DNA from: a virus
Reading direction: 5' to 3' (one strand)
DNA: 31,166 nucleotides
Virus record (IMG/VR): IMGVR_UViG_3300006854_000042
Coordinates: 1 to 31,166 of that record
The notes under the pieces are model-generated. The model had not been told where the DNA came from. It was given only the letters and a program-made list of their open reading frames with translations, and did not search any database. A program made the translations under genes and the position numbers. Of the stretch, positions 1 through 31,166 are shown one piece after another. Every line of letters begins with the position of its first letter. Position 1 is the first letter of the stretch.

Positions 1-178
1 CCCGGTAGTGCCCCTGCGGGAAGTAGACGCGGTACGAGGTCTGAATCGCGGCGTCGTGCGCGGTGTTGATGGTCGTCTGGATCGCGGCCGTGTCGTCGTG
101 CACGCCATCGCCCCGGGCGCCGTAGTGGCGAACGTTGAACTGCTCGCCAGCGACCGAGATGTAGGCAACAGCAACCAC
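1..178 (-). CDS. Tailspike/tail fibre with pectate-lyase-3 type N-terminus (partial)
   Basis: The gene enters the window from its 5' end and runs off the left edge, so about 59 N-terminal residues are visible. Reading from a GTG at 178, an AGGAG ribosome site lies four bases upstream. The visible protein contains FNVRHYGARGDGVHDDTAAI, then a helix, then VYFPQGHYR. This is the classic start of the right-handed beta-helix (Pectate_lyase_3) domain found in phage tailspikes that bind or cleave surface polysaccharide. The same motif occurs in the tailspike at 7683-9221, so the phage has at least two such proteins. Enzyme activity cannot be judged from the fragment. Confidence 0.75.
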   Translation of the reverse strand, partial: MVAVAYISVAGEQFNVRHYGARGDGVHDDTAAIQTTINTAHDAAIQTSYRVYFPQGHYR

Positions 179-185
179 ACAACTC

Positions 186-707
186 CTATGCGGTGACTCC
201 GCTCGTCCAGTAGATGACCGTCGAGCTGGCCTGCACGGAGTTCGCCGCCGAGCCGTGAATCGCGATGCTCGTGACCGCCGTGCTTGTGTCGCGCCAGTTG
301 CAGAAGATGATCTCCCCGTACGCGTTCGCGCCGTTGACCGTCTGGGTTCGGCACGTCCAAATGCGGTTGCGGCTCTTCTTCAGGTCGAACTCGGCGCGGA
401 ACATCAGCCGCGTGTTGGTGAACACCTGGCCCAAGTAGATCTGATTGCCGAGGTTGCTCGCCGTGACGCCGGCCGTGTTCACGTTGAGCGCGTTGCAATC
501 GCACGCGGTCGGCGCCGACCCGTTCGGTTGGATCGTGAACGTCTGCGTCGAGGCGCCAGCGATGATCTCGCCCTTGAGGTAGAGCAAGCCGATGTTGTCC
601 CCGACGATGCCCGACAGGAACGTCCAGTCTTGGGTGTTGCTGGAGTTCGTGACGAGCGTGCCGGCATCGACACCCGAGGAGTTCGGCGGAATCTCGACGT
701 AGGCCAT
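186..707 (-). CDS. Virion structural protein of unknown function (173 aa)
   Basis: I do not recognise this family. The protein is rich in Thr, Ser, Asn, Gly and small hydrophobics with alternating beta-type patterns, as in tail-fibre or capsid-associated proteins. It has no signal peptide or membrane segment. A central stretch around residues 105-125 is basic (DLKKSRNRIW). It lies between two other beta-rich genes at the end of the structural operon and ends with TAG just before the next GTG start, whose AGGAG site overlaps that stop. A tail-tip or fibre-associated role is inferred from context only. Confidence 0.7.
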   Translation of the reverse strand: MAYVEIPPNSSGVDAGTLVTNSSNTQDWTFLSGIVGDNIGLLYLKGEIIAGASTQTFTIQPNGSAPTACDCNALNVNTAGVTASNLGNQIYLGQVFTNTRLMFRAEFDLKKSRNRIWTCRTQTVNGANAYGEIIFCNWRDTSTAVTSIAIHGSAANSVQASSTVIYWTSGVTA

Positions 708-710
708 GGC

Positions 711-1094
711 TTACGACCCCGAGGCGCGGTCGTTGCGGACCATGCTGCCCGTCGTGATCCAGGTGGTCTGCGCGCTGCCGCCGTTCGTCCACACCAGTTT
801 GACGTCGTCGTACGGGTCGGCGAGTACCCCGTACGGGCCGCTCGACGCGCCCGCCGCTGGGATGGCCACCGACGTGGAGCTGTAGAGGTTCCAGGTCGTC
901 CCGCGGTTCGCCGACCAGTACGCCTTCAGCGTGCCCGCCTGGTCGTTCTGAACGCCGAAGATGATGCGCGAGATGTCGTGGTTCCGCAGCCCGTTCGAGA
1001 AGCACACCGTCGAGTCGAACAGGATGTAGTCGTTCGAGTCGGCGCCGGGCGTCCCGCCGCTCACCGTGAACTTGATTGTCTCGTTGCCGGGCAT
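711..1094 (-). CDS. Virion structural protein of unknown function (127 aa)
   Basis: This is a beta-rich protein with repeated short strands (IKFTVSGG, YILFDST, IIFGVQND, LKAYWSANRGTTW). That pattern recalls the small lectin-like or immunoglobulin-like modules of phage fibres, but no family is recognised. The start at 1094 is chosen because the ATG overlaps the TGA of the upstream gene as TGATG, the coupling used throughout this block; an in-frame GTG three bases earlier is also possible. It sits in the spike/fibre end of the late operon. Confidence 0.7.
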   Translation of the reverse strand: MPGNETIKFTVSGGTPGADSNDYILFDSTVCFSNGLRNHDISRIIFGVQNDQAGTLKAYWSANRGTTWNLYSSTSVAIPAAGASSGPYGVLADPYDDVKLVWTNGGSAQTTWITTGSMVRNDRASGS

Positions 1095-1261
1095 CACTTA
1101 CCTCGCTTTCCAAACATCGATTCCATCGGGCCCTTCTTGGACTTGCCGACCTTGTACGGCAGCCCCTTGGCGACGTGCCCGCCGGACAGCTCGTGGAGCG
1201 CCTTCGGGTTGTGGACCGCCAGGTAGCCCTGTTGCGCTCGCGATACGATCTTCCCAGGCAT
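1094..1261 (-). CDS. Small basic phage protein (55 aa)
   Basis: This short gene is easily missed because a longer open frame overlaps it. It starts with MPGKIVSRAQQGYLAVHNPK and ends with a Lys/Gly-rich tail. The start resembles a widespread class of tiny phage proteins beginning with a Lys/Ser-Ala-Gln motif (MPAKSKAQ-like, DUF3008-like); that similarity is by eye only. The ATG overlaps the upstream TGA as TGATG, and its own TGA overlaps the next ATG the same way, which strongly supports translation. It is basic and probably soluble. Function unknown. Confidence 0.7.
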   Translation of the reverse strand: MPGKIVSRAQQGYLAVHNPKALHELSGGHVAKGLPYKVGKSKKGPMESMFGKRGK

Positions 1262-3117
1262 CAGCGCCCCTCCGTCTGTGCCGCCCGCGCGGCGGTGAGT
1301 AGCGGCAGCTCCCCGAGCACCAGCGGCGCCGCTGCCTGAGCGGCCAGCGCCGGCCCGTAGAGCAGCCGCGCCTGGATGGCCGGAAGGTTCTGCAACGCGA
1401 GACCACCAGCGCCCGCAGCCAGCGCGCCGCCGAAACCGGTGTGCCCGTGCCCGAGAGCGTGCGCCGCTGCCTCGAGCACGCCGAGCGACCCGAGCCCGCT
1501 GCCCGTGCGCTCGATGAGTCCGCCGTGCCGCTGCGGGAGCAGCCGAAAGCTGATGTCGCCGCGCTTGCGCAGCAGCTCGGGCTTGTCGAACTCCGCGCCC
1601 ACGTCGGGGTGCCGCTCGGCGAATCGCTCCATGTCGGTCCGCTGCCCGCCGGCCGTGACGGTGTTCTGCCCGCGCCGCATGATGCGGTTCTTGACGACGT
1701 CCTCGGCCGTGCGCGAGTCACCCGACGCCAGCTCGCCCTCGACGTCCTCGAGCGCGTTGGGCGTCCGCTGCCGCTCGGGGATGCCGAGCAGCCGCCGGTC
1801 GAGCTGGTTGTTCTGCGCCTGCTGCGCGTACTGCGCGTTGGCGTCGGCGAACGGCCCCTCGTTGACCAGGGTCCGCACGTCGTCCGCCGCCCGACGGATC
1901 GGGGAGAACTTCTCGTCGGTGGACTGCCCCGTGCGCGCGTACCGGTCCAGCGACCGCTTGAGGCCGTTCAGGTCGCCCTCGCTGAGGAAGTAGTTGTCGA
2001 CCTCGGGGTTGAAGCCCTGGCCCTGACGGCTGCGGATGGCGGCCAGCTCGTCGCGGAGCGCCTGCCGAGCAACCGGCGAGATGCCGATGTCGTTCGCGGC
2101 GTCCTCGAGGCTCGTGACGACGTTGGTCACGTCGTGCAGCTCCCCGGCCGCGGGGCTCTCGTAGATGCGCCCCATGCCGCGGCCGATGGCGCCCTTGATG
2201 GCCCGGTCCTCGGTGTTGAGCATGTTCAGGCCCGTGCGCGCCGACTCCGACGCCTGCTGGCCGATGTTCTCGTCGGTGGCCGCGAGCGCATCCGGACCGC
2301 GCGAGGCGACCATCTCGTCGTAGGGTCGGCCGCGACCGGGCGACGTGAGGCCGACGTTCCCGCCGCGCTCCTCGATGAACTGCCGCGCCTGCCCACCTCG
2401 GCTCTGCCGAATGCCGCGGCCGGCTTCGGACATCAGGCCGGTGCCGACGCCGAGGCCCGCGCCAAGCGCCAGGCCCGTCTCGCCGCTCTCCTTCGCCGCC
2501 TGCAGCGCTTCCTCGGGGCTCGCGCCCTCGCTGAACGCCTGTAGGCCGCCCATCGCGCTCGACGCGAGGCCCGACGTGCCGGCCGCCTGGAAGACGCGCC
2601 CGGGGATGCTCTCGAGCATCTGCGCGCCGCCCGGGATCGCGGTCAGCCCGCGGCCGATGGCGTTGCTGGCCGCCTGCGTGAGCAGGTTCGCCGGTCCCTC
2701 GAGCGCGTAGACCGGCGCCGTCGCGAGGCCCTCGGTCGTGGGCGCCTCTTGGCGGAAGCGCTCCATGCCCTCGACGGCCTGCCCGGTGGTCGGCACGCCC
2801 AGCGCGCGCCCGGCCCGCAGCAGCCCGCCGTAGGCCCCGAGCGTGAACCGGTCGAGGCCGCTGTTCAGGCTGCTTGAGACCGCCTCGCCGAGGGACGGGT
2901 CGGGCACCTGTGCCGGGTCGAGCTCGGCGCGAACCTGGTCAATCCGACCGGTATTGTTGAATCGCCGGTGCGCGGGGCTCGGCTTGAACTTCCCCGTGTC
3001 GAGGAACGACTCGCGGAGCGCGGTCTCCTCGGGCGTCTCGGGGTTCTCGGAGGCGAACTGCTCCGGGTCGAACGAGTCGCCGCCGGCCAGGAACGCGTGG
3101 GGGTCGAAATCAGCCAC
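1261..3117 (-). CDS. Large virion protein, probable ejection (internal virion) protein (618 aa)
   Basis: The protein starts at a GTG (3117) inside the last codons of the upstream gene, with GGAGG about seven bases ahead; longer upstream extension only reads through that gene. The N-terminus is acidic (DFDPHAFLAGGDSFDPEQF). Residues about 190-220 form a Gly/Ala-rich segment that could insert in membrane. The middle is a charged helical region, and the C-terminal 90 residues are Ala/Leu/Gly-rich hydrophobic helices. Size, helix content and position after two coiled-coil proteins match the gp14-16/gp7-16-20 ejection sets of podoviruses. There is no clear sequence match, and no lytic transglycosylase motif was seen. 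Confidence 0.65.
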   Translation of the reverse strand: MADFDPHAFLAGGDSFDPEQFASENPETPEETALRESFLDTGKFKPSPAHRRFNNTGRIDQVRAELDPAQVPDPSLGEAVSSSLNSGLDRFTLGAYGGLLRAGRALGVPTTGQAVEGMERFRQEAPTTEGLATAPVYALEGPANLLTQAASNAIGRGLTAIPGGAQMLESIPGRVFQAAGTSGLASSAMGGLQAFSEGASPEEALQAAKESGETGLALGAGLGVGTGLMSEAGRGIRQSRGGQARQFIEERGGNVGLTSPGRGRPYDEMVASRGPDALAATDENIGQQASESARTGLNMLNTEDRAIKGAIGRGMGRIYESPAAGELHDVTNVVTSLEDAANDIGISPVARQALRDELAAIRSRQGQGFNPEVDNYFLSEGDLNGLKRSLDRYARTGQSTDEKFSPIRRAADDVRTLVNEGPFADANAQYAQQAQNNQLDRRLLGIPERQRTPNALEDVEGELASGDSRTAEDVVKNRIMRRGQNTVTAGGQRTDMERFAERHPDVGAEFDKPELLRKRGDISFRLLPQRHGGLIERTGSGLGSLGVLEAAAHALGHGHTGFGGALAAGAGGLALQNLPAIQARLLYGPALAAQAAAPLVLGELPLLTAARAAQTEGR

Positions 3118-4660
3118 CGCCGCCCTCCATCGCTCGGATCTTCGCCTCGACCTTCGCGCGCAGCTTCGGATCGGCCTTCTGGCCCTCGGGGCTGGAGAGC
3201 CACGCCTTTGCCTTCGCGGTCTGCGGATTGCCGCCCGGCGCTTGGTCGGCCGGCAGTCCCAGTTCCTGGCGGTACGCGCTCCGAGCGTTCTCGACGAAGG
3301 GCGCGAGCTTCGGGTTCCGCGCGAACTGGCTGTTTCGACCCGCGGCTTCCTCGTGCGCGTTGAAGGCTCGGGTGCGCTGCTCGGTGGCAACGTCCTTGAG
3401 GCCCTTGACCGCGTCCTTGAACGACTGGATGTACTCGGGCGAGTGCTGGCCGTTGTGCGTCGCCTGGTAGATCTTGTCCTGGAGCGTTTCCAGCGGCCCC
3501 AGCGAGTGCTTCTGGAACACGTTCATCACGGCGATCGACGCCTTGCCGCCCTGAGCAATCTGCGCCAGCGTGTCGACGGCGGCGTTCTGCGCGGCGGGCG
3601 ACGACGAATTGAGTTCCTCCTCGATCTTCTCGATGTTCTTCAGGACCGCGATGTCCTTCTGTGACCCGGCCGCCGTCTTCGCTTCCTTGCTGACCCGCTC
3701 GAAGGTGCCCAACTCGGCGTTGTCGACTGAGCGCTCGCGCGTCCCGGCGGTGAGCGCCAGCCCCTGGTTGCGCAGGTTGCCGCCGGTCACCACGCGCTTC
3801 ATGGCCTGGTCGGCGAGGAAGCGGTCGCGCTCGTCCTGCCCCTCGACATCACGATGAGTGCGCTGGCTTTCGGCCTGGCGGGCGTCGATGCCGGCCGTCG
3901 CGCGCGCCGTGCTGGCCGCCTGCGCGTCGTCCTTCTCCTTCATCAGCAGGACGGCCTGGAACGCCTTCGTCGGGTCGCCGCTCACGTCCAGCGCGTGCTT
4001 GAACACGGCGTCGTACTTCTCGCCGAGCCCCGTGGTCTCGGGCTGCTCGGGCACCTCGAAGCGGTTGCCGCCGAAGTTCGCGTACAGCTTGCGGGCGGCG
4101 GTGAGCGGAGTCGCCGGTCCCGATGGCGCAGGCGGCTCGGTGGGCGCCGTGACCGCCGGTGCCGCAGGCGCGTCCGCCCCGCCCGAGACGGTGTCGACGC
4201 CGCCGGGAAGCTGCGGTACGGGCGCCGCCGCCGGGGCAGGGGTGGGGTTCGGCGGCGGCGCCATCTGAGCGCCGGTGCCCGGATTGATGTCCGGGCCCTC
4301 GAATCCCTGGTCGAACGTCACGCCGTACGGCTTGCCGAGAGCGTTGGCGAGCCCGGGGCTACCCGCCGTCCGCGCGGCGCGCATGAGGTCCGAGGTCGGG
4401 AGCAATGCCCGCGCGTTCTCGATCTCTATCTGCCGCTGGTGGGTCGCCTTCTCCTCGTCGAACCTCTGGCGGGCCATGGCCGCGCTCTCGCGCTTGATGT
4501 CGTTCTCGACCTTGGCGTTCTCGGCATATTGCTGCTGGACCTTCGCCTGCTCCTCGGCGGTCTTCTCCTGCGCGCGCGCCCGGCGAGCGGCCAGGAGCAG
4601 GTTGACGCCGCCGGTGATGTCCAGCGGGGTCCAGTCGACGGCGTAGCGCGGGTCAGCCAT
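3110..4660 (-). CDS. Coiled-coil virion protein, probable ejection protein (516 aa)
   Basis: Residues about 25-85 form a long charged coiled coil (ARRARAQEKTAEEQAKVQQQ onward). A Pro/Ala-rich linker follows at about 130-190, then an extended helical domain to the end, which finishes with a Gly tract. No enzymatic motif is seen. Its start ATG overlaps the upstream TGA and its end overlaps the next GTG start by eight bases, so it is translated together with its neighbours. Long helical proteins after the tail-hub genes in short-tailed phages are usually internal virion proteins released with the DNA. That role is inferred from architecture and order. Confidence 0.65.
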   Translation of the reverse strand: MADPRYAVDWTPLDITGGVNLLLAARRARAQEKTAEEQAKVQQQYAENAKVENDIKRESAAMARQRFDEEKATHQRQIEIENARALLPTSDLMRAARTAGSPGLANALGKPYGVTFDQGFEGPDINPGTGAQMAPPPNPTPAPAAAPVPQLPGGVDTVSGGADAPAAPAVTAPTEPPAPSGPATPLTAARKLYANFGGNRFEVPEQPETTGLGEKYDAVFKHALDVSGDPTKAFQAVLLMKEKDDAQAASTARATAGIDARQAESQRTHRDVEGQDERDRFLADQAMKRVVTGGNLRNQGLALTAGTRERSVDNAELGTFERVSKEAKTAAGSQKDIAVLKNIEKIEEELNSSSPAAQNAAVDTLAQIAQGGKASIAVMNVFQKHSLGPLETLQDKIYQATHNGQHSPEYIQSFKDAVKGLKDVATEQRTRAFNAHEEAAGRNSQFARNPKLAPFVENARSAYRQELGLPADQAPGGNPQTAKAKAWLSSPEGQKADPKLRAKVEAKIRAMEGGGG

Positions 4661-5454
4661 CAGAGCAGCGCAAGCCCCGCCAAGAGGTTCTGCAGGACGG
4701 CCTGCGTGTTCTTCGAGTCGACGCCGCCCTTGTTCAGCAGCAGCTGAAGGATGGCCCCGTTGATGCCCGCCTGGCCGGTGCCGGACGCGATGTCGTACTG
4801 GCCGGCGAGCCCCGCCTGACCGCCCGCGATGGCGTTGCCCTGCCCGAACATGTCCTCGAGGCGGCGCTGGTGCTCACCGGACGCCCCGCCCGCCAGCGAG
4901 TCGAGCTGCGCTTCCCGCTGCGCGCCCATGTTGGCGTCGAAGTCGCGGAGGTTCTGGAGGGCGGCTCCGCTGTTGTATCCGCCCCGCGCCGCCGCCTCGT
5001 TGTTGATGTTGCGGTGGCCGCGGTCCATGGCGTACTCGTAGCCCTGGTCGATGCCGTTCACCCGCTGGTTGAACCACTGCTCGAGGATGCCCGGCCCGCT
5101 CTCGCTGCCCGTGGTCCCGGGGCCGCCATCGCCAGCGCCGTCGCCGGACGGAGACTTCGGGGTGCCCCACGGCCCTGTGATCTTTTGCGGCCCGCCGCGG
5201 CCGGCCGAACCGTCGAAGCTCGGGTTGCCGAAGCTCGCGCCGGGGCCGAGCGCGGAAGGAGTCGCGTCGGGCAGTCCGGTGCCCTGGCCGGCGCCGTAGA
5301 ACTTCTTCGCGGCGTTGTACGCGGCATCGCCACCGCGGCGAGTCCCGGTGGGCGAGCCCGCGATCGGCGACTGCGACGTGTTCGCGCTGACCGGCGTGAC
5401 GTTGCCGCGGATATTCGAGTAGGGGTTCGTTCCGCCGTAGCCTGAGGTCGCCAT
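4660..5454 (-). CDS. Probable DNA-transfer/internal virion protein (264 aa)
   Basis: The start at 5454 is supported by TGATG overlap with the upstream gene and a purine-rich GGGGGGAAG site. The first 110 residues are low-complexity Gly/Ser/Pro/Thr. From about 115 the protein becomes helical, with the segment NNEAAARGGYNSGAALQNLR, then Ala/Gly/Gln-rich repeats. That Arg-Gly-Gly-x-x-Ser-Gly-Ala-Ala-Leu pattern is typical, to my recollection, of podovirus DNA-transfer/internal virion proteins of the gp14/gp7 class. It probably belongs to the ejection apparatus. The exact family needs a profile search. Confidence 0.6.
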   Translation of the reverse strand: MATSGYGGTNPYSNIRGNVTPVSANTSQSPIAGSPTGTRRGGDAAYNAAKKFYGAGQGTGLPDATPSALGPGASFGNPSFDGSAGRGGPQKITGPWGTPKSPSGDGAGDGGPGTTGSESGPGILEQWFNQRVNGIDQGYEYAMDRGHRNINNEAAARGGYNSGAALQNLRDFDANMGAQREAQLDSLAGGASGEHQRRLEDMFGQGNAIAGGQAGLAGQYDIASGTGQAGINGAILQLLLNKGGVDSKNTQAVLQNLLAGLALL

Positions 5455-5756
5455 CACTTCCCCCCGTACATGGTCTGCATCGGGCCCATCCCCGCCTGCG
5501 GGACCATCGGGCCCTGAATGCCCTGCGTCCCATAGGTCTTGGCGAACAGCTGTTGCATCGGCCCGTAGAACTGCTGCGCGGCGTTCCGGCGCGTGTCGTA
5601 GAAGTTCGTGAGGTCGGCCATGTTCCGCTGCGAGGCGCCGATGGCCTGGTCGTAGGCAGCCTTCACGTCGCCGGCCTGCTTGCCGGTGAAGAAGTCCTCG
5701 ATGTTCTGGCCGGTGCCCTTGATCCCGTTCCAGAGGTCTTCGTACCAAGCCGCCAT
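5454..5756 (-). CDS. Small helical virion-block protein (100 aa)
   Basis: The N-terminal half is helical and charged (WYEDLWNGIKGTGQNIEDFF). The C-terminal third is rich in Met, Gln, Pro and Gly (GPMVPQAGMGPMQTMYGGK). No family is recognised. It sits between the gp10-like tail gene and the ejection-type genes and shares a TGATG overlap with the next gene. A virion or assembly role is likely from position only. An unrelated frame runs through the same DNA as an apparent N-terminal extension of the next gene, but that is an overlap artefact. Confidence 0.65.
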   Translation of the reverse strand: MAAWYEDLWNGIKGTGQNIEDFFTGKQAGDVKAAYDQAIGASQRNMADLTNFYDTRRNAAQQFYGPMQQLFAKTYGTQGIQGPMVPQAGMGPMQTMYGGK

Positions 5757-5758
5757 GG

Positions 5759-7198
5759 TCAGCTCTCCGCGTTCACGTAGGTTTCGCGTGCCTCGGCGAG
5801 CACGAACTCAGCCGAGCCGAGCCAGGTCAGCTCGTACTGTCGCTGCCGGTACATCCCGAGCCCCCATCTGTCGATGGTCGGTGCGTAGTCGCCGGCGCCG
5901 AGCGAAAAGGACATGGGCGTGTTGAAGGCTCCCAAGTCATCACGGTAGGCAATTTCCACGGCCGGCACTGCCGACGTGGTATTGACCGCCGTGGCGCCGC
6001 GCCGCATGCGAAGCCGCAGCAACGTGGACAGCTTCCGAACGCCCGCGCCCTGGTCGATGAAGCCGGTCCGGCTCACCGCCTTGACCCCCTGCCCCATCTC
6101 GGTGGTCGCGTCCATCGACAGCTCGCCGACGGTTCCGTCCGACAGGCCGACGAGGTGGAGGTTCTTCTCGGGCCAGTGCACGTACGATTGCCCGATCCAG
6201 GGGATCCAGTCGTTGCCGTCCCACGACCGCCACTCGCCCCACTTCTGGCTGATGCGCTCGTAGTAGATGGCGCGGCCCTCGGTCGGGAAGACCCAAAGCA
6301 GGATGTCGTACGCCCCGATCCGAATGCGCGACCCCCAGCAGTCGGTCACCGTCGTGAGCTGCTCGAGCGACCGCGACATCAGCGGCAGTGAGAGCACGGT
6401 GAGCTGCCGGCCGTCCGACTGCACGAACCGCCGCTTCTCATCGAGCCACGCGTATGCCGTGTCGATGCTGATGACCGAGTAGGGCGCCGCGCACCCGGTC
6501 GTGAGCGCCGCGGTCGTCGTCGAGAACGACGTGCTCGGGTCGGGGACGTACACCTGCATCGTCGACGAGCCCCACACCGCGACCTCGTTGCTGTTCACGT
6601 AGAGCGCGATCGTGGGGTCGGGCGCCGCCTCAGCCTCGGCGAAGTCGAGCCCGGTGTTCCACGTCTCGTGATTCCCCACGCCCGGCGGGGTCCAGAAGAT
6701 TTCGCCCGAGATGTCGTTCGCGTTCCCGACGAACCGAGTCGCCGCGTACCCGATGTGCGTCAGGTTCGGCGGCGAGCCACCGAGGCGCGTCGACAGCCCC
6801 GTCCCCTCCCACTTCTGCGGGGCCCCGCCGCCGGCCACGACGACCCGTTGCGAGTCGAACGTGAACACCGGCCGCCCGGTGCCGTCGAGCTGCGTGACCG
6901 CCGTGCCGCTCGACAGCGCGATGACGTTGCCCGGCCCGAGCCACGCCCACAGCTTCCGCACGCCCGTGGTCGCGTTCTGCGTGACGACGATGAGGTAGTT
7001 GCGCCACGGGAACACGCCGACCACCGGGTTGCCGTCGGTCGACGCGCCCGCCCAGTCGGCCCACGGCTTCACGAGCGGCCGCACCTGCACAGTGCCGTCC
7101 GCCGCCCGCAGCAGGTTCACGAACGTCGGCGACGCCCCGGCAAGCTCCTCGAGCCCGCTGGCCTGCCCGGCGCCGAAATCGATGACACTCTCCGCCAT
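5759..7198 (-). CDS. P22 gp10-like tail stabilisation protein (479 aa)
   Basis: This is a beta-rich protein of the length expected for the podovirus tail accessory factor (P22 gp10 is about 470 aa), which plugs the portal/adaptor after packaging. Visible support: repeated WxW/GxW beta-blade patterns, a central ERISQKWGEWRSWDGNDW segment, and a C-terminal segment (about residues 435-475) reading GDYAPTIDRWGLGMYRQRQY followed by LTWLGSAEFVLAEA. That resembles the conserved C-terminus of these proteins (W-x-x-LG, R-Q-R, an SDP-like strand). Translation probably starts at the ATG behind a GGAG site at the edge of the divergent gap. Function follows from family resemblance and position. Confidence 0.65.
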   Translation of the reverse strand: MAESVIDFGAGQASGLEELAGASPTFVNLLRAADGTVQVRPLVKPWADWAGASTDGNPVVGVFPWRNYLIVVTQNATTGVRKLWAWLGPGNVIALSSGTAVTQLDGTGRPVFTFDSQRVVVAGGGAPQKWEGTGLSTRLGGSPPNLTHIGYAATRFVGNANDISGEIFWTPPGVGNHETWNTGLDFAEAEAAPDPTIALYVNSNEVAVWGSSTMQVYVPDPSTSFSTTTAALTTGCAAPYSVISIDTAYAWLDEKRRFVQSDGRQLTVLSLPLMSRSLEQLTTVTDCWGSRIRIGAYDILLWVFPTEGRAIYYERISQKWGEWRSWDGNDWIPWIGQSYVHWPEKNLHLVGLSDGTVGELSMDATTEMGQGVKAVSRTGFIDQGAGVRKLSTLLRLRMRRGATAVNTTSAVPAVEIAYRDDLGAFNTPMSFSLGAGDYAPTIDRWGLGMYRQRQYELTWLGSAEFVLAEARETYVNAES

Positions 7199-7302
7199 CA
7201 GGCCGAACTCCGAACATCTTGACCGCTATTCCTGCACCGCGTCGAACCTGAACGCCCGCCCAGCTTGCGGGTGGCGGCGGCGGGCGCGACATTGGTCCCA
7301 CC
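7199..7302. promoter_or_regulatory. Divergent intergenic region with TTGACCGCTATT motif
   Basis: This 104-bp gap separates the minus-strand gp10-like gene from the plus-strand lipoprotein gene, so it must hold a start signal for at least the latter. At 7219-7230 it carries TTGACCGCTATT (followed by CC). This differs at one position from TTGACCGGTATT at 25613-25624 and closely matches the copy at 25958-25969. The motif could be a -35-type promoter element or an operator; no convincing -10 hexamer is seen 17 bases downstream. Confidence 0.45.
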
Positions 7303-7680
7303 ATGAAGACGGCCCTTGCAGTGGCGCTGTTGGCGGTGGTCGGGTGCGCGGGACGGGAGGGCGCAGGCGGGCCGGGTGACACGACCCCGTGGGTCTTCGA
7401 GCTCTGCTCCACCGGAGACGTGTGCTGCGTCGGGCAGCTCGATCTCGGCGAGACCGATCCGCCGGACGCCGACTCCATCAAGGGCTTCAGCGGGCACTGG
7501 TCGTGCGACTCGTGGACCGGATCCGTTTCCGGGAGGACGCAGCGCTTCGCCAGCGTCGCGCACATCGACCTGACCGGAGACAAGGAGGTCGCGATCGACG
7601 GCATCTTCTCCGACAGGGCCTTCTACGGGAGAGCGGCCGTTGACCACTCCGTGACCGTAGCGACGGCGTTCCGGCAGTAG
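7303..7680 (+). CDS. Putative secreted lipoprotein, moron-like (125 aa)
   Basis: This is the only plus-strand gene within the late structural block. Residues 1-15 (MKTALAVALLAVVGC) form a textbook lipoprotein signal: basic start, hydrophobic core and lipobox V-V-G-C, with Cys15 as the lipidation site followed by Ala. The mature part is about 110 residues with four more cysteines (35, 41, 42, 68), which could form disulfides outside the cytoplasm. It shows no transmembrane helix and no recognised domain. No strong Shine-Dalgarno site is visible. The opposite strand and the shared motif upstream suggest separate expression, as in lysogenic-conversion or superinfection-exclusion genes. An outer spanin is unlikely because the gene is not near any lysis gene and is not proline-rich. 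Confidence 0.72.
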   Translation: MKTALAVALLAVVGCAGREGAGGPGDTTPWVFELCSTGDVCCVGQLDLGETDPPDADSIKGFSGHWSCDSWTGSVSGRTQRFASVAHIDLTGDKEVAIDGIFSDRAFYGRAAVDHSVTVATAFRQ

Positions 7681-7694
7681 CGTCATGTGACGCT
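7679..7694. terminator. Perfect inverted repeat between convergent genes
   Basis: AGCGTCA and TGACGCT form a perfect 7-bp inverted repeat with two central bases. It lies across the stop codons of the convergent lipoprotein (+) and tailspike (-) genes. No T-tract follows on either strand, so a rho-independent terminator is only one option; it may be a protein-binding palindrome or act with Rho. Confidence 0.4.
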
Positions 7695-9221
7695 GTCCGC
7701 GCGGTAGAGCTCGCGATAGACGCCGCCCACGTTCTTGTCGGTCGCGAACCCGACGGTGATCGTGTGGCCGGCGGTGGCGGGGATGGCGGCGGTGGTCCTG
7801 TAGGCCGCGTTCAGGTTCCAGGTGACCGCGCCGCCACTGGCGTTGATGAACACCAGGACGAACTCGCGCTCGAACCCGGCATCGGCGGGCGTAGGGGCAT
7901 TGACCGTGACGGCGCCCGCGCCTCCCGAAGTGGCCGCCAGGTAGATGAACTTCGCCCCGTCTCCGATGTCCGGCGTCTGCGACGTGCCGACCGCGAACGA
8001 CGTAACGCTGTGATCGCGGTTGTTGTTCTTCTGAAAGACGCCCGGGTCAGTGGCCGTCAGGACGGAGATCGTGCCCTGAGTTGCGAGGCCCTGGTTGTTG
8101 TTGATGAAGTAGTTCGTGCCGGTCAGCGTCGCCTTGAGCCGAAGGACCGCGCCGATCTGGTTGTTGCTGATGAACACGTTCGACGCGGTACCGTCGAAGT
8201 CGAGAGCATTCCCGCCCGAAGGGAGCCGGTTGTTGGTGAAGAAGAAGTACTGGCTCGTACCGCTCGTGTTCACCACCACGCCCTTTTGCATGTCGCAGTT
8301 GGTGACTCGTATCCCGGAGACGCTGGCGCCGGTGATAGACAGGGCGGTCGTATAGGTCCCGCTGAACGTGACGCCGTCGACGCCGACGGCATTGATCAGC
8401 GTGTCCGTGCATCCGACGAGGGCGATTCCGAACCCCGTCGTGCTCGACGAGTGGGTCAGGTTCAGATGCTCCATGCAGAGCGTCGAGCACGAGGTGAACG
8501 TGAAGCAGTTCGCCGTCGCGTGCGTCAGCTTGATCTGCGACGACCGCTTGCCGGCCCCGAGGAGGCGAAGCCCGTTCGCGCTGGTCGCCGTCAGGACAGA
8601 GCTGACCAGGTACGAGGTCGAGGTTGGCGGGAAGTAGACCGTGCCGCCTCCGAGGAAGACGACGCGGTTGATGGCGTTCTGAATTGCGGTCGTGTCGTCC
8701 GCGATCCCGTTGCCGATGGCGCCGTAGTCCTTGACCGAGATCCAGATCTCACTGAACTTCGCCTTGATGGTCCGCGCCGAGGCCGCCGTCGACTCCTGGT
8801 ACTTCGCATCGACGCCGCCCGTGCTCGTGTTCAGCGACGTCAACACCGCGTGCAGCGTCGTGTCCCCGCCCGCGACCGTCGAGCCCGTGTCCGGGTCGAC
8901 GCCCGTGAAGCCGTCGTTGCGGACCGCCGTCGACGGCGCGCTCGCCGTCACCACGTCGAAGTCGTCGACCGTCGAGTAGACGCCCGTGGACGTCACCGAC
9001 TGCACGACCAGCCGCGCCGGGCCCGCCAGGTACACTTCGGCCTTCCCCGCTGCGTCGAGGGCGATCGGCTGCGTCGCCTGCACCTCGGCGTCGGCGTCCG
9101 AGTAGACGATCGTCTGCGAGGTCGTGCCCGGCGAGTAGAACCACGCCAGCCCGCTCGCGTTCGCCGACCCGTCTGACTTCCGCGCGCCCGACGCCAGGTA
9201 CTGCACCAGTGCCGCGAGCAT
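7683..9221 (-). CDS. Tailspike with pectate-lyase-type beta-helix (512 aa)
   Basis: Residues 1-90 resemble a virion-attachment domain (SDGSANASGLAWFYSPGTTS). At about 163-200 the protein has VKDYGAIGNGIADDTTAI, then a helix and GGGTVYFPP, the start of a Pectate_lyase_3 right-handed beta-helix. About 200 residues of short strands with Asn ladders (FFFTNNRLP, FISNNQIG, YFINNNQG) follow, then a C-terminal beta domain for trimerisation or binding. Such spikes recognise and often degrade host capsule or O-antigen. The ATG at 9221 is preferred because of TGATG overlap and a GGGGGTGG site; an in-frame GTG at 9230 is possible. Catalytic residues cannot be assigned. Confidence 0.8.
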   Translation of the reverse strand: MLAALVQYLASGARKSDGSANASGLAWFYSPGTTSQTIVYSDADAEVQATQPIALDAAGKAEVYLAGPARLVVQSVTSTGVYSTVDDFDVVTASAPSTAVRNDGFTGVDPDTGSTVAGGDTTLHAVLTSLNTSTGGVDAKYQESTAASARTIKAKFSEIWISVKDYGAIGNGIADDTTAIQNAINRVVFLGGGTVYFPPTSTSYLVSSVLTATSANGLRLLGAGKRSSQIKLTHATANCFTFTSCSTLCMEHLNLTHSSSTTGFGIALVGCTDTLINAVGVDGVTFSGTYTTALSITGASVSGIRVTNCDMQKGVVVNTSGTSQYFFFTNNRLPSGGNALDFDGTASNVFISNNQIGAVLRLKATLTGTNYFINNNQGLATQGTISVLTATDPGVFQKNNNRDHSVTSFAVGTSQTPDIGDGAKFIYLAATSGGAGAVTVNAPTPADAGFEREFVLVFINASGGAVTWNLNAAYRTTAAIPATAGHTITVGFATDKNVGGVYRELYRADSVT

Positions 9222-9916
9222 CAGCGCCACCCCCGCATGTAGTCGTAGTCCGGCACGAACCGCGCCGGTCCCTTCTCGCCGTCGTCGAGGAGCGCCCTGG
9301 TCTTGTGGAACTCGAACGCATCCGTCATTCGTGACACCTTCTCGGGCAGGCCGCTCGACTCGGCCACGTCGACAGCGACCATGTACGCGAGCGCCTTGAG
9401 GTACCGCGACGGGAAGTCACCGGTCACGCCGCCCGTGTCCATGTCGCGCAGCAGGCGCACCTGGGGGTACGTGATGCTCGTCCAGTTCGAGTCTGGGACC
9501 TGGTAGAGCGTGAACGTCACCGTCCCGGCAGACGTGCCCGACTCGACGTACATCTGCGTCGGCTGGCCCTGGCTCGACTTGTTCGTGAGCAGCATGTAGT
9601 CGGTCATCGACCGCTTGGCCACCGGCAGATCCACGCCGTTGCCGTCGGACACGAACGCGCCGTCGAGGATGTCGATGGTGTCGGCGGGCGCCGTGTACGC
9701 CGCGGTCCCCGCGCTGAGCGCCTGCGTGTAGCGGGTGCGCGTGCGCAGCTGGACGCCCTCGTTCTGCAGCGCCTTGATGCCGACGTTGAGCAGCGTGCGG
9801 CCGAACGCGAGCTGCACCGCCCCGGCCTGGTACTCCTCGCCGCGGACGAGCTGGTACGCCAGCGACACGATCTGGTCCGCCGTGAGGTCGTAGGTGTAGT
9901 TCGCCGAGATGGTCAT
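9221..9916 (-). CDS. Head-tail adaptor / tail tubular-like protein (231 aa)
   Basis: The fold pattern is helix-rich N-terminus (DLTADQIVSLAYQLVRG), beta-rich middle, then FPSRYLKALAYMVAVDVAES and a charged helical C-terminus. This resembles podovirus head-to-tail adaptor proteins (P22 gp4 or T7 gp11 class), which form a dodecameric ring under the portal. Those proteins carry a similar P-x-x-[FY]-x-x-A-L-x-x-x-[LV]-A motif near the C-terminus. Size fits (about 165-240 aa). It overlaps neighbours by ATGA and TGATG and lies directly beside the tailspike. Family assignment is by eye. Confidence 0.6.
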   Translation of the reverse strand: MTISANYTYDLTADQIVSLAYQLVRGEEYQAGAVQLAFGRTLLNVGIKALQNEGVQLRTRTRYTQALSAGTAAYTAPADTIDILDGAFVSDGNGVDLPVAKRSMTDYMLLTNKSSQGQPTQMYVESGTSAGTVTFTLYQVPDSNWTSITYPQVRLLRDMDTGGVTGDFPSRYLKALAYMVAVDVAESSGLPEKVSRMTDAFEFHKTRALLDDGEKGPARFVPDYDYMRGWR

Positions 9917-11592
9917 GCGCTCTGCGGCCTCACCAGCGGTTGCTGCCTGAACACGTTGCCGAACCGAGCCGCCGCCACGCCGTCGTTGGCCATGCGGGAC
10001 AGCCCGACGATGGTCTCGGTGAACCCGGTCTGAAAGGTCAGCCCCGAGCGGCCGCGCAGCGAGATGTAGTCGTACACGTAGTCGGAGGGCAGGCCGTCGG
10101 CGAACCGCAGGCGCTTCCCGAGAGCCGCCAGCCGCGACGCCTTGAACGTGCTCGCGTGCCGCGCGGCCCGGATGCTGGCCATCAGCCCCAGCGACGCCCA
10201 GTCGTAGAGGCTCGAGCCGTTCTTGGCCGTCGCAGCGTAGCCGTTCGTCGAGTCCCGCACGAGCAGCACCGTCGAGGGCGCGATGGTCGGGTCGTAGGTG
10301 CCCGTCTGCGCCCGAGCGAGCGCGCTGTCCGAGGTGCCCGCCGCGGTCTCGTACGTGCTGTTGCTCGTGAACGTGTACAGCCAGTCGTCGATCTCAGTGA
10401 CCTGAGCGCTCAGCCCCTCGACGTGCCACAGCGCGAACAGCGCCGTCGCGAACTGGAGCGCGCGCACCGTCGTCCCGTTCGTCGGGCCGTTGTCGAAGTA
10501 CTCCCACGACCCCGTCCCCGACGGGAACGGAGCGAACAACTCGGCCGGCGTCGTCGCCGAGAGCCCCGTCTGCACGTTCCCGGTCGTCGCGTCCCGGGTC
10601 CCCGTGAGCCAAAACGCCCTCATATCGGCGATGCACTGGGAGAGCAGTTGCTGCGGCGCCGCGGTGAAGTTGCTCGCGATCGCAGCGTCGGCGCCGACCA
10701 GCTCGTCGCCCACCTCATCCTTCAGGTCCTTCCAGAAGTGGACCGCCGAGAGCGTGTTCGGCGAGAACGTCGCCAGCGTCCCGTCGAGGGCGGTCGCCGA
10801 CCCGAATACGATGTCCTGCACCGCGCCCGTGTAGAGCCGCACCGTCCCGCCGACGTCCTGCGACGGGAAGTTGACCCCCACGCTCCCGAGCGCCTGCACG
10901 TTGCGCAGGTACGAGGCGGCCGCCCGCGCCGACGTCAGGTACCGGGACCGCGGCGTGCCGTCGATGTCCGGGAGCAGCTGGTAGGCGTAGAGCAGCACCA
11001 GGCCGCCGTACGCGGTCTCGTACGTCGTGATGCTCGACGACGACGTGGCCCGCATCGCCCCCCACCGCGGGTCGGTGCTCTTGGTCGCCGACGGACTGAA
11101 CCCGAAACCCACCTGGTGGTTGATGAGCTGGTCGGCGCAGCTGCGCAGGACCGTCTTGGCCAGGTTCAGCATCGACGATGGCCGCGTGCCCTCGATGATG
11201 AGGTCGTTGCAGTACTGCCCCGCCCACCCGAGGAAGTTCAGCACCGCACCTGCGCTCGCGATGGGCGCACCGGCGCCGCTCGTGACGTCCTGGTATTGGA
11301 AGCCAGCGGAGACCTGTTGGGCGATGAAGTTCAGCACCACGCCCTCGTCCGCCTCGAGGACGTCGGGTCCGTCGCGTTCCTGCGGCTTGGCGTTCGGCGC
11401 CGGCCTGACGCGGAACTGGCGCTGCCGGGCGATGGCCTTCGCCAGCTCGTCCTTCGTGCGCTCGCCCGGGTGGTCGCTGCAGACCGTGTACTGCCCCTGG
11501 CGGTGCATCGTCGAGATGCGCTTGACGTCCCCGCAGATGTCGCAAACGCGGGGGTAGTCGTACGGGACGTATGGCGCGTACGGCTGGCTCAT
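9913..11592 (-). CDS. Virion protein with N-terminal zinc-finger motif (559 aa)
   Basis: I do not recognise the full-length protein. The N-terminus has C17-x-x-C20 and C38-x-x-H41, a treble-clef or zinc-ribbon pattern. Residues about 85-540 look largely alpha-helical with repeated Ala/Leu/Tyr-rich helices (YETAYGGLVLLYAYQLLPD; VRALQFATALFALWHVEG), which could form an alpha/alpha toroid, plus Ser/Thr-rich loops. It lies between the third beta-helix gene and the adaptor, joined to both by ATGA overlaps, so it is almost surely a virion or assembly protein. An alpha/alpha barrel could mean a glycan-active enzyme, but I see no diagnostic catalytic motif. Confidence 0.65.
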   Translation of the reverse strand: MSQPYAPYVPYDYPRVCDICGDVKRISTMHRQGQYTVCSDHPGERTKDELAKAIARQRQFRVRPAPNAKPQERDGPDVLEADEGVVLNFIAQQVSAGFQYQDVTSGAGAPIASAGAVLNFLGWAGQYCNDLIIEGTRPSSMLNLAKTVLRSCADQLINHQVGFGFSPSATKSTDPRWGAMRATSSSSITTYETAYGGLVLLYAYQLLPDIDGTPRSRYLTSARAAASYLRNVQALGSVGVNFPSQDVGGTVRLYTGAVQDIVFGSATALDGTLATFSPNTLSAVHFWKDLKDEVGDELVGADAAIASNFTAAPQQLLSQCIADMRAFWLTGTRDATTGNVQTGLSATTPAELFAPFPSGTGSWEYFDNGPTNGTTVRALQFATALFALWHVEGLSAQVTEIDDWLYTFTSNSTYETAAGTSDSALARAQTGTYDPTIAPSTVLLVRDSTNGYAATAKNGSSLYDWASLGLMASIRAARHASTFKASRLAALGKRLRFADGLPSDYVYDYISLRGRSGLTFQTGFTETIVGLSRMANDGVAAARFGNVFRQQPLVRPQSA

Positions 11593-12398
11593 GCCGTGAA
11601 GAACACCTTGTTGGTGCCTCCCGCAGAAGTCCCGAGCACCTTGTACGAGGTCCCGGTGATGGTCGCGCCGATGTACGACGCGCCGACGAGCGACGGATTG
11701 ACGAGCGTGGTTCGCAGCGCCGCGGCCGAAATCTTGAACGCGTAGTCCGACCAGCCGTACGAGCCGCCGTCGAAGGTGCAGTCGACCGCCCAGACGTCAT
11801 TGGTGGCCCCGCTCAGCTCAACTGCGATCGCCGGCCGGGACGCCGTGACCGCGAACGTGCACCCCTCGAGGCGGGCGTTCGTGCCGCCGGCCGGGACTCG
11901 GATCGTGCGGTTCGTATCGCTGGCCCCGCACTCGAAGTAGCAGTCCTTCACGTACCCGCCGCCCGCTGTCAGGTCGATGCGCGCGGTCGGCGCGGCCGTC
12001 GAGGCCGGGAAGTAGAGGTTCTCGAGGTAGAACCCAGTGCCCGAGACGTTGAAGAACACGACGGCGCCCGAGCACGTGTACCTCGGCCGCGTCGATCCCG
12101 AGCCGCAGCCGATGATGGAGAGGCCCGCCAGCGAGAGCGCCTGCGAGCCCGACAGCGTCTCAGCCGAGCCCTCGCCGATGATGATGAGACCGTTCGCGGC
12201 GCTGTTCGTGAGCGCTTGGGCGAACGTCTTGACCGCCAGGAACGGCGTGGTACCCGCGCTGGCATCGTTGCCGTTGATGGTGTCGAGGAACTGGACCGCG
12301 CCGGACAGCGTGACGGTCGATGCGAGGCTGTCGGGGACGTTCTCGAAGACTGTGCCCGTGAGCCCGAGGCCACCTAGCCAGGTGTTTGGGGACGCCAT
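11589..12398 (-). CDS. Beta-helix virion protein, paralogue 3 (269 aa)
   Basis: This is the third of three consecutive related proteins. A conserved core is visible at about residues 68-110 (GLIIIGEGSAETLSG, then LSIIGCGSGSTRPRYTCSG). It matches GDIIYVLPGYTETIS..VTIVGMGHGSNRPTLTWS in the next gene upstream. The rest is strand-turn repeats typical of a right-handed beta-helix (LENLYFPAS, VKDCYFECG, LEGCTFAV). It has lost the longer N-terminus of its relatives. The start is fixed by a stop codon nine bases upstream in frame. Its ribosome site is unusually far away (see the separate entry). Likely head- or tail-surface protein. Confidence 0.7.
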   Translation of the reverse strand: MASPNTWLGGLGLTGTVFENVPDSLASTVTLSGAVQFLDTINGNDASAGTTPFLAVKTFAQALTNSAANGLIIIGEGSAETLSGSQALSLAGLSIIGCGSGSTRPRYTCSGAVVFFNVSGTGFYLENLYFPASTAAPTARIDLTAGGGYVKDCYFECGASDTNRTIRVPAGGTNARLEGCTFAVTASRPAIAVELSGATNDVWAVDCTFDGGSYGWSDYAFKISAAALRTTLVNPSLVGASYIGATITGTSYKVLGTSAGGTNKVFFTA

Positions 12399-12426
12399 GC
12401 TGTATCAGGCCGGGCGGCCCCTCCTT
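12396..12426 (-). promoter_or_regulatory. Distant ribosome-binding site with intervening hairpin
   Basis: The AAGGAG site at 12421-12426 lies about 22 bases from the ATG at 12398, too far for normal use. Between them GGCC-GCCC-GGCC (12408-12419) can form a small hairpin that would bring the site closer to the start. A known precedent is T4 gene 38. No nearer site is seen. Confidence 0.35.
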
Positions 12427-12428
12427 GG

Positions 12429-13373
12429 TTACACCGACGGGGTTCCGAGCAAGATCGCCGTCTCGTTCGAGTTGTTGACGCCGAAGTTCTGGAACAACTG
12501 CACGTCGCCGGAGGTGACGACGATCTGAGCGTTGCTGCCGTCGGTCATGTTCCGGAGCTTGTTGTTCGAGATCCAGCCGGTCGTCGAGGCCAGCCCCATC
12601 GTGATGCACGCGGTGGAGCTCGCCGCGTTGTTCTGTACCCAGTTCGAGTCAATGAGCACGCCCGTGCAGGCCGTGGTCAGCTCCTGGATGGGGCCCACCG
12701 CGGCGGCGGTCGTCCCGGCGATGATGTCGTTGTTCTGGATGACCGGGTTCGCGCAGTTCGTGAGACGCAGGAACGTGGTGCAGGTGGCCAGCGCGGCGCC
12801 GCGCACCTGGTTGCCCGTGAACACGAAGTCGTTGGCGCCCGTGACGGTGACGCCGATGGTGACCTTGTTGTTCGCGTCGGTCCCGCAGTTGATGCGGCAG
12901 TTCGTGATCGCGCAGCTGTTGGCCGAGACCGTGATGGGGGCGGCAACGTTCACCGTCCCCGTCGTCGGCTCGAGCTGCAAGATCATGTTGGTGATGCTGA
13001 ACCCAGCCGAGTCCATCAGCATCGTCGAGCTGTTCGTCGACCAGGTGAGCGTCGGGCGGTTGCTCCCGTGCCCCATGCCGACGATGGTCACGTCGGTCGC
13101 GGTCCCGAGGTTCGACCACTGGTCGGCCGCCGAGATCGTCTCCGTGTAGCCGGGGAGGACATAGATGATATCTCCCCGGCCGCTCACCACCTGCGCGAGA
13201 GCGGAGTTGATGGTCGTAAAGCTGCGCTGGGCGATGCCCTGCCCGACCTGCCCGAGCCCCGCAACCGTAGTGGCGCTTCCGACGTAGAAGACGCCGCCAC
13301 CGGTCGCGGAGAGGTAGAGGTTCGCGACTTCCTGAACCCCCAGCTGATTGACAGGGTTGTTGAGGTTGGACAT
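12429..13373 (-). CDS. Beta-helix virion protein, paralogue 2 (314 aa)
   Basis: This protein shares an ordered core with both neighbours. The N-terminus has VFYVGSATT and a helix ending in TTINSALAQ. GDIIYVLPGYTETIS at about residues 67-81 and VTIVGMGHGSNRPTLTWS at about 93-110 follow. The remaining two thirds is Asn/Cys-rich strand-turn repeats (ITNCRINCG, FTGNQVRG, IQNNDII), diagnostic of a right-handed beta-helix. A putative AAGG ribosome site precedes the ATG. The position directly after the capsid gene and another copy suggests a capsid-decorating or head-fibre protein; enzymatic action is not evident. Confidence 0.75.
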   Translation of the reverse strand: MSNLNNPVNQLGVQEVANLYLSATGGGVFYVGSATTVAGLGQVGQGIAQRSFTTINSALAQVVSGRGDIIYVLPGYTETISAADQWSNLGTATDVTIVGMGHGSNRPTLTWSTNSSTMLMDSAGFSITNMILQLEPTTGTVNVAAPITVSANSCAITNCRINCGTDANNKVTIGVTVTGANDFVFTGNQVRGAALATCTTFLRLTNCANPVIQNNDIIAGTTAAAVGPIQELTTACTGVLIDSNWVQNNAASSTACITMGLASTTGWISNNKLRNMTDGSNAQIVVTSGDVQLFQNFGVNNSNETAILLGTPSV

Positions 13374-13382
13374 CGCCCGCCC

Positions 13383-14309
13383 TTAGGTCGCGACCACACC
13401 CGGAGCGAGAGCGCCGGACTTCGCGTTCTCATCCGACGTGAAGTTTTGGAACGCCCTGACGGTGCAGCCGCCGCCGAACGTGATGCCCTGGTTCGCGGCG
13501 GTGCCGTTGTTGACGACGGCCATGTAGTTGTCGCAGGCGATCCCATCCGCCGCGACCGCATCGAACACGATGCACGCCGTGCTGGCCGTGTGCGTGTTGT
13601 ACATCATGTTCCGCATGACCTTGAGGTTGGTCGCGGCGACGGTGTAGTGGATCATGCCGTTCGCCGCCGTCGCGGAGCACACGAACTCGTTGTCTTCGAT
13701 GCGGGTCTGGTCGGGCACGGTGCCGCCGACGACCTTCACGACGTCAGTGGAGTTGTGCGTCGCCGTCCCGCGGAAGACGTTGCCGAGGATGCTGGCTCGG
13801 TGAGCGCCCGACCCGATCTCGATGGCGATGGTGGCCTTGTTGCTGGCCCCGCTCGCCGTCTCGATGTCGCACGACTGGATGGTGCAGTCGGTGCCGGTGA
13901 TGTTGATCGCCTTTGTGACGCCGTTCGCCCCCTCCAATTGCAGGTGGAGGTTCTGCATCATCACGTTGTTGACCGTGACGTTCCACGCCGAGGTCGTCGC
14001 GGTCCACCGGAACGCCGGCCGCTCGGCGCCGTTGCCGACGCCGATGATGGACACGCCGGCCACGAACGTCGGCGACGTGGTCACGCTCTCCGAGTGCTGC
14101 GGGAGAACGATGATCGTGTCGCCACGGTTCGCCCGACAGGCCCCAAGCGCCGCGGACAGCGTCGTGTAGAGCTGGCTCGCGATGTCGTCCTGGAAGCCAT
14201 CGCGGACACCGCCCGAATCGAGGTAGAAGATCTGACCGCCGTTCGGGGAGGTGATGTAACCCGGCGTCGCCACCGGGTTCGGGAACTTTGAGAGAACCGT
14301 CACGGGCAT
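13383..14309 (-). CDS. Beta-helix virion protein, paralogue 1 (308 aa)
   Basis: This is the first protein after the major capsid gene. It contains GQIFYLDSGG, a helix ending in TTLSAALGACRANRGDTIIV, LPQHSESV, and VSIIGVGNGAERPAFRWT. These align one-for-one with segments of the next gene downstream. Strand-turn repeats (IQSCDIETA, ILGNVFRG, IEDNEFVCS, VMRNMMYN) then build a right-handed beta-helix. An AGGTGA ribosome site lies about six bases before the ATG. The gene order capsid then beta-helix is compatible with a decoration protein on the head. Function not proven. Confidence 0.75.
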   Translation of the reverse strand: MPVTVLSKFPNPVATPGYITSPNGGQIFYLDSGGVRDGFQDDIASQLYTTLSAALGACRANRGDTIIVLPQHSESVTTSPTFVAGVSIIGVGNGAERPAFRWTATTSAWNVTVNNVMMQNLHLQLEGANGVTKAINITGTDCTIQSCDIETASGASNKATIAIEIGSGAHRASILGNVFRGTATHNSTDVVKVVGGTVPDQTRIEDNEFVCSATAANGMIHYTVAATNLKVMRNMMYNTHTASTACIVFDAVAADGIACDNYMAVVNNGTAANQGITFGGGCTVRAFQNFTSDENAKSGALAPGVVAT

Positions 14310-14318
14310 GGGGTCACC

Positions 14319-15215
14319 TCAGATGCTCGAGCCGTACACGCCGCGGGGGTCGGTCCAGCCGGAGCTGAACCGCTGGTAGCCCGAGTACGTGATGGTCAGG
14401 TTGTCCTCGGTGTTGTGGTCGCGGAACGTCGGCTTCTGCCGCCACACGTGGCGAAGGCCGTTGTCCGCGTCGCTCACCGCCCACCAGTTCGTGGTGCTGG
14501 TGAAGTACGGGTTCTCGGCGATCTCGATGCCCATGCCCTTGAGCACGTTCACCGCGTTGTTCGCCGTGTCGTTCTGCTGCTCCGACTTCAGGATCCGATT
14601 CGCCCGGAACCAGAGGTCGGTCGGCACGACCAGCTTCTTCAGCATGTAGCCGCGGAGCAGGCCGTTGGAGCTCGGCAGCTTGCGCATGTTGGTGCGCATC
14701 TGCTCGACGGCGGTCTCGCTGAGCGACATCGGCGTCGCGAGCGTGTTGGAGTACGTCCCGCCCTTCGGCAGCTTGTGCGACGCCGAGCAGAGCGCGACGC
14801 CATCCGCGCCCACGAACGTGGACGAGAACGCGTTGATGAAGATGCCGGCGTTGATGTACTCCTGGGTCCACTTCGCCGACCTGGCGATGGCGCCCGTGCC
14901 GTCGATCGCCTTGTCGTACTTCTTGTCGGCGACCGCTTCCTCCGAGCAGACCAGCCGGAGCGCGAACGTGTTCATCGTGTAGCGCTTCGAGTAGCCCTGC
15001 TGGACGGAGTCGACCGCCATCATCGCGCCCTCTTGCTTGACGGGCATGATTCCGGTGCCGGCGTACTCCTGGTCGTCGATGTAGGCGTCCTTGGTCGAGG
15101 TGACCTTGAACCCGCACGCCTCCCACGCGAGCTTCCCCTTCATCTCGTCGCCCCAAACGACGTCGAGCGTGGGCTTGAGGGACGCGGAGATTGTCGAGAG
15201 CTTTACGAGACTCAT
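14319..15215 (-). CDS. Major capsid protein, HK97-fold type (298 aa)
   Basis: The protein fits the HK97-fold capsid class: an N-terminal helix (MSLVKLSTISASLKPTLDVV), a long E-loop-like region, and a central motif (about residues 120-170) with INAGIFINAFSSTFVGADGV, CSASHKLPKGG, and SNTLATPMSLSETAVEQM. The A-S-H/G-G/N-T-L pattern is common in Mu-gpT-like and podovirus capsid proteins. The C-terminus is beta-rich (DNLTITYSGYQRFSSGWTD). Length fits a mature capsid without a long scaffold domain. It lies in the canonical order terminase, portal, scaffold, decoration, capsid. The ATG at 15215 has a GGGGAT ribosome site; the longer frame upstream belongs to overlap with the previous gene. Confidence 0.85.
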   Translation of the reverse strand: MSLVKLSTISASLKPTLDVVWGDEMKGKLAWEACGFKVTSTKDAYIDDQEYAGTGIMPVKQEGAMMAVDSVQQGYSKRYTMNTFALRLVCSEEAVADKKYDKAIDGTGAIARSAKWTQEYINAGIFINAFSSTFVGADGVALCSASHKLPKGGTYSNTLATPMSLSETAVEQMRTNMRKLPSSNGLLRGYMLKKLVVPTDLWFRANRILKSEQQNDTANNAVNVLKGMGIEIAENPYFTSTTNWWAVSDADNGLRHVWRQKPTFRDHNTEDNLTITYSGYQRFSSGWTDPRGVYGSSI

Positions 15216-15217
15216 GG

Positions 15218-15865
15218 TCAGATCCCCGATGCGGAGTAGCCGGGCAGGATCCCCTCGTTGCAAACGACGAGATACTTGGCCCGAGTGATGGTGACGTCGT
15301 TGATGGCCGCCGGAATCCCGATGTCAGCGACCGGGTAATTCGAGATGCTGATGATCCGGAAGTTGAAGGTCGTCGTGTTGTGCGTGGAGATGTCCAGGGT
15401 CATCGCCGAGACGCCGGTCGTGGTGTCGCCGGAGCCCGTCGCGAGGTCGCAGTTCTCCTGGATGAGGCCGATGGCGCCCGCCACGGTCGTGATGCCCGTG
15501 CTGCTCGAACCGTCGACCTCCATCACCAGGTCCGTCGTCAGCGGGTAGAAGTCCACCCACGACGCGTTGACGCTGCCGACAGTGGTCGGCGTGAACGTCG
15601 TCGAGGCCGGAATGAAGTCCGACGGGTAGCGCTTGCCGTCCGACTTCACGAACGAGGCGCCGATGCACACGCCGACCAGCTTCCCGTTGTCCGCCGCGGC
15701 GGCAGCGACCACCGTGCCGTCCGAGACAGCGGTCAGGATGTCGTACTTGAAGATTCCGGTGCTGTTGTTGTTCGCGACTTCGCCGCGAAGCGGACGGGGG
15801 AAAACCCCCTCGCCGCCGGAGAGGGTTCCCCAGGGGCGGAAACCTCCGTATTGAACGTTGGCCAT
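15218..15865 (-). CDS. Head decoration-like protein (215 aa)
   Basis: Immediately upstream of the capsid gene in the operon. The sequence is Gly/Ser/Thr-rich with beta strands and small loops (VSDGTVVAAAAADNGKLVGV, CIGASFVKSDGKRYPSDF). Similar genes next to capsid genes encode coat-associated or decoration proteins, and the pattern of a small beta-tulip followed by WVDFYPL is familiar from such proteins. A strong AAGGAG site overlaps the upstream TAA and sits eight bases before the ATG, which suggests high expression. Family assignment is from pattern and position. Confidence 0.6.
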   Translation of the reverse strand: MANVQYGGFRPWGTLSGGEGVFPRPLRGEVANNNSTGIFKYDILTAVSDGTVVAAAAADNGKLVGVCIGASFVKSDGKRYPSDFIPASTTFTPTTVGSVNASWVDFYPLTTDLVMEVDGSSSTGITTVAGAIGLIQENCDLATGSGDTTTGVSAMTLDISTHNTTTFNFRIISISNYPVADIGIPAAINDVTITRAKYLVVCNEGILPGYSASGI

Positions 15866-15877
15866 GACGGGTTCTCC

Positions 15878-16282
15878 TTACGCCTCGACCTGGTGGGTGA
15901 TGTCGCCGCCGATGGCGACGCCGCGGCCCCCGCTCTCCTGAGCGGAGAGCTTGATTTGGGCCACGCGCGCCGCGGCCTCTCGAAGGGGCCCGGCCTCGAT
16001 GCGGCGGGCGCGCTCCTCGGGAATCTTCATGAGCAGGAGCCGGTTGCGGCCGACCCTGTACTCGGTGTCTTCCGTGTTGGCGGTGTCGAAGGCCGGGGCC
16101 GTCGCGTCGGGGTCGCTCGACCTCTCGACACGCGTGTACCCGCGCGCCTTCATGAGCGGCATGTCGTCGTCGCTCACCCAGGCGTAGCGCTGGCCCTTCT
16201 CTTTGTTGCGGACCAAGTCGAGCCGGTAATCGGCGTCGATCGGGGTCTCGTCTGCGTCCTTGCGCTTGCGTCCACGCGGCAT
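15878..16282 (-). CDS. Head-region protein of unknown function (134 aa)
   Basis: The ATG at 16282 has a GGAG ribosome site; an in-frame start at 16354 would run through the hairpin region and is less likely. The first 12 residues are very basic (MPRGRKRKDADE). The middle contains YAWVSDDDMPLMKARGYTRV and YRVGRNRLLLMKIP, a pattern seen in small virion-associated proteins near phage capsid genes. The C-terminus is helical and amphipathic. Function unknown; it is the first gene downstream of a possible promoter. Confidence 0.6.
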   Translation of the reverse strand: MPRGRKRKDADETPIDADYRLDLVRNKEKGQRYAWVSDDDMPLMKARGYTRVERSSDPDATAPAFDTANTEDTEYRVGRNRLLLMKIPEERARRIEAGPLREAAARVAQIKLSAQESGGRGVAIGGDITHQVEA

Positions 16283-16354
16283 GGGAATCTCCGGTCGCTT
16301 CGTTGACCACCCGTGCCGCGCCAGCGATTCACGCGAGGGCAGGATTCGAAACAA

Positions 16355-16369
16355 CCGGGCTTTCCCCGG
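16355..16369 (-). terminator. GC hairpin with U-rich tail (weak terminator candidate)
   Basis: On the minus strand CCGGG-GAAAG-CCCGG is followed by TTGTTTC. This could attenuate transcripts leaving the scaffold gene. An outer GCGAG/CTCGC pair could extend the structure. The tail is short, so termination would be partial. Confidence 0.35.
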
Positions 16370-16422
16370 CTCGCCTGGGTACCGCTACAACGTCGGCGGC
16401 GGGACCGACGTGCAATGATTAA

Positions 16423-16451
16423 GCTAGACTCTCAGAACGCGTTGCCGTCAA
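16423..16451 (-). promoter_or_regulatory. Candidate promoter for the capsid genes
   Basis: Reading the minus strand, TTGACG (16451-16446) is followed after 17 bases by TCTAGC (16428-16423), with TTAAT just beyond. It lies in the largest gap of the structural block, after the scaffold-like gene and ahead of the 134-aa, decoration and capsid genes. The -10 match is weak. Confidence 0.35.
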
Positions 16452-16456
16452 CGATT

Positions 16457-16468
16457 GTGGTATTTACC
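16457..16468. repeat. GTGGTATTTACC motif copy
   Basis: This 12-mer differs at one base from the tandem GTGGTATTGACC copies at 23937-23966. It overlaps the stop codon of the scaffold-like gene and abuts the candidate promoter. It could be an operator site of the same regulator. Confidence 0.35.
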
Positions 16469-17375
16469 CGGCTGCTTTCGCCTTCATTGCGCGCTTGCCG
16501 ATGGCGTTCCACCACATCTTTCGGCCGGCGTCCTCGGACAGGTTCGGGTGGTACTTGTTCGCCCACTGGTCCGCGATGGCCTGCTGGTCCTCGTCGAGCT
16601 TCATCTCGGACTCGTGCTCGCCGCCGCCGGCGCCGTTCTTCCCCGACGGCAGCTCGAAGCGTTTCACGTTGCCGTTGGTGCGCCCGTTCGTTGGCATGCC
16701 GCCGAGCTGCAGCACCTGCGCAGCCCACGCGCACGCCGCGCGGAACGTCTCGTAGCTGCGCGGGTGTCCCTCGCCGACCATCTTGGCGATGCGGGCGTCG
16801 GCGACGGCGCGTGCTTCCGCGTCCGATCGCAACCACCTGAACTCGGACGCGAGGTCGGCGGCCATCGCCTGCGTTCCCGGGTCCATCTGGCTTTGCGACC
16901 ACGACTCGCGCTCCTTGGCCAGCTTGCGGTCGGCGCGCAGCTCGTCCATGTCCTCCAGCGTCTGGTGGTAGGCGTCAAGCTCGCGCTTCGCCGTCGCCGG
17001 GTCCTTCGACGCCGACGCCATCTCGAGGTGCCGGTCGCGCTTGTCCCGCAGTTCCTTCAGCCGCTGCTCGTACGGGTCCGTCGCGGGCTGCTGCCGCTGT
17101 TGCTGCGCCTGGACCTGCCCGCGCAGCTCGGCCAGCTGGACCTCGAGCGCCTGGCGTGCCTGCCGATCGCGCGCAGCCTCGGCGCGCAGCTCGTCCTGCT
17201 CCCTCTTGCGCGTGGCCATCCACTCGGCGCGGCGGGCCGCCCGGGACTGACGAGCTTCGGCGGCCGGCGACCCCGGCTCGGCGTCAGGCGACTCGGTTTC
17301 GGTCTCCGGCGCTTCTGGCTCCTCGGCTTCCGGCTCGGTCTCCTGCGATTCGGGTGCGGTGTCTTCCGTTGCCAT
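16464..17375 (-). CDS. Scaffolding-like protein (303 aa)
   Basis: The N-terminal 35 residues are extremely acidic (Glu/Pro/Thr-rich). A long charged coiled coil spans about residues 40-165 (Gln/Arg/Glu/Ala-rich, including QVQAQQQRQQ), and a compact basic C-terminus follows (WWNAIGKRAMKAKAAG). This acidic head, coiled-coil body and basic helical tail is the signature of internal scaffolding proteins, whose C-terminus docks to the capsid protein. Its place between portal and capsid genes agrees. Translation starts at the ATG behind a GAGGAGAAGGTGA site and overlaps the end of the GroES-like gene by 92 bases. Confidence 0.7.
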   Translation of the reverse strand: MATEDTAPESQETEPEAEEPEAPETETESPDAEPGSPAAEARQSRAARRAEWMATRKREQDELRAEAARDRQARQALEVQLAELRGQVQAQQQRQQPATDPYEQRLKELRDKRDRHLEMASASKDPATAKRELDAYHQTLEDMDELRADRKLAKERESWSQSQMDPGTQAMAADLASEFRWLRSDAEARAVADARIAKMVGEGHPRSYETFRAACAWAAQVLQLGGMPTNGRTNGNVKRFELPSGKNGAGGGEHESEMKLDEDQQAIADQWANKYHPNLSEDAGRKMWWNAIGKRAMKAKAAG

Positions 17376-17847
17376 TGCTCACCTTCTCCTCGTAGTAGTG
17401 CTCGCCTTCCTTGTCGTCGTAGGCGAGCGTGTGCGTGGTCCCGACCCGCTCCAAGGCGTCGACAGAGCCAAGTAGCTCGTCCACCTTGAGCTGGAGAATC
17501 TTCTTCCCAGTGTTCTCCGGGTCCCGGGCGAACTCCTCTTCCCATCCCGCGAACTGCCCGAACCACACGATGTCGCCGATCTCGATCAGGTGGTCCTTCA
17601 TCACGTCGAGCGCCTTTAGGCCCGCCGACACGAGCACGCCGCGGGCATCGGGCATCGCGGCCCCAACGGTCTCTCGGATGTTTCCCATGCCGTCCGTCGT
17701 CTTCTCGGTCCAGACCTGCGGGATCACGAGCCCGCCCGCCGTCAGCTTCTCGTTGGGGATGCGGAACACGAGCACCACCTTGTTTGCTGGCAGGTACGGC
17801 AGCTCGGGGATTCCGTACAGCTTGCGACGCTCGACGAGCTTGCTCAT
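17284..17847 (-). CDS. GroES-like co-chaperonin (187 aa)
   Basis: Residues about 22-133 match the Cpn10/GroES plan. NKVVLVFRIPNEKLTAGGLVIP holds the first strand and the mobile loop (T-A-G-G-L-V-I-P corresponds to S-A-G-G-I-V-L-T). An insertion at 45-67 precedes GVLVSAG. IGDIVWFGQFAGWEEEF corresponds to GDIVIFNDGYGVKSE, and ILQLKVDELLGSV corresponds to the final strand ending in DILAIV. Such proteins cap GroEL; phage examples such as T4 gp31 help fold the capsid protein. The location between portal and scaffold supports that role. The last 37 residues are polar and lie in the overlap with the scaffold gene; they are outside the core fold. No phage GroEL is visible. Confidence 0.8.
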   Translation of the reverse strand: MSKLVERRKLYGIPELPYLPANKVVLVFRIPNEKLTAGGLVIPQVWTEKTTDGMGNIRETVGAAMPDARGVLVSAGLKALDVMKDHLIEIGDIVWFGQFAGWEEEFARDPENTGKKILQLKVDELLGSVDALERVGTTHTLAYDDKEGEHYYEEKVSNGNGRHRTRIAGDRAGSRGARSAGDRNRVA

Positions 17848-18062
17848 TTGGTCACCTCGTTGGCGATGGCGATGGACTGCTCGTAGCCACGTACCTGACC
17901 GGCAAGCGTTGTCGCCCGGTGCGTGTCACCGGACCACATCATGTCGATGGTGTTCCCGCGACACTCGCTCAGGCGCTCCTCGAGCAGCGCCAGGTACGCC
18001 TGGGTGATGTCGCTGTCCCGCCACTCCTTGCGCTCGGCCTCGGTGTAGTCGAAGAACTTCAT
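17844..18062 (-). CDS. Small helical protein (72 aa)
   Basis: An all-helical, charged protein (MKFFDYTEAERKEWRDSDI) with a central LLEERLSECRGN and a C-terminal amphipathic helix. It is joined by ATGA overlaps to portal (upstream) and the GroES-like gene (downstream). Short helical genes after the portal are common in phages but have no single known function. No metal or DNA-binding motif is visible. Confidence 0.65.
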   Translation of the reverse strand: MKFFDYTEAERKEWRDSDITQAYLALLEERLSECRGNTIDMMWSGDTHRATTLAGQVRGYEQSIAIANEVTK

Positions 18063-20347
18063 GTGACCTGCCCGTTCTCGGCGCCGTTGGTGGGCGCCGG
18101 TCCGCCGTTGGGTACTCGCTTGGGCATCGGCACCGCCGGGCCCTGGGGTTGCGACTGGGGCTTCGCCGGCGGTGGATTACCGTTCGGGTTGCCCGCCATT
18201 CCCGGCGGCGCCAGGCCCATCGCCATCTTCTGCAGCATCTGGTCGAGCGCGGCGACGAGGTCAGGCCGGTCCATCGCCTTGAACAGCCCCTTCTGCGCCG
18301 CCGCGACGATGAGCGGGTCGGCCGCCGTGAGCGGGTTCGCCATCACCGCCTGCAGGGCAGTCTGCGCGTCGGCGATCCGCTGCGGCTGGCTGGCCATGCG
18401 GGGGTCGGCGGTCACGGTGATGTCCGTGTCCTGGAGGTAGTCCATCCGCGCGACGTGGTGCTCCTCGACGATGCCGGGCTTTGCCGGGTCGGTGACGTAG
18501 AAGTACTCGGCGTCACCGAGGTAGACGCTGTTGAGCCGCGCCAGGCTCCGCGCCTCGGCGGTGCGGCTGCGGGTGTAGCGCTTCGACAGGATGCCGATCG
18601 CGGCGAGCGCCTGGGAGATTCGGATCTGAGTGGTCGTCGCGGTCTCGTTCGAGCCGCCCACCTCGCCCGAGAGAATCTCCCCGGCGCCCGACAGCTCCTC
18701 GGCCTCTTCCTTCTGGTCCTTGATGACCTGGCCCATCGCCGGGTTCGGGCCCGGGAACGTGATCGGCAAGATGGCGTTCTTCATGTCCTGCGGCATGAGG
18801 TCCACCTCGACCCCCTGGCCCGGCTTCACCTTGAGGTCGCCGCGGGACAGCTTCGCGTGCTTCGAGTACAGGAACGTGTAGATGTTCGCGAGCGTGCCGG
18901 CGTCGACGAGCTGGGCCGCGATGGTGTCGGCCACCATGTTGTGCCCCTCGAGCAGGAAGCCGATGCCCCACCCCATGATGCCCTCGGGGTTCGGGATGCA
19001 CCGGTAGTGGGTGAAGAAGTTGATCGGCACCATCTTCGGCTGCGCCGGGTCGGGCGGCGGCTGGGGCGGCGCGGGTGGAATACCGGTCAACGTGCCCGTA
19101 GTTCCCCCCGGCGCGGGCGGCGCCGTCATGGTCGTCTCGCCGGGGGCCGGCGGCGTGGTCATCGTCGTGTCGCCCTGCATCGGCAGCGGCGTGGTGGTCA
19201 TCTCCCCCGGCACCGGCGGCGCCGTCACGGCCTGCTGCTGGCCGTAGTAGGCCTGCATGTCCATCCGCCACTTCATCACCGCGGCCTGGTACATGGCGTC
19301 GTTCGCCGCCTTCTCGCGGTTGTAGCGGGCGCGGTCGACGGGGTCCTCGTCCTCCCTCAGGAACACGCCGAGCACCATCTTGGTCTGCTTGTCGACGGCG
19401 GTGATGACCGGCCGCTGGCGGTCCTGGCCTTCGAGCTTGCACCAGTGGTGCTGTTCGAGGATTTCCCGCTGCCCCGTCGAGAGCGGCCGGCGGATGCCCT
19501 GCGCTTCGTCGATGACGTCCCTCATCGGGTGGTCGTTGTCGCGCGAGCTGCCGCGGGTCGTCTGGTCGACCTCCGACTCGGACTCCTTGTTCGCGTCCTC
19601 GTCGGCGTAGAGCTTGGCGACCGCCGCGGCGTCGTAGTAGCCGGTCGCGGCCATGTCTTCGAGCTCGTGCCGGGCGTACCGCAGGATGCGGGTGATGCAC
19701 GAGACGTTCGCCATGTGGGGGTCGTCGTCGTGCTCGGTATACGGCAGCACGATGTCCTCGGTGCGGCACGACTCGTGACACGGCCGGTTCTTCGCGGCGT
19801 TCCAGTACATGATCGAGAAGGCCGACCCGTACAGCAGCCACTGCATGATGAGGTTGTCGTGGTTCGGCGCGTACTCGGGGATTTGGTGCTCGACCTGCCA
19901 GTTGAGGTGCTTGGCCACCCGAATCGCCCGGTCGAGGTCGTCCTGATCGGTCGGCTTGACCCCGAAGAACTCCCCGCTCGACGGCAGCTGCTGGTCGTAG
20001 ATGCGCGCGTGCATCCTCAGCACCGCGGTCATGATGATCGGGTAGTGGACCCGCGCGTAGCCGAAGCCGTCGTCGGGCGCCGGCGGCAGCTGCCCGAGCG
20101 CGAGCCGCATGATCGACGCCCGGCGCTCGCGGTACTTCGCCATCCCCTGCCAGTGGTCGTCGAACCGCTTGCACACGTCCTCGCCGTACTTGGCCAGCGC
20201 CTCGGGGGACAGCGTCGGCACGAGGTTCACCGTCTCGGGCGCGGACCCGGCGGTCGTCTCGTCGAGGGACGGCGGTGGTGGCTCGGCCATGTCCTCGACG
20301 GGGTTGTCGGTCGGCTCGGGCTCGTCGGTCGTCGGCGGGTACGTCAT
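18059..20347 (-). CDS. Portal protein with internal Pro/Thr repeat (762 aa)
   Basis: The size matches the large podovirus portals (P22 gp1 is 725 aa). The N-terminal helical wing includes DDHWQGMAKYRERRASIMRL; a region of conserved GFGYARVHYPIIMTAVLRMH follows. The stem/clip region includes IPNPEGIMGWGIGFLLEGHN, and a helical crown runs to the C-terminus with a Pro/Gln/Gly-rich tail. The portal is the dodecameric ring for DNA entry and the terminase docking site. Residues 376-419 hold four 11-residue Pro/Thr repeats (separate entry). The ATG at 20347 overlaps the upstream TGA (ATGA), so the longer frame further upstream is not used. Confidence 0.85.
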   Translation of the reverse strand: MTYPPTTDEPEPTDNPVEDMAEPPPPSLDETTAGSAPETVNLVPTLSPEALAKYGEDVCKRFDDHWQGMAKYRERRASIMRLALGQLPPAPDDGFGYARVHYPIIMTAVLRMHARIYDQQLPSSGEFFGVKPTDQDDLDRAIRVAKHLNWQVEHQIPEYAPNHDNLIMQWLLYGSAFSIMYWNAAKNRPCHESCRTEDIVLPYTEHDDDPHMANVSCITRILRYARHELEDMAATGYYDAAAVAKLYADEDANKESESEVDQTTRGSSRDNDHPMRDVIDEAQGIRRPLSTGQREILEQHHWCKLEGQDRQRPVITAVDKQTKMVLGVFLREDEDPVDRARYNREKAANDAMYQAAVMKWRMDMQAYYGQQQAVTAPPVPGEMTTTPLPMQGDTTMTTPPAPGETTMTAPPAPGGTTGTLTGIPPAPPQPPPDPAQPKMVPINFFTHYRCIPNPEGIMGWGIGFLLEGHNMVADTIAAQLVDAGTLANIYTFLYSKHAKLSRGDLKVKPGQGVEVDLMPQDMKNAILPITFPGPNPAMGQVIKDQKEEAEELSGAGEILSGEVGGSNETATTTQIRISQALAAIGILSKRYTRSRTAEARSLARLNSVYLGDAEYFYVTDPAKPGIVEEHHVARMDYLQDTDITVTADPRMASQPQRIADAQTALQAVMANPLTAADPLIVAAAQKGLFKAMDRPDLVAALDQMLQKMAMGLAPPGMAGNPNGNPPPAKPQSQPQGPAVPMPKRVPNGGPAPTNGAENGQVT
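19091..19222 (-). repeat. Four 33-bp tandem repeats inside the portal gene
   Basis: In the portal frame the segment reads as four exact-length 11-residue units: APPVPGEMTTT, PLPMQGDTTMT, TPPAPGETTMT, APPAPGGTTGT. The DNA units are diverged 33-mers. Directly after it (19079-19090, minus strand) lies TTGACCGGTATT, the motif found in the regulatory regions. The repeat forms a flexible extended linker in the protein. Confidence 0.75.
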
Positions 20348-20622
20348 TCGCTGAGCACTCCATCCTTGACGATCAGGTCGCAGCGGAGGCCGAGGTGGCC
20401 GACGTGGGTGAGCAGCATCTTGGCCAGGTTTTCCACCTGCCGTCCGTTGCACACGAGCGTCGACTTTCCGATCGTCACGAATACGGTTCCCGTCGACCTG
20501 TCAGACCGCGACTTGGCCAACACCTGAATGGCGTCAACCTTCTCGTCGCCGAACATAGGCCTGAGGCCCCCGTACAGCTTGCACTCGTGCACGTCACCCT
20601 CGAATGCTCTGCGCTCGTTCAT
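20344..20622 (-). CDS. Small protein between terminase and portal (92 aa)
   Basis: The ATG at 20622 overlaps the terminase TGA as TGATG, and the gene ends in ATGA overlap with portal. The protein has alternating strands and helices (VFVTIGKSTLVCNG, VENLAKMLLTHVGHLGLR) and reads as a compact alpha/beta domain. I do not recognise a family. It is not acidic or coiled, so a scaffold is unlikely. Position suggests a packaging or head role. Confidence 0.6.
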   Translation of the reverse strand: MNERRAFEGDVHECKLYGGLRPMFGDEKVDAIQVLAKSRSDRSTGTVFVTIGKSTLVCNGRQVENLAKMLLTHVGHLGLRCDLIVKDGVLSE

Positions 20623-22181
20623 CACCACATCCCCGGGTAGCCCATGCGGCCACCGCGTGCGTTGTTGCTGCGCTTGGCGCGCAGTCGTTCCAGCTCGTCG
20701 ATGTCGTCGAGGGGCGCGTCGGCGCTCTCGGCCTTGAGCGGGCGGCTCATGCAGGCGTAGCTGGCCGAGTCGTAGTCGTGGTCGTCGGCGTCCGTGTCCG
20801 GCACGTCCGGATCATTCTTGTCCGCCGGCAACCGCGGCAGCGTGACCACCGGCCCCGTGCGTCCGTTCTTGCCGTCCGCCGTCCAGCAGGTGTTGAACCA
20901 ACGGATGCCCGGCACGCACATCAGCGGCTTCTTGTCCTTGCCCAGCAACGTCGGGTGCGCGCTGCGCTTCATGAGGCGCTGGCGCATCTGGTCCGCGGCG
21001 GCGTGGCGGTCCTTGGTGCATTTGAACCAGCCGACCCCGATCTGCTGCATCGTCTCGGCGATGCTCGGGCCGATGGTCCCTGTCGTCGCCCAACACGAGG
21101 AGTCGAGCGGGCCGGTCAGCTTCGACATCCCGCGCTCGACGTCCCACTCGTCGGCGGCCATCTCGACCTCTTTGATCCGGTACGCCAGCATCTCCGCCGT
21201 GTGCTTCCGGACGGTCATGCTGCGGTAGCAGACGAGGTTGCCGTCGGCGTCGACCGCCCACCACTGAATCGACGAGTGCGCCGAGTACCCGTAGTCGCCC
21301 GAGCGGAACTTGTACCAGTTGCTCGGGATCTTGAACGGCTTGCAGAAGTGGACGTCGGGGTCGAGTTCCTCGGAGAAGAACGCGCCGTGAATGTGGTCCC
21401 AGCTTCCTTCGAGCAGCTGCTTGCGGATGGCCACCGAGTGCGACGAGAGCGTGGCGGAGTACTGGACCGGGTCGGCGCTCTTGTTGTCCTGCACCTTGGC
21501 GGGAACGAAGATCTGCTTTCGCTCGACCACCTCTTCTCCAACGACCTCGTGGTTGTCGTTGTAGACCTTGACCTTGATGCGCCGAATGACCGGCGTGTTC
21601 GGCGGTGCGATGTCAACGAAACGCCGCTTGACCCACCCGACGCCGATGCCCACCGGGTTGGTGCCGGCGCGCATGTAGAGCATGTTCTTGAGTACGGGGT
21701 CCTTCGACCGGAGCCAGCTGTCGATCCAGTCGAACTGCTCCTCGGTGAACGTGGTCAGCTCGTCGAAGATCACCTCACTGAACTGGAAGCCCTGGTACTT
21801 GCGCCAGTCCCCCTCTTCCTCCATCTGGCCGAACATGTACTTGTAGCCACACGGAAACGTCCACGTCTTGTCGACCGCCGACCAGTCGACGCCGGGCGCG
21901 ATGGCCTCAAAGTCTGCGAAGCAGCGATCCATCACCTCGCGCAGCTCGGGCATCGTGCGCCGGAAGAAGATGGAGCGGCCGGTGGACGCCCCACGCGGGA
22001 GAAAGTGGGGATGGTCCTCGGGCAGTTCTTGCCGGCTGGTCTCGATGAGGATCTGCCGGAACGGATCGAACCGCAGCACCTCGGTCTTGCCACCGAACGC
22101 CGCCCCGCCGTAGAGCGCGTACCGCCCATCGAAGGACATGAAGCGCTGTTGAGCGCCGGGGTGGGGGCGGAACGCGATCAC
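20622..22181 (-). CDS. terL: Terminase large subunit (519 aa)
   Basis: This is the ATPase-nuclease motor that packages DNA through the portal. The ATPase domain has a Walker A-like GGAAFGGKT at residues 25-33, a coupling-type RRTMPELRE near 74-82 and a Walker B VIFDELT at 137-143. The nuclease domain shows GDYGYSAHSSIQWWAVDADG near 295-314 (Asp296), and a late acidic motif, DDHDYDSASYA, near 475. The start is a GTG at 22181 overlapping the upstream TGA (GTGA); the apparent N-terminal extension is read-through of the previous gene. Length is typical for the family. Confidence 0.92.
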   Translation of the reverse strand: MIAFRPHPGAQQRFMSFDGRYALYGGAAFGGKTEVLRFDPFRQILIETSRQELPEDHPHFLPRGASTGRSIFFRRTMPELREVMDRCFADFEAIAPGVDWSAVDKTWTFPCGYKYMFGQMEEEGDWRKYQGFQFSEVIFDELTTFTEEQFDWIDSWLRSKDPVLKNMLYMRAGTNPVGIGVGWVKRRFVDIAPPNTPVIRRIKVKVYNDNHEVVGEEVVERKQIFVPAKVQDNKSADPVQYSATLSSHSVAIRKQLLEGSWDHIHGAFFSEELDPDVHFCKPFKIPSNWYKFRSGDYGYSAHSSIQWWAVDADGNLVCYRSMTVRKHTAEMLAYRIKEVEMAADEWDVERGMSKLTGPLDSSCWATTGTIGPSIAETMQQIGVGWFKCTKDRHAAADQMRQRLMKRSAHPTLLGKDKKPLMCVPGIRWFNTCWTADGKNGRTGPVVTLPRLPADKNDPDVPDTDADDHDYDSASYACMSRPLKAESADAPLDDIDELERLRAKRSNNARGGRMGYPGMW

Positions 22182-22654
22182 GCCCGCATGACCTCCAGCG
22201 AGACCTTCCACTTCCCGATGGTCCCGGGCACGTCGGTCAGGTTCAGCTGGCCGTAGAGCGACGACGCCGACCACGACACGCTGAAGCCGACGAGGGACGC
22301 GGTGCTCATGTTCGCCACGCTCACGTCACCGGCCACGGTCACCGTCGTCCCGCTGCGCACGAGGAGCGCCTGTCGCAACCACGCGGCGCCGTCACCCGCG
22401 GCGGACGTCGCCGTGACGAAGCAGGTCGCGAACCACGTGTCGTCGGTGCTGAGCTGCGCCTGCCAGGCGATGTGGGCCGCGCCGTCCCCGGGCGTCGTGA
22501 ACTGGAACGCCGTCTTGTAGGTCGCCGTGACCAACTGGCGGTGCTGGTTGACGAGCTTGATCAACTCGTCGCGGTCCGAGCGCCCGTCGTGGATTGCCGG
22601 ACGGGACAACGTCGCCGGCAACGTCGTGAACGTGTACGGGGTCGACGTGCTCAC
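22178..22654 (-). CDS. Virion-block protein of unknown function (158 aa)
   Basis: Starts with GTG at 22654 in GTGA overlap with the upstream gene and ends in GTGA overlap with terL. An N-terminal helical part (RSDRDELIKLVNQHRQLVTA) is followed by a beta-rich Thr/Ser/Ala part (WFATCFVTATSAAGDGAAW). This helix-then-beta-sandwich arrangement is seen in some structural phage proteins, but no family is recognised. It is unusual to have such a protein directly before terL. Confidence 0.6.
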   Translation of the reverse strand: MSTSTPYTFTTLPATLSRPAIHDGRSDRDELIKLVNQHRQLVTATYKTAFQFTTPGDGAAHIAWQAQLSTDDTWFATCFVTATSAAGDGAAWLRQALLVRSGTTVTVAGDVSVANMSTASLVGFSVSWSASSLYGQLNLTDVPGTIGKWKVSLEVMRA

Positions 22655-23007
22655 TTGCTCTCCACGTCGATCACGACCGCCTCGATGGCGTCCTTCGCCT
22701 TCTCGGGCAACTGGATCGTCATGTTCTGGACGTTGACGGTGGTCTTGGTCTTCTCGGCCTGCCCCTTGATGAGCGCCTCGACACGCCTTGCGGCTACCTC
22801 AATGGCATACGGCACGGACTTCTTCGGCTCCTCGAAGGCGCGGGCAATCCGTCGCTGCCGGGTGGTCAGCTTCGCGGCGGCAAGCTCGTCGTCGCCCTTG
22901 AACGCGTGCTGCTCCAGGTCGACGATGGCGAGGTCACGGCGTAGGCGGCGCTCGATGCGCTCGCGGATCTCGCCGTGGACGTCGCGCTTGGCGAGGGCGT
23001 CAGGCAT
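22651..23007 (-). CDS. Possible terminase small subunit (118 aa)
   Basis: Starts at the ATG 23007, which overlaps the upstream stop by eight bases. The N-terminal half is strongly charged and helical (IRERIERRLRRDLAIVDLEQ), with LTTRQRRIARAFEEPKKSVP in the middle. That resembles the helix-turn-helix leader of small terminases. The C-terminus is TVNVQNMTIQLPEKAKDA, like the beta-strand tail that oligomerises in some small terminases. The position one gene before terL, plus size and charge, supports the idea, but no family match was possible by eye. An unrelated DNA-binding protein is the alternative. Confidence 0.45.
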   Translation of the reverse strand: MPDALAKRDVHGEIRERIERRLRRDLAIVDLEQHAFKGDDELAAAKLTTRQRRIARAFEEPKKSVPYAIEVAARRVEALIKGQAEKTKTTVNVQNMTIQLPEKAKDAIEAVVIDVESK

Positions 23008-23254
23008 TCGACTCCCGCAATCCGAGATGATCCGTGCTCCACTTGTGCCCCGGGTCCGAATCGAGCGGCTGAAGAGCGGCCTCGATGGTCCGACCGGTGT
23101 TGATCCATCCCTGGACAGATCCAGGGTAGACAACGCCGTACGTCGCCGCCGCGAACGAGCGCGCCTCTTCGAGGCTCACGAACAGGCCGCGGAAGTCACC
23201 ACCCGGACTGCGCACAGCCCAGTACGGGAGGACGGGAAGCGGCTCACTCCCCAC
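23000..23254 (-). CDS. Small hypothetical protein (84 aa)
   Basis: A GTG at 23254 is chosen because GGGGAAG precedes it within the end of the upstream gene; starts further upstream lie inside that gene in another frame. The protein contains WAVRSPGGDFRGLFVSLEEA, an alpha/beta pattern with an aromatic core, and a polar C-terminus. No family recognised. It belongs to a run of small genes between the divergent promoter region and terL. Confidence 0.55.
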   Translation of the reverse strand: MGSEPLPVLPYWAVRSPGGDFRGLFVSLEEARSFAAATYGVVYPGSVQGWINTGRTIEAALQPLDSDPGHKWSTDHLGLRESNA

Positions 23255-23441
23255 GGTACTTCCCCACCGCCTCCCGCCAGCGCTCATCGAGGGCGTCCCG
23301 CGTGGCCACGTCGCCCGGGAACTCGATGTGCAGGCCGAAGTGCTTCCCGGTCTCGTGGATCGCGCGCTTCACCTGGTCCCACGCCATCGGCGGGATGAGG
23401 TCCGTGTCGCGCTCGTCGTTCAGAATCACCTTCAGCTTCAT
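23244..23441 (-). CDS. Small hypothetical protein (65 aa)
   Basis: A clear compact alpha/beta protein (MKLKVILNDERDTDLIPPMA, then an amphipathic helix and LHIEFPGD). It starts with ATG in ATGA overlap with the upstream gene and overlaps the next gene by 11 bases. No signal, membrane or metal motif. Function unknown. Confidence 0.65.
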   Translation of the reverse strand: MKLKVILNDERDTDLIPPMAWDQVKRAIHETGKHFGLHIEFPGDVATRDALDERWREAVGKYRGE

Positions 23442-23746
23442 TGCCCCTCCGTTTCGCGCGCCTTCAGCAACCCGTCGTCGATGGCCTTGTAGACATCCGT
23501 GAGCAGGCGGCCCGGGAACTCTCCGAGCACGACGCTCACCGGCTGCATCGGCGCGAGCTGCGACACCTTGCCGCCCGTCGCAACGAGCAGCACGGCCAGC
23601 GACTTGGCGCCCGTGTCGTCGTCGACGTGAATCATCGGCTGCAGCCCCACACCGAGCAGGCCGTACCCCTCGCCGATGTCCAGGACGCGCACCGGCTGTC
23701 CGTTGCGGGCGGCGAGCGCCACCGGATTGTGCCTGTGGTCACCCAT
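23438..23746 (-). CDS. Hypothetical beta-rich protein (102 aa)
   Basis: The ATG at 23746 overlaps the preceding TGA as TGATG. The protein shows short strands (VRVLDIGEGYGLLGVGLQPM, LAVLLVATGG, VSVVLGEFPG) and a helical polar C-terminus. It looks soluble and cytoplasmic. I do not recognise it. The longer upstream frame belongs to the zinc-finger microgene in another phase. Confidence 0.6.
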   Translation of the reverse strand: MGDHRHNPVALAARNGQPVRVLDIGEGYGLLGVGLQPMIHVDDDTGAKSLAVLLVATGGKVSQLAPMQPVSVVLGEFPGRLLTDVYKAIDDGLLKARETEGQ

Positions 23747-23910
23747 CACGACGCCTTTCGCTTCTCGCGGTACCGGGCCATCCGCTCCGCGTGCTCCGCG
23801 GCGTGCTTCTCGCAACGGAAGTCGCTACCCGTGAGCGTTTTGCAGCCCGGGTAGACGCACTTCGCTTCGTTGCGCCGCTTTTGCTGGTGTCGAAGTTGCT
23901 TCGCAGCCAC
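23746..23910 (-). CDS. Zinc-finger microprotein, first gene of leftward operon (54 aa)
   Basis: A short gene below normal length cut-offs. GTG at 23910 (or the GTG immediately before it) begins a Lys/Arg/Gln-rich N-terminus, followed by CVYPGCKTLTGSDFRCEKHA and a charged helix rich in Arg and Glu (RMARYREKRKA). The C-x4-C ... C-x-x-H arrangement with a basic helix is a small zinc finger common in phage early genes. It ends in TGATG overlap with the next gene. No strong ribosome site is seen. It lies directly beside the divergent control region, so it could itself be a regulator, though that is inference. Confidence 0.65.
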   Translation of the reverse strand: MAAKQLRHQQKRRNEAKCVYPGCKTLTGSDFRCEKHAAEHAERMARYREKRKAS

Positions 23911-23936
23911 CACGTTTAAGCCCGTACTTCGCTTTC

Positions 23937-23966
23937 GTGGTATTGACCAGGACTGTGGTATTGACC
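23937..23966. promoter_or_regulatory. Tandem GTGGTATTGACC repeats in the divergent control region
   Basis: Two identical 12-mers occupy 23937-23948 and 23955-23966, 18 bp apart. They lie in an 86-bp gap between the leftward block (GTG near 23910) and the rightward six-gene operon (ATG 23997). The embedded TTGACC could act as a -35 element for rightward transcription, but no good -10 follows. A regulator bound to both copies is the simplest reading. Confidence 0.6.
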
Positions 23967-23996
23967 TGCGCGGGGGAATCAGCTAAGGGGCGAGGC

Positions 23997-24194
23997 ATGA
24001 CCAAGCAGCAGCACGACGCGCTCCGTGCCGGCGCCGATACCCTTCGATGGGTGCTCGCCATCATTCATCGCGAGTTCTGCGGCAAGGTCAGCGGCGTCGG
24101 ATGCGACGACTGCCCGGTCTGCAAGGGCATGTACGAGAAGGCGTACGCGATGGACGGAGTGCTGCACGAGCTGTTGGCCGAGGTGAAGCCATGA
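23997..24194 (+). CDS. Small cysteine-containing protein (65 aa)
   Basis: First gene of the rightward operon. An AAGGGG/GAGG purine site precedes the ATG. The protein is helical (MTKQQHDALRAGADTLRWVL) with a GCDDCPVCKGM segment, where C-x-x-C-x-x-C could bind zinc with an upstream FCGK. It ends in ATGA overlap with the next gene. No family recognised; a role in early takeover is inferred only from position. Confidence 0.65.
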   Translation: MTKQQHDALRAGADTLRWVLAIIHREFCGKVSGVGCDDCPVCKGMYEKAYAMDGVLHELLAEVKP

Positions 24195-24652
24195 CCATCC
24201 GGGACGACATCGCGAAGGGGCCGCGGTTCGAACTGGCCGGCGACGGCTACCGCGACCCGCTGAAGATTCCGTGCGTGGCCTGCTCGTGCGACGGCGGCAC
24301 GGACCGTTCGACCGGCCTCTGCCGCGCGTGCTGGCGGGCATGGCGGTTCGGGATGGCCATGATGGCGGCGCCGTACCTGCCGGCTGGAACTGGCGTCGAG
24401 CGGTTCACCTGCGCCGGTTGCGGGGGTCCACATCGACGCGAGGAATGCCCCGTTGAGAAGCTTCCGCAGATCGGACCATGGAGCGGCAAGCTGATCGAGA
24501 CGCAGATGACACCCGAGCAGATGGCGCGCTCCCGGTGCCCGTCGTGCGGCGCGTTCCCGGCGGGCACGCTCGAGGAGCGGCTACGGCACGAGCTCGGGCA
24601 CGGTGCGGACGGCGTGTACTGCCCGGACGCGTGGCACAAGGCCAAGCCGTGA
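24191..24652 (+). CDS. Zinc-ribbon protein (153 aa)
   Basis: ATGA start overlap at 24191. Three cysteine clusters are visible: CVACSCDGGTDRSTGLCRAC near residues 30-50, CAGCGGPHRREEC near 78-90, and CPSCGA near 120, each like a zinc knuckle or ribbon. Between them are helical linkers. This looks like a multi-zinc-ribbon nucleic-acid or protein-binding protein, but no known family is identified. It is the longest gene of its operon. Confidence 0.7.
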   Translation: MTIRDDIAKGPRFELAGDGYRDPLKIPCVACSCDGGTDRSTGLCRACWRAWRFGMAMMAAPYLPAGTGVERFTCAGCGGPHRREECPVEKLPQIGPWSGKLIETQMTPEQMARSRCPSCGAFPAGTLEERLRHELGHGADGVYCPDAWHKAKP

Positions 24653-24858
24653 AGCGCGAGCCCCGCACCGAGTTCACGATGGACGGCAGCCCGCACTACA
24701 CCGGACTCGAGGACTGCTGCGGTCTCGGCGTGCACAAGGGCTGCGGCGGCGTGATCCATCGCGAGTCGGTCTACGGCCCGTCGTTCATCTACGAGTGCGA
24801 CGGCTGCGACGTGTGCGAGACGGGGAACGGCTCGATGCCAGAGACGGAGGACGCATGA
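24649..24858 (+). CDS. Small zinc-ribbon-like protein (69 aa)
   Basis: Starts at GTG 24649 (GTGA overlap with the previous stop). Sequence features: DCCGLGVHKGCGGVIHRESV and YECDGCDVCETG, giving two paired cysteine/histidine sets that could hold one zinc ion. The protein is acidic at the C-terminus. Similar small zinc-ribbon proteins are common in phage early operons, with unknown functions. Confidence 0.65.
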   Translation: MKREPRTEFTMDGSPHYTGLEDCCGLGVHKGCGGVIHRESVYGPSFIYECDGCDVCETGNGSMPETEDA

Positions 24859-25088
24859 AGTACCTCGACCCCAAGTTCAGCTCGCGGCCGGCGAGCAAGG
24901 CGTACCGGGACAACTGGGACCGGGTGTTCGGGCGGCCCGACGGCATCACGCTCACTCGCCCGGGGATTGGGCCATCGACGTGGGAAGGGTCGGTCAGCGA
25001 GCCCCGTCCGGCGCTGCAGGGAACGACCAAGCGCGAGGTGGACCAAATCCTCGGCCGGCCCAAGAAGCCACGGAGGCGGAAGCCGTGA
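24855..25088 (+). CDS. Small hypothetical protein (77 aa)
   Basis: ATGA overlap sets the start. The N-terminus MKYLDPKFSSRPASKAYRDN then WDRVFGR is of a type I associate with tiny conserved phage proteins (D-P-K-F ... Y-R-D-N). The rest is Pro/Gly/Arg-rich and ends in a very basic tail (RPKKPRRRKP), which could bind nucleic acid. No cysteines. Function unknown. Confidence 0.6.
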   Translation: MKYLDPKFSSRPASKAYRDNWDRVFGRPDGITLTRPGIGPSTWEGSVSEPRPALQGTTKREVDQILGRPKKPRRRKP

Positions 25089-25372
25089 GCCTGCGCGACC
25101 ATCCGGACTTCGCTGCCTGGACCGAGGCGGGCCATTGCTGGACCTGCGGCGGGGTCGTCGTCGCCTACTTCGGGGACAGCCTCAACTACCCGCCCGAGCG
25201 CGAGTTCCCGGGCCGCCCCTCGTGGCCCGACTGCTGCCTCGTGAACCTGTACGACGGCGGCCTCTACAGGCGGTGCAAGGAAGATGTGGCCAGGGAGCGG
25301 GCGTACTGGGCGTCGGCCGCCGGGAGAGCCGAGGAGGCGGTGTGGCTCACGTACCTCAGCGCGCAGCGATGA
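25085..25372 (+). CDS. Small hypothetical protein with a CxxC (95 aa)
   Basis: GTGA overlap sets the GTG start. Contains WTEAGHCWTCGGVVVAYFGD, then PDCCLVN and RRCKED, so four to five cysteines could bind one zinc. The C-terminal half is helical. No family recognised. It follows the translational-coupling pattern of the operon. Confidence 0.6.
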   Translation: MSLRDHPDFAAWTEAGHCWTCGGVVVAYFGDSLNYPPEREFPGRPSWPDCCLVNLYDGGLYRRCKEDVARERAYWASAAGRAEEAVWLTYLSAQR

Positions 25373-25587
25373 CCGTGACGGACGAATCCCTTTCCGACCT
25401 CCGAGTCCGCCTCGCGACGGAGTTCCCCTGGCTCGTCACCAGCCCAACGGCGCGGCGCCTGGCGGACATCGTCCTCGCGCTCGCCGGCAACTCCGAGTGC
25501 CTCGACTACGACGTGCTCGCCGAGGCCTGCCGGACCGTGGCCGTCGCGATGGGTCTCCCTGAAGCGCCGAGAGCCAGGGCGAACTGA
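25369..25587 (+). CDS. Small helical protein, last of rightward operon (72 aa)
   Basis: ATGA overlap start. The protein is helical with an amphipathic pattern (ESLSDLRVRLATEFPWLVTS, then ARRLADIVLALAGN). The C-terminal segment is Ala/Arg-rich. Function unknown. Immediately after its TGA begins the 0.9-kb motif-rich stretch without a convincing gene; no T-tract terminator was found. Confidence 0.6.
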   Translation: MTVTDESLSDLRVRLATEFPWLVTSPTARRLADIVLALAGNSECLDYDVLAEACRTVAVAMGLPEAPRARAN

Positions 25588-25599
25588 CCCGCGTCGGGT

Positions 25600-25624
25600 A
25601 ATTGCGGTCGGCTTGACCGGTATT
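25600..25624 (+). repeat. AATTGCGGTC-N4-TGACCGGTATT copy 1
   Basis: AATTGCGGTC (25600-25609), four variable bases, then TGACCGGTATT (25614-25624). The first half (GGTC) and second half (GACC) form an inverted repeat around the spacer. A second copy lies at 25945-25969. Likely a protein-binding site. Confidence 0.55.
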
Positions 25625-25669
25625 GGCGGAGTGCGGCAGAGGGCCCGAGGGGGTCATTTTGTGGGCGGG

Positions 25670-25793
25670 GATGTACACCCACACATCACCCACCCCCGGT
25701 CGCTGGGGGGATACCCCTGACTACACGGGGGTACACGCGACGACCAGTGTGTGTACGTACGGTGAGCGTATCGTAGAGCACATGGTGTACATC
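25670..25793. promoter_or_regulatory. Cluster of GTGTAC-type elements, including a 10-bp inverted repeat
   Basis: GATGTACACC (25670-25679) and its exact reverse complement GGTGTACATC (25784-25793) flank further GGGTACACG (25729-25737) and GTGTACGTAC (25751-25760) elements. The core TGTACA is itself a palindrome. The spacing is irregular. Operator cluster or origin iterons are possible readings. Confidence 0.4.
25693..25731. other. Alternating C and G runs
   Basis: CCCCC, GGGGGG, CCCC and GGGGG follow each other with short spacers. Each G run can pair with either neighbouring C run, giving mutually exclusive hairpins. This may act as an attenuator-like or DNA structural element; chance in GC-rich DNA is not excluded. 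Confidence 0.3.
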
Positions 25794-25944
25794 TCGCGCG
25801 CCACCTAACACCGCGTTCCTGCTGTGCATTGTGGGCGGTCCGCGCTCTCCAGTTGACGTAATCGCCCTTATCGGCACATTCAGTGATTACGGGCACTTGC
25901 GCGCGATTGGCGGAGGTTGGTGTACCGTTCAGTGCCTCGAGGCG

Positions 25945-25969
25945 AATTGCGGTCAAGCTGACCGGTATT
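25945..25969 (+). repeat. AATTGCGGTC-N4-TGACCGGTATT copy 2
   Basis: Same layout as the copy at 25600: AATTGCGGTC, four bases (AAGC), TGACCGGTATT, then CCC. The central GGTCAAGCTGACC contains GGTCA/TGACC inverted arms. The two copies lie 345 bp apart. Confidence 0.55.
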
Positions 25970-26030
25970 CCCGGCCGCCCGGTCGACACACTGCTCACCA
26001 AAAGCCGGACCGTAGCGCCCGGGTTGTTGC

Positions 26031-26060
26031 GGAGCGCGCGGCGAGGTAGCTCCGCGCTCC
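26031..26060. repeat. 8-bp inverted repeat
   Basis: GGAGCGCG and CGCGCTCC are separated by 14 bases and can form a stable stem-loop. No T-tract follows, so it is not a standard terminator. A pyrimidine-rich tract follows on the plus strand. Confidence 0.4.
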
Positions 26061-26212
26061 CTGCCCCATCCCCATCCGCCCCCATCCGACCCGCCCTGCC
26101 CTGCCCAGTCCCGCCGCAGTCCTGTCGTCGGGCTTCCCTGCGCCGTTCCGGCTCCGGGTAGCGCCCTCGGCTCGCCCTACGTCGGCAGGTTAACTCCCGA
26201 AGTGACTACGGG

Positions 26213-26227
26213 GCTCGTCTGACGAGC
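26213..26227. repeat. 7-bp palindrome
   Basis: GCTCGTC-T-GACGAGC is a perfect inverted repeat with one central base, a shape typical for a dimeric repressor or recombinase site. Confidence 0.4.
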
Positions 26228-26292
26228 GCGCGAACCATGGGTAGCACGTGACGGTTTGCGGCACAAGGAGGTGGCTTACGGGAGTTGCGGTT

Positions 26293-26316
26293 GTGGTACT
26301 GACCGTGGTAACGACC
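26293..26316 (+). repeat. Tandem GTGGTACTGACC / GTGGTAACGACC
   Basis: Two directly adjacent 12-mers that match the divergent-region motif GTGGTATTGACC at eleven and ten positions respectively. They lie about 170 bp upstream of the HTH gene, so they may control it. Confidence 0.5.
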
Positions 26317-26483
26317 AGTGTGCGTGGGTTGCGGCTGTGACATAAGCCTGCGGCGTCAGCGGGCGGGCGCGGTGAGCAAGTCGGCAACGACGGGCCCGTG
26401 TCGCAGCCTGTTCCGGGCCTGGATGTGGGGCAACCCCTCCACGCTCGGCACCAGGGCAGGATCGGCCGCAACCCACGTGAACC

Positions 26484-26708
26484 ATGCCCTGGTCAGGTAG
26501 ACCCGCCGCTCGCAAGCCGCCACCGGGGCCTGCTGGGTGGTTCTCGGTGCGGGACATCGCGCGGTCGCTGCGCGTGCACGAGGACACGATTCAGGCGGCC
26601 ATCCGCGCGGGGCAGCTGGTGGCGTCGAAGGTGGGGCGGGCGTACCGGGTGTCGCCGGCGGCGCTCGACGCCTACTTGGCTTCGCGGTCGTCGTTGCCGG
26701 TCGATTGA
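26484..26708 (+). CDS. Excisionase-type helix-turn-helix DNA-binding protein (74 aa)
   Basis: Residues 20-68 match the HTH_17/MerR-like excisionase domain: FSVRDIARSLRVHEDTIQAA (first and recognition helices), then IRAGQLVASKVGRAYRVSP (wing) and AALDAYLAS (C-terminal helix). The pattern corresponds to L-T-V-E-E-V-A-x-x-L-G-V-S. Such proteins act as directionality factors or small transcription regulators. The ATG at 26484 gives a Pro-rich leader but no ribosome site; a GTG at 26547 preceded by GGGTGG gives 53 aa and may be the true start. The gene's end overlaps the facing minus-strand gene by 37 bp. It lies downstream of the repeat-rich region. Confidence 0.75.
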   Translation: MPWSGRPAARKPPPGPAGWFSVRDIARSLRVHEDTIQAAIRAGQLVASKVGRAYRVSPAALDAYLASRSSLPVD

Positions 26709-26872
26709 GCCGCCCACTCCTCCCTGAGGATGCAGGGTTCTTCGGCAGGCGTGAGCAAGCCGCCGCACTTCGGGCACCAGCCGATGCTCCCGTTAGGACC
26801 GCGCACGTGCCTGCACTCCCGCCGCGCCGCCTCTTGGTTGTACCTGCGCAGCTCCTCGACGTCTGGGTTCAT
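26672..26872 (-). CDS. Small zinc-binding-like protein (66 aa)
   Basis: Last gene of the leftward accessory block. ATG at 26872 in ATGA overlap with the upstream gene. Contains RRECRHVRGPNGSIGWCPKC and GGLLTPAEEPC, a C-x-H/C-x-x-C set that probably binds zinc. The N-terminus is helical. It ends inside the facing HTH gene. Function unknown. Confidence 0.6.
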   Translation of the reverse strand: MNPDVEELRRYNQEAARRECRHVRGPNGSIGWCPKCGGLLTPAEEPCILREEWAAQSTGNDDREAK

Positions 26873-27054
26873 TGCGCCAGCCTCCTGTTGACGAACACGA
26901 CCACGGCTCCAGCCGCGTAGCCTGCAGCCCACGCGAGAGCAGGGCATACGACAGCAGGCACAGACCCGGGCAGCAATCTCACGCAGGCCAACCCTGCCGC
27001 AGCGCCCGCTACCCCGGCAATCACCTTCAGCACAATCGCCCTGCGCAAGCTCAC
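26869..27054 (-). CDS. Two-helix membrane protein (61 aa)
   Basis: Starts with GTG (GTGA overlap with the upstream gene). Two hydrophobic segments, about residues 8-25 (VLKVIAGVAGAAAGLACV) and 33-54 (PAVVCPALAWAAGYAAGAVV), are separated by a short Pro/Gly loop. The N-terminus (SLRR) and C-terminus (NRRLAQ) are basic, suggesting both in the cytoplasm. The size and two-helix layout fit class II holins, but no endolysin is nearby. A membrane anchor or immunity protein is equally possible. Confidence 0.6.
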   Translation of the reverse strand: MSLRRAIVLKVIAGVAGAAAGLACVRLLPGSVPAVVCPALAWAAGYAAGAVVVFVNRRLAQ

Positions 27055-27290
27055 GACGCCAGCGCTCCAATCGGCATGCCCAGCACTCTCTCACGGTCCG
27101 TCGCGCCTCGCACCACCTGACCCACCGGCACGCGTGTACAGCGGCTGGCGTAGCGCCCTAGGCCCACTACGATTCGCACGGTGGCTACGTCCTCGACCAC
27201 GAGCAGCACCTTCGCCACCCTGGGCGGTCGCTTCCCTGGGTCGTGCCTCACGATTACGTGGTCGCCTACGTGGAGATCCATGGCTGTCAT
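27051..27290 (-). CDS. Small beta-rich protein (79 aa)
   Basis: AAGGAAGG lies about six bases before the ATG at 27290, one of the clearest ribosome sites of the block. The sequence MDLHVGDHVIVRHDPGKRPP, then VAKVLLVVEDVATVRIVVGL suggests a small SH3-like or KOW-like beta barrel, which could bind nucleic acid or protein. It is the first gene after a 400-bp gap, so it may head its own transcript. Function unknown. Confidence 0.6.
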   Translation of the reverse strand: MTAMDLHVGDHVIVRHDPGKRPPRVAKVLLVVEDVATVRIVVGLGRYASRCTRVPVGQVVRGATDRERVLGMPIGALAS

Positions 27291-27693
27291 TGGGTACCTT
27301 CCTTTCGCTTCCTACACCGCTACAACCCCCGTGCTCTCCATCTGAGCGCGGGTCCGGTCCCGGGGTCGCTGCCCACCCTGGTGGTCGGTTGCTGCTGTCC
27401 TGGGTGCCGGCCTGGCGCCTGCTAGCCCGAGGGGGTGCACGAGCGGCGACGCGTGGTCGTAGCCCCTGCACTCACTCGCGCCTCTGAGCGCTTACGGTGT
27501 TCCGGCTGATCGGGCCATGCCCCCACGGGCAATCGTCCAGCTTCCGGGGCTAACGGTGGTCCCCGGCGGCCGTGCGTTCCTGCACTGGACTTCCCGGCGT
27601 GGTCGTCACGCTTCGGCGGCGATTCCAGGGCCACAGGCCAGGTGCACATACGGGCCACCCGTGCCTCCCCTGTCGTTCGTCCGCTACGCAGAA
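27291..27693 (-). other. 403-bp stretch without a convincing gene
   Basis: A 91-codon frame (27422-27697) starts in perfect ATGA overlap with the upstream gene, but its composition is Arg/Pro/Gly/Ser-rich with no protein-like pattern. By my count about two thirds of its third codon positions are G or C, below the clear genes here. The stretch may be a decayed gene or a leader for the next gene. I see no terminator or consensus promoter. Confidence 0.4.
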
Positions 27694-27876
27694 TCATCGC
27701 GGCTTGATTGCCTTCCGCATTGCCCGGGCGAGCACGTTCCAGCCGCGCCCAACATCGGCATCGCTCTGCCGGTCTCGTAGACGTCCGGCGAGCTCCATCG
27801 CAGTTTCGGCGCGCAACCCAACTCGGACCAGCTTGCGACGGCCGTCGTCGTTCACGCGCTCGACGACCCAGGTCAT
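27694..27876 (-). CDS. Small basic helical protein (60 aa)
   Basis: The ATG at 27876 overlaps the upstream TGA as ATGA. The sequence starts with WVVERVNDDGRRKLVRVGLR, then a helix (AETAMELAGRLRD), and ends basic (ARAMRKAIKPR). No cysteines or membrane segment. Function unknown. The longer frame upstream is read-through of the DUF3307 gene. Confidence 0.55.
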   Translation of the reverse strand: MTWVVERVNDDGRRKLVRVGLRAETAMELAGRLRDRQSDADVGRGWNVLARAMRKAIKPR

Positions 27877-28262
27877 CGCGGCAACCACCTCAGCGCCGCG
27901 CCGTTGATCAGCACGTGCATGACGTTGTCCGCGATGATGAGCAGCCACACCGCGAGCCACGGCGGCCGACCCGCCGGGTAGCCGGTGCCGCTACACAGCG
28001 CCCATGGTGGATTACCGGGCCCGAGGAAATTCTTTGCCCAGACCACGAAACGCGCGAGCCGCCAGCGGTCGATCATGAAGTGTGTGCCGACGATGACCGC
28101 GAGCGCAGTCACCGACGGACGCAGGAACAGGAACGGCAGCGCGTAGGTGAACACATGGGCCAGCGCCGCGACAGAGCGCTTGGTCTTCTCGTTCGCCATC
28201 CAGTCGCTTTGAAGCACGTAGTCGCCCACGGCGTGAGCTACGAGTTGGTCGGCGGTGATCAC
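27873..28262 (-). CDS. DUF3307-family membrane protein (129 aa)
   Basis: The start is a GTG at 28262 (GTGA overlap). The N-terminus ITADQLVAHAVGDYVLQSDW carries the H-x3-D-x3-Q-x-D-W-M pattern that opens DUF3307 proteins. Then follow LAHVFTYALPFLFL (membrane helix), VTALAVIVGTHFMIDRWRLA, and a C-terminal helix ending in VMHVLINGAALRWL. The family is found in phages and bacteria, is integral membrane, and has no settled function. Loss of a middle segment is not seen; the length is a little short for the family. Its cytoplasmic partners are unknown. Confidence 0.75.
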   Translation of the reverse strand: MITADQLVAHAVGDYVLQSDWMANEKTKRSVAALAHVFTYALPFLFLRPSVTALAVIVGTHFMIDRWRLARFVVWAKNFLGPGNPPWALCSGTGYPAGRPPWLAVWLLIIADNVMHVLINGAALRWLPR

Positions 28263-28540
28263 CGCTTCCCTCCCGTTGCGCCCTGTCGAGCCGCCTTGGC
28301 TTGTTCCTCCGCGCGTTCCAACCACAGCCTCACGGTTCCATGGACGTCGCAATCGTCGTCGTCGATGAGTTCGAGCACGTCCTCAAACACGTCGCACTTC
28401 GTCTCAGCCTCGCGCGTGTCGAGCGCGGCGGTGATGGCGTCACACTCCTCGTCGTGGCCGATGAACACGACACCGTCGAGGTTGCCGCACAAGCCAAGCT
28501 GACGCGCCAGCGCGTGCGCGGCCTCCCTGTTGCTGCTCAT
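28259..28540 (-). CDS. Small acidic protein with repeated N-terminal domain (93 aa)
   Basis: ATG start in ATGA overlap with the microgene. The N-terminus MSSNREAAHALARQLGLCGN and the later DEECDAITAALDTREAE resemble those of the 105-aa protein at 28611, suggesting a shared domain. A strongly acidic patch (LELIDDDDCDVHG) and a helical C-terminus follow. The pattern could suit a DNA mimic or a binding adaptor, but that is guesswork. Confidence 0.6.
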   Translation of the reverse strand: MSSNREAAHALARQLGLCGNLDGVVFIGHDEECDAITAALDTREAETKCDVFEDVLELIDDDDCDVHGTVRLWLERAEEQAKAARQGATGGKR

Positions 28541-28614
28541 GGGCGCAACCTACCGAACGCAAATCCAACGATGAACGCGAGCACAACGAGAACGGCTCCG
28601 ACGTTGTGGCTCAT
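28537..28614 (-). CDS. 25-aa single-pass membrane microprotein
   Basis: ATG at 28614 gives MSHNVGAVLVVLAFIVGFAF then GRLRP and TGA. Its start overlaps the upstream stop (ATGA) and its stop overlaps the next start (ATGA), so both ends fit the operon's coupling pattern. Residues 5-20 form a hydrophobic helix, with Arg residues after it. Too short for most gene callers. A role in membrane modulation is possible, but there is no family. Confidence 0.55.
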   Translation of the reverse strand: MSHNVGAVLVVLAFIVGFAFGRLRP

Positions 28615-28928
28615 GGGGTTGCCTTTCGGCAGGCGGGGCAGGGGACAATTCCACCCATGTCAATCCGGTCGTCACAATCTGGGCACGAGTCTCTCCACGT
28701 CTCCGTCGCGGCGGGGGACGGCTGGTAGGCGAGGGCTTCGAGCGCCGAAACGAGCGCCCTGGTCTCCACCGTGGCGTGTGCCCACGCGACTTCTAGCGCC
28801 TCCCGCAGCACCTCCCGTCTCGCCACGGCGAGCGCAGCGGCAATGGCGTCGACCTCGGCTTCGATGCCAATCGCGTCCTCGCCAAACAGCCGCAGTGCCA
28901 GGGCGTGCGCGGCATCCCTATTACTCAC
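28611..28928 (-). CDS. Small protein with N-terminal repeat domain and C-terminal zinc ribbon (105 aa)
   Basis: GTG start (GTGA overlap). Residues 1-16 (MSNRDAAHALALRLFG) and the E-x-D-A-I-x-A-A-L motif match the paralogous protein at 28259. The C-terminus has CPDCDDRIDMGGIVPCPAC, a two-CxxC zinc ribbon. The middle is helical. It may be a two-domain nucleic-acid or protein-binding factor; function unknown. Confidence 0.6.
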   Translation of the reverse strand: MSNRDAAHALALRLFGEDAIGIEAEVDAIAAALAVARREVLREALEVAWAHATVETRALVSALEALAYQPSPAATETWRDSCPDCDDRIDMGGIVPCPACRKATP

Positions 28929-29131
28929 GGGGTCGCCTTTGGGTCGGGCAGCACGCGCTTGACGTAGCCCTGCTGTTCAATCGCCCACAGCGCGAAGTCG
29001 GACCCGTCGACGTAGAAGCGCCCGTCCTCTTCGATCAACGTCGCTGAGATGGGCGCCATGGCCAGTGTCTTTCGCACGGCGTCTACGCAACTTGGGTCCG
29101 TGTTCAAAAGCTCAACCTCTCGTCGGGGCAT
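28925..29131 (-). CDS. Small alpha/beta protein (68 aa)
   Basis: Starts at ATG 29131, inside the end of the previous microgene (20-bp overlap), with AAGGAG nearby. The sequence (VRKTLAMAPISATLIEEDGR, FYVDGSDFALWAIEQQGY) reads as a small alpha/beta fold. No metal or membrane motif. Function unknown. Confidence 0.6.
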   Translation of the reverse strand: MPRREVELLNTDPSCVDAVRKTLAMAPISATLIEEDGRFYVDGSDFALWAIEQQGYVKRVLPDPKATP

Positions 29132-29201
29132 CAGAACTCTCCTTGTTCTCGGCGGCAGCGTATGCGGCCCACATCTCCCGTACCAGCTCGTCCTCGGTCA
29201 C
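29112..29201 (-). CDS. 29-aa microprotein
   Basis: GTG at 29201 (GTGA overlap with the upstream stop) gives MTEDELVREMWAAYAAAENK then ESSDAPTRG. It is an amphipathic acidic helix. The gene ends 20 bp inside the next gene. It fits the operon pattern exactly and is too short for standard callers; it could also be a leader peptide that couples translation. Confidence 0.45.
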   Translation of the reverse strand: MTEDELVREMWAAYAAAENKESSDAPTRG

Positions 29202-29443
29202 GGCGCACCTCCAGTCGGCTGCGCTTCCTCTTCGACCACCGAAAACTGCTCGATGAAATCTGTCGATGCGCGAACGAATCCAGCCTTCACACCATCGAGG
29301 TAATCGCCGCCCGATCCGTCCTCTTCGTCGCTCACTACCGTCACGCGAAACCGTAGGCCGTCGGCGCAATGGGGACGTCCCAGCCATGAAGGGGTCGGCA
29401 ACACGAGCCACCGCCGTATCTGGCCAATCTGAAGCTTGCTCAC
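29198..29443 (-). CDS. Small hypothetical protein (81 aa)
   Basis: GTG start (GTGA overlap). Begins MSKLQIGQIRRWLVLPTPSW and contains LRFRVTVVSDEEDGSGGDYL, then an acidic C-terminus (FIEQFSVVEEEAQP). Likely a small beta domain of soluble type. No known family; position in the accessory operon only. Confidence 0.6.
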   Translation of the reverse strand: MSKLQIGQIRRWLVLPTPSWLGRPHCADGLRFRVTVVSDEEDGSGGDYLDGVKAGFVRASTDFIEQFSVVEEEAQPTGGAP

Positions 29444-29802
29444 CTCGCACCTCCAGTTGGCGGCGTCCCGTCGGTGGGTGGAGAGCGAAGGGCGCGGACG
29501 GCTTCGAGCGCGTCGTTGATCGCGTTTCGGTACCCGATGGCAGCGGCACCGCTCCCCCCGGGATCATGCGTACCATCGTCGATGGCCCGCTCCACATCTT
29601 CGAGCGCCGTCTCTCGCTCACGGGCCAGGGCGGCGGCGTGCTCGCGTTGGTTCCAGCGAAGCGCCTTGGCCTCGCTGAACGACGGTACGAACGGGCGCTT
29701 GGCGTCGGGCCCCTTGGCCCCGCAGTCGTTGCAATAAATCGCCGCACCGTGAGCCAGCATGAGGTTCGCTGACCCGCAGAACGGACACGGCAGCAGCTTC
29801 AT
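29440..29802 (-). CDS. Lar-like restriction alleviation protein (120 aa)
   Basis: Residues 1-54 match the Lar zinc-ribbon domain: MKLLPCPFCGSANLMLAHG, YCNDCGAKGP, then a helix ending in ALRWNQRE (C6, C9, C24, C27 bind zinc; a W-N-x-R follows). Lar of the Rac prophage modulates type I restriction so that incoming DNA is modified rather than cut. The remaining 65 residues are a charged helical extension (AALARERETALEDVERAIDD) and a Thr/Pro/Gly tail, longer than the family core. The ATG overlaps the previous stop region, and its stop overlaps the next GTG (GTGA). Many phages carry Lar-domain proteins; function is by family. Confidence 0.75.
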   Translation of the reverse strand: MKLLPCPFCGSANLMLAHGAAIYCNDCGAKGPDAKRPFVPSFSEAKALRWNQREHAAALARERETALEDVERAIDDGTHDPGGSGAAAIGYRNAINDALEAVRALRSPPTDGTPPTGGAR

Positions 29803-30741
29803 CTACCCGCCCTCCCCGCCGGGCGTCGGCTCTGAGGGTTGGGAGGCGGGCTTGCCGGTGCCGTTGCAGTCGTCGCAGGTGACCCATCGGAATGGCCAAG
29901 CGTAGCTTCCACCTCTGCCGCGACACCCGGGGCACTGCCGCCCCTCCCCGGTCCCGCTCCCCGCCGTGGGGGCGCTCGGGGGCTTGGCTTCGAAGTAGAG
30001 GCTCCTGGGGCAGCGCTCGCGCGTTCCGGCGTCCACCTCATCGCAGGCACAGGCCGGCGGCTCGTCGGGCCCACTCACCGGGGGAGGCATGGCGGCGATG
30101 GCGGCTCGGGCCATCGTGTCCCAGGCATCGCCCCTGCTTTCGCCGCGAATCAGAACGCGCGTCACCCGCTCGACCAGTGCCTCGCTCACCACGGGAGCGG
30201 GCGGGGCGGCTGCGTGGCCACCTGGGCACAGGTATCCGCACCACAGCCCTGCGGTGCAGTCGCGACAAGGCAGGAAGCATCCGCCACACTTCGGGCAGGG
30301 TCTGCCGGGCGCTGCCCCCTCGCGCGCTCCCGGCTCCGCGGTGCTCGGCGGGGCTGCCCATACTGCGGTCATCGTCCCGCCAGCGTAGGCAGTGACGGGG
30401 CGAGACGGTGACGCATTGGGCGGATTGGCGAACGTTCGATGCCCGCACCATGCCCGGTCACACGAGAACGCGAGGCGCCCGTCGATGGTGACTGCCCGCC
30501 CTTCGATGCCGAGGCACTTCTCGCACCGCGGCGGATTCGTGGGCGCGGTGCTCGGCGGGGAGGGGGCGCGGGCGGCATCGAGTGCCTTCAGGGCGTTGCT
30601 CGTCATCGCGACAGTCGGGTACCAGTCGCGCGCCGGGAACGTGGACCAGTGAATCACGGTCTCGACGTCGCCACGGTGGAGGCGCAACTCCTCCTTACCG
30701 TTGCCCCACTGTTCCAGCAACACCCCATCCTCGCGCTTCAT
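29803..30741 (-). CDS. Multi-zinc-motif protein (312 aa)
   Basis: The ATG at 30741 overlaps the upstream stop as ATGA. The N-terminus holds LLEQWGNGKEELRLHRGDVE. Zinc-like clusters follow: CEKCLG and CDRAWCGH near residues 75-103, CPKCGGCFLPCRDC near 140-155, CACDEV near 240, and CPGCRGRGG with CDDCNGTGK near 275-303, the last pair being DnaJ-type CxxCxGxG motifs. The stretches between them are Pro/Ala/Ser-rich and low in complexity, unlike the compact genes beside it. A second ATG inside (about 30372) could start a shorter product. Function unknown; nucleic-acid or chaperone-type binding is possible. Confidence 0.6.
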   Translation of the reverse strand: MKREDGVLLEQWGNGKEELRLHRGDVETVIHWSTFPARDWYPTVAMTSNALKALDAARAPSPPSTAPTNPPRCEKCLGIEGRAVTIDGRLAFSCDRAWCGHRTFANPPNASPSRPVTAYAGGTMTAVWAAPPSTAEPGAREGAAPGRPCPKCGGCFLPCRDCTAGLWCGYLCPGGHAAAPPAPVVSEALVERVTRVLIRGESRGDAWDTMARAAIAAMPPPVSGPDEPPACACDEVDAGTRERCPRSLYFEAKPPSAPTAGSGTGEGRQCPGCRGRGGSYAWPFRWVTCDDCNGTGKPASQPSEPTPGGEGG

Positions 30742-31085
30742 GTCCCCTCCTTCGTGTCGGGCGCAGGCACGCCTGCTTCTGCATGGGCACACGCCGGACA
30801 GAGGTGATTGCAAGCAGGGCAGAGCGTGCGCGGGAACGGACAGACGCACGGCAGGGCCTTCGTGTCGGGCGCCGGGGCCGGGACGGGATGGCGGTCTCCA
30901 TCGATGATGAACACGCGGGCTGTCGATAGCCTCACGTCGTCCCGCAGCTTGCTCAGCTCGGCGGTGAGCTGCTTCTCGACCTCTCGGCGAATGACACCGA
31001 CGGCCGCCCGCCAGCCCTCGGGCATCGATGGCGCGTCCCCGTAGGCCTTCCACGCGGCTTCAATCAGCTTCTGGTCAGCGTCCAT
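30738..31085 (-). CDS. Small protein with cysteine-rich C-terminus (115 aa)
   Basis: A strong AAGGAGGGG site lies about six bases before the ATG at 31085. Residues 1-55 are helical (DADQKLIEAAWKAYGDAP, then REVEKQLTAELSKLRDDV). The C-terminus has CVCPFPRTLCPACNHLCPAC, a zinc-knuckle-like set, in Pro-rich linkers that repeat APDTK (two copies). It overlaps its upstream neighbour by 11 bp. Function unknown. Confidence 0.65.
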   Translation of the reverse strand: MDADQKLIEAAWKAYGDAPSMPEGWRAAVGVIRREVEKQLTAELSKLRDDVRLSTARVFIIDGDRHPVPAPAPDTKALPCVCPFPRTLCPACNHLCPACAHAEAGVPAPDTKEGT

Positions 31086-31166
31086 CGGTCCCCTCCTTGA
31101 GTCGCGTCTCGTACTCCGCCAGCTTCGCCCGCGCCTCGCGCAGCTCCGCCGCCAGCGCGTCGGCCT
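31075..31166 (-). CDS. Coiled-coil protein, C-terminal part only
   Basis: Only about 29 residues are in the window; the gene begins beyond the right edge. The visible part (DALAAELREARAKLAEYETR) has Leu/Ala heptads typical of a coiled coil and ends at TGA inside the next gene. Nothing more can be said. Confidence 0.55.
   Translation of the reverse strand, partial: ADALAAELREARAKLAEYETRLKEGTDGR

Follow-up and report, generated by a model that had tools for sequence, protein, structure and literature searches.

A fixed slot beside the tailspike gene in a clade of podoviruses holds mutually unrelated lipoproteins, candidate superinfection exclusion morons

We analysed a 31,166-base stretch of soil phage DNA with 67.7% G+C, an IMG/VR virus record referred to here in its full length as the window, in which a short open reading frame on the plus strand (7303-7680) separates two virion genes of the minus strand. 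On one side lies the gene for a head-closure (DNA stabilization) protein of the Hc3 or P22 gp10-like kind (5759-7198; PHROG 578 'head closure Hc3', E 4e-20). On the other lies a tailspike gene (7683-9221), recognized by tailspike PHROGs and pectate-lyase fold matches, whose product has a conserved N-terminal part and a beta-helix (pectate lyase-like) domain with a variable C-terminal part. An SU10-type adaptor gene (9221-9916, minus strand; PF24175, E 3e-9) adjoins the tailspike gene, and the capsid, GroES-like, portal and terminase genes follow further up on the same strand, the GroES-like co-chaperonin (17284-17847; PF00166, phrog_3188) standing among the head genes. The window also encodes a DUF3307/phrog_6676 membrane protein (27873-28262; PHROGs E 2e-47). 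Next to it, a stretch of about 2.2 kb (25590-27870) contains few coding-like ORFs, two strong palindromes and the gene for a small HTH_17 protein (26547-26708; PF12728, E 1e-10), and is likely a regulatory switch or origin region. Rfam and tRNA searches of the window gave no match.

The terminase relatives point to HMO-2011-like podoviruses of Alphaproteobacteria, and the capsid has relatives in phages that infect Caulobacter, Roseobacter, Alcaligenes and cyanobacteria, two-membrane hosts throughout. We read the phage as a P22/HMO-2011-like podovirus from a group that is probably temperate. A tyrosine integrase gene occurs in the contigs of two relatives, L003 and L006; the window contig, which may be a fragment, has none, and GTDB genomes yielded no prophage with a related Hc3 gene.

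The original prediction had placed at 7303-7680 a lipoprotein gene with a lipobox and extra cysteines, set antisense between two virion genes and provided with its own intergenic region, and each of these points held up. The gap between the tailspike and Hc3 genes measures 484 bp, and 7303-7680 is the sole frame within it of coding-like composition. Its G+C by codon position (0.62/0.55/0.89) follows the pattern of the phage's genes, a pattern that the competing frames of the gap lack, and its codon-usage score is +28 while every other frame there scores negative. Per codon this comes to 0.24, which is lower than in the late genes but on a par with the phage's other genes on the plus strand (24-25.6 kb), a level that would suit a cargo or early gene. 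The ATG-initiated frame encodes 125 aa, beginning with a predicted type II signal peptide of 14 aa (MKTALAVALLAVVG; 7303-7344, plus strand) that carries Lys at position 2. Cys15 (codon 7345-7347) follows in a V-V-G-C lipobox as the predicted lipid-bearing residue. The sequence pattern thus comprises the n-region K/R, hydrophobic stretch and lipobox with Cys of bacterial lipoproteins, and the mature part of 111 aa has four more cysteines after the lipobox Cys. In E. coli, Asp at position +2 retains a lipoprotein in the inner membrane; since residue +2 is Ala here, that retention rule does not apply. Such signals are rare in these phages: a strict lipobox scan of ORFs of at least 40 aa in the window phage and its relatives, roughly 2,000 ORFs in all, returned about 12, and within the window 7303-7680 alone.

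The protein itself resembles nothing in the databases. It matched no Pfam and no PHROG family at E≤1, and there was no usable match in Pfam, PHROGs, NCBIfam, PDB sequences, phage and plasmid records, IMG/VR or GTDB contigs. AlphaFold models were poor, both for the protein alone and together with two of the lipoproteins that occupy the same slot in relatives (mean pLDDT 42 and 47).

We collected relatives from IMG/VR with the Hc3 and tailspike proteins as queries, and recovered one more, L035, in a later search with the N-terminal part of the tailspike alone. In a carrier clade of five phages (the window phage, L003, L004, L005 and L035), the slot between the tailspike and Hc3 genes holds an antisense small lipoprotein ORF in every member. 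The predicted signal peptides, each followed by the lipobox Cys, are MKRVLLIAAVLLGG in L003 (49.6-kb contig, 123 aa), MRYIILALFLVG in L004 (28.8-kb contig; 76 aa, short and proline-rich), MRTLVVAALLLLG in L005 (9.7-kb contig, L005:4622-4882; 86 aa with 8 mature Cys) and MRDINWSPIALGALLWLLLVGLVG in L035 (24.3-kb contig, 119 aa); the last was called by eye, the strict lipobox pattern missing it on account of an Asp in the n-region. In each of the five, 1-2 nt separate the stop codons of the lipoprotein and tailspike genes (2 nt in the window), GC3 of the five genes is coding-like at 0.79-0.89, and mature cysteines come in even numbers throughout (4, 2, 4, 8 and 2). Four more distant relatives (L002, L006, L010 and L017) have an empty site, the tailspike gene abutting or overlapping the Hc3 gene. 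In one of them (L010:3889-7409) two tandem tailspike genes precede Hc3, without a lipoprotein gene. In the Hc3 protein tree a branch supported at 100/99 separates the five carriers from the rest. Most simply, the slot would have been filled a single time in the carrier group and have stayed occupied ever since. The L003 phage contig also has, opposite to its lytic genes, a frame for a 412-aa product with about five TM segments and no Pfam match (L018:1557-2795, minus strand), possibly another moron.

What fills the slot differs from phage to phage. Comparing the mature lipoproteins of the five carriers by BLAST and shuffling, we found no pair similar beyond shuffled sequence; the closest, those of the window and L035, which share a C-G-...-G-W-C pattern and may be distantly related, reach a BLAST E of 0.12 and a shuffle p of 0.09. 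The closest carriers, L004 and L005, are 76% identical in Hc3, 69% in the adaptor and 78% in the N-part of the tailspike, against only 41% in its C-part, and their lipoproteins are not alignable, although fast evolution could simply account for both divergences. We did not accept the L005 protein as a member of PF24052 ('Phage lipoprotein'), the match being sub-threshold (E 9e-4; score 19.7 against a cut-off of 27).

The leader of the lipoprotein gene, by contrast with its mature product, is conserved. Between the divergent Hc3 and lipoprotein starts runs an intergenic region (7199-7302) with an element, ACCTGAACGCCCGCCCAGCTTGCG (7246-7269, plus strand), that is common to L005, L035 and, more weakly, L004, and in all four phages sits 54-57 nt before the lipoprotein start. 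The window copy agrees with that of L005 at 18 of 23 bases (none of 3,000 random start upstreams did as well), with that of L035 also at 18 of 23 (p 0.0007) and with that of L004 at 14 of 23 (p 0.075). Immediately before the start, L004 and L035 agree at 29 of 40 positions (about 1e-4 for the 25 start-proximal bases), and upstream elements are conserved in four of the five carriers altogether. The element probably serves the lipoprotein gene, because its distance from the lipoprotein start is kept and it is far from the Hc3 start, with a palindrome in between. Overlapping its end, we mark a candidate promoter, TTGCGG-17-GACATT (7265-7293, plus strand; 9 nt to the ATG), on the strength of conserved spacing, its match to the consensus being weak. 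Four carriers have the pattern TTGCGG-17/18-[GC]ACA[CT]T at 6-9 nt ahead of the ATG, again with weak hexamers, which suggests a near-leaderless transcript. A sigma-70 promoter scan at the lipoprotein gene found no promoter, and a search for the terminator consensus found none.

The original prediction had also mentioned a motif otherwise seen in control regions; this proved real and stronger than stated. Between the divergent Hc3 and lipoprotein start codons, positions 7206-7230 form an imperfect, operator-like palindrome. It belongs to a set of seven copies, scattered over the window, of a 25-bp palindrome of the type AATWSCGGTC-N5-GACCGSWATT. Two near-perfect copies lie in an intergenic control region (25600-25624 and 25945-25969), and four lie inside genes: two in the portal gene (18176-18200 and 19079-19103), one in the tailspike gene (8682-8706) and one in gene 1261-3117 (2931-2955). 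With a matrix built from two copies that were then left out of the score test, the scores of the remaining five sites run from 18 to 25, against 8.2 for the best other site in the window. No site at 18 or more arose in 200 Markov simulations and 300 codon-shuffles; these put the set beyond chance, and we rejected the idea that the portal copy at 19079 is a chance match. The tailspike copy may be partly protein-driven: it overlaps a conserved protein motif, ADDTTAI, and L005 has a similar DNA stretch. In IMG/VR the exact palindrome matched only an unrelated tandem-repeat contig, and the other carriers are without this palindrome sequence.

Repressor-type sites repeated through genes and control regions are known as stoperators from cluster A mycobacteriophages (PMC6550527). 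The seven palindromes of the window recur in the same way, in genes and control regions beyond chance, and resemble a system of the stoperator type, here in a podovirus; the mycobacteriophage sites are asymmetric and mostly one-way, whereas those of the window are 25-bp palindromes and putative operators. The copy at 7206-7230 points to control of the lipoprotein promoter region by a regulatory circuit of the phage itself.

Taken together, the empty sites in four relatives, the antisense orientation in a co-directional operon, a probable control region of the gene's own and the integrases in two relatives strongly support the view, already put forward in the original prediction, that 7303-7680 is a moron, its slot being occupied in five phages and empty in four at an otherwise intact junction. 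That prediction had further proposed a search for homologues next to other phages' tail genes. Four relatives do have lipoproteins in the slot, but these are unrelated to the 7303-7680 product, of which we found no homologue. Nor did homologues that are plainly host genes, which it had counted against itself, come to light, there being no homologue at all in the libraries searched.

As to function, receptor-blocking exclusion is our best guess, because the slot is kept, its lipoproteins are mutually unrelated and stand beside a variable tailspike, and the arrangement resembles that of Llp in T5 and BF23. The T5 Llp gene adjoins the receptor-binding gene pb5 (PMC9586334), and the Llp of BF23 has the same function with no homology to that of T5 (PMC4728585). 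There, as here, a gene for a small disulphide-bonded lipoprotein stands beside a receptor-binding gene, the two stops being 2 nt apart in the window, and related phages carry non-homologous versions. The differences are that T5 and BF23 are siphoviruses with the protein receptors FhuA and BtuB, whereas our phage is a podovirus with a beta-helical tailspike in a group with at least five mutually unrelated lipoproteins; the 7303-7680 protein has no Llp homologue among the phage and PDB sequences searched. Cor, the exclusion lipoprotein of T1, phi80, N15, HK022 and mEp167, offers a second likeness, its loci lying just downstream of tail-fibre genes (PMC13164509) as this one lies beside a tailspike gene. 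The Cor profile (PHROG 1119) did not match the 7303-7680 protein, and the L003 lipoprotein touches it solely over the signal peptide (E 0.05). Most likely the 7303-7680 product works like Llp and Cor but is no member of the Llp, Cor or Bor families by sequence.

We therefore consider it fairly probable that 7303-7680 is a moron and that its lipoprotein blocks either the receptor or the route of entry of the phage bearing the adjacent tailspike. An insertable, independently placed lipoprotein gene stands tail-to-tail with the gene for the receptor-recognising tailspike, and as cargo it would be transcribed independently. Its product would be exported and lipidated at Cys15; lacking Asp at +2, it would probably be tethered to the outer membrane of a host with two membranes. 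Expressed in the lysogen or early in infection, its disulphide-bonded mature domain would bind a host component, either the surface receptor or part of the entry machinery, on which phages sharing the tailspike depend; superinfection would be blocked and progeny would not be lost on cells already infected. Across the clade, position, orientation and (in four of five) the upstream element would have been kept while the lipoprotein was exchanged or diverged alongside the receptor-recognising end of the tailspike. Several points weigh against this account: the carriers number just five, the 7303-7680 protein matches none of the known exclusion proteins in sequence, and the tailspike fold is polysaccharide-lyase-like, while the receptors that Llp and Cor block are proteins. 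As the tailspike seems to bind polysaccharide, what the lipoprotein blocks may be an entry step or a second receptor that is a protein.

The main rival to exclusion is a lysogenic-conversion lipoprotein of the lambda Bor type, which would change the envelope when expressed from the prophage (conferring resistance of the stress, predation or serum type) and have no anti-phage role. Lambda bor has a similar layout, an antisense lipoprotein gene in the late operon that is expressed from the prophage, and some relatives of our phage carry integrases. Bor is, however, conserved in sequence and not known to be paired with a tailspike, and the protein studied here is paired with one and has no Pfam match, Bor included. 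There is no clear reason why a conversion factor should lie 1-2 nt from the tailspike gene in every carrier, or why its replacement from one close relative to another should track the tailspike C-part, and we regard this explanation as unlikely.

Exclusion could also act after adsorption, with DNA entry blocked at the envelope in the manner of Ltp or SieA and not at the receptor. SieA is a membrane protein that blocks DNA entry, not a lipoprotein; Ltp comes from a Gram-positive host, has a different domain and is not known to be encoded beside a receptor-binding gene. A polysaccharide-binding tailspike would make a separate entry step a plausible target, and there are precedents: the sieA gene of P22 is a prophage-expressed exclusion gene in a P22-like short-tailed phage (PMC10883804), whereas the window gene encodes a lipoprotein and is a single antisense gene, and Ltp of TP-J34, whose target is the tape measure protein, is a surface-exposed prophage lipoprotein for superinfection exclusion (PMC3952083). 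Variation with the tailspike and not with the ejection proteins would favour the receptor side, the comparison covering Hc3, adaptor, tailspike and lipoprotein, and we judge a purely post-adsorption block to be quite improbable.

An outer-membrane spanin (Rz1-like) acting in lysis might be proposed from the strict scan, in which the slot gene is the only plausible lipobox gene of each carrier (the window, L003, L004 and L005), and from the short, proline-rich L004 protein. Against it, the slot genes run on the strand opposite to the late genes, with virion genes as neighbours and no inner-membrane spanin partner overlapping or adjoining; they are missing from relatives at an intact junction and encode up to 8 Cys and mature parts of 111 residues, and the lysis genes of the L004 contig, for an M15 peptidase and a candidate holin with two TM segments, are clustered some 9.6 kb off on the late strand. 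A spanin is accordingly very unlikely. That 7303-7680 is a chance antisense frame in a GC-rich genome, where such frames are common (the window has 200 ORFs of at least 60 aa) and where its per-codon score is under those of the late genes, is practically excluded by the slot comparison, in which one slot holds five distinct lipobox genes whose stops fall at the same position, together with coding-like GC3, a conserved leader and empty sites in outgroups, while early genes of the window phage score equally low.

Returning to the exclusion moron as our preferred reading, we put forward as a tentative extension the possibility that tailspike and lipoprotein form an exchangeable, cognate specificity cassette in temperate soil podoviruses, and that the gene may join a stoperator-like immunity circuit. 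Exclusion proteins often evolve too fast for homology search. If the cassette is real, each lipoprotein would be the exclusion factor matched to the receptor of its neighbouring tailspike, and a set of unrelated exclusion domains could be located from position alone. The fixed slot and orientation, the conserved leader and the lipobox allow candidates to be found by position and possible pairs of tailspike and exclusion factor to be read off. The logic of T5 and BF23, known from siphoviruses of coliphage type, is thereby carried over to short-tailed phages that are uncultured and have beta-helical spikes. Should the cognate pairing hold, these pairs would show whether exclusion by lipoproteins can work on phages whose first contact is with polysaccharide.

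Follow-up and report, generated by a model that had tools for sequence, protein, structure and literature searches.

A conserved ~120-bp DNA element at the head of the late region in a group of uncultivated phages, probably a packaging or control site

An intergenic DNA element of ~120 bp recurs at the head of the late region in a group of uncultivated bacterial viruses, largely temperate, with a single strong match in each genome searched. The window analyzed here, 31,166 bases long, is the entire record of one such virus (IMGVR_UViG_3300006854_000042). Its role is probably in packaging or control, and neither a hidden gene nor an attachment site is a likely account of it. The reading favored below, at a probability a little under 0.4, is that it is a packaging-initiation site, pac- or cos-like, where terminase starts; close behind, and likewise tentative, is a role in the control of late transcription. 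The stretch in which it lies had been picked out in an initial annotation as notable, with conservation in related genomes as a check, and the recurrence of the element agrees with this.

The gene-free gap and its surroundings

Late genes of the window span the minus strand from ~23.9 kb to base 1. The principal features, with the strand where there is one, are as follows.

5759–7198, minus: head closure, a late gene
14319–15215, minus: major head protein, a late gene
18059–20347, minus: portal, a late gene
20622–22181, minus: large terminase, the late-operon landmark (PHROG E 5.8e-30 for a longer frame; Pfam Terminase_6N E 1.1e-6)
22651–23007, minus: small-terminase candidate, by position
23937–23966, plus: a pair of GTGGTATTGACC repeats, 18 bp apart, that precede the mini-operon and may be an operator
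23997–25587, plus: antisense mini-operon, six small genes that separate the element from the late genes
25588–26483: gene-free stretch of 896 bases at the head of the late region, by coding scores and family searches
25600–25624: palindromic site, copy 1, 25 bp
25620–25741, minus (the late-gene strand): conserved ~120-bp element, by profile matches
25632–25643, minus: second core of the element, CCCTCTGCCGCA, the second most informative block
25655–25661, minus: A/T core of the element, CAAAATG, the most informative alignment columns
25705–25717, minus: G/C near-palindrome of the element, GGGGTATCCCCCC, from the sequence; a form common to L023, L024, and L025
25945–25969: palindromic site, copy 2, 25 bp, 345 bp from copy 1
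26293–26316, plus: a pair of abutting GTGGTA..GACC repeats that precede the HTH gene and may be an operator
26484–26708, plus: winged-HTH gene (Pfam HTH_17, E 4.1e-12, 46.6 bits, cut-off 27), Xis/BldC-like fold

By terminase, the closest cultivated phages are the HMO-2011-like podoviruses, at ~33–38% identity; searches of sequenced bacterial genomes brought no relatives of the terminase, the region has no DNA similarity to cultivated phages, and the window has no exact terminal repeat. Homologues of the small-terminase candidate lie about two genes before TerL in 12 phages; the candidate itself has no family match, and its model is weak (pLDDT 67), with an uninformative fold. A search with one mini-operon protein (24191–24652) gave no relatives. 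Two late-region genes are recorded in passing. A lone plus-strand gene at 7303–7680, within the minus-strand late operon, has by eye a lipoprotein-like start, and a similar small antisense gene stands between the same two late genes in G001 (L013 3578–3949) and G002 (L015 10270–10500); it is possibly expressed in lysogeny, for example as a superinfection-exclusion lipoprotein. The gene after the portal (17284–17847, minus) resembles a GroES co-chaperonin by eye, and in isolate vB_Af_QDWS535 a gene annotated as GroES stands at the corresponding place.

The initial annotation had described some 0.9 kb without a convincing gene, at a junction between facing operons and directly followed by an HTH gene, and this description holds: plus-strand genes (23997–25587) lie to the left, minus-strand genes ending at 26672 and continuing as small genes to the window end lie to the right, and the plus-strand HTH gene stands between. 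For seven ORFs in the gap (60–143 aa), coding log-odds range from −0.16 to −0.74 per codon and GC3 from 0.62 to 0.84, against +0.16 to +0.49 and 0.85–0.92 for the six plus-strand genes that precede it, and searches of PHROGs and Pfam with them gave nothing meaningful (best E 0.14 and 0.055, respectively). On these two grounds a hidden gene was rejected, and no convincing intact gene conserved across the gap, which the annotation had named as the finding that would count against it, came to light. The neighboring ORF at 26869–27054, perhaps a gene, scores likewise low (−0.48 per codon), so a very small gene could still be present in the gap. The gene caller used is a simple one that overlooks small early genes, and the term gene-free is not extended to 26709–27872 and 29060–30505.

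The same annotation saw the gap as a gathering of repeats of several kinds, which is true in part. The paired 25-bp palindrome and the GTGGTA..GACC repeats are real; most of the others are short two-copy repeats at chance level. The palindrome copies are the only exact CGGTC-N5-GACCG sites in the window, and among 25-mer repeats in the gap the best agrees at 21 of 25 positions, where shuffled sequences reached at most 19 (n = 200). The pattern occurs in no viral contig, and the palindrome was dropped as a family feature. GTGGTA..GACC occurs five times in the window, four of them within two intergenic regions preceding plus-strand genes. The palindromes and the GTGGTA..GACC repeats may be operators of the plus-strand genes. 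A pyrimidine-rich tract is also present, at about 26058–26116. Just before the HTH gene is a perfect 13-nt inverted repeat (26323–26335 and 26465–26477, 129 nt apart), with none seen in relatives. G001 has a 15-bp repeat (93%), once in its gap (L012 4515–4529) and once in the divergent region before its late genes (5472–5486), much like the GTGGTA..GACC repeats of the window.

The conserved element and its distribution among relatives

Relatives were gathered by terminase searches of viral contigs, and those mapped that reach far enough upstream mostly have a gene-poor gap of ~0.7–1.4 kb heading the late region. The one clear match from comparing gaps was that of the window to G001 (67.7% over 65 bases); a common layout was visible on reading the gaps of other relatives. 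Eleven segments were compared, from the window, G001, L032, L021, L025, L023, L024, L027, L029, L030, and G004. A profile made from the other ten finds the window element at 25735–25623 on the minus strand with E 8.4e-8 (27.2 bits), while its next-best match in the window has 0.9 bits and the best in 100 Markov-shuffled windows 7.7 bits; the full profile places the element at 25741–25620. When every segment was left out in turn and the whole available locus searched, the best match was at the expected place in all 11, with E ≤ 0.01 in seven and 0.07–2.5 in L024, L029, L021, and L027. Since the 11 segments were chosen for their likeness, it is the window score that carries weight, and not the count of 11.

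Read along the late strand, the window element consists of GGGGTATCCCCCC, ~45 bp, CAAAATG, ~20 bp, and CCCTCTGCCGCA. Its form across the group is a G/C-rich near-palindrome, a spacer of ~45 bp, a CAAAATT-like core, ~20 bp, and a CCCTTTGCCGCA-like core. L030 carries a G/C-block copy ~200 bp upstream of the other parts, which suggests that the parts may be modular. An 18-base pattern taken from G001, L021, and L032 is found in exactly those three among 2.9 million viral contigs.

In all 11 phages the element heads the late region in one orientation to the late genes, and the orientation is kept in G004 and L023 although their early genes face the other way. What follows it differs: the window, G001, L021, L025, and L032 have antisense genes interposed before the late genes, and in L027, L029, and L030 it comes immediately before the gene of the small-terminase candidate family. 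By eye, some antisense blocks include HNH endonuclease-like genes (L021 5156–5290, L025 1542–2057, L027 5052–5363, L032 1262–1732).

For an out-of-sample set, a portal search yielded 46 loci, of which 12 already used or overlapping were left out. Among the 34 tested, many too short upstream and some duplicates (L119, L120, L125), one had a match at E < 0.01: L144 (18.1 bits), again at the head of the late region. L111, L112, L130, L131, and L135, which have sufficient upstream sequence, gave no match. Once L144 joins the profile, L123, L134, and L146 have their best matches in their gaps and on the late strand, but at only 8.2, 3.0, and 4.9 bits. The HMO-2011-like podoviruses resemble the group in their terminase but differ in this respect, the element having turned up in none of the examined stretches of HMO-2011, Alcaligenes phage vB_Af_QDWS535, and Sinorhizobium phage phiM6. 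Judged from these sequences, its conservation is real yet patchy. A more distant relative of lower GC content, L034, has a weak match (4025–4106, 8.7 bits) within a 1.07 kb gap upstream of terminase, with, by eye, a strong hairpin right after it. No description of this element was found in the titles and abstract openings of the literature searched.

Possible functions of the element

The element probably acts as DNA. A structured RNA or leader would be expected to fold beyond what composition gives, and the elements of the window and L021 do fold somewhat better than their shuffles (z −1.77 and −2.65); the remaining nine z-scores run from −1.40 to +0.82, Rfam has no plausible match (none up to E 5 in one search, and at laxer limits implausible ones only, with E of 3.5 or worse), and this candidate, not supported, is quite improbable. 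Because RNA folding is ordinary, conservation is probably at the DNA level.

The initial annotation had also suggested a phage replication origin, and an A/T core next to G/C palindromes would suit one, as would the single intergenic copy and the paired repeats around it. The element has no replication gene beside it, however, and a switch of strand composition was not seen there: in the two complete genomes GC skew tracks gene class, with no consistent change where the element lies, the coding strand of G001 being positive in early genes and negative in many late ones, and the sign in G004 again following gene class. Skew thus lends the suggestion no support, and we consider an origin unlikely, although a shade less so than an RNA.

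An attachment site, attP, was another suggestion, and the excisionase-like HTH gene adjoining the stretch would be a natural companion for one. In relatives the integrase and the probable attP lie elsewhere. Tyrosine integrases occur in G001, G004, and five of 10 further records, with none within the window record, and those of G001 and G004 are ~10 kb from the gap element. Just past the G004 integrase is a tRNA 3′ piece whose anticodon loop is that of lysine (L100 633–696, 26.9 bits, E 0.002), ~10.7 kb from the element; in G005, to which L144 belongs, a similar tRNA-Lys piece lies at the integrase locus (L149 1237–1309, 32.8 bits); and G006 has a T-arm, by pattern alone. The pieces in G004 and G005 are probable attP sites. 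The same search found no tRNA-like core in the window gap, and no T-arm motif is present in any of the 11 gap regions scanned. For the family the attachment site is therefore rejected; of the readings considered it is the least credible.

The nature of the HTH gene bears on the possibility that the element is a late-transcription control site, bound by the Xis/BldC-like winged-HTH protein in a switch from lysogeny or early expression to late. The AlphaFold model of the window protein is a winged HTH (pLDDT 77), nearest in structure to Pukovnik Xis (the best PDB match, E 0.06, TM 0.58) and BldC, with no Foldseek match at E < 0.001. A profile search of nearby ORFs found the gene upstream of the element in 10 of 11 phages, L029 being the miss; four of the 11 built the profile, and the fair count is six of seven. 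Seven of these genes share the direction of the late genes, and those of the window, L027, and L030 oppose it. There is also precedent for a double role, as Apl of phage 186 serves as excisionase and as regulator (PMC7498355). The gap in G004 and L023 divides divergent early and late genes and so must hold promoters, and in L023 and L144 the element ends a few dozen bases from the first late start codon. This neighbor, its fold, and the divergent layout in some relatives are what favor a control site, and the initial annotation's "master switch" fares accordingly: the HTH gene and the early/late boundary suit a control region, but a packaging site suits the stretch at least equally well.

Several observations fit control of late transcription less well. 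Five phages have the block of antisense genes between element and late genes. A search of 23700–27400 found no sigma-70-like promoter, although sigma-70 may not be the pattern of the host. The half-site rule for BldC (PMC5859096) identifies BldC-type half-sites on the late strand in nine of 12 elements, the window's not among them; the two cores of the element are unlike each other, and the rule was not borne out in the window as an explanation of them. Gene and element also occur apart: L119 and L123 have HTH genes in their gaps and L131 has one too, with no element detected in L131 and L119, and L144 has an element with no HTH gene detected. Compared with the Xis, Apl, RdfS, and BldC systems, then, the likeness is in the fold and family matches of the neighboring protein, and the difference in the integrase and probable attP lying elsewhere and in the window element, where no BldC-type repeats were found.

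What favors a packaging-initiation site is where the element lies, how it is oriented, its occurrence as a single copy, and its toleration of inserted genes. A site of this kind should be single and head the terminase/late operon, as the element does in the 11 phages and L144, and it may tolerate antisense genes between itself and terminase, as a promoter should not. In the mechanism envisaged, the small terminase would bind the element, possibly assisted by the winged-HTH protein encoded alongside, and the large terminase would cut concatemers near it and package toward the late genes. The HTH proteins of the window, G001, L032, and L030 do have weak matches to small terminase (phrog_57, E 0.002 to 0.09), but excisionase families match them better. 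This nearness to excisionase counts against packaging, as do the positional basis of the small-terminase candidate, the single match at E < 0.01 among further loci, and the location of P22 pac elsewhere, within the TerS gene. A variant in which recognition is split, a free-standing Xis-type winged-HTH protein recognizing the ~120-bp packaging element and the small protein by the large terminase doing the remaining small-terminase work, is conceivable, if rather unlikely.

Comparison with known packaging sites and significance

Lambda cos (PMC4669245) spans ~200 bp and includes a partly symmetric cosN and a cosB to which TerS binds. Like it (cosQ-cosN-cosB, bound by gpNu1), the element is a single non-coding site heading the late genes, of similar size, with a partly symmetric G/C block and a further recognition block to one side. 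Unlike it, the element has genes inserted between it and terminase in five phages, has no known cohesive end, and assembles as circles: terminal repeats are exact over 127 bases in G004 and G005 and 163 of 164 in G001, making the assemblies circular through the element. This weakens the case for a fixed-end cos, and fits headful packaging, as with the pac sites of P22 and SPP1, or circular intracellular DNA. P22 pac is a 22-bp site within the TerS gene (PMC9611059), whereas the element is ~120 bp and intergenic.

For this uncultivated phage group, the element is a mapped cis-acting site with defined cores and a candidate partner gene. Two members also gain candidate tRNA-Lys attachment sites by the integrase, which could point to the host. 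If the packaging reading is true, the element would reveal which DNA gets packaged, and how such a site outlasts the insertion of genes before terminase.
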